Below are positions 1 through 64,000 of a stretch of DNA of 64,000 bases, piece by piece (the first letter of the stretch is position 1; each line of letters begins with the position of its first letter). Origin of the DNA: Arenicola marina (lineage: Eukaryota > Annelida > Polychaeta > Arenicolidae); contig OZ025257.1 in the NCBI GenBank assembly GCA_964019135.1, positions 41,557,798-41,621,797 on the forward strand. Direction: 5' to 3'. A program made the translations under genes and the position numbers. The notes under the pieces are model-generated. The model did not search any database and was not told the origin of the DNA. It worked only from the letters and a program-made list of their open reading frames with translations.

Positions 1-19
1 AACATCATTCGCTGTGGCA

Positions 20-375
20 TCATCTGACCTGGGATACCTGCCTTGGTGAACGTGACCTAGGATAAGATATGTCTTTCACTGAGGCAACCTGTGACCTAGA
101 CTACCATATCTGTCTTTCACTAAGGCATCCTGTGACTTAGACTGCCATATCTGCCTTTCGCCGAGGCAACCTATATGACCTAGGATACTATATCTATAAA
201 ATCTTTCACAAATCGGTCTTGGAACCTGGGATACAATATGTATTTCTTTCACTGAGACTTATGATAGCATATGTATAAGATCTTTCAACTAAAGTGTCCT
301 TTGATCTAGGATGCAATATCGATTTTTCACTGGGGCATCCTGTGACCTAGAATACCTTATCTATAATGGCTCTCA
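20..375. repeat. Degenerate ~40-bp tandem repeat in LPCAT upstream intron
   Basis: About nine diverged copies of a unit built around TGACCTAGGATACNATATCT followed by CTTTCACTGAGGCA. Copies begin near 27, 54, 93, 133, 178, 221, 262, 303 and 344. I see no coding exon in 1-789. Confidence 0.7.
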
Positions 376-789
376 CTGGCACAGTGACTTAGGCACATTT
401 CCTCTTGTGTTGTAATTGGACATTCAGTAGCACTGCACAACTGATGGCGGAGAAAATAGTTCACGCAAGCTCCATTTATTGGAAGTGGTGGTTTGCTTAC
501 AATAGAGGGCGAGGTCAATGGGGTTCATTGTACTATTAAGTTCCAGTTCTCGAGCATCTCTCATTTTCTATGCACCTGGTTTGTTTTGCTGATGAAATTT
601 GACGCATGCTTCAATATATTGGCCGGCAGACTTTAATTTGAATACAATATATCCAAATTACAATTTTTACAATATAATTTTCTTCCTCGTCTTTTTAAAC
701 TTGGGATATTTATTTTTGAGAAATAAATAAAAGGGTGTAACATTTTTTTTTTTTTTTTTTTTTTTTTTGCCGGCTATGTTTTCTTCCAG

Positions 790-1007
790 CTTTGTGAGGC
801 CTGTGACAGTGTTCTGGTCGAGAGCGGTCTTCTTTTGGTGCGGCTTTCATTGGGTGACGATCAAGGGACAGCGGGCCAGCGCCGCGGAAGCCCCGGTCCT
901 CGCCACCGCGTCACATTCCACCTTCTATGACGCCGTGGCCAATGTGGCCCTCGACTTGACCTCGGTCGTCGCAAAGTCTGAGGCGGAAAACGTGCCTCTG
1001 TTTGGCA
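790..1007 (+). CDS. LPCAT2: LPCAT exon A (PlsC motif I)
   Basis: A long T-tract and ttcttccag precede the exon. It starts with the last base of a split codon and ends one base into the next, before donor gtaggt at 1008. It encodes the start of the acyltransferase domain: FFWCGFHWVTIKG, then AEAP, then the catalytic HSTFYD at 914-931. Joining its last base (a) to the next exon (cg) gives PLFGTLIRFTQPV, which has the same length as the vertebrate segment. Confidence 0.9.
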
Positions 1008-4000
1008 GTAGGTGTTCCCGCTGTTTTTGTGGTGCTACCCACGTATGTAGTTAATATGTTACCTCTCGGACTCGGAACTCCTGGTTTATCTACCTGACTG
1101 TGGGTTTTGTGGCCTTCCTGGATAGCGGTTCTACATGTTGATTGTGGCCTTCAGGTGGTTGCATGCGTTCTCATTAACCACGTGGCTGTGCTGAATGGTG
1201 TCTGTCTTCATGCTTATATATGTATCTATATACTCCTAACCCCTTTAGCCTTTAGGTGTTGTCGCATGTATCGATATATCATTGTCAAGTTTTTTTGTTC
1301 AGTGACAAATGATCAAATGAAAGTGGTAAGACTCATCAAGATGCTGATCCACCCAACCCGAAGTGTATCCATGCACGGCTGGCCAGTTGACAGCAAGATC
1401 CTGTGCCACACAATGCCACGCTAAACCAGACCATACATCGTGACAAATGAACCGCAAAGGATTACCGTTAAATCTATCACCCGATTGGGGGGGGGGGGGG
1501 GGTGGAGAGAGAGGGGAGGGGGGGGGGGGTAGTAGCCTCCCATGTTCGATGTCATTGCATTGATTGCCGGCGACATAACACATGGCACTGCTATGGTGTC
1601 AGAATATCTCCCATACCATATTGAATCAAGACGTATTGATACAAACGATTTCATTCAAATGTAGCAGTGAGTCTGATCATTTCCTACCAGGCTAGATGGA
1701 TCACCCCTTTTAGCCGAACAGGTAGTAGAGTGGCTTAGTCGAACGGGTAGTAGAGTGGCTAAGCCGAACAGGTAATAGAGTGGCTAAGCCGAACGGGTAA
1801 TAGAGTGGCTTAGTCGAACGGGTAATAGAGTGGCTTAGTCGAACGGGTAATAGAGTGGCTAAGCCGAACAGGTAGTAGAGTGGCTAAGCCGAACGGGTAA
1901 TAGAGTGGCTAAGCCGAACGGGTAATAGAGTGGCTAAGTCGAACGGGTAATAGAGTGGCTAAGCCGAACGGGTAATAGAGTGGCTAAGTCGAACGGGTAA
2001 TAGAGTGGCTAAGCCGAACGGGTAATAGAGTGGCTAAGCCGAACGGGTAGTAGAGTGGCTAAGCCGAACGGGTAATAGAGTGGCTAAGCCGAACGGGTAA
2101 TAGAGTGGCTAAGCCGAACGGGTAATAGAGTGGCTAAGCCGAACGGGTAATAGAGTGGCTAAGCCGAACGGGTAGTAGAGTGGCTAAGCCGAACATGTTG
2201 TGGAGTGACTGACTAAAGATCAGGAGATAGCGAGTTGGACTGCCGCTGGGGACCAAACCGGTCGGAGGCGGGGGGGGGGGGGGGGGGGGGTGGCGGAGGG
2301 TCGGTTTGGTTTGGATCACAGTATATACAGATAAAGACCTGTCCCAGATTTCATCGACCCCAAGTCAGTATGTCGTACCTATTAATGGTTAATACGGCAT
2401 ACGCGATGTAGCATAGTTGAGCCGATTTATAGCGAGGAGTGATCCCTTCCTTTGTTCCACTTGATTGNNNNNNNNNNNNNNNNNNNNNNNNNNNNNNNNN
2501 NNNNNNNNNNNNNNNNNNNNNNNNNNNNNNNNNNNNNNNNNNNNNNNNNNNNNNNNNNNNNNNNNNNNNNNNNNNNNNNNNNNNNNNNNNNNNNNNNNNN
2601 NNNNNNNNNNNNNNNNNNNNNNNNNNNNNNNNNNNNNNNNNNNNNNNNNNNNNNNNNNNNNNNNNNNCCTTAGAATCCGCTGATTTAAACCCCTTACAAT
2701 CCACTGATTAAACACCTTCGACTTCTCTGTTAAACTTCTATTTCATATCGTGTTTCATCCTCTATCCCATTCCAGTTCTCTTTTATCCTATACTCGTGTT
2801 TTATCCCCTACTTTCTTGTTTTATCCTATACTTTCTTGTTTTATCCTCTACTCTTGTTTTATCCTATTCCTATCCTTATCCTATTTATCTTATTCAACTC
2901 CTCTTTCATGCGGGGGCCGGCGCGACAGCTCAGCGGGCTAGAGTGCTCGCATTAAGTGCTCTGGTTCGCGCCCCGCTGTGGCCATATCTGTGTGGGACGC
3001 AGGATAAAGATCCCATGTCTTTCTTCGAAAAGAGTAGGGGGTTACCCCCGGGGACATGGCTCCACTCTCCCTTCCTTCTCCCATTGACGCGATATGTCCA
3101 AAACTGGTTACAGCGTCCTGAATATACAACCAACCTCTTTCATCCTTTATCTTTTTCAACTCCCCTTTTATCCGCTATCTTATCCAACTCCTCCTTTATC
3201 ATCCTTTAGTCCTGTTTTATCCTCTATTTTATTTATCTAATTTGTGTTCCGTGTTTTATCGTGTCGCGTAGCACCCATCATTTACTTCGCCCCACTGCTG
3301 TACCCTCAAAAGTAACCTGCTCTTGTCTATTCTCCAGACTCCCAACTCCCGGAGACATGGTTCCTCTCTACCCTTTTCATGGTCTATATATGGCCAACAT
3401 AGGTCCTTATTAAACCAACCAACCAAAATCTTCTAGAAGGATATATTAATATCTTGGATACCAGTTCGTTGACAATGGTCACCTAGGTAAGCAATGCTCT
3501 CTTTTCTAGGTAACCAATACTCCCCTAGGTAAGCAATACTTCCCTGGGTAAGAATACTATCCTAGGTAAGAATACTATCCTAGGTAAACAATGCTTCTAA
3601 AAATAACCGCAAAGATTGTGCAAAGTTATAAAAATATGTATATATTGTTTCCATAGAAACAAAGACGAGACCGGAAGCAGATAAGTCTGCCTGCTTTTGT
3701 GCATATCATCCGCGTGCCTTGTTGCCATGTGAGCGTGCAAGGATTGCTATGGCAACACCTCTTTCGTCCAATATCGCTATGTCCCGTTTATGTCATGTCT
3801 GTTGTCGACAAGAACAGTCTGAAAACACTATCAACAGGAAGTGTATCTTGTTTGGTGTAGGATACCATGGCCCCTTTAATCTAGGGTAGTATGACTAGTT
3901 TGTATCATTTTGCTTTATAATATCTTATTGTCTTTTAACACTTAGATCTACGTCAATATATTTACGTTGACACATATCCAGCTCTGCTAACACTGGAAGC

Positions 4001-5190
4001 TGGCATAGTTCTTGCCAACAACCTTCACCCGACAGTCTTTAAGAATAAGCCGCTTACCATTCAACGGTATTTGATCTTATGACCATTAAGGACTTCTCGC
4101 TACATTACCAACGTTCTATTATGGGTGGGCAGTCAACAGGGGCGTGTGTGTGGGGGGAGGGGGGGGTGTACGTAACTTTGAGAATCACTAATCTGCCCCT
4201 GGATGGCGATGGTTTAACGTAGTTCTTCGAAACCATTAGCTTTTCAGGTCTATAGATATGTATGTTGTTAGCTAGTTGTGTATAAGTTCATCTAACTGTT
4301 CAGATAGTCATCTAGCTATATGTGATTATGTTGTTATCTAGCTATGTATGTTGTCATCTAGCTATGTATGTATGTTGTCATCTAGCTATGTATGTTGTCA
4401 TCTAGCTATTATGTTGTCATCTAGCTATGTATGTTGTCATCTAGCTGTGTATGTTGTCATCTAGCTATGTGTGTCAGCCTTCGCATTATGCGCAACTCGC
4501 AGAAAGCTGACCCAACAACATTGGTCCTTGTATTAGCATTTGTCTCGTAATTTAATGTATTCCCCAGTCAGCTGGGATAGAACATTGTACAGATCACGTG
4601 ACTTCCTTCTACGTGTAACAACTGCTCATAATCACCAGGGCCACCATGATAGTCTGGTGTAGCGAGCTCGGCTTTGCAGGATATCAGCTTAATAATAAGC
4701 TTCACTAAAGCGCATTAATATACCTAATCAAGCTTTTGGCGCCCTCTGCGTTAACTAACACCAAGCCCATATATTCTTCACGCCAAGTCTAAATTTATTC
4801 CGCACAATTTATTAGACTGTATAATTTGATGTAGCATTAAGGGACTCATTTTGTTCAGTCGCAATTCAGTCGCAATTTACCTCTTAAGCTGCAAAAAGTG
4901 TATGCTCTTATATTTGTTAGCAACTTTCTGGCGTGAACTGTCAGAATGTAGCTAATGTTTGCGTTGGACATTTTGACCACAAATTAACTGTCGATTAACG
5001 CCACGAAAACTGGTCCTTTGACAATATATAGTGAGCGTTGTCTGTCGATGCACGAACCCTCTTTAGCTGAATTTAAATGATTTATAATAATACAGTTGGC
5101 AGCAATACACACATATATATAGCTTGTTGTAGAAATATATCGCCTTAAATGAATATATCCATTAGGTGTCTGATTTAGTATTAATATATC

Positions 5191-5240
<50 letters not shown>

Positions 5241-8200
5241 GCATGTGGCGTGATGAATTCCAGTGATTAGAGAATCAGACTTTCAGGTCTTCTATATATA
5301 TGATTGCAACGATAATTACAATAGTGAACACACGCGAAAACGTGTGACAAACCGAAAGTTCATAATATGTAGAGATGTATTCATGCTTCTAACCATCGGA
5401 TTAGGAAGCTCGCTGCCAGCTTGGCTCTGGCTGTTGATTCTCACTGTGGTGTGTGGTGTCCCCGCAGCGCTGATCCGGTTCACACAGCCCGTGTTCGTCT
5501 CCAGAGAGGATCCGGACTCCAGACAGAACACCATCCAGGAAATCAAGCGTCGGGCGCAATCTGGAGGGAAATGGCCCCAGATCTTCATCTTCCCGGAGGG
5601 GACGTGCACCAACAGGACCTGTCTCATCTCATTCAAGCCGGGTGGGTAGTTAACACCCAGCCGCCGGTGTTTGGTTCGAATCCCACCCAGGCAAATATCT
5701 ATACTTGTGCAGGATAAATATCCCGTGTCTTTCTTTGCAAAGAGCTGCGGGTGACTCCTTACCAATATGTGACCTACACAGGTTTCTTAAATCAATCAAA
5801 ATATATTTGTTTGGCACAAAAATGCGTATCTGCCAGTCTCAATCAGTTCGGTATGAGTCCATACCCAACATGTCTGGAGGTAGATGCGCGTCGCCTGTGC
5901 GCGTTCCCTGTACGTTACCGAGTCCGTACCTGGAGGTAGATGCGCGTCGCCTGTGCGCGTTTTCTGTACGTTACGGAGTCCGTACCTGGAGGTAGATACG
6001 CGCTGCCTGTTCGCGTTGCCTGTACGTTACGGAGTCCGTACCTGGAGGTAGATGCGCGCTGCCTGTTCGCGTTGCCTGTACGTTACGGAGTCCGTACCTG
6101 GAGGTAGATGCGCGCTGCCTGTTCGCGTTGCCTGTACGTTACCGAGTCCGTACCTGGAGGTAGATGCGCGCTGCCTGTTCGTGTTGCCTGTACGTTACGG
6201 AGTCCGTACCTGGAGGTAGTTGCGCGCTGCCTGTTCGCGTTGCCTGTACGTTACGTAGTCTGTACTTGGAGGTAGATGCGCGTCGCCTGTGCGCGTTGCC
6301 TGTACGTTACCGAGTCCGTACCTGGAGGTAGATGCGCGCTGCCTGTTCGCGTTGCCTGTACGTTACGGAGTCCGTACGTGGAGGTAGATGCGCGCTGCCT
6401 GTTTGCGTTGCCTGTACGTTACGGAGTCCGTACGTGGAGGTAGATGCGCGCTGCCTGTTTGCGTTGCCTGTACGTTACGGAGTCCGTACCTGGAGGTAGA
6501 TGCGCGCTGCCTGTTTGCGTTGCCTGTACGTTACGGAGTCCGTACCTGGAGGTAGATGCGCGCTGCCTGTTCGCGTTGCCTGTACGTTACGGAGTCCGTA
6601 CCTGGAGGTAGATGCGCGCTGCCTGTTCGCGTTGCCTGTACGTTCGCTCTCGGTGTGTGATGTAGTTTTGTCTTCCCCCCCCCCCCCTTCCAGGTGCGTT
6701 CTACCCAGGGGTGCCCGTCCAACCAGTCTGCCTACGCTACACCAACAAAATGGTAAGTAACAGGCCGCTCGGCTAGTTAGCCGTCTGGATGCTTCATGCA
6801 CTGCTGTGAAATTTTCGGCGAAAATAGCTGGAAGACCATTGGGATACTATCTCCAGTCCAAAGTATGGAAACTTCTAATCATGAACCAAGTTATCACATT
6901 GATCATCAGAACTATTGTCTTGTTATAAAAGCTGTTTGAGTTGCAGATTAAATGCAGATTAGTGTGATCTTGTATATATATGATAATAAGTGCTTTATGA
7001 TAATGAGTATCGGTGCGTGCTTACTGATTGGTTGGTCTCTATGTCTTCAGGATACGGTCACGTGGACTTGGGACGGACCCACTGCGTAAGTGCTGCCATC
7101 TGCCGGCCACAGGGCGCCATCGGCACCGGTTGTGCCTAATATTTCAGATCGGCTTGAGTTATAGTGGTGTGGGATTGCAAAAATGAGCCTCTGACATTCA
7201 GTTAGGCACAAGGGAACTGCCAGAGAACCTATGTCGCTATATTCTTGGGATAATACCTTAATGACAATAATCATTGTCACCATATTCTTGGGGTGATACA
7301 TTAAGCGACATCTGCAGCATTTTCACGATATGTTTGTGGGTAAATACATTGCTTTTTGCTTTGAAAAAAACGTGTACATATCTATATTCGGAGTTCATTT
7401 TTACTTGTAACGCGAATTATAACAATGGCTTTGGGTTTACGTGAAATACATATGACCTGTATCTTTTTTTTATAGGTGGCAGGTCATTTGGTTAACCATG
7501 TGTCAGTTCCACAATTATTTGGAGGTGGAGGTAAGTTTATCGTATATAATAATTAAATTAAAGTGAATATAAAATAAAATAAATTTGCACAGCAAAATAG
7601 TGAAAACTGTGGCCCCTATCTTATACCGCCCCTTAGCTTCTCCTGCCCTTATACTAAGCTTACATGCTACCCCAACCAACGTTGTAGACTCCCAATACTC
7701 GCATTGCCAAACGTATGCACATTGAGATGTTTCATTCATAAAGGCTCTTCAGTGAGCTGTTAACTGGGCGTTACAAAAGGTTTGCACAATGTTTACAGTT
7801 GCAAACACTGCCGATTGACGTCTTCGCTTAACGTTAGGAACTGATTCCCGGTTACATCTGTGTGTTTCAGTTCATGCCAGTCTACCACCCGTCTGAGGAA
7901 GAGAAGAACAACCCCAGACTGTTCGCCGAGAACGTCAGAGCCAAGATGGCCGAGTGAGTGATGGCAAGAAACTGATGGAGGCACACTCAGGGAGGGCGGG
8001 GCCCCTGGGGGACCGACGGCCGGGCTCCGTGGGGGTGGGGGGGGGGGAGGTCTGACCACAAGACCCCTATGTTTCCTTCTGTGTTTTGACTACTTGTTTG
8101 GGTCAACTAGGTGTCCTGGGTGCCTTTGACCGACCATAATAACGGTATATTTGACTGTTTGTTTGGGTCACCCAGGTGTCTGGGGGTGCCTGTTACCCAC

Positions 8201-11200
8201 CACAATATCCCTCTATTTGACTGTTTGTTTGGGCCACCCAGGTGGGTGGGGGTGTCTGTCACCGACCACAATAGCCCTATATTTGACTGTTTGGGTCACC
8301 CAGGTGTCTGGGGGTGTCTGTCACCGACCACAATAGCCCTATATTTGACTGTTTGTTTGGGTCACCCAGGTGTCTGGGGGTGTCTGTCACCGACCACAAA
8401 AGCCCTAAATCTAACTGTTTTTTTGGTCACCCAGGTGTCTGGGGGTGTCTGTCACCGACCACAATAGCCCTATATTTGACTGTTTGTTTGGGTCACCCAG
8501 GTGTCTGGGGGTGCCTGTGGCCGACCACAATAGCCCTATATCTGACTGTTTGTTTGGGTCACCCAGGTGTCTGGGGGTGCCAGTGACGGACCACACCTAC
8601 GAGGACTGTCGCCTGATGATGTACGCCGCCAAGCTGAACTTCCCCGCAGCCTCGGGCCTCATAGAGTTCACCAAAGTCGGCAAGAAGCTCGGGTAACTAC
8701 ACGTTTAACCTGCTCTTTGGGCTTGCCCTAAATGAACCGGGTGAGACCTGGGAGATTCACCCGTTACTAACGTTGCTAAACCGATTTTGCATGTTGATTC
8801 AACCATGAATACGAACAGCACCGAATTACTATTATTTTTAACCCATTATGACTTCGCCACAATCGTAATTCAGTCTGTTTATGGATGATGGAAATACAAT
8901 TAATGTGTTTGCAAGGTGATTAGCAAGAAGGATTTTCTGAAGGCGATGCTGTCAATCGCGCAAGGTCACCGTGAACATATGTATTTACCCCCCAAATGTA
9001 TATTACTTCTGTATGTTATGTTACAGCTGTATGTTATATTTTGTATATTACAACACAAAACCATGGACGGTTACTTCTGTATGTTGCCTGTGGTACACTA
9101 TAGGATATGTGCATCGTGGATGTTGTATGTATTGCTGTATCTGCTAATGAAATACAGCTTCAATCCATGCGTATTACTCAAAATGTTTTTGTGTCTATTT
9201 CTTTTTGCACACTTGGCAGTTTAACCAGCATTACATCTCACGCAAGGTTTATTAAACACGCTATATAAACGGTTTGTTACACAGGTTGTATCAACGGTCT
9301 ATTAAACCAGGCTATATGAAGGTAGCTTCAGGCATAATGTGTCATGGCGCCACCCAAGGTCAGGCCATCAACAGAGTATATATATATTAACTTATTTGGC
9401 GTTATTTGTGTTTCAGATTGAACTACGACAACGCCAAGGAGCTGTTGGAGAAGTTCTGTGGGATCGCCCAGCGGCACAAGGGAGGCATCACCGTGGAGGA
9501 ACTGGGGCGACACCTCGAGCTGCCGGTGTCTGACGCTCTGAGGGAGCTCTTCGCCCTCTACGACAGGGTCAGTACCTCCCCTCCTCCCTCCCACACCTGC
9601 CGGTCTCTGACGCTCTGAGGGAGCTCTTCGCCCTCTACGACAGGGTCAGTACCTCCCCTCCTCCCTCCCACACCTGCCGGTGTCTGACGCTCTGAGGGAG
9701 CTCTTCGCCCTCTACGACAGGGTCAGTACCTCCCCTCCACCCTCCCACACCTGCCGGTCTCTGACGCTCTGAGGGAGCTCTTCGCCCTCTACGACAGGGT
9801 CAGTACCTCCCCTCCTCCCTCCCACACCTGCCGGTCTCTGACGCTCTGAGGGAGCTCTTCGCCCTCTACGACAGGGTCAGTACCTCCCCTCCTCCCTCCC
9901 ACACCTGCCGGTGTCTGACGCTCTGAGGGAGCTCTTCGCCCTCTACGACAGGGTCAGTACCTCCCCTCCTCCCTCCCACACCTGCCGGTCTCTGACGCTC
10001 TGAGGGAGCTCTTCGCCCTCTACGACAGGGTCAGTACCTCCCCTCCTCCCTCCCACACCTGCCGGTCTCTGACGCTCTGAGGGAGCTCTTCGCCCTCTAC
10101 GACAGGGTCAGTACCTCCCCTCCACCCTCCCACACCTGCCGGTGTCTGACGCTCTGAGGGAGCTCTTCGCCCTCTACGACAGGGTCAGTACCTCCCCTCC
10201 CCCCCCCCACACCTGCCGGTCTCTGACGCTCTGAGGGAGCTCTTCGCCCTCTACGACAGGGTCAGTACCTCCCCTCCTCCCTCCCACACCTGCCGGTCTC
10301 TGACGCTCTGAGGGAGCTCTTCGCCCTCTACGACAGGGTCAGTACCTCCCCTCCTCCCTCCCACACCTGCCGGTCTCTGACGCTCTGAGGGAGCTCTTCG
10401 CCCTCTACGACAGGGTCAGTACCTCCCCTCCACCCTCCCACACCTGCCGGTCTCTGACGCTCTGAGGGAGCTCTTCGCCCTCTACGACAGGGTCAGTACC
10501 TCCCCTCCACCCTCCCACACCTGCCGGTGTCTGACGCTCTGAGGGAGCTCTTCGCCCTCTACGACAGGGTCAGTACCTCCCCTCCACCCTCCCACACCTG
10601 CCGGTCTCTGACGCTCTGAGGGAGCTCTTCGCCCTCTACGACAGGGTCAGTACCTCCCCTCCTCCCTCCCACACCTGCCGGTCTCTGACGCTCTGAGGGA
10701 GCTCTTCGCCCTCTACGACAGGGTCAGTACCTCCCCTCCTCCCTCCCACACCTGCCGGTGTCTGACGCTCTGAGGGAGCTCTTCGCCCTCTACGACAGGG
10801 TCAGTACCTCCCCTCCTCCCTCCCACACCTGCCGGTCTCTGACGCTCTGAGGGAGCTCTTCGCCCTCTACGACAGGGTCAGTACCTCCCCTCCTCCCTCC
10901 CACACCTGCCGGTGTCTGACGCTCTGAGGGAGCTCTTCGCCCTCTACGACAGGGTCAGTACCTCCCCTCCACCCTCCCACACCTGCCGGTGTCTGACGCT
11001 CTGAGGGAGCTCTTCGCCCTCTACGACAGGGTCAGTACCTCCCCTCCTCCCTCCCACACCTGCCGGTCTCTGACGCTCTGAGGGAGCTCTTCGCCCTCTA
11101 CGACAGGGTCAGTACCTCCCCTCCTCCCTCCCACACCTGCCGGTGTCTGACGCTCTGAGGGAGCTCTTCGCCCTCTACGACAGGGTCAGTACCTCCCCTC

Positions 11201-14200
11201 CTCCCTCCCACACCTGCCGGTCTCTGACGCTCTGAGGGAGCTCTTCGCCCTCTACGACAGGGTCAGTACCTCCCCTCCTCCCTCCCACACCTGCCGGTGT
11301 CTGACGCTCTGAGGGAGCTCTTCGCCCTCTACGACAGGGTCAGTACCTCCCCTCCACCCTCCCACACCTGCCGGTCTCTGACGCTCTGAGGGAGCTCTTC
11401 GCCCTCTACGACAGGGTCAGTACCTCCCCTCCTCCCTCCCACACCTGCCGGTCTCTGACGCTCTGAGGGAGCTCTTCGCCCTCTACGACAGGGTCAGTAC
11501 CTCCCCTCCTCCCTCCCACACCTGCCGGTGTCTGACGCTCTGAGGGAGCTCTTCGCCCTCTACGACAGGGTCAGTACCTCCCCTCCACCCTCCCACACCT
11601 GCCGGTGTCTGACGCTCTGAGGGAGCTCTTCGCCCTCTACGACAGGGTCAGTACCTCCCCTCCTCCCTCCCACACCTGCCGGTGTCTGACGCTCTGAGGG
11701 AGCTCTTCGCCCTCTACGACAGGGTCAGTACCTCCCCTCCACCCTCCCACACCTGCCGGTCTCTGACGCTCTGAGGGAGCTCTTCGCCCTCTACGACAGG
11801 GTCAGTACCTCCCCTCCTCCCTCCCACACCTGCCGGTCTCTGACGCTCTGAGGGAGCTCTTCGCCCTCTACGACAGGGTCAGTACCTCCCCTCCACCCTC
11901 CCACACCTGCCGGTGTCTGACGCTCTGAGGGAGCTCTTCGCCCTCTACGACAGGGTCAGTACCCCCCCTCCTCCCTCCCACACCTGCCGGTCTCTGACGC
12001 TCTGAGGGAGCTCTTCGCCCTCTACGACAGGGTCAGTACCTCCCCTCCTCCCTCCCACACCTGCCGGTCTCTGACGCTCTGAGGGAGCTCTTCGCCCTCT
12101 ACGACAGGGTCAGTACCTCCCCTCCTCCCTCCCACACCTGCCGGTCTCTGACGCTCTGAGGGAGCTCTTCGCCCTCTACGACAGGGTCAGTACCTCCCCT
12201 CCACCCTCCCACACCTGCCGGTCTCTGACGCTCTGAGGGAGCTCTTCGCCCTCTACGACAGGGTCAGTACCTCCCCTCCTCCCTCCCACACCTGCCGGTC
12301 TCTGACGCTCTGAGGGAGCTCTTCGCCCTCTACGACAGGGTCAGTACCTCCCCTCCTCCCTCCCACACCTGCCGGTCTCTGACGCTCTGAGGGAGCTCTT
12401 CGCCCTCTACGACAGGGTCAGTACCTCCCCTCCTCCCTCCCACACCTGCCGGTCTCTGACGCTCTGAGGGAGCTCTTCGCCCTCTACGACAGGGTCAGTA
12501 CCTCCCCTCCACCCTCCCACACCTGCCGGTGTCTGACGCTCTGAGGGAGCTCTTCGCCCTCTACGACAGGGTCAGTACCTCCCCTCCTCCCTCCCACACC
12601 TGCCGGTCTCTGACGCTCTGAGGGAGCTCTTCGCCCTCTACGACAGGGTCAGTACCTCCCCTCCACCCTCCCACACCTGCCGGTCTCTGACGCTCTGAGG
12701 GAGCTCTTCGCCCTCTACGACAGGGTCAGTACCTCCCCTCCACCCTCCCACACCTGCCGGTCTCTGACGCTCTGAGGGAGCTCTTCGCCCTCTACGACAG
12801 GGTCAGTACCTCCCCTCCTCCCTCCCACACCTGCCGGTCTCTGACGCTCTGAGGGAGCTCTTCGCCCTCTACGACAGGGTCAGTACCTCCCCTCCACCCT
12901 CCCACACCTGCCGGTCTCTGACGCTCTGAGGGAGCTCTTCGCCCTCTACGACAGGGTCAGTACCTCCCCTCCTCCCTCCCACACCTGCCGGTCTCTGACG
13001 CTCTGAGGGAGCTCTTCGCCCTCTACGACAGGGTCAGTACCTCCCCTCCTCCCTCCCACACCTGCCGGTCTCTGACGCTCTGAGGGAGCTCTTCGCCCTC
13101 TACGACAGGGTCAGTACCTCCCCTCCTCCCTCCCACACCTGCCGGTCTCTGACGCTCTGAGGGAGCTCTTCGCCCTCTACGACAGGGTCAGTACCTCCCC
13201 TCCTCCCTCCCACACCTGCCGGTCTCTGACGCTCTGAGGGAGCTCTTCGCCCTCTACGACAGGGTCAGTACCTCCCCTCCTCCCTCCCACACCTGCCGGT
13301 CTCTGACGCTCTGAGGGAGCTCTTCGCCCTCTACGACAGGGTCAGTACCTCCCCTCCTCCCTCCCACACCTGCCGGTCTCTGACGCTCTGAGGGAGCTCT
13401 TCGCCCTCTACGACAGGGTCAGTACCTCCCCTCCTCCCTCCCACACCTGCCGGTCTCTGACGCTCTGAGGGAGCTCTTCGCCCTCTACGACAGGGTCAGT
13501 ACCTCCCCTCCTCCCTCCCACACCTGCCGGTCTCTGACGCTCTGAGGGAGCTCTTCGCCCTCTACGACAGGGTCAGTACCTCCCCTCCTCCCTCCCACAC
13601 CTGCCGGTCTCTGACGCTCTGAGGGAGCTCTTCGCCCTCTACGACAGGGTCAGTACCTCCCCTCCTCCCTCCCACACCTGCCGGTCTCTGACGCTCTGAG
13701 GGAGCTCTTCGCCCTCTACGACAGGGTCAGTACCTCCCCTCCACCCTCCCACACCTGCCGGTCTCTGACGCTCTGAGGGAGCTCTTCGCCCTCTACGACA
13801 GGGTCAGTACCTCCCCTCCACCCTCCCACACCTGCCGGTCTCTGACGCTCTGAGGGAGCTCTTCGCCCTCTACGACAGGGTCAGTACCTCCCCTCCTCCC
13901 TCCCACACCTGCCGGTCTCTGACGCTCTGAGGGAGCTCTTCGCCCTCTACGACAGGGTCAGTACCTCCCCTCCACCCTCCCACACCTGCCGGTCTCTGAC
14001 GCTCTGAGGGAGCTCTTCGCCCTCTACGACAGGGTCAGTACCCCCCCTCCTCCCTCCCACACCTGCCGGTGTCTGACGCTCTGAGGGAGCTCTTCGCCCT
14101 CTACGACAGGGTCAGTACCTCCCCTCCTCCCTCCCACACCTGCCGGTCTCTGACGCTCTGAGGGAGCTCTTCGCCCTCTACGACAGGGTCAGTACCTCCC

Positions 14201-17200
14201 CTCCTCCCTCCCACACCTGCCGGTCTCTGACGCTCTGAGGGAGCTCTTCGCCCTCTACGACAGGGTCAGTACCTCCCCTCCACCCTCCCACACCTGCCGG
14301 TCTCTGACGCTCTGAGGGAGCTCTTCGCCCTCTACGACAGGGTCAGTACCCCCCCTCCTCCCTCCCACACCTGCCGGTGTCTGACGCTCTGAGGGAGCTC
14401 TTCGCCCTCTACGACAGGGTCAGTACCTCCCCTCCTCCCTCCCACACCTGCCGGTCTCTGACGCTCTGAGGGAGCTCTTCGCCCTCTACGACAGGGTCAG
14501 TACCCCCCCTCCTCCCTCCCACACCTGCCGGTGTCTGACGCTCTGAGGGAGCTCTTCGCCCTCTACGACAGGGTCAGTACCTCCCCTCCACCCTCCCACA
14601 CCTGCCGGTCTCTGACGCTCTGAGGGAGCTCTTCGCCCTCTACGACAGGGTCAGTACCCCCCTCCTCCCTCCCACACCTGCCGGTGTCTGACGCTCTGAG
14701 GGAGCTCTTCGCCCTCTACGACAGGGTCAGTACCTCCCCTCCTCCCTCCCACACCTGCCGGTCTCTGACGCTCTGAGGGAGCTCTTCGCCCTCTACGACA
14801 GGGTCAGTACCTCCCCTCCTCCCTCCCACACCTGCCGGTCTCTGACGCTCTGAGGGAGCTCTTCGCCCTCTACGACAGGGTCAGTACCTCCCCTCCTCCC
14901 TCCCACACCTGCCGGTCTCTGACGCTCTGAGGGAGCTCTTCGCCCTCTACGACAGGGTCAGTACCTCCCCTCCTCCCTCCCACACCTGCCGGTCTCTGAC
15001 GCTCTGAGGGAGCTCTTCGCCCTCTACGACAGGGTCAGTACCTCCCCTCCACCCTCCCACACCTGCCGGTCTCTGACGCTCTGAGGGAGCTCTTCGCCCT
15101 CTACGACAGGGTCAGTACCTCCCCTCCTCCCTCCCACACCTGCCGGTCTCTGACGCTCTGAGGGAGCTCTTCGCCCTCTACGACAGGGTCAGTACCTCCC
15201 CTCCACCCTCCCACACCTGCCGGTCTCTGACGCTCTGAGGGAGCTCTTCGCCCTCTACGACAGGGTCAGTACCTCCCCTCCTCCCTCCCACACCTGCCGG
15301 TCTCTGACGCTCTGAGGGAGCTCTTCGCCCTCTACGACAGGGTCAGTACCTCCCCTCCACCCTCCCACACCTGCCGGTCTCTGACGCTCTGAGGGAGCTC
15401 TTCGCCCTCTACGACAGGGTCAGTACCTCCCCTCCTCCCTCCCACACCTGCCGGTGTCTGACGCTCTGAGGGAGCTCTTCGCCCTCTACGACAGGGTCAG
15501 TACCTCCCCTCCTCCCTCCCACACCTGCCGGTCTCTGACGCTCTGAGGGAGCTCTTCGCCCTCTACGACAGGGTCAGTACCTCCCCTCCTCCCTCCCACA
15601 CCTGCCGGTCTCTGACGCTCTGAGGGAGCTCTTCGCCCTCTACGACAGGGTCAGTACCTCCCCTCCTCCCTCCCACACCTGCCGGTCTCTGACGCTCTGA
15701 GGGAGCTCTTCGCCCTCTACGACAGGGTCAGTACCTCCCCTCCTCCCTCCCACACCTGCCGGTCTCTGACGCTCTGAGGGAGCTCTTCGCCCTCTACGAC
15801 AGGGTCAGTACCTCCCCTCCTCCCTCCCACACCTGCCGGTCTCTGACGCTCTGAGGGAGCTCTTCGCCCTCTACGACAGGGTCAGTACCTCCCCTCCACC
15901 CTCCCACACCTGCCGGTCTCTGACGCTCTGAGGGAGCTCTTCGCCCTCTACGACAGGGTCAGTACCTCCCCTCCACCCTCCCACACCTGCCGGTCTCTGA
16001 CGCTCTGAGGGAGCTCTTCGCCCTCTACGACAGGGTCAGTACCTCCCCTCCTCCCTCCCACACCTGCCGGTCTCTGACGCTCTGAGGGAGCTCTTCGCCC
16101 TCTACGACAGGGTCAGTACCTCCCCTCCACCCTCCCACACCTGCCGGTCTCTGACGCTCTGAGGGAGCTCTTCGCCCTCTACGACAGGGTCAGTACCTCC
16201 CCCTCCTCCCTCCCACACCTGCCGGTGTCTGACGCTCTGAGGGAGCTCTTCGCCCTCTACGACAGGGTCAGTACCTCCCCTCCTCCCTCCCACACCTGCC
16301 GGTCTCTGACGCTCTGAGGGAGCTCTTCGCCCTCTACGACAGGGTCAGTACCTCCCCTCCTCCCTCCCACACCTGCCGGTCTCTGACGCTCTGAGGGAGC
16401 TCTTCGCCCTCTACGACAGGGTCAGTACCTCCCCTCCACCCTCCCACACCTGCCGGTCTCTGACGCTCTGAGGGAGCTCTTCGCCCTCTACGACAGGGTC
16501 AGTACCTCCCCCTCCTCCCTCCCACACCTGCCGGTGTCTGACGCTCTGAGGGAGCTCTTCGCCCTCTACGACAGGGTCAGTACCTCCCCTCCTCCCTCCC
16601 ACACCTGCCGGTCTCTGACGCTCTGAGGGAGCTCTTCGCCCTCTACGACAGGGTCAGTACCTCCCCTCCTCCCTCCCACACCTGCCGGTCTCTGACGCTC
16701 TGAGGGAGCTCTTCGCCCTCTACGACAGGGTCAGTACCTCCCCTCCTCCCTCCCACACCTGCCGGTGTCTGACGCTCTGAGGGAGCTCTTCGCCCTCTAC
16801 GACAGGGTCAGTACCTCCCCTCCTCCCTCCCACACCTGCCGGTCTCTGACGCTCTGAGGGAGCTCTTCGCCCTCTACGACAGGGTCAGTACCTCCCCTCC
16901 TCCCCTCCCACACCTGCCGGTCTCTGACGCTCTGAGGGAGCTCTTCGCCCTCTACGACAGGGTCAGTACCCCCCCTCCACCCTCCCACACCTGCCGGTCT
17001 CTGACGCTCTGAGGGAGCTCTTCGCCCTCTACGACAGGGTCAGTACCTCCCCTCCTCCCTCCCACACCTGCCGGTCTCTGACGCTCTGAGGGAGCTCTTC
17101 GCCCTCTACGACAGGGTCAGTACCCCCCCTCCACCCTCCCACACCTGCCGGTCTCTGACGCTCTGAGGGAGCTCTTCGCCCTCTACGACAGGGTCAGTAC

Positions 17201-20200
17201 CCCCCCTCCACCCTCCCACACCTGCCGGTCTCTGACGCTCTGAGGGAGCTCTTCGCCCTCTACGACAGGGTCAGTACCTCCCCTCCACCCTCCCACACCT
17301 GCCGGTCTCTGACGCTCTGAGGGAGCTCTTCGCCCTCTACGACAGGGTCAGTACCTCCCCTCCACCCTCCCACACCTGCCGGTGTCTGACGCTCTGAGGG
17401 AGCTCTTCGCCCTCTACGACAGGGTCAGTACCTCCCCTCCTCCCTCCCACACCTGCCGGTCTCTGACGCTCTGAGGGAGCTCTTCGCCCTCTACGACAGG
17501 GTCAGTACCTCCCCTCCTCCCTCCCACACCTGCCGGTGTCTGACGCTCTGAGGGAGCTCTTCGCCCTCTACGACAGGGTCAGTACCTCCCCTCCTCCCTC
17601 CCACACCTGCCGGTGTCTGACGCTCTGAGGGAGCTCTTCGCCCTCTACGACAGGGTCAGTACCTCCCCTCCACCCTCCCACACCTGCCGGTCTCTGACGC
17701 TCTGAGGGAGCTCTTCGCCCTCTACGACAGGGTCAGTACCTCCCCTCCACCCTCCCACACCTGCCGGTCTCTGACGCTCTGAGGGAGCTCTTCGCCCTCT
17801 ACGACAGGGTCAGTACCTCCCCTCCACCCTCCCACACCTGCCGGTGTCTGACGCTCTGAGGGAGCTCTTCGCCCTCTACGACAGGGTCAGTACCTCCCCT
17901 CCTCCCTCCCACACCTGCCGGTGTCTGACGCTCTGAGGGAGCTCTTCGCCCTCTACGACAGGGTCAGTACCTCCCCTCCACCCTCCCACACCTGCCGGTC
18001 TCTGACGCTCTGAGGGAGCTCTTCGCCCTCTACGACAGGGTCAGTACATTCCCTCCACCCTCCCACACCTGCCGGTCTCTGACGCTCTGAGGGAGCTCAT
18101 CGCCCTCTACGACAGGGTCAGTACCTCCCCTCCACCCTCCCACACCTGCCGGTGTCTGACGCTCTGAGGGAGCTCTTCGCCCTCTACGACAGGGTCAGTA
18201 CCTCCCCTCCACCCTCCCACACCTGCCGGTGTCTGACGCTCTGAGGGAGCTCTTCGCCCTCTACGACAGGGTCAGTACCTCCCCTCCACCCTCCCACACC
18301 TGCCGGTCTCTGACGCTCTGAGGGAGCTCATCGCCCTCTACGACAGGGTCAGTACCTCCCCTCCACCCTCCCACACCTGCCGGTCTCTGACGCTCTGAGG
18401 GAGCTCTTCGCCCTCTACGACAGGGTCAGTACCTCCCCTCCACCCTCCCACACCTGCCGGTCTCTGACGCTCTGAGGGAGCTCTTCGCCCTCTACGACAG
18501 GGTCAGTACCTCCCCTCCTCCCTCCCACACCTGCCGGTCTCTGACGCTCTGAGGGAGCTCTTCGCCCTCTACGACAGGGTCAGTACCTCCCCTCCACCCT
18601 CCCACACCTGCCGGTGTCTGACGCTCTGAGGGAGCTCTTCGCCCTCTACGACAGGGTCAGTACCTCCCCTCCACCCTCCCACACCTGCCGGTGTCTGACG
18701 CTCTGAGGGAGCTCTTCGCCCTCTACGACAGGGTCAGTACCTCCCCTCCACCCTCCCACACCTGCCGGTGTCTGACGCTCTGAGGGAGCTCTTCGCCCTC
18801 TACGACAGGGTCAGTACCTCCCCTCCACCCTCCCACACCTGCCGGTCTCTGACGCTCTGAGGGAGCTCTTCGCCCTCTACGACAGGGTCAGTACCTCCCC
18901 TCCTCCCTCCCACACCTGCCGGTGTCTGACGCTCTGAGGGAGCTCTTCGCCCTCTACGACAGGGTCAGTACCTCCCCTCCTCCCTCCCACACCTGCCGGT
19001 GTCTGACGCTCTGAGGGAGCTCTTCGCCCTCTACGACAGGGTCAGTACCTCCCCTCCACCCTCCCACACCTGCCGGTCTCTGACGCTCTGAGGGAGCTCT
19101 TCGCCCTCTACGACAGGGTCAGTACCTCCCCTCCTCCCTCCCACACCTGCCGGTGTCTGACGCTCTGAGGGAGCTCTTCGCCCTCTACGACAGGGTCAGT
19201 ACCTCCCCTCCTCCCTCCCACACCTGCCGGTGTCTGACGCTCTGAGGGAGCTCTTCGCCCTCTACGACAGGGTCAGTACCTCCCCTCCTCCCTCCCACAC
19301 CTGCCGGTGTCTGACGCTCTGAGGGAGCTCTTCGCCCTCTACGACAGGGTCAGTACCTCCCCTCCACCCTCCCACACCTGCCGGTCTCTGACGCTCTGAG
19401 GGAGCTCTTCGCCCTCTACGACAGGGTCAGTACCTCCCCTCCTCCCTCCCACACCTGCCGGTGTCTGACGCTCTGAGGGAGCTCTTCGCCCTCTACGACA
19501 GGGTCAGTACCTCCCCTCCTCCCTCCCACACCTGCCGGTCTCTGACGCTCTGAGGGAGCTCTTCGCCCTCTACGACAGGGTCAGTACCTCCCCTCCTCCC
19601 TCCCACACCTGCCGGTCTCTGACGCTCTGAGGGAGCTCTTCGCCCTCTACGACAGGGTCAGTACCTCCCCTCCACCCTCCCACACCTGCCGGTCTCTGAC
19701 GCTCTGAGGTAGCTCATCGCCCTCTACGACAGGGTCAGTACCTCCCCTCCACCCTCCCACACCTGCCGGTCTCTGACGCTCTGAGGGAGCTCTTCGCCCT
19801 CTACGACAGGGTCAGTACCTCCCCTCCACCCTCCCACACCTGCCGGTCTCTGACGCTCTGAGGGAGCTCTTCGCCCTCTACGACAGGGTCAGTACCTCCC
19901 CTCCACCCTCCCACACCTGCCGGTGTCTGACGCTCTGAGGGAGCTCTTCGCCCTCTACGACAGGGTCAGTACCTCCCCTCCTCCCTCCCACACCTGCCGG
20001 TCTCTGACGCTCTGAGGGAGCTCTTCGCCCTCTACGACAGGGTCAGTACCTCCCCTCCTCCCTCCCACACCTGCCGGTCTCTGACGCTCTGAGGGAGCTC
20101 TTCGCCCTCTACGACAGGGTCAGTACCTCCCCTCCTCCCTCCCACACCTGCCGGTCTCTGACGCTCTGAGGGAGCTCTTCGCCCTCTACGACAGGGTCAG

Positions 20201-23200
20201 TACCCCCCCTCCACCCTCCCACACCTGCCGGTCTCTGACGCTCTGAGGGAGCTCTTCGCCCTCTACGACAGGGTCAGTACCTCCCCTCCACCCTCCCACA
20301 CCTGCCGGTCTCTGACGCTCTGCGGGAGCTCTTCGCCCTCTACGACAGGGTCAGTACCTCCCCTCCACCCTCCCACACCTGCCGGTCTCTGACGCTCTGA
20401 GGGAGCTCTTCGCCCTCTACGACAGGGTCAGTACCTCCCCTCCACCCTCCCACACCTGCCGGTCTCTGACGCTCTGAGGGAGCTCTTCGCCCTCTACGAC
20501 AGGGTCAGTACCTCCCCTCCACCCTCCCACACCTGCCGGTCTCTGACGCTCTGAGGGAGCTCTTCGCCCTCTACGACAGGGTCAGTACCTCCCCTCCTCC
20601 CTCCCACACCTGCCGGTCTCTGACGCTCTGAGGGAGCTCTTCGCCCTCTACGACAGGGTCAGTACCTCCCCTCCACCCTCCCACACCTGCCGGTCTCTGA
20701 CGCTCTGAGGGAGCTCTTCGCCCTCTACGACAGGGTCAGTACCTCCCCTCCACCCTCCCACACCTGCCGGTGTCTGACGCTCTGAGGGAGCTCTTCGCCC
20801 TCTACGACAGGGTCAGTACCTCCCCTCCACCCTCCCACACCTGCCGGTCTCTGACGCTCTGAGGGAGCTCTTCGCCCTCTACGACAGGGTCAGTACCTCC
20901 CCTCCACCCTCCCACACCTGCCGGTGTCTGACGCTCTGAGGGAGCTCTTCGCCCTCTACGACAGGGTCAGTACCCCCCCTCCACCCTCCCACACCTGCCG
21001 GTCTCTGACGCTCTGAGGGAGCTCTTCGCCCTCTACGACAGGGTCAGTACCTCCCCTCCACCCTCCCACACCTGCCGGTGTCTGACGCTCTGAGGGAGCT
21101 CTTCGCCCTCTACGACAGGGTCAGTACCTCCCCTCCACCCTCCCACACCTGCCGGTCTCTGACGCTCTGAGGGAGCTCTTCGCCCTCTACGACAGGGTCA
21201 GTACCTCCCCTCCTCCCTCCCACACCTGCCGGTCTCTGACGCTCTGAGGGAGCTCATCGCCCTCTACGACAGGGTCAGTACCTCCCCTCCTCCCTCCCAC
21301 ACCTGCCGGTCTCTGACGCTCTGAGGGAGCTCTTCGCCCTCTACGACAGGGTCAGTACCTCCCCTCCACCCTCCCACACCTGCCGGTGTCTGACGCTCTG
21401 AGGGAGCTCTTCGCCCTCTACGACAGGGTCAGTACCTCCCCTCCACCCTCCCACACCTGCCGGTCTCTGACGCTCTGAGGGAGCTCTTCGCCCTCTACGA
21501 CAGGGTCAGTACCTCCCCTCCTCCCTCCCACACCTGCCGGTCTCTGACGCTCTGAGGGAGCTCATCGCCCTCTACGACAGGGTCAGTACCTCCCCTCCTC
21601 CCTCCCACACCTGCCGGTCTCTGACGCTCTGAGGGAGCTCTTCGCCCTCTACGACAGGGTCAGTACCTCCCCTCCTCCCTCCCACACCTGCCGGTCTCTG
21701 ACGCTCTGAGGGAGCTCTTCGCCCTCTACGACAGGGTCAGTACCTCCCCTCCACCCTCCCACACCTGCCGGTCTCTGACGCTCTGAGGGAGCTCTTCGCC
21801 CTCTACGACAGGGTCAGTACCTCCCCTCCACCCTCCCACACCTGCCGGTCTCTGACGCTCTGAGGGAGCTCTTCGCCCTCTACGACAGGGTCAGTACCTC
21901 CCCTCCACCCTCCCACACCTGCCGGTCTCTGACGCTCTGAGGGAGCTCTTCGCCCTCTACGACAGGGTCAGTACCTCCCCTCCACCCTCCCACACCTGCC
22001 GGTGTCTGACGCTCTGAGGGAGCTCTTCGCCCTCTACGACAGGGTCAGTACCCCCCCTCCACCCTCCCACACCTGCCGGTCTCTGACGCTCTGAGGGAGC
22101 TCTTCGCCCTCTACGACAGGGTCAGTACCTCCCCTCCACCCTCCCACACCTGCCGGTCTCTGACGCTCTGAGGGAGCTCTTCGCCCTCTACGACAGGGTC
22201 AGTACCTCCCCTCCTCCCTCCCACACCTGCCGGTCTCTGACGCTCTGAGGGAGCTCTTCGCCCTCTACGACAGGGTCAGTACCTCCCCTCCACCCTCCCA
22301 CACCTGCCGGTCTCTGACGCTCTGAGGGAGCTCTTCGCCCTCTACGACAGGGTCAGTACCTCCCCTCCACCCTCCCACACCTGCCGGTCTCTGACGCTCT
22401 GAGGGAGCTCTTCGCCCTCTACGACAGGGTCAGTACCTCCCCTCCTCCCTCCCACACCTGCCGGTCTCTGACGCTCTGAGGGAGCTCTTCGCCCTCTACG
22501 ACAGGGTCAGTACCCCCCCTCCACCCTCCCACACCTGCCGGTCTCTGACGCTCTGAGGGAGCTCTTCGCCCTCTACGACAGGGTCAGTACCTCCCCTCCT
22601 CCCTCCCACACCTGCCGGTCTCTGACGCTCTGAGGGAGCTCTTCGCCCTCTACGACAGGGTCAGTACCTCCCCTCCTCCCTCCCACACCTGCCGGTCTCT
22701 GACGCTCTGAGGGAGCTCTTCGCCCTCTACGACAGGGTCAGTACCTCCCCTCCTCCCTCCCACACCTGCCGGTCTCTGACGCTCTGAGGGAGCTCTTCGC
22801 CCTCTACGACAGGGTCAGTACCTCCCCTCCTCCCTCCCACACCTGCCGGTCTCTGACGCTCTGAGGGAGCTCTTCGCCCTCTACGACAGGGTCAGTACCT
22901 CCCCTCCTCCCTCCCACACCTGCCGGTCTCTGACGCTCTGAGGGAGCTCTTCGCCCTCTACGACAGGGTCAGTACCTCCCCTCCTCCCTCCCACACCTGC
23001 CGGTCTCTGACGCTCTGAGGGAGCTCTTCGCCCTCTACGACAGGGTCAGTACCCCCCCTCCTCCCTCCCACACCTGCCGGTGTCTGACGCTCTGAGGGAG
23101 CTCTTCGCCCTCTACGACAGGGTCAGTACCTCCCCTCCTCCCTCCCACACCTGCCGGTCTCTGACGCTCTGAGGGAGCTCTTCGCCCTCTACGACAGGGT

Positions 23201-25714
23201 CAGTACCTCCCCTCCTCCCTCCCACACCTGCCGGTCTCTGACGCTCTGAGGGAGCTCTTCGCCCTCTACGACAGGGTCAGTACCTCCCCTCCACCCTCCC
23301 ACACCTGCCGGTCTCTGACGCTCTGAGGGAGCTCTTCGCCCTCTACGACAGGGTCAGTACCCCCCCCCCCCCCCCACTCGCAAGAAGTTGAGGAGCTGCT
23401 CTTAGAGACGTGGCTTTTCCCAAAGTTGACCCGCCCTCCTGTGGGTGGGGTCATAACGTCCCTCCTGTGGGTGGGGTCACAACGTCCCTCCTGTGGGTGG
23501 GGTCATAACGTCCCTCCTGTGGGTGGGGTCATAACGTCCCTCCTGTGGGTGGGGTCATAACGTCCCTCCTGTGGGTGGGGTCATAACGTCCCTCCTGTGG
23601 GTGGGGTCATAACGTCCCTCCTGTGGGTGTGGTCATAACGTCCGTCCTGTCGGTGGGGTCATAACGTCCCTCCTGTGGGTGGGGTCATAACGTTGTTGTT
23701 ATGTGTGGCTCCGGAACGATTGACACGTGTTAAATAATAATGTGACTTTCATCAGAGTGGCTCAGGAACGATTGACTTCCGGGAATACGTCATAGGGCTC
23801 CACCTGGTGGCGCATCCTGCAAACACGGAGGAAACCATCAAACTCGCTTTCCAGGTAAAATATAGTAAGACATAGAGATAGATATAATAAACATAAATCT
23901 AAAAGTGCTCACTCTTAAGGCTTAACTCTTAAAGGCCAATTAAAGGCCTAAATCTAAAGGCCTAACTTGTAAAAGTGTTATACAACGTTATATTTTCTTT
24001 TCAAAAGCCTATTTCTTAAAGATCCAACTCTGAATAGGCCCATCTCCTAACCTCTGTGTTGACTAGAACCACCGCCCCCCCCCCCCACCCCACCCATGGA
24101 CAATACTCTGTAAACAGCGGCCGTCGCCTGGTCTCTGCTCTCCCCAGTTGTTTGACAGCGGCGCCAAGGGATACATCACGCAGGTTGAGCTGGTGGAGAT
24201 CCTCGACCAAGCTTTCGCCATGGAAACCGAGGACTCTGAGACACTCTTCGCCCTGGTGGACCAGGACAGGGATGACAAGATAACCTACGGTAGGTACTGA
24301 CTGACACCCAACGTGTCAGAGAGTGGCAGAGAATCTTCTTTCGCCGTTATTATTTTACTTTTCTCGGCAGTTACTTGTTTGATTGATTAGGCCTCCCTGG
24401 TTACATGGTTAGCCCACTAGACCGCATGTCAATAGGTCCCGGGTTCGAAGCCGGGCCCGGGCGCCTAACCTGGGGCATGTTGAATCCATTCAACATTCAT
24501 GGTCCCGATAGTTTCCTTGGCCCAGTTTACCCCTTGTGTGCCCCGAAACCACATAAAATACCAATTTGTTCCATATAATTTCCTGATTAGCCAGGGTCCG
24601 GCCCGATAGCTCAGTGGGCTAGAGCGCTCACCTTGAGTGCTCTGGCCACCTGAGAGCCTAACGGCACGTGGGTCGATGGTTCGCGCCTCGCTGTGGCCAT
24701 GTCTGTGTGGTCGCAGGATAAAGATCCCATGTCTTTCTTCGTAAAGAGTAGGGTGTTACCCCCGGAGACATGGCTTCACTCTCCCTTCCTTCTCCCATTG
24801 ACGCGATATGACCAAAAGTGTAAAGCGTCCTGAATATACAACCCACCAACTTGATTAGCCTGGTCCTGATCGGCTGATCGCTTGGTGTTACATGTGCTTT
24901 CACACTTATTTCACTAACATCACGTACTTTGTACTCGGTTTGTTTGGGCCGAAACTGCCCAAAACGTCCTACATAGCTGGCGTTACAGCGTTGGCGTTGA
25001 CGTTACAGCATTGGCCTCTTTGCTCTTTATGGGATTTGTCACACCCTCCGGACCTAGATCTACCAATTAAAACAATACTTATGCGAAACTGGGAGGGTAT
25101 GGAACAAATCTGGGGATATATTTATTCTTTGATGCCGATGTTGTGCTTGGACAAAAGTCGATATTCTAACTGTGCATTATGCTATAGGTGTAAAAGTCAT
25201 GATCCTTGCCCGTTTTGGGCAGTCGGACGTTTTCGGCTCTCACAAAGGTTCAGCTTCTATATCCAAAGGGACTTTCAAGATATCAAACCCAATATATTAT
25301 GCCATCAAAATATAATATCCCTTAATTTTATTCGGCAGCACAATTAGAAATTTTGTCGCGAAAAGTACGGCTTTGGTCGTTCGAAGTTGGTGCCCGAGTC
25401 TGTAAGAGTTGCGTGACTGAAACATGCCACAACTACCCTGATTGCTTCAATATTTACTCTTCTGTGGGGATATTATGTTCATTTTACGAATGAATTCACT
25501 CAAAAGCTGGTCTTTTAATACGTTTGCAGAAGAGTTCCAGCGCTTCGCCCAGGGCCATCCGGAGTACGCCAAGCTCTTTTGTACCTACCAGGACCTCAAA
25601 TCCAAGGATACTGACGACCGATTTGACCTTCGCAGTCTCCGGGAATGTCCTTCGGATACCAGCATCAACTCCTTGTCGACGGACAGCAACAACGGCAAGG
25701 TCAAGGCCGAGTAG
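790..25714 (+). CDS. LPCAT2: Lysophosphatidylcholine acyltransferase, LPCAT1/2 type, 3' eleven exons (partial, 5' end outside window)
   Basis: Joined exons 790-1007, 5468-5641, 6694-6752, 7051-7085, 7476-7530, 7871-7953, 8567-8692, 9417-9567, 23756-23854, 24148-24289 and 25530-25714 give 441 residues plus TAG with every phase matching. Family knowledge: these ER/lipid-droplet enzymes acylate lyso-PC in phospholipid remodelling, and LPCAT2 also makes PAF. Seen: the HxxxxD motif HSTFYD (residues 42-47 of the fragment), EGTCTNR (116-122), PGVPVQPV just after, and the LPCAT2-like stretch VTDHTYEDCRLM. A canonical EF-hand (299-310), a degenerate one (336-347) and a third acidic loop (371-382) follow. 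The C-terminus KVKAE fits KxKxx ER retrieval. About 100 N-terminal residues, including the membrane anchor, are missing compared with vertebrate proteins. Assignment among LPCAT1, 2 and 4 is not settled; the family call is firm. Confidence 0.93.
1484..1530. repeat. Poly-G/GA-rich tract
   Basis: Two runs of ten or more G flank GGAGAGAGAGGGGAGG. It is one of many long G or C homopolymers in the window and lies in LPCAT intron 1. Confidence 0.8.
1709..2198. repeat. 25-bp minisatellite, ~19 copies
   Basis: The unit is CTAAGCCGAACGGGTAATAG followed by AGTGG, repeated head to tail with single-base variants (CTTAGTC, ACAGG, GGTAGTAG). It lies in LPCAT intron 1. No gene signal is visible on either side up to the sequence gap. 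Confidence 0.95.
2468..2667. other. Assembly gap of 200 N
   Basis: Exactly 200 unknown bases, a conventional placeholder length, so the true size is unknown. Open frames running through it are artefacts. Confidence 1.
2740..3240. repeat. TTTTATCC-type pyrimidine repeat, split by a SINE
   Basis: Loose repeats of TTTTATCCTATACTC occur at 2740-2909 and again at 3134-3240. The two halves are interrupted by the SINE at 2910-3133. Confidence 0.75.
2910..3133 (+). mobile_element. tRNA-derived SINE, family 1, with target duplication
   Basis: The head resembles a tRNA A box (ACAGCTCAGCGGGCTAGAG) with a damaged B box (GGTTCGCGCCCC). The body contains GGATAAAGATCCCATGTC and GACATGGCTCCACTCTCCC and ends in AATATACAACCAA. 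It is flanked by the 10-bp direct repeat CCTCTTTCAT at 2900-2909 and 3134-3143. Related copies lie at 24593-24851 and 30155-30412. Confidence 0.85.
3340..3422 (+). mobile_element. SINE tail fragment
   Basis: GGAGACATGGTTCCTCTCTA and the AACCAACCAACC end resemble the 3' part of the family-1 SINE body. The tRNA-like head is absent. Confidence 0.4.
3480..3595 (+). repeat. ~19-bp tandem array of AG|GTAAG motifs
   Basis: Six copies of a unit of the form NNCCTAGGTAAGCAATACT. Each places an acceptor-like CTAG directly next to a donor-like GTAAG/GTAACC, with junctions after 3486, 3509, 3528, 3547 (TGG variant), 3565 and 3583. It lies in the sense strand of LPCAT intron 1. Confidence 0.8.
4259..4476. 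repeat. ~20-bp minisatellite (TGTTGTCATCTAGCTATGTA)
   Basis: About ten copies with small length changes, in LPCAT intron 1. The remainder of 3600-5190 is AT-rich intron with no exon that I can recognise. Confidence 0.85.
5190..5240. repeat. (TA)n microsatellite
   Basis: About 24 TA dinucleotides in a row. Confidence 0.97.
5468..5641 (+). CDS. LPCAT2: LPCAT exon B (EGTCTNR motif)
   Basis: The acceptor is gtccccgcag (AG at 5466-5467) and the donor is gtgggt at 5642. It encodes FVSREDPDSRQNT, FIFPEGTCTNRTC and LISFKPG. EGTCTNR (5596-5616) is the LPCAT-family phosphate/glycerol-binding motif. A SINE-like fragment starts within a few bases of the donor, so this splice site sits on the edge of a mobile element. 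Confidence 0.94.
5642..5800 (+). mobile_element. SINE-like fragment abutting the exon B donor
   Basis: It contains a tRNA B-box-like GGTTCGAATCCCACCC (near 5673) and then GGATAAATATCCCGTGTC, TTTCTTTGCAAAGAGC and GGGTGACTCC, the diagnostic body of the family-1 SINEs. The A-box part is short or lost. The element starts at or within a few bases of the splice donor at 5642. Confidence 0.65.
5872..6645. repeat. 56-bp minisatellite, ~14 copies
   Basis: The unit starts CCTGGAGGTAGATGCGCGCT, continues GCCTGTTCGCGTTGCC and ends TGTACGTTACGGAGTCCGTA. Each copy contains the near-palindrome TACGGAGTCCGTA. It fills most of LPCAT intron 2 and ends about 50 bp before the exon C acceptor. I find no exon-derived sequence in the unit. 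Confidence 0.95.
6694..6752 (+). CDS. LPCAT2: LPCAT exon C
   Basis: A C-rich tract and ttccag precede it, and a strong donor gtaagt follows at 6753. It encodes AFYPGVPVQPVCLRYTNKM, the PGVPVQPV block of the acyltransferase fold. It joins exon B by a split glycine codon (g+gt) and ends in phase 0. Confidence 0.93.
7051..7085 (+). CDS. LPCAT2: LPCAT exon D (35-nt small exon)
   Basis: The acceptor is gtcttcag and the donor is gtaagt at 7086. It encodes DTVTWTWDGPT plus two bases. DTVTWTW is highly conserved in the LPCAT family. The two phases connect exons C and E without a frame change, which makes this short exon secure. Confidence 0.92.
7476..7530 (+). CDS. LPCAT2: LPCAT exon E
   Basis: The acceptor is tttttttatag and the donor gtaagt at 7531. 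It encodes WQVIWLTMCQFHNYLEVE, matching in length and end sequence the family segment between the TWTW block and EFMPV. It starts with one base completing an alanine codon and ends in phase 0. Confidence 0.91.
7871..7953 (+). CDS. LPCAT2: LPCAT exon F
   Basis: The acceptor is gtgtttcag and the donor gtgagt at 7954. It encodes FMPVYHPSEEEKNNPRLF and then AENVRAKMAE, the end of the acyltransferase domain. It ends two bases into a glutamate codon, which is completed by the first base of exon G at 8567. Confidence 0.93.
7975..8052. repeat. G-rich tract with poly-G run
   Basis: GGGAGGGCGGGGCCCCTGGGGG leads into GGGGGTGGGG and a run of ten or more G. It is intronic, just after the exon F donor, and could fold into G-quadruplexes. 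Confidence 0.7.
8103..8566 (+). repeat. LPCAT2: 66-bp tandem array of a splice acceptor plus exon start
   Basis: Seven upstream copies of GGGTCACCCAG|GTGTCTGGG and the following GGTGCCTGTCACCGACCACA, each with intronic ATAGCCCTATATTTGACTG between. Candidate AG sites end at 8110, 8175, 8241, 8303, 8369, 8434, 8500 and (real) 8566. The part after each AG resembles the first roughly 27 bases of exon G. Confidence 0.93.
8567..8692 (+). CDS. LPCAT2: LPCAT exon G
   Basis: The acceptor is cacccag (AG 8565-8566) and the donor gtaact at 8693. It encodes CLGVPVTDHTYEDC, RLMMYAAKLNFP and IEFTKVGKKLG. The acceptor and about the first 27 bases of this exon are copied seven more times, imperfectly, in the 460 bp upstream. 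The last copy is chosen as the real start because only here does the conserved LGVPVTDHTYEDCRLM continue. Use of either of the two nearest upstream copies would stay in frame. Confidence 0.92.
9417..9567 (+). CDS. LPCAT2: LPCAT exon H (leads into EF-hand 1)
   Basis: The acceptor is gtgtttcag and the donor gtcagt at 9568. It encodes LNYDNAKELLEKFCGIAQ, GGITVEELGRHLELPVSD and ALRELFALYDR. The final Asp-Arg are residues 1-2 of EF-hand loop 1. The last roughly 48 bases and the donor are the seed of the giant 77-bp tandem array that follows at once. Only the first donor keeps the EF-hand frame: reading into the array stops at TGA 9616-9618. Confidence 0.93.
9568..23363 (+). repeat. LPCAT2: Giant 77-bp array (~179 copies) of exon H 3' end plus splice donor
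   Basis: Each unit has a 29-bp intronic part (GTCAGTACCTCCCCTCCTCC then CTCCCACAC) and a 48-bp part nearly identical to the end of exon H (CTGCCGGTGTCTGACGCTCT, GAGGGAGCTCTTCGCCCTCT, ACGACAGG). Every copy therefore recreates the exon end and the donor AGG|GTCAGT. Main variants are CTCC/CACC, GTGTCTG/GTCTCTG, ACCTCC/ACCCCC and rare CTCATC. The 77-bp period was measured from successive GTCAGT positions (9568, 9645). Confidence 0.97.
23425..23695. repeat. 27-bp minisatellite, ~10 copies
   Basis: The unit is GTCATAACGTCCCTCCTGTG plus GGTGGGG. It follows a poly-C run at 23361-23376 that ends the 77-bp array. It lies in the 3' part of the 14.2-kb LPCAT intron. Confidence 0.93.
23703..23725 (+). 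repeat. LPCAT2: Decoy copy of exon I start
   Basis: GTGGCTCCGGAACGATTGAC here matches GTGGCTCAGGAACGATTGAC at the start of exon I (23757-23776) with one mismatch. It lies 53 bp upstream and lacks a good acceptor. Confidence 0.8.
23756..23854 (+). CDS. LPCAT2: LPCAT exon I (EF-hand loop 1)
   Basis: The acceptor is ctttcatcag and the donor gtaaaa at 23855. It has 33 whole codons in phase 0: SGSGTIDFREYVIGL, then HLVAHPANTEETIKLAFQ. With DR from exon H it completes the canonical loop DRSGSGTIDFRE (ligands D1, S3, S5, D9, E12). It is separated from exon H by a 14.2-kb intron. A decoy copy of its first roughly 20 bases lies at 23704-23724. Confidence 0.92.
24148..24289 (+). CDS. LPCAT2: LPCAT exon J (EF-hand 2 and most of loop 3)
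   Basis: The acceptor is tctccccag and the donor gtaggt at 24290. It encodes LFDSGAKGYITQVELVEIL and then ETEDSETLFALVDQDRDDK. The second loop (DSGAKGYITQVE) lacks acidic residues at positions 3 and 5 and probably binds calcium weakly. The third loop (DQDRDDKITY, finished by EE in exon K) is strongly acidic, with Asp in place of the usual Gly at position 6. Confidence 0.92.
24390..24560 (+). mobile_element. tRNA-derived SINE, family 2
   Basis: The head has CCTCCCTGGTTACATGGTTA and B box GGGTTCGAAGCC. The body contains GGGGCATGTTGAATCCATTC and CCCAGTTTACCCC. Related copies are at 38785-38945 and 42505-42680. It lies in the last LPCAT intron. Confidence 0.65.
24593..24851 (+). mobile_element. 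tRNA-derived SINE, family 1, with target duplication
   Basis: It has an A-box-like TAGCTCAGTGGGCTAGAGCG, a B-box-like GGTTCGCGCC and the family body (GGATAAAGATCCCATGTC, GACATGGCTTCACTCTCCC), and it ends AATATACAACCCACC. The 9-bp repeat TGATTAGCC occurs at 24584-24592 and 24852-24860. It is intronic in LPCAT, sense strand. Confidence 0.85.
24950..25252 (+). mobile_element. Short copy of an inverted-repeat DNA element
   Basis: It begins CCGAAACTGCCCAAAACGTC and ends CCGTTTTGGGCAGTCGGACG, TTTTCGGCTCTCAC, so its ends are inverted versions of GCCCAAAACG. About 250 bp match the reverse complement of 59300-59551. Its first 22 bases also match the reverse complement of 60647-60668. It looks like an internally deleted relative of the element at 59300-60670. 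Confidence 0.65.
25530..25714 (+). CDS. LPCAT2: LPCAT terminal coding exon K
   Basis: The acceptor is cgtttgcag and the stop TAG is 25712-25714. It encodes EEFQRFAQGHPEYAKLF, CTYQDLKSKDTDDRFDL and a polar tail ending NNGKVKAE. The HPEYAKLF block is diagnostic for LPCAT1/2. The last five residues fit a KxKxx ER-retrieval signal, as expected for an ER-resident type II membrane enzyme. Confidence 0.93.
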
Positions 25715-26475
25715 CGCTCACGTGATCACAACTACCTTCGTCTGACGTCATGTCAAGAATGATATATCTATATACACTCCACAGGAAGGTATTATTTTTA
25801 TGGTATTGACCAAGCATCCAAACTTGTGAATAGGATTCAGTGTTACAGTTAGAATACTGTGCGTGTCGTGATGTGGGGAGAGAATTTTGTTTTTTAATTC
25901 GTGATGGAATGGAGTGATAATGTTACCGCCGCGGAAAGGGTGGGGTGGAAGTCCTAGGTGTACTTTGATCTATAGCTGACATCTCGTTATTAGAAGCGTT
26001 GATGGGCGTGAGGGGGAGAGGGAGGGGGGAGGGACGCGGAGTGGGAGAGAGACAACCCGTCCAGGGGGTGATGACGTAGGAATACCGCGGGGACTGGGGA
26101 TTGGCGGATGCCCTCCGCGAGGGGTACAAACAACCAGGGTGGTGACCCTGGGTTGTGTGATTAACACAGTGTGAAGATGAAAGAGACCCACTCCCAACCC
26201 CTCCTCCCCCAGCCCCCGCCCCCACCCCACTCTCCGCCGCCGTCTCTAGCCGTCAGCGGTGTCCCTGACCCAAGCTTGCCTCGGTGTGTAGCCCACATAG
26301 TTACATATCCCCGGAGTATTTTACTGTCACCTTATTTATTCACGACGTTTTTTTACGCTTGCGCGCGGCTCAATAGAAACCTATTAAGGCTGCTGTATTT
26401 CACCGGTCCATGTGGGTTGTCCCCTTGCAGAGTGAGATCGAGTATATGCACTGAATAAAGCACGGTACTTGGCTG
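25715..26475 (+). other. LPCAT2: LPCAT 3' untranslated region
   Basis: This sequence runs from the stop codon to just past the first good polyadenylation signal, AATAAA at 26454-26459. It contains GA-rich and CCCCAG-rich stretches around 26000-26250. The exact cleavage site is inferred at about 15-20 bases after the signal. Confidence 0.7.
26454..26459 (+). promoter_or_regulatory. LPCAT2: Polyadenylation signal of LPCAT
   Basis: A perfect AATAAA lies 740 bp after the stop codon. It is followed within about 20 bases by a TG-rich stretch (ggctggtcgggctgtttggtg) that can serve as the downstream element. Confidence 0.7.
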
Positions 26476-26609
26476 GTCGGGCTGTTTGGTGATTAGCCAG
26501 ATTTAAGTTCGCCTTTGCAGTGTCTTAGCGCCAAAAAAGGTTTAATTGATGGTCTGGTACGGATATGCAACGGCTGTTTCAGGAGCTGGTACATGAAATG
26601 CACACAAAG

Positions 26610-27135
26610 TCATGATCTGGTACAGATAAGTACACACGAACTCATAATCTGATGCACAAACCTAAGGTTTAAGTTGAGATCTGATGCTGAAAGTATATAT
26701 ATTGATCTGATTTAGAAAGTATGGGCTAACTCCTGATCTGGTGCAAAAAAATAGACACTAACTCGTGATCTGAAACAGAAAAGTACACACTAGCTCATGA
26801 TCTGAAACAGAAAGGTACACACTAACTCATGATCTGGTACAGAAAAGTACACACTAACTCATGATCTGAAACAGAAAAGTACACACTAGCTCATGATCTG
26901 CAACAGAAAAGTACACACTAACTCATGATCTGGTACACAAAAGTACACACTAGCTCATGATCTGAAACAGAAAAGTACACACTAGCTCATGATCTGCAAC
27001 AGAAAAGTACACACTAGCTCATGATCTGAAACAGAAAAGTACACACTAACTCCTCATCTGTTACAGATTGGTACACACTAACTCATCATCTGGTAGACAA
27101 CAGTACACACTAACTCATCATCTGGTACAGAATGC
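26610..27135. repeat. 32-bp minisatellite, ~14 copies
   Basis: The unit is GTACACACTAACTCATGATC plus TGAAACAGAAAA, diverged at both ends. It lies just downstream of the LPCAT polyadenylation signal. 27140-27750 is plain intergenic DNA with a repeated GTGTACGTGACGTATG near 27455-27490 and no gene signal. Confidence 0.92.
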
Positions 27136-27754
27136 AGTGACTGGCCATGTTGACCGGTTACATATCTGATTCCGACAACCTACATTCCGATTAGTAATTT
27201 TGGTTGTGATATGTGACATTCTGCAATGAAGCAGAACAGTTCATCCATACTATATTCGAGAGTGGTTTTAATAGGAAAGTGTATAATCCGCACTCCAGGA
27301 AACCCCTGTTTACATCTCAGACCTCTGGGTCGTAACTACATACAAACCACCTGCAAATAGCATAATAATTTTTATTCTCGAAATAACATTGACAGAAGAA
27401 TTGATATGTATTTGCATGATTGATATTTAGTTTTTAGCCCGGCGAGGTGTGGTTGGTGTATACGTGACGTATGGGTGTACGTGACGTATGTGTGTACATG
27501 TAGTGGTACTCAACTGTTGGTACTTAAAGGCGCTCACGTGCCAAGTTAATTTATGCCTCAACTGTGCACTTTTGTTTCTGTGATAGGCTCACATTGCTCT
27601 TATGGGTTTATGGACCTCTTAACTGTTTAACTATAGAGATGGTTTTAGTGCACTGTACCGTCGAGGTATGAAATGGAAGGAACTCAATGTAACTGGTGGC
27701 GGAGAGGCGAAAGAGAGGTTATGTTGTCGTGTTATAAATGTTTCTGGTGTTTGT

Positions 27755-28460
27755 GTCCACAATGACGTCATCATGCTATGCACAATGACGTCACCAGACT
27801 GTCACATACAGAGTGACGTCACCAATCAGCCATGTACACAGTGTAGCCATTGGCCTATCACAGACACTGACGTCATCAGCCTAAGATGTACACCATGACG
27901 TCAACCTAAGAATTGTATAATGACGTCATCAACCTAAGATTTGTATAATGACGTCATCGATCTGCCATATAGACAATGACCTCATCAGCCAAAGATGTTA
28001 GCAATGACGTCATCAACCCATTACATACGCAGTGACGTCATCAGCCTAAGATGTATAAAATGACGTCAACCTAAGAATTGTATAATGACGTCATCAACCA
28101 TAAGAATTGTATAATGACGTCATCAACCTAAGAATTGTATAATGACGTCATCGATCTGCCATATAGACAATGACCTCATCAGCCAAAGATGTTAGCAATG
28201 ACGTCATCAACCCATTACATACGCAGTGACGTCATCAGCCTAAGATGTATAAAATGACGTCAACCTAAGAATTGTATAATGACGTCATCAACCATAAGAA
28301 TTGTATAATGACGTCATCAACCTAAGAATTGTATAATGACGTCATCGATCTGCCATATAGACAATGACCTCATCAGCCAAAGATGTTAGCAATGACGTCA
28401 TCAACCCATTATATACGCAGTGACGTCATCAGCCTAAGATGTATAAAATGACGTCATCAT
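27755..28460. repeat. CRE-octamer array: 22 perfect TGACGTCA in 0.7 kb
   Basis: Units of 23-60 bp (mostly ~28) each centre on TGACGTCA, the palindromic cAMP-response element, joined by spacers such as ACCTAAGAATTGTATAA. I count 25 sites, of which three carry TGACCTCA. A 194-bp higher-order block recurs (starts 28031, 28225, 28419). It is known that CREB/ATF proteins bind this octamer; function here is untested. Confidence 0.9.
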
Positions 28461-30150
28461 TCTGTGACGTTAATCCACTGGCCAATACTTAGCATTAGTA
28501 GGCACGTCATGACTTAAACGAAAGAAGACAAGTGTGTGGATCGTGACACGAGAGTATTGAAGGTAACAGAGGGGTAGGAATATATTTGATAATAACAGTC
28601 GTACTTGGGTAAAAGTGTACCGAAAAACTGGACCCAACCGGTAAGCCAGGTGACTATTTTTAGACGATGAACGCTTAGCCCGAAGAACATATTACGTCGG
28701 GCATTTCAGGCTTTTTACGGTCATTAATTAACTTGGCTAAAACGGTGGCAGGGGATGCTGAATTGTTGACCGGGAATGTTCTTTGTTTCGGCTGCATTTC
28801 GCTTTACCAGTAGATTGTATCTAACTATTGACGGGTTACCGGTTGTGATTGGTGAGCATACCCCATAACAAAAGATTGTATGAAGTGATTGTTGTTGCGT
28901 CGCGCTGGTCAGTTGTTACGGTGTCACTGTGCCGAAGTTTCCCTCTCTAAGAGTTCCCATGCGTTAAGGTTGGCGAGTCAAAAATCAGATTTTAACGTCA
29001 CTTTGGCGCGGGTTCAGGCATGCTTTATCCGCTCATTCCTTTGTGTGAATATGTTCGCTTTGAGGTCGTTTTATCAATCGCCCATTTTCTCTTTACCTTA
29101 GTATGAGCTGCTTTTACATGTTTGGACATGTTTGACATATTTCACAGCAGACAGGCTAGCACTATTACATAACAGGTACTGCTTCTTTTATGTTCCAGAG
29201 ATTGTGTGCACTGCTTCTGTGCCTGGCTCAAAGAAACAGCGTTAATGTGTTTTTTTCTCATCGTAGGCACGTTAGACAGGTGTTAGACCTTGGTTGGATG
29301 TAAGTGTCTAAAGTGATTTCTTGTTAACTTTACTGAATCAGTGTCGTATTTTTCTTGAACTATCCACTTTGGATGTGTTGTGATGGGTGCGAGTTACTTG
29401 CCAAAATGGGTGGGCGTGATCACAAGACAGTCAGTGGTGATCTGTGGTCATTATAACCGAGAGCCTCACGCTGATTGTGGTACATCCGTTACAACGGGAC
29501 CTTCACGTCAAGGTCGCCCTGTTACGCGACTGAAGTCACGTCCGCCATGTTGGATTTCGGGCCACACTGGTAGGGTTGTGGGATGTAGCAACCAAATAGA
29601 CTATTTAATACAGGGTGAAAGCTAGTCAGCGCTGCCAGTGAAGTCATATGTGAGGACGAACTGAAAATGATAAGTTTATTGGGGATCCAAACATGGCAGG
29701 CCTATATCTACAGTTAACAGACAGACCGAGGCCAGAGTCTGATCTATATCTACAATTAACAATTGTCGAGAAAAACTCGTTATGCTCAGAAGTTGTGAAG
29801 GCTCCTCGTGATATGGTTGTGCGAGGAAAAAAAACAAGTATTCCAGAGTTGATGATATTTCTACTTCTTTACCTGTATATAACTGGGCTTATTAACGCCG
29901 CATTCAACTTACACGTCTATTAATATGGTTAATTGATTAGCGCTCCATCGTGCTTACCTTGACCTTGTTTGTCACCAGTGAGTAGCGTGTCGCCATTGTG
30001 GACGGTATGCTGTGTGACACCGGGAGACGCCGCCACGTGGCACGACCCGTGTACAGCACCCGGCTTTATGTGTCTGATGCAAATGTAATAAACGCTGGAA
30101 CCATTCCACCCGCTTCGTTAGAGCTTTTATCGTCCGGTGTGGGGGGGGGG
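28461..30150. other. Intergenic, no supported gene
   Basis: I read both strands and found only short frames with no family resemblance. It ends in a run of about 20 G at 30140-30159. Confidence 0.6.
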
Positions 30151-30154
30151 GGGG

Positions 30155-30412
30155 GGGGCGCCTCGATGGGTCAGTGGGTTAGAGCGCTCGCCTTAAGTGT
30201 TCTGGCCACCGGAGAGCCTAACGGCATGTGGATCGGTGGTTCGAGCCCCGCTGCGGCCATGTCTGTGTGGTCACAGGATAAGGATCCTATGTCCTTCTTC
30301 GCCAAGAGTAGGGGGTTACCCCCGGGGACATGGCTCCACTCTCCCTTCCTTCTCCCATTGACGCGATAAGACCAAACGTGGTTAAAGTGTCCCGAATATA
30401 CAACCAACCTAA
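30155..30412 (+). mobile_element. tRNA-derived SINE, family 1 (best-preserved head)
   Basis: A box GGTCAGTGGGTTAGAGCGC and an intact B box GGTTCGAGCCCCGC are followed by GGATAAGGATCCTATGTC, GACATGGCTCCACTCTCCC and AATATACAACCAACC. A poly-G run sits directly at its 5' end. I could not find a target duplication. Confidence 0.85.
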
Positions 30413-30459
30413 TCTTTGCGAAGGAAGAGCATTTATCCTGCACAAACAGACAGTTACAC

Positions 30460-30555
30460 AGATGGGGTTCAAACTACGCACCGGCCGCTTGGACTGGCCT
30501 ATCAGAGCACCTTCGACAATAGCCGAACGCGCTACCCACTAGGTCACGGGATTCT
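30460..30555 (-). mobile_element. tRNA-like SINE head, antisense
   Basis: Read on the minus strand it contains TGACCTAGTGGGTAGCGCGT (A box) and a degraded B box ending GTTTGAACCCC. It lies directly after the family-1 SINE. Confidence 0.55.
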
Positions 30556-32680
30556 GGGGAAAGTTCCACCCAGATAAATATGAGACCGCAGAATTTTTAA
30601 TTGTGTGAAGAATTGCACCCAGATAAAGGTCGAACGACATGATGGCCATTGCCAATGCATAGTGAACAAGTCAACCGTCGAATATGCGAGAGAAAAACCT
30701 AAACATAAACACATACGTTGCTAATTGGCACTCCTGCTGTTTTTGGAACTGTAGAGTTCTTGCCGTCCGGTCACGGTCGAAACTAGTGCCATTACCATTC
30801 CTCCAGTAATGGCCGCTGTACTTCTTTTTAAACCACGTTTCGATCTCGCAGCACCTCTGCATTTCATGCTCTCTGTCCCCCTCCCGCCCTACTGTATCTA
30901 CCCACACACTAAGTCAGCTGCAAAACTTCCTCCTCTCGCGATAACCATTCCGTCGGTGAACATAAAATACGAAACACGGCTTGTACGCTGAAAAAATAAT
31001 CGTTACAAACTTAAATAAATAATAAAAAGTCAGTAACAAGCGCACTGAATCAGACCAAACCCTACGGTATATGACGGAAGGGAAAAACCCGTCAGGCGAG
31101 ACTTCACCGAGACCAGGCCCAGTCTATATCTCAAGTCGCGATAAGTTAAATCTGGTAATTCAAAGGCTAGTCACGCTGGCGGCTAATCTAGCCCTACTGT
31201 AAAGTCATTGCCCATTAAATACAATGGGTCAACTCAGAAGATATGGTAACTTCCGAGAATGTGTACCGCGTTGGCTAATTATTATGAAAGTCTTAGTCTG
31301 AATGCGTGTATATATATAATCCTGGATGATCGAGATAAATGTCAAAGTATAATTCATTGTTATTTGCTTAATATATTGAATTCCTGACCCCATAATGCGG
31401 GTTACTTTCACCATTTTTGGCACCATATTGCACGGGAGGACCTCCCCCCGGGGGTGGCAGTGATAAGAGGTCCCGCTCGTATAGCAGATTGTATCACCCT
31501 CCTTTTGACAAAAACACTTTGACACTTGAACATGTCATTTTCCCTGGCAGGCACGAGCGGTATTAGTCAGCCGGATATAGTGTCATATCTCCCCATCAGA
31601 TTCCGGTTTTCGCTTTTTTTGCATCCTGAAGCATCTGTCTATGAGCAGTCAAGCTATGATTAGTCAAACCGCGGGTGTGTCACGCCGAAGTTTTACCCCA
31701 CTCACTCGCCTCTGCGTATCGGATCGTTACCTAGGCTCGGAGACTGATAAAACAGGCCTGAGTCGACCTGACCACAATCCACTCCACATAGCCCGCGGCC
31801 TGCCTTCATATCCGCCGCTTCCACCACAGCTAGCTAGGCCTGAACTACCCACGATGGAAACAAATGATTTTAAGCTACAAAATCTACAGCCAGCCAGGTC
31901 TGGGATTATTTTTGCCTTGAGTTCCGGACCGAAGTGGGTGGTGAGGAGGAGAGAGCTGGGAGTTTTGGCCGCGTACGTCTGTCTGTCGGTATTGTAGTGC
32001 GCACCGGAAGGGCGTCGTACGCGAGCAGACAGCCAGACGTACGCTAGATGGCGCTGCGAAAACTCGGCTGGCACACAGACCTGGGCGTAGCACCAGCCAC
32101 GGCCGAGGCCGACGGCAGATATGGACGGGGCGGCTGGTTTGTTTCCAGGTATCCGGGGGCCATGCTGTGCAGGCCAGGCCACATCACATGAGCGGCTAAA
32201 CGTAGCCCACCCCCCCCTCCATGGCGGTGGGGGGGGGGCATCGATAACATGCATTTCATGTCTAAATTAGGGTAACCACATGCCACCCGCTGTTGACCCC
32301 AGGACCAGGATTCGCCCTAACCATGCATGCATGCCCTGGCCTGGCCGGGTGTGGGTCTTCGATTGGGAGGGTGGGGGTGGGTGGGGGATTGGGAAAGGGG
32401 TGGGGGCATAAGCCCAGCTGACAATGTCCGATGAGACACTGACTCGAACGAGTAGGAAACCAGATCCATGGCTCAAAACATTACACCTGACACTCCACAC
32501 CCCGACACCACCCAAGACCCAACCCCTCATTCTCCCATTCCCTTTAATATCAATACCCCACAACACCATCACCTTATACTCACCCCCTCCCTTCCATAAA
32601 CCCATTTCCTCACACACCCACATCATACCAACTTATTATAACCCCCCCCCTTCCACCCATACGCACATTTCTTCACATAA
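30556..32680. other. Intergenic, no supported gene
   Basis: Unique-looking sequence. Short open frames near 31640-32290 on both strands show no domain, signal sequence or splice context. 32330-32400 is G-rich and 32470-32680 is increasingly pyrimidine-rich. Confidence 0.55.
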
Positions 32681-32684
32681 TATA

Positions 32685-33870
32685 TACCTACCTCATTCCT
32701 CCATTCTTTACTTCCCATTCCTTCATTATTCACTTCCCATTCCTCTATTCTCCACTTCCCATTGCTTCATTCTCCACTTTCCATTATTCTATTCTCCACT
32801 TCCCATTCCTCCATTCTCCACTTCCCATTATTCTATTCTCCACTTCCCATTCCTCCATTCTTCACTTCCCATTCCTCCATTCTTCACTTCCCATTCCTCC
32901 ATTCTACACTTCTCATTCCTCCATTCTCCACTTCCCATTCCTCCATTCTCTACTTCCCATTCCTCCATTCTCCACTTCCCATTCCTTCATTCTCCACCTC
33001 CCATTCCTCCATTCTCCACTTCCTATTCCTTACTTCCCATTACTCTATTCTCCACTTCCCCTTTCTCCATTCTTCACTTCCAATTCCTCCATTCTTCACT
33101 TCCCATTCCCCCATTCTTCACTTCTCATTCCTCCATTCTCCACTTCCCATTCCTTCATTGTCCAATTCCTATTCCTCCATTCTCCACTTCCCATTCCTCA
33201 CTTCCCGTTACTCTATTCTCCACTTCCCATTCCTCCATTCTCTACTTCCCATTCCTCCATTCTCCACTTCCCATTATTCTATTCTCCACTTCCCATTCCT
33301 GCATTCTACACTTCCCATTCCTCCATTCTTCACTTCCCATTCCCCCATTCTTCACTTCTCATTCCTCCATTCTCCACTTCCCATTCCTCCATTCTCTACT
33401 TCCCATTCCTCCATTCTCCACTTCCCATTCCTCCATTCTCCACCTCCCATTCCTCCATTCTCCACTTCCTATTCCTCACTTCCCATTACTCTATTCTCCA
33501 TTGCCCATTTCTCCATTCTTCACTTCCAATTCCGCCATTCTTCACTTCCCATTCCCCCATTCTTCACTTCCCATTCCTCCATTCTCCACTTCCCATTCCT
33601 TCATTGTCCACTTCCTATTCCTCCATTCTCCACTTCCCATTCCTCACTTCCCGTTACTCTATTCTCCACTTCCCATTCCTCCATTCTCTACTTCCCATTC
33701 CTCCATTCTCCACTTCCCATTCCTCTATTCTCCACTTCCCATTACTCCATTCTTCGCTTCCCATTCCTTCATTGTTCACTTCCCATTCCTCCATTCTTCA
33801 CTTCTCATTCTTCCATTCTCCACTTCCCATTCCTCCGTTCTTCACTTCCCATTCCGCTATTCCCTGCCTC
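32685..33870. repeat. 22-bp pyrimidine minisatellite, ~53 copies
   Basis: The unit is CATTCCTCCATTCTCCACTT plus CC, with variants. Because 22 is not a multiple of three and the unit lacks stop codons, frames of 389 and 498 codons run through it. These are low-complexity read-through, not genes. Confidence 0.95.
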
Positions 33871-35340
33871 CCTGCCGTCCTATTCCCTCACACCCCGCAC
33901 CTATTGCTCCATACTTCTAAGTCACTCTTAAGCCCACCACCAAGTCCCGCTAGCTTTATGGACTGACAGTACGTCTCAGGGGAGAACTCATGTTGGAGGC
34001 CAAAAACTCGGTAATCACGAAACTGAGACGCTAGATAATGAATTAGAAATAAACATGCAGTTTAAAGAAACTCGTTAACGAAAATACAATACCAAGAATG
34101 ACCATTTTTCTTCATGGGTGTAAATGTTTTGCTTGGACCAATCCGTTAACCCCCCCCCCCCCGCCCCTCTTCCCTCCTCTCTTCACTCCCCAAATCTGCC
34201 TCCGTGAACACATCCAGTACATATTTGAATGCCTTGTTCCACACCGAGTAAGGATTGGGTATTAATGTATGTCATTTGCATGGAGGTCGGAAAGGGGCTA
34301 TATATGTATTCATTCAACAATAAACAACCTTAATTTTAATATATAATAGTAATTTAATGGCCATAGTAGACAATAAAACGCTCCGCGGAATCGTTCTAAT
34401 GCTACTTTTTTTTGTGCCAGTTAATTTAAATTAATCAATTTAAAATAATAAAAAGTAAAAAAAAAAGTATCTTAAATACTTTTTCACGGAAATCAACAGT
34501 AACAGTAGGGAACACTAATTTAACACGACACTTTTCTCCAGGTAAAAGTTTCCAAAATTACACTATTTGACCACAAATATTGATTGCTGCTTGTAAATTC
34601 GTTGCCACGTATGCATGCAGTGGGTTTTATTTGTCCGATATTGTTATAATTAGGGATCTTATTTTTGTTTCGGCCATGATGAATTAAAAGAGAACGACTT
34701 ATTTCTTATATATCTATAGCCGTAACCATGGATATTTGTGCCGTTAACTGGTGTTGTACTGAACCAAAAAAAAACCTGTAGCAGCTTGAGTTCTGAGATA
34801 TAAGCCTGCTAACCCTTAGCGACGCTTACATCCAATAATAGATCTATTACAGCTCAGGCTCACGCCCAGACGCATGCAGATACGAACCGCAAATTTGTTC
34901 TGCAGTGAATCACCAAACAGTTACCCTGTGAGTTTCGACCGCAACATTCCACCATTTCTTGATCGTTCTTTGCCAAAAGGAGTCTTATACCTCAGGGAAC
35001 TTAGTGGTTAGCATCGATTTGCGGTCTCTCGTAAAACAATTAAGGAAGACATATCCAAAAGCAACGTAGACCTACCCGAAGTCTGACGGTCCTTCTATCT
35101 TTATAGTAATTACTTTGGTAAAACTTCAGACGGCTAGCCTTATCTCAAAAACATAAGTTGACAAGGAAGTAAATGAACTTATTCAAATGCTGCTTTTAAC
35201 ATCTTGTTTGTCATACTTAAGATCAGGCCATCAAGTTAGGTAGCATAAGATAATTCAAGAGGACAAACCATAAACTAGCTGTTTGAATCGCTCACTGTCC
35301 ACTTATAAAAGAACCAGTCAAACGGAAGCAGTCTCAGCTT
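33871..35340. other. AT-rich intergenic DNA
   Basis: There is a poly-C run near 34150-34165 and A/T-rich stretches at 34320-34500. I see no gene, RNA or repeat that I can support. Confidence 0.6.
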
Positions 35341-35344
35341 ACCT

Positions 35345-36030
35345 TGCCTCCCTCCCATCCCCCACCTTCAGCTCCAATACCCCCAACACAATACCCACTA
35401 CCCCAGCACCGTCCCCGCCACCCCCAGCACCGTCCCCGCCACCCCCAGAACCGCCCCCGCCAACCCCAGCACCATGCCGTCACCCCCAGAACCATCCCCG
35501 CCACCCCCAGCACCATCCCCGCCCCACCCCCAGCACCACCCCGTCACCACCAGCACCACCACCCCCCCCCCCCCACCACTCCCCGCACCGTCACCGCCCT
35601 CCCCACCCCTATCCCCGCTACCCTCAACACCATCCCCGCTACCCCAGCATCATCCCCGCCACCCCAAGCATCATCCCCGCCACCCCAAGCACCATCCCCG
35701 TGTTCAACCCTGGCACCTCTCCCTCCAACCCCTTGATCCCATGCAGATCCTTGTCCCGCCGCCCTTAGCACCGTGTCCACTTGGCCACCCACACACCCCC
35801 AGCCGCCACCCGCACCCCTCGGCGGCCCCCCTCCCCCACCTCCGGCTGCCCCTCCCACCCTGCCGCCACCCGTCCCAGGCCGCCACCCGCCCCTGCCGCC
35901 ATCCACCCCCCTCCCCCCCCCGCTCCCCACGGCCCTCCACCGTGCCCCCAGCCGCCGCCAGCCCGCGACCGCCAACCGCCCCTGAGCGCCACTCCCCCCC
36001 CCCCTCCCCCGAGCCCCCCAGCGGCCCCCA
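35345..36030. repeat. C-rich (CCCCCAGCACCATCCCCGCCA) low-complexity block
   Basis: Imperfect units of 15-20 bp built from CCCCGCCACCCCCAGCACC run almost without stops in several frames, giving proline-rich reading frames on + and glycine-rich ones on -. None has protein-like composition or start context. Confidence 0.85.
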
Positions 36031-36089
36031 ACCCACAGTTCAGGGGTCAGTTTGCCCTGGGTGTGTGCCGGAAGGACCTCGTCGCCGCC

Positions 36090-36641
36090 ATCCTGCCTCC
36101 TCGCCGGGATCCAGACACGAGCGGAGCGGCCGCCGCGGGGAAACACACGCTTCGGGATCAGGACGCCTGATCCAGACGTCGTGCCAGCGGACTCGGACCT
36201 GGATCCGGATAGCCGTGCCAGCAGCGGCAGCTGTAGTAGCGCCACGGGTGGCTCCAGTCGTTTCAGCGCCACAGTTGGTGACAGACTGCTGCCAGAGTGG
36301 TGCCAGAGTCGTGCCAGTGGTGCCAGTGTCGTGCCAGAGTGGTGACAGAGTGGTGCCACAGTGTTGCCAGAGTGGTGCTAGAGTGGTGACAGATCGGTGC
36401 CAGTGTGGTGCCAGAGTGTTGCCAGAGTGGTGCCAGAGCGGTGCCAGAGTGGTGCCAGATCCAGGTGGCGCGGCGCCGCGCCGATCCTGCGGTGTCCGGG
36501 TTCCGGAGTTACCAGGACGCGCGGCTGGTGCGCCGTGGGCCGCTGGGATGCGGGGCCGGCGGGTCCAGGTGCTCTGGCGCCTTCAGGATTACTACTTAAA
36601 GGCGAGGACGGGAGTACAATGGGAGAGGATTACCGCGGGCG
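36090..36641 (+). promoter_or_regulatory. CpG-rich region, probable promoter/5' UTR of the fibrinogen-related gene
   Basis: It is dense in CpG (GAGCGGAGCGGCCGCCGCGG, GGCGCGGCGCCGCGCCGATC). It contains a short GTGCCAGAGTG repeat (36290-36465) and ends at the proposed start codon. The transcription start is not visible, so the promoter call is inferred from CpG density and position. Confidence 0.4.
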
Positions 36642-36666
36642 ATGAGCCGGACGAGGGCTGGCAGCG
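36642..36666 (+). CDS. FReD gene exon 1 (start codon)
   Basis: The ATG at 36642 has G at -3. It encodes MSRTRAGS plus one base and is followed by a strong donor gtgagt at 36667. The start was chosen because it alone joins the downstream signal-sequence frame, which has no ATG of its own before the hydrophobic core. A short upstream frame (ATG 36619) ends in a TGA that overlaps this ATG. Confidence 0.5.
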
Positions 36667-39600
36667 GTGAGTCTCAAAGACCGCGCACGTGGCCAACCGA
36701 CCCGTGAACCTCATTGTTGCTATAGCACAACACCCCAGGGGTCATCGGACACGGTCACATATGACGGACAGGATGTGGCGACACCCCACCCGCCATCTCC
36801 CCCTCCCCCCTCCCCCTCCCCCTTCTCCGTCCCCTCTCAGGGATCAGGGGCGGCCCCGCGCGCGACCGAGGGGCGTGGGTGACGGTCACCCTCCTCCTCC
36901 TGCTGCTGTTGGCGGGGGTGGGGGTGACGGCTGGGCGCAGTGTGGACCCCCCCGGGGGCACCCTCCGGGGGGAGGCTGAGAAGCAGGTGGCCGAGGCGGC
37001 GGGGGCCAGCGATGGCCAATGCGAAAAGACATTCTACATTCACGAGTATCACGTCCACCAGAATCACAAGGGGGGTGCGGACTCGACAAGCGGCGGGCTG
37101 GACAACCCCCCTCCCGTCACCATGGCAACCGCCACTCAGCTACCCCCTCAGACTGGATGGGCGAATACAGGTAAACATCGTGTTGTTGTCGCTCTTACTG
37201 TTACCTACATGCTTACACCTACAGTAAGTTTCTCCACTTAACTGTTAAAATGTACGGCGAGGGAATGTCTGTGTTAACAGAGCTGCATGACAAGGCCGTA
37301 TCACTACTTCCTGTAGCACTGGGCTCCACATCTATCGCTGTCTCAATGTGAGATATCTCTTATCGCCTCCGTTATCTGTTATCTGGTTGTATCGCCATAT
37401 GGTATGTGTCTTCGTGAGATACACAGCTCACCCCCAATTACAGTCTTTCTTGTTGGTTTTCAAGGTCACTCTGGCTCGCAGGAGGGTATCTATTGTACAA
37501 TGATAGGCATTGGTTTACTAACATTGGTGAATGACCGGCCAATCGTGGCATGAAAGCGCCGTGTAGTGAGAAGCAGGCTCGGGCGGGGGAAGGCGGGAGG
37601 GTGGGGGGGGGGGGGGGAGGGGCAGACGCTGGCTCACTGATCCCTGCTCATTGAACACTGATCCCTGTTCACTACTCACCGGACACTGCTCACCGGGCAC
37701 TACTCACCGGACACTGCTCACCGGATACTGCTCACCGGACACTGCTCACCGGGCACTACTCACCGGACACTGCTCACCGGGCACTACTCACCGGACACTG
37801 CTCACCGGACACTTCTCACCGGACACTGCTCACCGGACACTGTTCACTGCTAACTGAACACTGCTCATCGGACACTGCTAACTGAACTCTGCTCATCGGA
37901 CACTGCTCACCGGACACTGCTCACCGGACACTGCTCAACGGACACTGCTAACTGGCACTGCTCACCGGACACTGCTAACTGGCACTGCTCACCGGACACT
38001 GCTAACTGGCACTGCTCACCGGACACTGCTCACCGGACACTACTCACCGGAAACTGCTCACTGGACACTGCTCACCGGACACTGCTCAACGGACACGTCT
38101 CACCGGACGTTACTCACCGGACACTACTCACCGGATACTCTTACTCACTGGACACGATGAGGGCGGGGAGTGGTGTCGGGTGTCAGGGCTCAGAGTAACT
38201 GAGAGTTGGTTAGGGGGGATGGGGCAAGGAGACACAAGGAAACTCCTCATCCGTGAATGGATGTTTTGAATGACCACGAAACGTTCCAGTATTACTCTCG
38301 TCCATGAAGCTTTGTGGTGTGATACCCTTCGACCAAGCTTAGGGGCCGGCCCTGAAATCCATTTCCGTTTTCGAGCCGCCGTGAGTTATGTGGCTTGATT
38401 TGTTTGGATCCAGCAGGCAACCCAACGCCAGTGTTCCTCGTCCTGTAATACAATCAGATTTTTGCGTCTTATCAAACACCTTGCCCGGTTGTACCCTGGT
38501 CAAAGGGGAACACCGGCTGGCCCGGCCATCTGGTCCTGCTCACCCCTCCTAGTAACCCCCCCCCCCTTCTCCCTCTCCTGCACCCCGTACCCCCATCCCT
38601 CCTAGTAACCCCCCACCCCCCACCCATTCTAGTAACCCCACCCCTTATCCCTCTCTCCCCTCCACCCCGTACCACCCCCCTTCTCCCTCTCTCCCCTCCA
38701 CCCCGTACCACCCCCCTTTTCTTTCTCTCCCCTCCACGCCGTACCCTCCCACCACCCCCCTCTGCTTGTAGCTTGTAGGGTTGGGGGCCTCCCTGGTGTA
38801 ATACTGGTTAGCGCATCCAGACCGCAGATCAATAGGTACTGGGTTAGAATCAGGGCCTGGGCACGTATTAAATCTGGAGCATGTTTCATTCATTAAATCA
38901 TCCACTCATCCTTTATCGTCCCGGGTCTAAATGGTCCGTCCCAATCTGTTTCATTCGTTAAATGAATATGTTCTGTATTTTTTGTATTACCAACCTATTC
39001 TTTATGTCAAAAGAGTATATCCTGTCTTGAATTTCAATCCTGAAAGCTTTGAATCAAATTTGTTCACCGGAGCAGAAGTTGGTGGCCGGCTTTATATCCT
39101 TGCGCGCCTGTTTGCTGTTCGGTATTCTGTGTGATGTTGACCGCGGCTCGTTAGGACGTCCGCGCTCGATAAAACAGTCCGAGCAGTTTCATGTTGAATT
39201 GTTGTTTTACAGACTCAACGAGATATAAAACATATATACATGATAAATTTGAGACACTTTTACTCTTGATTCTAAAATGTAAAAAATCTAAGATGGCGCC
39301 TGTAATTATACTACTTTAAATCATCCATTCATCCTTCATCGTCCCAGGAGACCCATTGACCCTGTTTATCTCGCGTAATAATGCACGGATTACTGTGATC
39401 AGTATGATGGAATACCTTGAATGCGATGTACATTGTCTTGTGTCTAATGTGAAATATAAAAGTGTATCCCGTGTGTGTACACAAAAGTGGCCTAAAACAC
39501 CAGTTTGCTTCCTTCTCTCTAGGGTTCAACGTGACGGCGGCCGAGTACCTCCAGGAGAAGGCTGAGTGGCTGCACGCCGCCGAGCGGCTCCAAAAAGAAC

Positions 39601-42600
39601 TACTCCTGGAGCGACGCCAGCGACTCCACATGGCCGGCCGACTGCTCGACTGGCTCAGCGACGCCCAGGGACGTTGCTATGGCGGCCAACTGGATCAGCT
39701 CCGGCGCCTGGTGGTCGGGGGGGTTGGCGGCGGCGGGGGGGTGTCCGACCTGCCCCAGGCCGCGGACTTTGACAGGTTACCGGACGCGGACGGGGAGAAA
39801 GCGGAAGCGACGTCGCCAACGGAAGTGACGTCGCCAACGGAAACGACCATGTCACCGGATATGACGTCACAAACGGTGGCGACGTCACAAACGGTAGCGA
39901 CGTCCCAAACGGTAACGACGTCACAGACGGAAGTGACGTCACATGCGCAAGTGACGTCAGCGGCGGAAGTGACGTCACAATCAGGCGCCGTCGCTGGGGC
40001 GCCCATGCCGAAGCCTGTTGCGACGGACGCGACTGTCACGAGGAGGAGTATCGGACCCGATGTGGTACAGCCCACCCCCGGGTCACGTGACCTGCCCCGG
40101 GATCCCAACTACCAGGCGGACCCGGCCCTGGTGGAGAGCTTTCAGTCCTTCATGTCGTACACGGCTGCGACGTTCGAAGCACTCCAAACGGAGATGCTGA
40201 AGTTGACGTCACGCTACACGCACCTGTACAAAATCACGAAGCGCGTGTCGTCGATGAATCGGCGCCTGCGCAGTCAGATGGTGCAGTGGGAGAGCAAAGG
40301 GCGGCGGCTGCTGCGTTACCATGACGACCAGGCATTCGTCATCACCAACAAGACGCTGCTGTTCACCGAGGAGATAAACGCTCTGGAGAAGCGGGTGTGG
40401 TGTCTGGAAGGGGCGGGGGGTCGGGATCCCAAGCTCTGTCCCTACGTCAACATATCCTCATCCGGTCTTAAGCCGCCCCGACAAACCGGAACCGGAAATG
40501 ACGTTGATGATAGCGTGACTGCGAGGTCCCCAGGGGAAGAGCCGCCATTATGGACGACGACATCTCCTGTCAGGGAGGGGGAGGGGGAGGAGAGGGAGGG
40601 AGAGTTGGAAGAGCAGGACATAGCCTCCACCCAAGGGACGTCACCAAACCCGACACGGGCGACTACAGCGGAATCGACTTCCTCATCCACAGTAGTCACC
40701 ATGACAACGGCTTCTGCGTCGGGCGCAGCCACCACGGTCACTGTAGGCGTGACGTCTTCGGGGGACATTGTGGGGGCAAGCTCCCCGCCCCCCGGGGTCG
40801 GACCCGAGGCGGGGGTGGGGGCGGGGGCGGGTGCGGGGGCGGTTGAGGGGGCGGGAGATGACGCCGCCGGAGAGACCGGACAGGGGTCACACCCCGCCCC
40901 CGCCAGCGGGGAGGAGTCAGCGGTTGTCGTGGGAACGAGCGGCGGACAGGGGTGGCCCCTGGAGGCCCTGCGGAAGGTGGGGTTGAACGTCTCGGAGTGG
41001 TACCTTCACAAGCTGCGGGAGGAGAGACCAAGAGGTAAGCCAATGAAGCATCCAGGTCCCCCAAGATTGTCAACATCCCTCTCTGTCTGTTCCATCTCTA
41101 TACCAATCCCGTCCCGGCCTCCCTAACGACGCGCCGTAATTATAATCTCTTGGAGGAAACTACCGCATCGAAGGTCAGGTAGGTAAAGATGGGAAGAATT
41201 ATATTGACATATTTAAAGTTCAATTTTTACTATTTGAACAACATTGGACGAGCGGGGACGCTCAGACTTGTGTAGTGACGTCATCACACTTACGTAACCC
41301 GCTTGAATAAAATCTTCCGACAGAGGGCGCAACAACTTCCCACTAGCCGTATAGTCACCGACTTTAAAGCCTCCTTGTGGGAGAGTGTTACCATGTTACA
41401 GTTCCTACAGCGAAGGCGCTTCCTTCGGATCTGACGGAACCCTCCCCCGTCAACTTTGTTGAAATAGTAACTTAATTTCATTTGAAAATCAGTTGGATGT
41501 ATATTCTGTTCATCATCTGTTTATTAACCTGTGTTATGTGTAGTATTGTTAACCTGTCCTTTTACCATTCATAGATGTCCAGCACATTTTATACATTTAC
41601 AGTAGGGGGTGGGGGGGGGGGGGGTACCTTTTCCGACCTCCGCGATTGGCATGCAGGAAGTCAGCTATCGGCAATTTATGGGGATCGTTAATGGGGATCG
41701 TTATTCGTACAATTCCTGGTTCAAGACCCTTTGACCCTTTGCTTCTTTACCGCGTTATTATAACAGTCCGCGAATTCTTCGACATTCGCGATATCACCTT
41801 TATACTTACATGCGCCATCTTAGATTTTTTACATTTTAGAATCAAGACTAATAGTATCTCAAAATGTATGATGCCTATGTTTCATATCTCTTTGAGTCTG
41901 TAAAACAAACATGTCAACATAAAACTGCGCGGTATATTTATATCGCGCGCGGACGTGATAGCGAGCCGTGGTCGACATCACATACAAAATAGCGAACTGC
42001 GAACAGGCGCGCAGGGATATAAAGCCGGCCAGCAACTTCTGCTCCGGTGACCAAAATGCTTCTCTCCGGATAGCCCGCAGGCTTTCAGGATTTAAATTCA
42101 AGATATAATATACTTATTTGACATGGAGAAGAAGTTGGTAATACAAAAAAGTAAGGCGTATATCGCTTTAATTCGTTTTTTTCGCGCCCAGTCTTGAGCA
42201 GTCCTCGTCTTGGAGCTTCGATTACTCTTAAAATGTTTCCGTTATAGCTTCACTAGCCGATAATAGGGTTGTACAGCTCTCGCGGATTCAATTGCAGGTT
42301 TATGTGGGTCTGGACCAACAAACAAGCACGTGCTCTTAGAATGAGTGCGCATCACGCTGGTGCCTTGCTACAGCTGCGTGACGCGCACTCATTGAGGTCA
42401 ACGTTTGAATGTCGGGAACTGGCCGGCTGCGCGGTGTTTGCGTAAAGAAGGTGGGGAGGGATTGGAAGTCGGTTCTATCAGACAGTAGGAAGCGATTGTG
42501 AGGAAAAGCGTGTTTAGGGTGGGGGATGGTAATTCGACTGAGCTGCAGATCGGCAGGTCGTGTGTTCGCGCACCGACTGCCACCTACATGATGTAGGGCA

Positions 42601-45600
42601 TGCTTCATTCAGCCTCGGGTCGTCCTCCCGGGAGGTCTCCCGGCCCAGTTTAGCTTTTATGCACCAAACAAACTCCGTTTTTACGTAGCGTTATAAAATC
42701 TCGCGGGAGTTTTGCCTTAAGGAGAGTAACAATGTCAAGAATCTTGACGTCAAGCATTTTATGCGACAGTTACGACCGGGTTATGTCCTAAACTTACTAG
42801 TAGTCCTACAGAAACGATCCAAGCGCTAACAAAGACACAATTTCCCATACCAGTTCCACTGGTGTGGCAATATTATTAGTAAACTCCGTTGCATTTCGTG
42901 CCCACTATATAAATTTATAGATATGCCATCAGGAACTAAGAGATAGAAAATGCCTCTCGTGGGATAAATTGCTGTGCAAGCAACTTTAGCTCGGTTTTCA
43001 CAGCCCTATGGCTGCGTAGCGTTCTAATCACACATATCGCCTTTCTAATCTCCTCGGTTGAAGTCGAATCTGTGTATAAGCTGTGCGTTTTGTTCTAGCT
43101 AATGCGTTCTGCCTTATCTGTAACTGAGCGGAGCTGCACTGTATAACCAACTCCATTTGGTCCACATAAACCGATGGGTCCGCACCATCTGCGAGCCTCT
43201 TAGTGGTGTCGTTTGGACCTCGCAAGTCTCGTCGGGATCTCTCGTCTTGTCCGGATCTTTTGTCTTGTCCAGATCTCTTCTCTTGTCCGTATTTCTCGTG
43301 TTGTTCGGATCTTGCAGAAGTAGCAATTCCGTCGGGAACTAAGTGGATGGGTTAAACTTGGGTCCGGGGGTGGGGTATGGGTCCGGGGGGTATGAGTCCG
43401 GGGGTGGGGTATGGGTCCGGGGGTGGGGTATGGGTCCAGGGGTGGGGTATGGTTCCGGGGGTGGGGTATGGATCCGTGGGTGGGGTATGGATCCTGGGGT
43501 GGGGTATGGGTCCGGGGGTGGGGTATAGGTCCGGGGGTGGGGTATGGGTCCGGGGGTGGGGTATGGGTCCGGGGGTGGGGTATAGGTCCGGGGGTGGGGT
43601 ATAGGTCCGGGGGTGGGGTATGGGTCCAGGGGTGGGTTATAGATCCGGGGGTGGGGTATGGGTCCGGGGGTGGGGTATGGGTCCGCGGGTGGGGTATGGG
43701 TCCGGGGGTGGGGTATAGGTCCGGGGGTGGGGTATAGGTCCGGGGGTGGGGTATGGGTCCGGGGGTGGGGTATGTGTCCAGGGGTGGGTTATAGATCCGG
43801 GGGTGGGGTATGGATCCGGGGGTGGGGGTGGAGTATGGATCCGGGGGTGGGGTATGGATCCGGGGGTGGGGGTGGGGTATGGATCCGGGGGTGGGGTATG
43901 GATCCGGGGGGTATGAGTCCGGGGGTGGGGTATGGGTCCGGGGGTGGGGTATGGGTCCAGGGGTGGGGTATGGGTCCGGGGGTGGGGTATGGATCCGTGG
44001 GTGGGGTATGGATCCTGGGGTGGGGTATGGGTCCGGGGGTGGGGTATAGGTCCGGGGGTGGGGTATGGGTCCGGGGGTGGGGTATGGGTCCGGGGGTGGG
44101 GTATGGGTCCGGGAGTGGGGTATAGGTCCGGGGGTGGGGTATAGGTCCGGGGGTGGGGTATGGGTCAGGGGGTGGGGTATGGGTCCGGGGGTGGGGTATA
44201 GGTCCGGGGGTGGGGTATAGGTCCGGGGGTGGGGTATGGGTCCGGGGGTGGGGTATGGGTCCAGGGGTGGGTTATAGATCCGGGGGTGGGGTATGGATCC
44301 GGGGGTGGGGGTGGGGTATGGATCCGGGGGTGGGGTATGGATCCGGGGGTGGGGTATGGATCCGGGGGTGGGGATGGGGTATGGATCCTGGGGTGGGGGT
44401 GGGGTATGGGCCCGGGGGTGAGATATGGGACCGGAACGGGGGGGAGTATGGGACTGGCTGGTGGTGTCGGAAATAGGGCGTTGCGAGAAGTAGCTAGGGT
44501 AAGGCGGACAGCTTGTGTTCGCCGTGATGTGTCTTATCATGCTTAATCCAGCTCAATGCCAAACAGCTTGTCCCTCACGCGGTCCAACAAGAAGTATATG
44601 ACGGTAAACAAAGCCAGACACCGCCTGGTCAACGACTGCATGGCCTCAATACAATAGGAGGGGGAGGGGGAGGGGCAGGGCTGGGGGAGGGGGGTGGGAG
44701 GGGCAGGAGGAGGAGCAGGGGCAGGGACAGAGAGAGGGGAGGGGGAGGGGGTTCTCGGGGGCGGGCCCGCCTGAGAAGGCAAATAAAGATACCATTTTAC
44801 CACTGTGAACAGCGGGAAAAAAGGCTGTTTGTTGCACATAACGGCTCTCGGGGGTCTGCCCCTGTCGAGCTGTGTGTCTTACCGATACGACGTGTGGAAG
44901 AGAAAGGTTTTGTCTTTAATCTCCCGTAGGGAGCCGTAAGAACCCCGCCCCCCCCCCTCCTCATCCACAGGGCCATGCCACCGTGTCCACCGTACGGGGA
45001 ACCCGCCGTGGCCGATAGGGTAGCGTACTTCACTGCGGACCAACCGGTTGTCGGTTCGAACCCCACTCGTTTCAGGGGGCGCTTAATTGAATTTTTGATT
45101 CAATTTAAAGGTTTTGTGGTATATAGGGACGTCAGAATGATCCGAGGAGACAGAAGGCAGTTTAAAGTTCCTAATTTCATTACGTTAATGCTTGCTTCAT
45201 TTCTCCTTTGTTCACATGAAGGCTAGATTGGGGGAAGAATCCCCGGCACAATGAAATCGCGGTTGTTTGAAACTTGCCCCAGATACAGGTGACAGGGTTC
45301 GTACCCACGACCTCTTGACCTGCAGCTCAGCCTGCTAATCACTTGAGCTAGGGGGGGGGGGGGGGCACATCCTCCTAATTTTTTAATTTACACCTAATTT
45401 CATTAACGTAGTCGAAAAATAAAGCAGTTTGTTACTTGAACTTGACTTAATTAATTCACTTAATTTTGTCGCAACTGATAAAAAGGCACTTGTGGGATGG
45501 GATAGTGCAGGGATGTTGTGTGGTTCGTCACCATGGTAAAGGGTAGTGCCCCCCAATACCATGGTAAAGGGTAGTGCCCCCCATCACCATGGTAAAGGGT

Positions 45601-48600
45601 AGTGCCCCCCAGCACCATGGTAAAGGGTAGTGCCCCCCAGCACCATGGTACAAGGTAGTGCCCGCCAATACCATGGTAAAGAGTAGTGCCCCCAGCACCA
45701 TGGTAGAGGGTAGTGTCCCCCAATACCATGGTAAAGGGTAGTGTCCCCCAATACCATGGTAAAGGGTAGTGCCCCCTAGCGCCATGGTTAAGGGTAGTGC
45801 CCCCCAGCACCATGGTAAAGGCTAGTGCCCCCCAGCACCATTGTAAAGGCTAGTGTCCCCCAGCACCATGGTTAAGGGTAGTGCCCCCAGCACCATGGTA
45901 AAGGGTAGTGCCCCCAGCACCATGGTTAAGGGTAGTGCCCCCAGCACCATGGCAAAGAGTAGTGCCCGCGAATACCATGGTAAAGGGTAGTGCCCCCAGC
46001 ACCATGGTAAAGGGTAGTGCCCCCAGCACCATGGTTAAGGGTAGTGCCCCCAGCACCATGGTAAAGGGTAGTGCCCCCAGCACCATTGTAAAGGGTGGTG
46101 CCCCCAGCACCATGGTAAAGGGTAGTGCCCCCAACACCATGGTTAGGGTAGTGCCTCCAGCACCATGGCAAAGTGTAGTGCCCGCCAATACCATGGTAAA
46201 GGGTAGTGCCCCCAGAACCATGGTAAAGGGTAGTGCCCCCAGCACCATGGTAAAGGGTAGTGCCCCAGCACCATGGTAAAGTGTAGTGCCCCCCATCACC
46301 ATGGTAAAGGGTAGTGCCCCCCAGCACCATGGTAAAGGGTAGTGCCCCCCAGCACCATGGTACAAGGTAGTGCCCGCCAATACCATGGTAAAGAGTAGTG
46401 CCCCCAGCACCATGGTAGAGGGTAGTGTCCCCCAATACCATGGTAAAGGGTAGTGTCCCCCAATACCATGGTAAAGGGTAGTGCCCCCAGCACCATGGTA
46501 GAGGGTAGTGCCCCCAGCATCTTGGTAAAGGGTAGTGCCCCCAGCACCACGGTAGAAGGTAGTGCCCCCCAATACCATGGTAAAGGGTAGTGTCCCCAGC
46601 ACCATGGTAAAGGGTAGTGCCCCCAGCACCATGGTTAAGGGTAGTGCCCCCAGCACCATGGCAAAGAGTAGTGCCCGCCAATACCATGGTAAAGGGTGGT
46701 ACCACCAGCACCATGGTAAATGGTAGTGCCCCCAGCACCACGGTAGAAGGTAGTGCCCGCCAATACCATGGTAAAGGGTAGTGCCCCCAGCACCATGGTA
46801 AAGGGTAGTGCCCCTAGCACCATGGTTAAGGGTAGCGCCCCCAGCACCATGGTAAAGGGTAGTGCCCCCAGCACCATTGTAAAGGGTGGTGCCCCCAGCA
46901 CCATGGTAAAGGGTAGTGCCCCCAACACCATGGTTAGGGTAGTGCCTCCAGCACCATGGCAAAGAGTAGTGCCCGCCAATACCATGGTAAAGGGTAGTGC
47001 CCCCAGCACCATGGTAAAGGGTAGTGCCCCCAGCACCATGGTAAAGGGTAGTGCCCCCAGCACCATGGTAAAGGGTAGTGCCCCCCAATACCATGGTAAA
47101 GGGTAGTGCCCCCCAGCACCATGGTTAAGGGTAGTGCCCCCAGCACCATGGTAAAGGGTAGTGCCCCCAGCATCTTGGTAAAAGGTAGTGCTCGCAGCAC
47201 CACGGTAGAAGGTAGTGCCCCCCAATACCATGGTAAAGGGAAGTGACCCCCAGCACCATGGTTAAGGATAGTGCCCCCAGCACCATGGTAGAGGGTAGTG
47301 CCCCCAGCATCTTGGTAAAGGGTAGTGCCCCCAGCACCACGGTAGAAGGTAGTGCCCCCCAATACCATGGTAAAGGGTAGTGTCCCCAGCACCATGGTAA
47401 AGGGTAGTGCCCCCAGCACCATGGTTAAGGGTAGTGCCCCCAGCACCATGACAAAGGGTAGTGCCCCCAGCACCATGATAAAGGGTAGTGCCCCCAGCAC
47501 CATGGTAAAGGGTAGTGCCCCCAGCACCATGGTTAGGGTAGTGCCTCCAGCACCATGGCAAAGAGTAGTGCCCGCCAATACCATGGTAAAGGGTAGTGCC
47601 ACCAGCACCATGGTAAAGGGTAGTGCCCCCAGCACCATGGTAAAGGGTAGTGCCCCCAGCACCATGGTAAAGGGTAGTGCCCCCCAATACCATGGTAAAG
47701 GGTAGTGCCCCCCAGCACCATGGTTAAGGGTAGTGCCCCCAGCACCATGGTAAAGGGTAGTGCCCCCAGCATCTTGGTAAAGGGTAGTGCCCCCAGCACC
47801 ACGGTAGAAGGTAGTGCCCCCCAATACCATGGTAAAGGGTAGTGCCCCCAGCACCATGGTTAAGGGTAGTGCCCCCAGCACCATGGTAGAGGGTAGTGCC
47901 CCCAGCATCTTGGTAAAGGGTAGTGCCCCCAGCACCACGGTAGAAGGTAGTGCCCCCCAATACCATGGTAAAGGGTAGTGTCCCCAGCACCATGGTAAAG
48001 GGTAGTGCCCCCAGCACCATGGTTAAGGGTAGTGCCCCCAGCACCATGGCAAAGAGTAGTGCCCGCCAATACCATGGTAAAGGGTGGTGCCCCCAGCACC
48101 ATGGTAAATGGTAGTGCCCCCATCACCACGGTAGAAGGTAGTGCCCCCCAATACCATGGTAAAGGATAGTGTCCACAGCACCATGGTAAAAAGTAGTGCC
48201 CCTAGCACCATGGTAAAGGGTAGTGCCCCGAGTACCATGGTAAAGGGTAGTGCCCCCAGCACCATGGTAAAGGGTAGTGTCCCCCAATACCATGGTAAAG
48301 GGTAGTGCCCCCCAGCACCATGGTTAAGGGTAGTGCCCCCAGCACCATGGTAAAGGGTAGTGCCCCCCAGCATCATGGTCGAGGGTAGTGTCCCCAGCAC
48401 CATGGGAGAGGGTTGTGCCCCCGAGCATCATGGTCGAGGGTAGGGTCCCCAGCACCATGGTAGAGGGTTGTGCCCACCAGCATCATGGTCGAGGGTAGTG
48501 CCCCCAGCACCATGGTAAAGGGTAGTGCCCCCCAGCATCATGGTAAAGGGTAGTGCCCCCAGCACCAGGGTCAAGGCTAGTGCCCCCCAGCACCATGGCA

Positions 48601-51600
48601 AAGGCTAGTGCCCCCCAGCACCATGGTAAAGGGTAGTGCCCCCCAGCACCATGGTAAAGGGTAGTGCCCCCCAGCACCATGGTAAAGGGAGTGTCCCCCA
48701 GCACCATGGTAAAGGGTAGTGCCCCCTAATACCATGGTAAAGGGTAGTGCCCCCCATCACCATGGTAAAGGGTAGTGCCCCCCAGCATCATGGTAAAGGG
48801 TAGTGCCCGCCAATACCATGGTAAAGGGTAGTGCCCCCAGCACCATAGTAAAGGGTAGTGCCCCCAGCACCATGGTTAAGGGTAGTGCCCCCAGCACCAT
48901 GGTAAAGTGTAGTGCCCCCCAATACCATGGTAAAGGGTAGTGACCCCCAGCACCATGGTTAAGGGTAGTGCCCCCAGCACCATGGTAAAGGATAGTGCCC
49001 CCAGTATCTTGGTAAAGGGTAGTGCCCCCAGCACCACGGTAGAAGGTAGTGCCCCCCAATACCATGATAAAGGGTAGTGTCCCCAGCACCATGGTAAAGG
49101 GTAGTGCCCCCAGCATCATGGTAAAGGGTAGTGCCCCCCCCCCCCCCAGCGCCATGGTAAAGGGTAGTGACCCCCCAGCCCACTACTAAAGGGTAGTGCC
49201 CCCAACCCACTAGTAAAGGGTAGTGCCCCCCAGCACCATGGTTAAGGGTAGTGCCCCCAGCATCATGGTAAAGGGTAGTGCCCCCCCAGCACCATGGTAA
49301 AGGGTAGTGCCCCCAGCATCATGGTAAAGGGTAGTGCCCCCCCCCAGCACCATGGTAAAGGGTAGTGACCCCCCAGCCCACTACTAAAGGGTAGTGACCC
49401 CCCAACCCACTAGTAAAAGGTAGTGCCCCCCAGCACCATGGTAAAGGTAGTGCCCCCCCCCAGCACCATGGTAAAGGGTAGTGACCCCCCAGCCCACTAC
49501 TAAAGGGTAGTGACCCCCCAACCCACTAGTAAACGGTAGTGCCCCCAACCCACTAGTAAAGGGTAATGCCCCCCAGCACCATGGTAAAGGGTAGTGCCCC
49601 CCAGCACTATGGTTAAGGGTAGTGCCCCCAGCACCATGGTTAAGGGTAGTGCCCCCAGCACCATGGTAAAGGGTAGTGCCCCCCAATACCATGGTAAAGG
49701 GTAGTGCCCCCCAGCATCATGGTCGAGGGTAGTGTCCCCAGCACCATGGGAGAGGGTTGTGCCCCCGAGCATCATGGTCGAGGGTAGGGTCCCCAGCACC
49801 ATGGTAGAGGGTTGTGCCCACCAGTATCATGGTCGAGGGTAGTGCCCCCAGCACCATGGTAAAGGGTAGTGCCCCCCAGCATCATGGTAAAGGGTAGTGC
49901 CCCCAGCACCAGGGTCAAGGCTAGTGCCCCCCAGCACCATGGCAAAGTCTAGTGCCCCCCAGCACCATGGTAAAGGGTAGTGCCCCCCAGCACCATGGTA
50001 AAGGGTAGTGCCCCCCAGCACCATGGTAAAGGGAGTGTCCCCCAGCACCATGGTAAAGGGTAGTGCCCCCTAATACCATGGTAAAGGGTAGTGCCCCCCA
50101 TCACCATGGTAAAGGGTAGTGCCCCCCAGCATCATGGTAAAGGGTAGTGCCCGCCAATACCATGGTAAAGGGTAGTGCCCCCAGCACCATAGTAAAGGGT
50201 AGTGCCCCCAGCACCATGGTTAAGGGTAGTGCCCCCAGCACCATGGTAAAGTGTAGTGCCCCCCAATACCATGGTAAAGGGTAGTGACTCCCAGCACCAT
50301 GGTTAAGGGTAGTGCCCCCAGCACCATGGTAAAGGATAGTGCCCCCAGTATCTTGGTAAAGGGTAGTGCCCCCAGCACCACGGTAGAAGGTAGTGCCCCC
50401 CAATACCATGATAAAGGGTAGTGTCCCCAGCACCATGGTAAAGGGTAGTGCCCCCAGCATCATGGTAAAGGGTAGTGCCCCCCAGCACCATGGTTAAGGG
50501 TAGTGCCTCCAGCACCATGGTAAAAACTAGTGCCCCCCAGCACCATGGTTAAGGGTAGTGCCCTCCAGCACCATGGTAAAGGCTAGTGCCCCCCAGCACC
50601 ATGGTAAAGGCTAGTGCCCCCAGCACCATGGATAAGGGTAGTGCCCCCAGCACCATGGTAAAGGGTTGAGCCCCCCAGCACCATGGTAAAGGCTAGTGCC
50701 CCCCAGCACCATGGTAAAGGCTAGTGCCCCCCAGCACCATGGTTAAGGGTAGTGCCCCCCAGCACCATGGTTAAGGGTAGTGCCCCCAGCACCATGGTAA
50801 AAACTAGTGCCCCCAGCACCATGGTTAAGGGTAGTGCCCCCAGCACCATGGTAAAGGCTAGTGCCCTCCAGCACCATGGTAAAGGCTAGTGCCCCCCAGC
50901 ACCATGGTAAAGGCTAGTGCCCCCCAGCGCCATGGTTAAGGGTAGTGCCCCCAGCACCATGGTAAAGGGGTGTTCCCCCAGCACCATGTTAAAGGCTAGT
51001 GCCCCCCAGCACCATGGTTAAGGGTAGTGCCCCCCGGCACCATGGTTAAGGGTAGTGTCCCCAGCACCGTGGTAAAGGCTAGTGCCCCCCAGCACCATGG
51101 TTAAGGGTAGTGCCCCCCAGCACCATGGTTAAGGGTAGTGCCCCCCAGCACCACGGTAAAGGCTAGTGCCCCCAGCACCATGGTTAAGGGTAGTGCCCCC
51201 CAGCATCATGGTAAAGGGTAGTGCCCCCAGCACCATGGTTAAGCCTAGTATCCTGCCGGCTGCGTTACCCTAGAGGAGACTTGTAGCACCCCTCCCCCCA
51301 ACCACTTCGCGTTTTTCACCCCCACCTTACTTACAGTCATTTATTTCCAGGTTTTCAGCAGTTATAATAAGTGTTTACATACTCGAAAGTCTCAACCCCC
51401 CTGTCCTTTTTTTTTCATAGCTTCATACCCCCAAACCGACAAAAAATGGCATGCCCATCGCAGGGCCACGCCCGATAACACAACCAGCCCCCCAGGCACA
51501 TCTTCCCCTAGTTCCTCCGTCCGGCATAAGTGGAAATACGACTTACCGTTTTTCTGCTCTGGGAGTGACTAGAATCCTCGGTGGTGCCAAACTGCCAACC

Positions 51601-54600
51601 CCTTCAATCTGACTAATACTATAGACGTGGCTGGAGAGACAAGGTAAATAGCTGTGATGTTTTATGGAGCGGTTGTGTGTTTTTTTTCCCTACCCGAACC
51701 CCCCTCCCTGGCGGCTTAGGGATGAGGCTGATGACAGAGCCTTTCAGCCAGTGATGGAGGCAGGTTGCTGAAGGCAAGACATTGTGTATATGGCTGGCGT
51801 CTTAATGGGCTGAGCTACACGGGACTTAAGTGACGGAGGGAGGGATGACATGGGTGGTGCGGGGGTGGGGGCGGGGGTGGGGGCATGGTGGGGGCGGGGC
51901 TTGGGTGGGCGTGGGGTGGAGGTGGGATCTCCATAGTGCAGACGTGGGTGCAGGGACAGGCGAGCGGGGGGCTGGGGGGGGGGGGGGGACTAATGAACTG
52001 TGTGGGTACCAATTGATGTGAAGTAGGACTGAATTCAATAACATTAAACAATCATTTAAAACATAAACCGGTTTTATTTTTTGTTTTTCGTTTAGTGATT
52101 CAGACGCGCAGCAGACGGGTAACAAAAGACGCCGTATGCAGTGTTTATCCGTTATAACGGTAGTAGTCGTTTTTACGCCATTGCTGGATACAAATGGAGA
52201 ACCCCGGAGTCATATTTAAGGATCACGGCGTTATATCTTGACGAAAAAAGACTTGACATCCTTCAAATAAACTTTAGTCCCGGGTCTGCCTGGTTCCACA
52301 TAGAGACAAATGTAGCGGCACCGACACTGACTGACTGATTGTGTATTGTTGAGAGAAAAGCTTTAAGACATTAAGACATTCCACGTCGTATCGCTTCCTT
52401 GTAAGCATTATGCTAACCCTGTTTATCTCATACCCGGCAATGCGAGAGCGAGAGTCTCGGGCGAGAGCGAGCGAGAGCGAGAGTCTCGGAGAGTCTCGGA
52501 GGCTGGGAAACAGATACACAGCTCAAACACAAGATTATAGAACGCAGCGAAGTGACTGTCTAGCGTTTGGGTTACATAGACAGTATTGTTCCTATTGACG
52601 TTATTGTTACTATTGACGCTATTGTTACTATTGACGCTATTGTTACTATTGACGCTATTGTTACGATTGACGCTATTGTTACTATTAAAGCTATTGTTAC
52701 TATTGACGCTTTTGTTACTATTGACGTTATTGTTACTATTAACGCTATTGTCTTCAAGGCACAGTATTTGGTGATAACTACAGCATTGTTCAGAGAACGT
52801 CATTCCCAAGACAAGAAGTCGTCATTCCGAAAACAATCAGTCGTCATTCTGAAGATAATAAATCGTTATTCCGTCATTAAGCTCGAGAGGGGCCGATCCT
52901 AAGGATTTTCGTCACGGTAGAATTTGCCCAAATCGTGCAACTTTCTCCGCGTGGTACGTGGAGGGGCCTCAATTTGGCATAGTTTTTCGTACTTGAATGA
53001 ATGGGTAAGATTGTAGAGCTCCGCGGCATCTCCTTATACATTTTGTATCTAGTTACCCCCTCCCCCACCCTCGGGGGAGGGGGGGGGGGGGCTTTACTGG
53101 GTTCATCATCCATGCCGCCATACTTTTCACTCTCATCTGGGATTATATTATCACAGTCCGGTATTGGGCATCAACTCATCATTGCGTGCTTCTGTTGGTT
53201 CATATCCCAGCACGGAATGACTTTTCACCGTGTGGGACACCTCACAGTGCCATCTGGATCGGCACTGGGCATCACCAAGTACAGTCGGTCAAGATTAGAC
53301 AGCTAGAACTAAAACTACCTCAACTGCCGATTGCTGACGGATTAACAAAGGCGATCGAGTCCCGTGACCTGACCCACTGACCTACATACCCCACTATTGT
53401 AGTGGCACTCTGACGTTTGACGACGGCCGGCTGCAGATGGCCAGCACTGGGCGCCGATAAGGTTGTATCAATGCGCGCCTTCTCACCCACTCATCATTCC
53501 GCCACATTATGTAGGGCCTCAGCAACAAAACATCGGTGACCTCAGTTGACCCAAACTATATCAGGCGCCAAGTACCTGTGGTGGGGTGGTGGAGTACGGT
53601 TTAGACCGGGAAGGGGGAGGCACTACACATAGTTAAGTATAGACATATGTTCCGCCTTTTTTGTGAGCCTTTGTTCTCTCTTTCCTCTGTATATTCTCGA
53701 CGTGTCCATCTGAGACTGAAACATTCTCTCTATCTTCAGATTGCATCTCTTAACCATGTGTTGGCCTACTCCAGTATATCATACTGAAAGTGTGATACTT
53801 TTTCATGACTGTCAGTGTATCTCGATGATCAAACAGTGGCGTTCTTATTCTCCATATCCGGTCTGGCATGGACCGCACTCTCTCATCGCTGTAGCAAGAG
53901 AAATGGTGTATAATGGGAGGGCCTTGATATAAATATTATATATAGCAAGGAATTTACGGAGTGACTAATTAGATTTAAATATTTGGGAAGGGGGCGTGGC
54001 GGGGTGTAGGCGGTTGGGCAAAGGCTTATGAATGGCCACTGCAACTTTAAAAAATCCTATTTGTCGATATATCTCATCATTTTTCCTTGCAACCCTGACA
54101 CCTTTAATCCGTACATTGCCGATTTACGTACTGGAAGGGATGCAAATCTCGCTTTTTTCACCAAAAACTAAATCAAATCGGCCGTGCAACATGTAACAGA
54201 TTTGGCCAGCCTTTTTCTTTCAATATATAGGCCTTCTTGGTCTTGCGACGGTGAATAAAACTACTGCAAGCTGGAGTTGCGTGATCTCGCGATAACGTGA
54301 GTTTATGGAGGTGGGCGCGGCCATTTTGATTGTGTCATATTTTTTCGAACGCAACGTACAGTAGCTCCAAAATGAGTTTTACAATGGTTTTTATGTGCAC
54401 TTCCTTATTTTTCTCTAAGCATGCTTTACGAAAAGGAGACAACTCGAAGGCAACTCGTCGTTCCGTGACAGATGTATTTTGGTGAGGTTTGTGTCTTCAA
54501 AACCAGCCAACACAAATTTGTCAAAGGCTGCAGTAAATGGAACGACCGGGCGCCGTAGTGAGTGCATATCTTTTGTGGCCCTGGGTATATCCCCAAGGTA

Positions 54601-55560
54601 ATGCCGAATGCGCACAAGTTGGGTATGCTGGGCGGGATACCCGCCCTGGCCCAAAGAAATGCACCCACTGCTTGTATGGATGATGCAACCGATAGAGCAC
54701 CTGGCCCATTCCCACATCGCATTCAACTTCACGAGGAGTTGATCTTTAGTCCACTACATTGATTGGCCATTCGTGGCATCTAACCTGGAAGGATTTCCAT
54801 CGTGCCGTGTCTTTTGGCAAAGACATTCATACTCATTGTGGTCATTGTCTTTTGAAATAGGCCGTAGTCTCTTAAACTATTTTAATTATCTTTTGTCTTG
54901 GGAATAACGTGATTTCTAAGTCATCATTCCGCGAAGGGGCACCAGCCTTAACGAACTCCAGCCCAGGTGGACTTTAACGTATGTTGAACACAAATCTACC
55001 TTAAAACGTACTTGCATGTTGGAAGATGCACATTCCATTCGTTTTATTTTGAAACAACTCTTAAGAAGTCATTGGGTGCAAAGTAAAGTGTTTTATGCAG
55101 CATAATTGAATTGCTGTAATTACCCCCCAGAGACGGGCATGAGTGGTGGGGAGATATTGAGCCGGTAAACCAACGTGAACCACAACCACCTGTTCAAATG
55201 TCTATCTTTGTGCAGCGTAAAGATCCCATGCTTTCTTCGCAAAGAGTATATATAGGGGGTGAATAGTGGCAGGGACATGGCTCCTCTCTACATCGAGCCT
55301 TCTCGTTGTCGCACACAGAGGTTAAAGCGTCATACTTAAGCCAAGTGCATGACATTTATTGATGGAACTATAAAAGCTGTAAAAGATTTCTATTTTCTGA
55401 GGGCACCACGGAGCAGGTATAAACCGCCAATCGTGCCTGTAATGTTCAAAATCAAGATCAGTACCGATAGTGATGTGGGATACTTGCCGACCATCCATCA
55501 AGGGAACAAGAATAAAAGGTCATTCAGGCGTGGCTCGACCGACAGCCCTAGTGGCAAGAA

Positions 55561-55595
<35 letters not shown>

Positions 55596-58500
55596 AAGAG
55601 AGAGAGCAGCCCCGGGCCAAACGTTATCGCAGGTCTCGTATTGGTTCATTTTAATCAATGCCCTTAATGCAGGGCTGCAGATCGTGTTCTTTGATGTCGA
55701 ACATGGCATCTGAATCGCTACCATAATTCACTTAAAAATTAACGACCCCAGCTCTATTTTAGAAATCGAAAAATGTGAATTTTCCTTGAGGCATATGAGC
55801 TAGTGAGGCGACCCTTGAAGCCCGCAGAGGACGGGTAAAGCGAGCTTGTCTGTGTTCTGTTTTGACGGCAGAGAAGCCAATCTAAAACTAGGAGCAGATT
55901 AAGCGTGAATAAACCTGATGCCCTGGTCCCGTATCGCTGACCCTGCCTCATGGGGGCAACAACTTAAACTGTAATTATACTGGTGGCAAGTCCTATGGCA
56001 CACACAGAAATACAGGATACGCACATGTGGGGTCTCAGCTGGAGCCGCTGTGAGCGACAGGCAGATTGGTCGTGGGTTCGAGCCCCACTCAGGAGTTCCT
56101 TGGCTTGGGGCAGTAGCCTAAATGGGTGGGCGGGGGGGGGGGGGGGGGGAGTCGCATTCCCAGATCACGAAGAACAAATTTTCTTATTCTCAGGTCACGA
56201 TGAATTAAAAAGGAGAACTCCCAGCATACATAAAAAGTGTGGATATCATATAAACTAACGATTTCCCGATTCACGGTTATATAATATTAAAATTCCCAGT
56301 TCACGATTGATGAAAATCCTTGATCGTGAAGGTCGGCTAATAGTCCAATCTCAGTTCACGTAGAATTATTTTCCTCATTCTCAGTTCAAGGTGAAATGAC
56401 AACCCCATTACCGAGGAACCGAAATACCCCTTGCCCACCCTCGTTCTTCCATCTATGCCACCATTAGCTTTGATGGGAATATGAGATGCACCAACCACGA
56501 TGGCTGAATGTATACTAAGCGTGGTTTAAAAACAGTATTTATATTTCTGAAAACAAAAATCATTCCTGTTACAATTAGAAGTAAGCTTAGTACATGTACG
56601 TCACAGCTAGATATGGAAAGGAAGAAAAAAATAGTTTTAAAGGGGTTATAAAGTTGTATGATCTTCTTAGTCCATTTTTTATACTGGGATTCATAAAAGG
56701 ATATATGTATGTCATATGGCAACTAGGGCTTGCTTAATTATGTCGCAGGAAAGGCCAAGATTTGTCGGATTTGTAAGTCAGCATGTGCTAAAAATCGACA
56801 TTCGACACTGAAAATGTAGCAAAATCGACACTAGACCCCCCCCCCCCCTCGTTCCAGACCCCTAATATACCAAGTATAAACATCCCTTAAAAAACAATTA
56901 GATTTCTAACCTTTCAAGTCTATATTTACTGCTGTTCGCGCTATTATTGCTTCACCGGTCGGATTGGTTTGTCTTGTATTTGGGAGACTTATGCTGAGAT
57001 AAACCCATCTCGCACTTGAACCAATGTCATACCTATCTCCAGGTTCATGCAGTTTAGGCGAAATGCAGAGCCACTAGTCGTTCCGATTTTACCAGGGTTA
57101 CAAAAAGTCTCATACAAAAATCAACTACAGTAAGTGTTACGAGAGTGAAAACGGAACTCTGGCAGAGAACAAATATATGAATAAGTCGCCCTTAAAATTC
57201 CCTCGTGAATTGCTTCACGGATGGACTGCTTAAGCGTCGATTTTGAGTCAAATCTTCAGGCGACACAAACTCAAGTCAATGCCTTCAAAATGACGACATA
57301 TTGTCTATGAAACTGTGACTTATTGTCTTTGGAATTGCAACTTTTATTGTCTTTGGAATTGAGACTTATGTCTTTGGAATTGCGACTTATTGTCTTTAGA
57401 ATTGCGACCTATTGTCTTTAGCATTGCGACCTATTGTCTTTGGAATGAGGATATATTGTCTTTGGAATGATGATCTATTGTCTTTGGAATGACGATCTAT
57501 TGTTTTTGGAATGACGATCTATTGTCTTTGGAATGACAATCTATGACGACAGTGGTCCATTATAGGAAAGGTATGCGCATACGGGCTGAGCTCAAAACTG
57601 GCGATAGAACAATTGTCCAATTATATGACTTCCTAAATATTACTTTAACAACTCCTGAACAGTCTGTTCACATCCGCCTTGTGATAACTGAGGAATGTGT
57701 GGGTTACATAACAGCGCCTTGTCTGGTTAGGAATGACGTAACACAGAAGACCGCCACGTGTGTTTCCTCAAAAGAGATACACCAGCTAGCCGGGAAGACC
57801 ATGTCTGTAACAACACCCCCTGTTATTGTTAACAGCCCCTGTTATTGTTAACAGCCCCTGTTATTGTTAACACCCCCCGTTATTGTTAACACCCCCTGTT
57901 ATTGTTAACACCCCCTGTTATTGTTAACACCCCCTGTTATTGTTAGCACCCCCTGTTATTGTTAACACCCCTGTTATTGTTAACACCCCCTGTTATTGTT
58001 AACACCCCCTGTTATTGTTAACACCCCCTGTTCCCCTGTTATTGTTAACACCCCCTGTTATTGTTAACACCCCCTGTTATTGTTAGCACACTATAACGTT
58101 GTATTTATGCAATGAGGACCCAACAACACGAATTCCACTTAAGATATTTATCAGGGGAAGGCACTGTTGTATGACCAGCTTTAAGGGGTTGGAGCAATGA
58201 TCGCCCCATTGCATGTTGGCCGGTGAAAGCTAACTCCTGCACTCGCACCGCGATCGAGTCACATTCCACAATACACGCAATGAAAATGCCTTGCAGTTAA
58301 TTATCAACAACTGTGTTCCCTTCCACAGCAGAAGCTCTAGTTTTTGTTATCACCCGCCAGTTCGCGTAAATACCTTAGATTCGGCTTGTCTGTATACACA
58401 GACTCCAACAGAGCGCCATATAACAGTCATCGATCACCCGGCCTGGCTCACACCAGTCACTCTCTCTCTCTCCATCCCAGACCCTCCCGGTAAACAAGTT

Positions 58501-61500
58501 ACAAGAGAAAAACTAAGTGGGAGACTTCAGCTCGTTGTTCGGGTCTGAGACACACACCGGCAGCCCCCCATTGTGCAGGCAGCGCCGCCTGCCGTCAGGG
58601 CGCAGGTCAGTGGAGAGTGCACGGGATGGAGTGGGGGAGAGGGAGACACGTACAGTTGCCAGGCGCTGGTTTTTATTCCACCTGTCGTGAACAATACTCA
58701 TGCAGTTCTTAACGTATTTCTGCGAGTGTTTGGCGTTTTTTCTCCCCCTTCCCTTGTGATCTCTGTTTGTTCTGCTCTTTGACGAACGGTTGCGGTCTGG
58801 TGGGTAATGTTCGCTGAAGTGGGTGTATGAATCTTACCGAAGTGGTTAGTCCAGCCGAGAGCCACACACAGTCCTAGGAGACTGCAAAAGGGGAGAGACA
58901 GACGGAGAGAGGGAGGGGCGAGGCAGTGGGGGGCAAGTTTAGTAACGAGTTAACAAGAATTTATGAGTAAATGCATGAAGTTTTCTCACCGTGGTGTCTT
59001 CTTGTGGGTTCAGGAGCGCCCCACCACCCCATTTTAAAAATGCAGGGAGAGCGCAGTGGCGGGGCGGAGGATGGGTGGGGGGGGGGGGGGGCGGCAGGCA
59101 AATGCAAATGGCGTCCTTTCTTCATTCACGTTTAGTTATAAAGGCGCCCCTGTAAAGTTTCCTATATATATCCAGCTTGCAATGCAAAGAACCATATTAT
59201 ATTTTTAAGTAGCTTAAGTCAGTATAATATCTTTTGCAGATAACTGCCGCATGTTCTAAACTCAGTCGGTCGCATATGCTAACACGCCATGTACATTGCT
59301 CCTACAGATGTGAGAGCCGAAAACGTCCGACTGCCCAAAACGGGCCAGGATCATGACTTTCACATCTGCGCAAAATGAACAGTTGGATATCGATTTTTGC
59401 ACAACACAGGCATCAAAGAATAAATATATCCCCAAATTTGTTCCAAACCCTCCCAATTTGGCATAAATAGTGTTTAATTGTTGGGACTAGGTCCGGGGGA
59501 TGTGACAAGTCCCATAAAGAGCAAAGAGGCCAATGCTGTACCGCTAACGCTTTCCCCGTACTTTGTTGCGCACCGCCCCGAAACTAAAGCTCATTCGTCC
59601 GCGCCCGCCACCCCCCCCCACACCCTTTCTCATGAAAACGCGATCGGGCCGCGAGATTTCAATTTTGGGGACAAACAAACACACGTGCTCCATGTTGAAC
59701 TATAGGCAGCTATAAGTCAATTTCTGTCCAGATTTATTCTAAAGACTATGAGTACCATTTCACTAAACATGGCTATGGGAGATAGACGTTAAAATATTTG
59801 GAGGCGATGGAGCGCAGAACTTTCGGAATATACAAGGAAAAATCCGTCTTCACAACACTCGAAAGCTAAAAATAGCGTTCTAAATTTAGCCCTGCACCCG
59901 GGCTTTCGCGAGTTCTCCAAAGTGCGAGTGACGTCACAGAGTTTCACGTGCCTCCGCGGTAACAAAAATGGCGAGAGCAAGTGATCGACTTAACCATTCC
60001 GCTGTCAAAATGTGCAGCGCATGGAGTAACAACACACGGACGCGTCATTAAACCACATGGTAAAGGTAAATTAAGACAAGTAGGATGTTTTCGTATCACT
60101 TTTGGATCACGAAAAGACAAAGTTCTTCATTCTTTGTAAGTTTTCTGTTTGAAGCGTTGCGCCAACGTTGTCACTCAGGGAGAATCCGTGTGACGTCATA
60201 ATGTCTCGTTTTCGTAGGAAATGCAAAAAAACGTTAGTTTCTCAGCCGTGTTGTCCCGTCGTAACAGATATTAGTCATTGTGGTGGCGCAAATGAACGAA
60301 AAATATGTCGTCTATCCGTTTTGGGCAGCTATATTTCTTAAATATTCTTAATTATATCGCCAGGCCTTCCGCAATGGACCCACCCCTCAGCGCCTGGCTT
60401 TTGCGCAGGTAGTCTGGTTCCCAGTCTCTCTCTTTGCGTAACATACACGTCATGCCTACGTCACAGATAGTCAGGATACCAGTGTGCGCAGATTCTAAAC
60501 TCGTTCCGAACACGTGCTTCGTTTGTTTGTCCCCAAAATTAGTAAACCGGAAGTCTAGGCGAACGAGACTTTATAGTCCTATTGAGGTTTCATATAGGCA
60601 GATTGTGTGGGATTGAAACATCAAATGTAACTGTTAGTTTGTTCCTAGCTATGTAGGACGTTTTGGGCTTTAGGCCCCAACAGACGTACGGCAGCCTATA
60701 TTACAAAACCTGTAAATAAATGAGCCAGTTTGTAAAGATATTTACCGCCTGGTGCACATAGACACTGGCGCATCAAGTCGAGAAAGGAATCCGAGAACTG
60801 GTCACGACAAATACATTTATTACGCTACTAGAATTTATTGGTCATAAACTTCTTGGAGCTGTAGGTGCACTTGACGGGTGCACGGGTTGGCGTTTGAACG
60901 CACCTTCGTGCACACATGGGCTAGACCTGGCCACCGAGACTCCCGGGCAATAAGACGAAAGACATGTTGGTCTGGGGCACTCTGAAATAAGGATTTATTT
61001 GATCAGGCGTGCGTTCCGTATGGCCGTCGACCGCGGTCGCACGCCTTGCGGTACGGCAACTGAGGATTTGAACTTGGCGGATTGGTCAAGGACGCGTACA
61101 ATTCTAAACCGAAAGTGGGGTATGGTTCGCCGCGATCCAGGGCAGTCCCGCATGATGATATTAAACTCTAGACGATAATTCTTCTCAAATAAGTGGGGCT
61201 AATCCATAAATATCGATGCTTAATAAGAATAAGGATAAGTAAGGATAATTATTTAATGGATATCCCCGCAACACATAAAAATAGTTCGATGTGGCCAATA
61301 TCGTTCCATGGCGTGACCGGCGGTCGACCGTGCTGCGGAACTCGGCCTTGGTGACAGAAGTCTTGGCGAGTTTGATACGGCAGGGTTGGGCGGTTGGTAG
61401 TACGGCGTGTCGAATGCATCAGAACGTTTGGTTGAATTTGACGGAATGTGCAGGATGCTATATCGGAATCTTTTGCTGCGAGGGTTACCTAATAGGCCTA

Positions 61501-62645
61501 CATTAGGCTCTTCTATTTCGCACTCTCCGGTTGAAGTGAGAGCGCCACGTAGCGGTGGGCTGTGGAGGCGACATACAGAGAATACAAAACCATTACCATA
61601 CGTGTTGAATTATGTCCCGCAACTCCCCCTCCCCCCCCCCCCCCATTTTTTTGGAACGAGCATACCCTTTTACGAGGCAAACCACACACAATCTTAGGCG
61701 TGGACTCTCCACGTTTTGTGGACCCCCTCTTTTTTCAGGGTCACTCCTCCCCACGAAACTACCCAAAATTACACATATATACAGCAAGAAAAGATACATT
61801 TTTACAAAACGTATTTGTTATCATATGATGACGCCGTGTTCAAGTTGTGTAAATACCTAAATAATACCCAAAATGCATCTCTATATATGCAGTGGCGCCT
61901 CAGTGCGGAATGATCAGAACTACAATCTGTGAACTGCATGGTCTATAAACTTGACGACTTCGGCTTCTTTTCTGATCCAGATTGCGCGGACATCGACCGA
62001 TGGATGCAGCGGCAGAGTCCTATCCAGACGGTGTATCTGCTCAACGCCAGCTTCCCGGTGCTGGTGGAGTGCCAGGAGGGCTGGACGGTGATCCTGAAGA
62101 ACTTCTACGACCCGGTCCCGGCCGAGACCGGCCTGGACTGGGACTTCTACAAGTACGGATACGGCGTCCTGAACATGGCGCGGTCGAGGTTCTGGATCGG
62201 CAACCAGTACCTGCACTGGCTGACGAACCAGCACAATTACCAGCTCCGGGTGGAGCTCGTGGGGGCGCACGGAGACTACAGCGCGCAGAGAATCGACTAC
62301 GCCTATTTCCACGTGGGTGACGAGGAGGGGGGCTACTTCCTGGAGGTGGGCGATAAACTGGGGGACGGGCAGGATATATTCGGCATCCACAGTCGGACGC
62401 CGATTAACAAGCAAACCTTCTCGACCTCCGAAAAGCATCGGGCGCCGTATAAAGCCATTTATGACCATCACGGTTTCGCGGAGGGGTGGTGGTATCCCGA
62501 CCGGCCGTTCAGTTTGGATGGGACGTTCCCGAATCCGTGTTTCTCGCACCTGACCCACACGACGCCCTGGTACTGCATTACGGAGGGAGCCGCCTATCTG
62601 GAGAACATAGTGCTCAAAATCAAGCCTCAGGGTAAAATCACGTAA
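36642..62645 (+). CDS. Predicted signal-bearing, helical, Thr/Ser-rich fibrinogen-related (FReD) protein
   Basis: Exons 36642-36666, 36841-37170, 39523-41034 and 61981-62645 join in phase 1 at every junction and give 843 residues; an optional exon at 51421-51564 would add 48. Seen in order: a basic N-terminus, a hydrophobic core (20-39) as secretion signal or type II anchor, and a segment with Cys69. Next come Leu/Arg/Glu-rich helix (120-182), TSQTVA-type repeats (215-270), a second basic helix (318-412) and a Thr/Ser/Gly-rich linker (440-592). The C-terminal fibrinogen-like domain is 623-843. NxS/T sites occur at 121, 394, 428, 607 and 644. Angiopoietin-like and FIBCD1-like proteins share this layout and act extracellularly in recognition or signalling. 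That all exons belong to one gene is inferred from phase, strand and order. Confidence 0.6.
36841..37170 (+). CDS. FReD gene exon 2 (signal sequence)
   Basis: A roughly 50-base pyrimidine tract and cccctctcag precede it, and donor gtaaac follows at 37171. It encodes RGGPARDRGAW, the core VTVTLLLLLLLAGVGVTAG and then an acidic stretch with GQCEKTFYIHEYHVHQNHKG. The charged start followed by the leucine run is a typical signal peptide or signal anchor, with possible cleavage near TAG/RS. Confidence 0.65.
37640..38150. repeat. 14-bp minisatellite (CACTGCTCACCGGA), ~36 copies
   Basis: Head-to-tail copies with variants CACTACTCACCGGG and CACTGCTAACTGG. It lies in the intron between FReD-gene exons 2 and 3, after a poly-G run at 37600-37617. 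37171-37600 holds nothing else that I can support. Confidence 0.93.
38545..38765. repeat. CCCCTCCACCCCGTACC pyrimidine repeat
   Basis: About six imperfect units of CTTCTCCCTCTCTCCCCTCC and ACCCCGTACCACC. Intronic. Confidence 0.8.
38785..38945 (+). mobile_element. tRNA-derived SINE, family 2
   Basis: GGCCTCCCTGGTGTAATACT, GGTTAGCGCATCCAGACCGC and a degraded B box, then GGAGCATGTTTCATTCATTA and ATCCTTTATCGTCCCGGG. A second fragment of the same tail is at 39315-39360. Confidence 0.65.
39523..41034 (+). CDS. FReD gene exon 3 (helical and Thr/Ser-rich)
   Basis: The acceptor is ccttctctctag and the donor gtaagc at 41035. It has 503 whole codons, open throughout and high in GC. It begins FNVTAAEYLQEKAEWLHAAE, a likely coiled coil, followed by a Gly run and 18-bp coding repeats (TSQTVA). 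A second helix (ALVESFQSFMSYTAATFEAL to EKRVWCLEG), CPYVNISS, a long Thr/Ser/Gly-rich linker and a short helix VSEWYLHKLREERPR complete it. I recognise no named domain. Exon length, codon use and both splice sites make it clearly coding. Confidence 0.8.
39808..39976 (+). repeat. 18-bp coding repeat (ACGTCACAAACGGTAGCG) in FReD-gene exon 3
   Basis: About nine units encode TSPTEV, TSQTVA, TSQTVT and TSQTEV. Threonine/serine density suggests O-glycosylation of a mucin-like linker. Four copies also create perfect TGACGTCA octamers in the DNA. Confidence 0.85.
42340..42393. other. 18-bp inverted repeat forming a hairpin
   Basis: The left arm AATGAGTGCGCATCACGC (42340-42357) pairs with GCGTGACGCGCACTCATT (42376-42393) with one mismatch around an 18-base loop. 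The 54-base length is short for a microRNA precursor. It could be a regulatory palindrome or an element remnant. Confidence 0.6.
42505..42680 (+). mobile_element. tRNA-derived SINE, family 2
   Basis: GGTAATTCGACTGAGCTGCA and GTGTGTTCGCGCACCGAC (degraded B box) precede GGGCATGCTTCATTCAGCCT and CCCGGCCCAGTTTAGC, matching the family-2 tail. Confidence 0.55.
43355..44450. repeat. 19-bp G-rich minisatellite, ~56 copies
   Basis: The unit is GTATGGGTCCGGGGGTGGG, with variants GTATAGGTCC and GGATCC. Every unit carries three G-runs on the + strand, so the block can form many G-quadruplexes. Frames of up to 446 codons on the minus strand are read-through of a stop-free unit. Confidence 0.95.
44655..44770. 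repeat. GGGGAGGGGCAGGAGG purine-rich tract
   Basis: Low-complexity G/A sequence on the + strand, intronic. Confidence 0.75.
44985..45075 (+). mobile_element. tRNA-like SINE head
   Basis: GGCCGATAGGGTAGCGTACT (A-box-like) and a good B box GGTTCGAACCCCACTC lie about 50 bases apart. No full tRNA cloverleaf is evident, so I call it a SINE head, not a tRNA gene. Confidence 0.55.
45285..45350 (-). mobile_element. tRNA-like SINE head, antisense
   Basis: On the minus strand: CTAGCTCAAGTGATTAGCAG, then GGTCGTGGGTACGAACCCTG. A run of about 16 G (45350-45365) follows on the + strand, the same SINE-plus-homopolymer pairing seen at 30140-30160. Confidence 0.55.
45530..51262. repeat. 27/28-bp minisatellite, ~210 copies (5.7 kb)
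   Basis: The unit is CCAGCACCATGGTAAAGGGT plus AGTGCCC, with GGTTAAGG, GGTAGAGG, CAATACC and CACGG variants. Each unit holds the palindrome ACCATGGT. It includes a 1344-bp duplicated block (from 48373 and again from 49717) and a variant patch with CCCACTACTAAAG (49170-49560). It sits in the last intron of the FReD gene. Long frames on both strands reflect the 27-bp stop-free unit. Confidence 0.96.
51421..51564 (+). CDS. Candidate alternative exon of the FReD gene
   Basis: A strong acceptor (tttttttttcatag, AG 51419-51420) opens 48 codons in the phase that exon 3 requires: SYPQTDKKWHAHRRATPDNT, then a Ser/Pro/Thr-rich part ending FFCSG. TAG follows at 51570-51572. A weak donor (GGGA|GTGACT at 51565) would keep phase 1 and allow joining to the FReD exon. 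Without it the exon would end the protein and give an isoform lacking the FReD. It lies between the 27-bp array and a G-rich tract. Confidence 0.4.
51573..52430. other. Intron of the FReD gene with G-rich tract
   Basis: 51840-51990 is GGTGGGGGCGGGG-like with a run of about 12 G. The rest is unique sequence without a supportable exon. Confidence 0.5.
52440..52505. repeat. GAGAGCGAGAGTCTCGG repeat
   Basis: About four imperfect copies, including the short palindrome CGAGAGTCTCGG. Confidence 0.75.
52588..52755. repeat. 18-bp minisatellite (ATTGTTACTATTGACGCT), ~9 copies
   Basis: The unit is a multiple of three and free of stops in several frames, producing Asn/Ser and Ile/Thr repeat frames that I do not regard as genes. 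52755-55150 is otherwise intronic, with a poly-G run at 53080-53090 and no exon that I can support. Confidence 0.92.
55165..55345 (+). mobile_element. SINE fragment, family-1-like body
   Basis: CGTAAAGATCCCATGCTTTC, TTCGCAAAGAGTA, AGGGACATGGCTCCTCTCTA and a GTTAAAGCGTCATACTTAA end match the family body. The tRNA-like head is degraded. Confidence 0.6.
55558..55608. repeat. (GA)n microsatellite
   Basis: GAGAGA with occasional AAAG. It lies in intron. Confidence 0.95.
56030..56150 (+). mobile_element. tRNA-like SINE head followed by poly-G
   Basis: GTCTCAGCTGGAGCCGCTGT is A-box-like and GGGTTCGAGCCCCACTC is a B box. A run of about 18 G lies at 56131-56149. Confidence 0.5.
56775..56868. mobile_element. 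Fragment of the 63.1-kb miniature element
   Basis: AAAATCGACATTCGACACTG, AAAATCGACACTAGAC, a poly-C run and TTCCAGACCCCT match the right end of the element at 63099-63324. The left end is missing. Confidence 0.55.
57305..57545. repeat. 22-bp minisatellite (CTATTGTCTTTGGAATGACGAT), ~11 copies
   Basis: The early copies read TTGGAATTGCGACTTATTG and the later ones TTGGAATGACGATCTATTG, giving a gradient of divergence along the array. Confidence 0.9.
57815..58092. repeat. 19-bp minisatellite (CCCCTGTTATTGTTAACAC), ~14 copies
   Basis: Nearly uniform copies, each with the palindrome GTTAAC. A few are one base short or interrupted. Intronic. Confidence 0.94.
58093..59290. other. Intron of the FReD gene, no supported feature
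   Basis: Unique sequence with a G-rich patch (58900-58935) and a run of about 14 G at 59077-59090. Confidence 0.5.
59300..60670 (-). mobile_element. Long copy of an inverted-repeat DNA element
   Basis: Its reverse complement begins GCCCAAAACGTCCTACATAG (from 60668) and ends CGTTTTCGGCTCTCACATCT (near 59300), the same ends as the short copy at 24950-25252. It has an inner perfect inverted repeat, AATTTTGGGGACAAACAAAC at 59661-59680 and its complement at 60521-60540. No transposase frame is visible, so it is non-autonomous. Confidence 0.55.
60680..61980. other. Intron preceding the FReD exon
   Basis: There is a poly-C run at 61626-61644. No further exon is supported. The stretch ends in the strong acceptor used by the terminal exon. 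Confidence 0.5.
61981..62645 (+). CDS. FReD gene terminal exon: fibrinogen C-terminal domain
   Basis: The acceptor is ggcttcttttctgatccag (AG 61979-61980) and the stop TAA is 62643-62645. The split codon g+at gives Asp, so the domain opens with DCADID. FReD landmarks: VYLLNASFPVLVECQEGWTV, then YKYGYGVLNMARSRFWIGNQ, YLHWLTNQHNYQLRVEL, YAYFHVGDEEGGYFLEVGD, GWWYP and IVLKIKP. Length (about 220 residues) and first disulfide spacing (C624-C653) are typical. The usual DxDND calcium site and the NCA cysteine before GWWY are missing; two cysteines (809, 821) follow GWWY instead. If not joined to the upstream exons it could be a separate FReD gene. Confidence 0.85.
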
Positions 62646-63098
62646 CTAAGACGCACCCAGTAGTTGATTATGATTATAGAGCTTTAAAAAATACCATACC
62701 AAAGTGGGGCTTTAGGGCAGTCGTAAGGCTGTTGATTAATAAGGGGCACAGCCATTCGTCACGCTCAGTACCCAGCTCACCTATTAATCAACCCCTCCAG
62801 GATTATTACAGATCATAAGAGGTCTCTATTTCTGAGCAAGAATATAGATATAGGCCTACTTCTCTTTGGCAACCGATGCATGCACAGCTATGTTGAATTT
62901 GTGTTTTATGTGGAACATCGACTCCGCCCCCCCCCCCCTCCGCAACCGCCGTCCTGCGTATGTATTATAGGAGCTACCAACCTGTCGTTAAAGGGTTACA
63001 AGACTAATATGTGTGCGTGGAGTCTGCTGAGTCGGCTCTTTGTGTCACCTCTAGCCAACAACCACAGAGATTGTGTTCTGATACGTTGGCAGACTATT
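62646..63098 (+). other. 3' flank of the FReD gene
   Basis: I see no AATAAA close to the stop. ATTAAA variants occur later (near 63565 and 63705). GTTGATTAATA near 62730 and TATTAATCAAC near 62782 form an 11-bp inverted repeat about 45 bases apart. A poly-C run lies at 62926-62939. Confidence 0.4.
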
Positions 63099-63324
63099 AG
63101 GGATCTGGAAGGGGTAAATGGCGACACGCGACACAGAGATATTTGAAAAATCGACAGTCTACATTGACCTCCAAATTCTGAAAAAGCGACATCGACACAG
63201 CATTTTAGAAATAACGACATTAAACTTTGCCAAAAAGCGACCCGTAACGTCGTGAAAAATCGACATTCGACAGATAATGTTTTAAAATCGACACTGGACA
63301 CCGGACTTCCCCTTCCAGACCCCT
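63099..63324. mobile_element. 226-bp miniature inverted-repeat element
   Basis: The left end AGGGATCTGGAAGGGG and the inverted right end AGGGGTCTGGAAGGGG differ by one base. The direct repeat ACTATT lies immediately outside both ends (63093-63098, 63325-63330). The interior has degenerate AAAAATCGACATTCGAC motifs. A related right end is at 56775-56868. Confidence 0.75.
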
Positions 63325-63330
63325 ACTATT

Positions 63331-64000
63331 GTGGCCTCGGTGCATGATGTAGAGGGCCGTCGACAGTCACTCATAAGCGGCCTCAGCACGTATAGCAAAG
63401 TTTCCACCTAGTGAGGTGCACTAACAAACCTGTACGGCCTATGAAGCTGGTGTTGTCTGTATTGCTTCACACGAGTAGCTTAAGCTTCGCCTTAGCGAAC
63501 AGATTTGTAGATATAGATTGTAAGTAAGATATACCTTCATGGATATTTATGAGTGACCTGGATATTATTAAATACATAGATATCTTTATATATATATATA
63601 ATGTCATACTAGAGGTGTTGCATACTCGTCACGTGATGTCTAACATCTATGAATATTAAAACCTCAATTTTAAGTGAATTTGGTGTTGGCTTTTTGAAAG
63701 AGTGATTAAATATTAAAGTGTTACTATAAAACAGGATCACCAGCAACATTTTTGTCGACTTTTGATGGATTGCCTTTAGAGAAAAAGTAAGTCTTCAACA
63801 CACTGTAGCATAGGATTCATGTTTTTCATTCATGTTAACACATAGAATTATTTACAAAGACAGATGAAATGTACATCGTAATCTGACCCAAATAACAACT
63901 GGAGAGCGTATCCATGGCAACGGCGAAAGCATGAATCCATGTCGTCATGAATTGTGGCTTGATTCCGTCGCTATGGTGATAACACAATGTGATGATTATG
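63331..64000. other. AT-rich intergenic DNA
   Basis: A short TATATATA stretch lies near 63588-63600. No gene or RNA that I can support. Confidence 0.6.

Follow-up and report, generated by a model that had tools for sequence, protein, structure and literature searches.

Minisatellite-like tandem duplications of exon-intron boundaries have been described in lancelet globin genes, where they were called mirages after the Adh3 case and where further mirage loci beyond the globins are cited (PMC3087553). In the BflGb6 gene, two haplotypes carry 3 and 6 units (PMC3087553). Troponin C and PGBD5 (imperfect) have been added as lancelet mirages (PMC3902484) and, in the portions of these accounts considered here, such arrays are reported not to disturb splicing (PMC3087553, PMC3902484). 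In the earthworm, an annelid, duplicated exon-4 copies of metallothionein are described, in the part of the report drawn on here, as being absent from the transcript (PMC12783039). The locus considered here lies in a window, namely the whole 64-kb stretch of Arenicola marina DNA that was analyzed (C10:41557798-41621797), within a genome of 867,369,267 bases in 762 contigs. COX1 from the 15,942-bp contig C762, translated with code 5, showed 91% identity to Pilargis wolfi and then 87-90% to other annelids, most of them phyllodocids, among the 120 best of 7999 scored candidates, and on this comparison the genome was placed in a phyllodocid annelid near Pilargidae. A lancelet origin, initially considered since mirages are known from lancelets, was rejected on account of this COX1 match and of the lower LPCAT identities of Branchiostoma (see below). 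Judged from the DNA, the array found at this locus belongs to the known mirage kind, with host and scale being new.

The array lies in an LPCAT2-like gene of eleven exons on the plus strand, extending from 790-1007 to 25530-25714 in one open frame and with GT-AG ends. Those features of the gene used in the following (a slash marks a splice junction) are:

790..1007, plus strand: exon joining in frame to 5468-5641; an acceptor at 799 is also open.
5468-5641, 6694-6752, 7051-7085, 7476-7530 and 7871-7953, plus strand: exons with an open joined frame and GT-AG at each junction; Acyltransferase PF01553.
8567..8692, plus strand: exon with an open frame, the start of which is the exonic part of a 66-bp unit.
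9417..9567, plus strand: exon, the last 48 bp of which are the exonic part of a 77-bp unit; cag/ATTGAACTACG ... CGACAGG/gtcagt, frame open.
23756..23854, plus strand: exon completing the first EF-hand loop (SGSGTIDFREYV...); tcatcag/AGTGGCTC ... TTTCCAG/gtaaaa; Pfam EF-hand.
24148-24289 and 25530-25714 (stop codon included), plus strand: last exons, joined frame open.

The host gene is otherwise intact, with a single open frame and GT-AG at every junction, and its predicted product matches Acyltransferase PF01553 and then EF-hand models in Pfam. In protein searches, 1698 proteins were matched at E<=1e-40. Among the best 120 of these that were listed, the top named matches are of the LPCAT type, the best by E-value is from Paralvinella palmiformis (65%) and the highest identity is 69%, with annelids, molluscs and nemerteans reaching up to 65% and Branchiostoma 60% or less; no near-identical transcript protein was found among those 120. 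The gene is predicted to encode an LPCAT2-type lysophospholipid acyltransferase, with EF-hands downstream of an acyltransferase domain. Joining exon 9417-9567 to exon 23756-23854 keeps the reading frame and gives ...LFALYDR/SGSGTIDFREYV, such that the junction falls after the second residue of the first EF-hand loop and before the third, in agreement with the position after Asp-Arg assigned to it in the initial annotation.

At this junction, the following were identified:

9520-23377, plus strand: donor-side array; TRF reports a period of 77, 180.0 copies and 98% matches.
9568..9573, plus strand: donor 1, GTCAGT, the sole donor giving the full-length protein among 180, all 180 choices having been read.
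9568..23755, plus strand: intron from donor 1, 14,188 bp; 403 bp if spliced from the last donor (23353).

Cutting the array at unit starts gave 180 units, unit 1 being the real exon end, a copy number that is that of one assembly. Each 77-bp unit comprises 48 bp of exon end (9520-9567) and 29 bp of intron start carrying the donor, and successive units are spaced by 77 bp in 175 of 179 instances, by 78 bp in three and by 76 bp in one. The donor CGACAGG/GTCAGT is kept in 180/180 units, with the donor GT first seen at 9568 and last at 23353. Likewise, CGACAGGGTCAGT is intact in 180/180 units, and AGGGTCAGT did not occur outside the array when the plus strand of the 64-kb window was searched. Eighteen distinct unit sequences were recognized, the four commonest of which (68, 45, 23 and 19 copies) account for 155 of the 180 and differ from each other at two sites only. 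A comparison of the 175 full-length units reveals nine variable positions, of which four are exonic and five intronic; none falls in the donor. The 48-bp exonic part codes for LPVSDALRELFALYDR and aligns with nine relatives. Because the peptide of exon 9417-9567 can be aligned to nine proteins of the LPCAT type, of which eight come from named animals, the exon is the source of the unit rather than its product. In this manner, the earlier description of some 179 copies in 13.8 kb, each made of 48 bp of the 3' end of the exon (there termed exon H) and 29 bp of intron and each recreating a candidate 5' splice site, was borne out, and the alignment of unit with exon, on which that description had been staked beforehand, was obtained.

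Given that accurate long reads are about as long as this 13.9-kb array of 98% identical units, one may ask whether a real array of few copies was inflated in assembly. Yet, the different unit types are intermingled along the array, with no copied blocks, and no higher-order structure is evident; the longest word of unit types to occur more than once has a length of 9, which was also reached in 9 of 500 shuffles; unit types matched at lags of 4 and 27 with a frequency of 0.33, as compared to 0.24 expected. Moreover, the array sits in a contig of 43 Mb, and similar arrays of lower copy number exist at other loci. Such inflation is accordingly considered very unlikely.

The consequences of using each donor were next read from the DNA. 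Apart from the few odd-length units, donor k adds 77(k-1) nt. With all 180 donor choices having been read, only donor 1 gives the full-length protein; each of donors 2-180 (179/179) leads to one stop, 16 foreign codons past ...LYDR. As such, the proposal that a correct mRNA needs the first donor held. All decoys yield the same product because the unit contains one stop in the frame entered.

These outcomes bear on two other explanations. In the first, the array would serve as a set of regulatory decoys, with later donors being used in some tissues to give a Ca2+-insensitive, truncated LPCAT2 or an mRNA bound for decay, such that array length would tune enzyme levels. The single product of 179/179 decoys, ending 16 residues past DR with the acyltransferase domain kept and the EF-hand loops lost, is what such a switch would make. 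However, this sameness follows from the single stop in the entered frame, and the presence of like arrays in unrelated chaperonin and myosin exons (see below) points to a general process rather than to a gene-specific switch. A regulatory role is, therefore, judged to be unlikely, although somewhat less so than inflation in assembly. In the second, the copies would be kept in the protein or removed stepwise, one copy at a time, for which it speaks that every unit offers a pyrimidine-rich stretch, an AG and a donor. Inclusion of copies in the full-length protein was excluded, since inclusion always gives a stop, while recursive splicing of the 77-bp units was rejected, with AG/GT not being in the right register: an additional G separates the AG from the GT of the donor, such that one extra G would be left per step. 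It is thus scarcely credible that the array is of either type.

The strength of the donors was also considered. Pairing of the U1 end with the array donor was calculated at -7.3 kcal/mol, as compared to a range of -6.5 to -12.3 kcal/mol over nine donors of the gene. As the array donor is no weaker than the other donors of the gene, the decoys should bind U1. Moreover, since the donors are alike and their U1 pairing is ordinary, local sequence cannot single out donor 1, leaving only its place beside the exon body. Eperon and colleagues reportedly found that, with U1 bound to each of two equal donors, splicing tends to use the intron-proximal one. Such a rule would favor donor 180, with its 403-bp intron, in which case the gene would not yield the full-length enzyme; that its frame is intact argues against donor 180 being taken.

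A second array, on which the initial annotation was silent, was detected on the acceptor side of another exon of the same gene:

8085..8595, plus strand: acceptor-side array; TRF reports 66 bp x 7.8, the unit consisting of intron end, CACCCAG and first exon bases.

This array spans the acceptor of exon 8567-8692, and the exon together with its flank gave eight blastn matches. When ten LPCAT exons with flanks were tested, further copies in the window were found for only two, namely 8567-8692 and 9417-9567. Eight acceptors are present in the 66-bp array, with first exon bases from 8111 to 8567. The last three, including the true one, keep the frame open, while each of the first five runs into a stop. 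Splicing to the last-but-one or last-but-two acceptor would lengthen the protein in frame by 22 or 44 residues, such that isoforms with extra residues are possible.

Boundary arrays were also sought elsewhere in the genome, in a survey of 71 exons (39 chaperonin, 21 myosin and 11 LPCAT) in which exon edges were taken as the edges of profile matches and arrays were called at 2.5 copies or more. The chaperonin exons were drawn from the 30 best loci, which gave 49 matches; the 39 for which both edges were covered were kept, and the other 10, lacking flanks, were left out. The myosin exons are 21 of 77 matches in four stretches, with the other 56 being left out; these stretches were hand-picked, two for exon density and two partly for long open frames beside exons, which may have introduced bias. 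Thirty kinase loci were left out, as many were single-exon families or lay on small contigs with stops. Arrays cross 13 of the 71 exons, 10 at donors and 3 at acceptors, while none covers or lies inside any of the 71. For the 11 of these 13 arrays outside the window, the splice sites were read in the DNA. The arrays are:

C8:22399647: chaperonin donor array, 29 bp x 40.1.
C8:22405017: chaperonin donor array, 41 bp x at least 38.0 (runs past the locus end).
C17:26059139: chaperonin donor array, 66 bp x at least 5.6 (runs past the locus end).
C17:26070828: chaperonin donor array, 82 bp x 6.6.
C11:24863492: chaperonin donor array, 55 bp x 10.9.
C17:26069214: chaperonin acceptor array, 68 bp x 6.9.
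C17:26069812: chaperonin acceptor array, 34 bp x 4.9.
C7:32813243: myosin donor array, 32 bp x 11.7.
C7:32814139: myosin donor array, 37 bp x 6.6.
C4:2728577: myosin donor array, 28 bp x 83.1.
C20:12503597: myosin donor array, 81 bp x 2.5.
LPCAT, in the window: one donor array (77 bp x 180.0) and one acceptor array (66 bp x 7.8).

The 180 copies of the LPCAT donor array represent the highest count among the 13. In three of the 13 (C8:22405017, C17:26069812 and C4:2728577), exonic sequence accounts for only about 4-5 bp. Among the pattern-matched donors of each of the five chaperonin donor arrays, only the first is open and in frame (1 of 30, 14, 6, 4 and 8), with one pattern falling one base early and stops still excluding the later donors. 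Exon definition predicts use of the copy adjoining the exon body, and this copy holds the productive site in all six donor arrays that were tested. The myosin intron at C4:2728795-2731110 opens with 83 copies of the 28-bp unit, in which CACAG is directly followed by GTCAGT, so that each copy contains AG/GT, as in zero-length recursive splice sites; this unit is without a notable polypyrimidine tract.

Several observations were made at kinase loci. On small contigs (C443, C465, C504, C330, C652, C232 and others), kinase frames are broken by TAG and TAA but not by TGA, as if they came from a guest organism reading TAA and TAG as sense, in what would be a ciliate-type code. Contig C3 contains, at about 14-57 Mb, dozens of intronless kinase-like frames of about 280-320 aa, a large local family, while C5:5402476-5437356 holds five kinase loci of equal score about 8.5 kb apart, a tandem gene array.

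To control for array density, the arrays were rotated at random within each stretch in 5000 shifts. Tandem arrays make up 25% of the survey DNA, and in the window, 31 merged tandem arrays (period of 10 or more, 2.5 copies or more) make up 44% of the 64 kb. The window also includes a 27-bp unit repeated about 207 times at 45529-51243 (5.7 kb, 86% matches) without a known exon beside it, an open frame with a Fibrinogen_C domain at 61914-62642, and a 557-aa open frame at 39453-41123 giving no Pfam match at E<=0.001. Random shifts predicted 4.15 donor crossings, 4.15 acceptor crossings and 13.2 arrays covering or inside an exon, as compared to the 10, 3 and 0 observed. Hence, arrays are dense, exons are protected, acceptors are crossed at about the level of chance and donors are crossed more often. 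The donor excess, in a test chosen after the pattern had been noticed, gave P=0.006 (n=71), or 0.011 without LPCAT, while in none of the 5000 shifts was exon overlap as low as the 0 observed. The excess of all boundary crossings (13 vs. 8.3 expected) is marginal (P=0.06); without LPCAT, 11 of 60 exons are crossed (P=0.11 overall). Two more boundary duplications, of 2.0 copies, fall outside the 13; adding them gives 15/71, with P=0.02 overall and 0.003 for donors.

The donor excess (10 donor vs. 3 acceptor arrays, with 4.15 expected at donors) could mean that the sequence of the exon 3' end, such as G-rich DNA by donors, starts arrays, in which case the excess would be mutational and not due to tolerance alone. 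The G4Hunter maximum is indeed at least 1.5 in 16 of 56 arrays, as compared to 11 of 88 non-array stretches. However, the median G4Hunter value is 0.76 in both arrays and background, and several boundary arrays (C17:26059139 and C4:2728577) are not G-rich. Seeding of this sort is, accordingly, rather unlikely, while still deserving of consideration.

Intact donors, one productive donor of 180, a twin array on the acceptor side and recurrence on many exons support the array being a mirage. It is probable that this minisatellite across an exon-intron boundary grew because splicing tolerates donor-side copies, with the nearest donor being used. A tandem duplication across the donor would have altered neither exon 9417-9567 nor the donor belonging to it and, for this reason, would have been nearly neutral. 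Unequal exchange or replication slippage may then have generated the 180 near-identical copies. By exon definition, the spliceosome would match the acceptor at 9416 to the donor closest to it, giving an exon of 151 nt, rather than of 228, 305 or more nt from later donors, and the other 179 copies would be removed within the 14.2-kb intron. If each acceptor is paired with the nearest downstream donor, then a duplication across a donor would be harmless and the array could drift to great length. The best reading is that minisatellites expand wherever splicing tolerates them. More tentatively, and with the balance tipped slightly against it, it can be suggested that this annelid lineage lets minisatellites grow across the donors of a large proportion of exons, those of housekeeping genes included, and that the spliceosome routinely picks out the single productive donor from tens to 180 identical copies. 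If true, a far stricter exon-definition rule than that assumed for competing equal 5' splice sites would be needed, and the species would offer a natural test bed for strict exon definition. Because the 180 donors are identical in their local sequence and lie progressively farther from the acceptor of the exon, only distance and position vary, and junction counts from RNA would directly pit exon definition against intron-proximal choice in a living animal. Moreover, if arrays occur on about one exon in six, as sampled, then gene prediction, short-read assembly and annotation would be misled in such worms.

Comparison with described systems places the array as follows. As in potato RdRp (PMC4974935), tandem duplication creates extra splice-site copies, there of an AGGT-containing exon sequence; in that gene, however, in the part of the account considered, one duplication generated a new intron within an exon, whereas in the worm, an existing intron was extended by the array. 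Like the worm gene, the earthworm metallothionein genes are annelid and carry long minisatellite arrays, in intron 1 (PMC12783039), although these are intronic, and the portion of that report drawn on here makes no mention of their spanning a splice site. The claim of the initial annotation that so many exact donor duplicates are novel stands for their number but not for their kind, since lancelet mirages have been described and boundary arrays are common in this genome; the literature search returned no account of boundary arrays in annelids nor of about 180 donor copies. As in the lancelet mirages (Adh3, the globins BflGb6 and BflGb9, troponin C and PGBD5), tandem units span the boundary and carry the splice site (PMC3087553, PMC3902484), the worm units being of minisatellite size (77 bp x 180.0, 98%) and each containing exon end, splice site and intron. 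Common to both, so far as the lancelet passages go, are donor- and acceptor-side forms, a host gene that reads intact and boundary copies that are otherwise homogenized. The worm array differs in its annelid host, in its 180 copies as compared to the 3 and 6 units of BflGb6, and in its 77-bp unit, the units of Adh3 measuring 10-72 bp and those of the globins 150-160 bp. Likewise, 13 of 71 sampled exons in the worm bear a boundary array, a frequency for which the lancelet passages give no counterpart. In the worm, too, boundary arrays may supply material from which introns grow or are gained, in line with what has been proposed for the lancelet globins.
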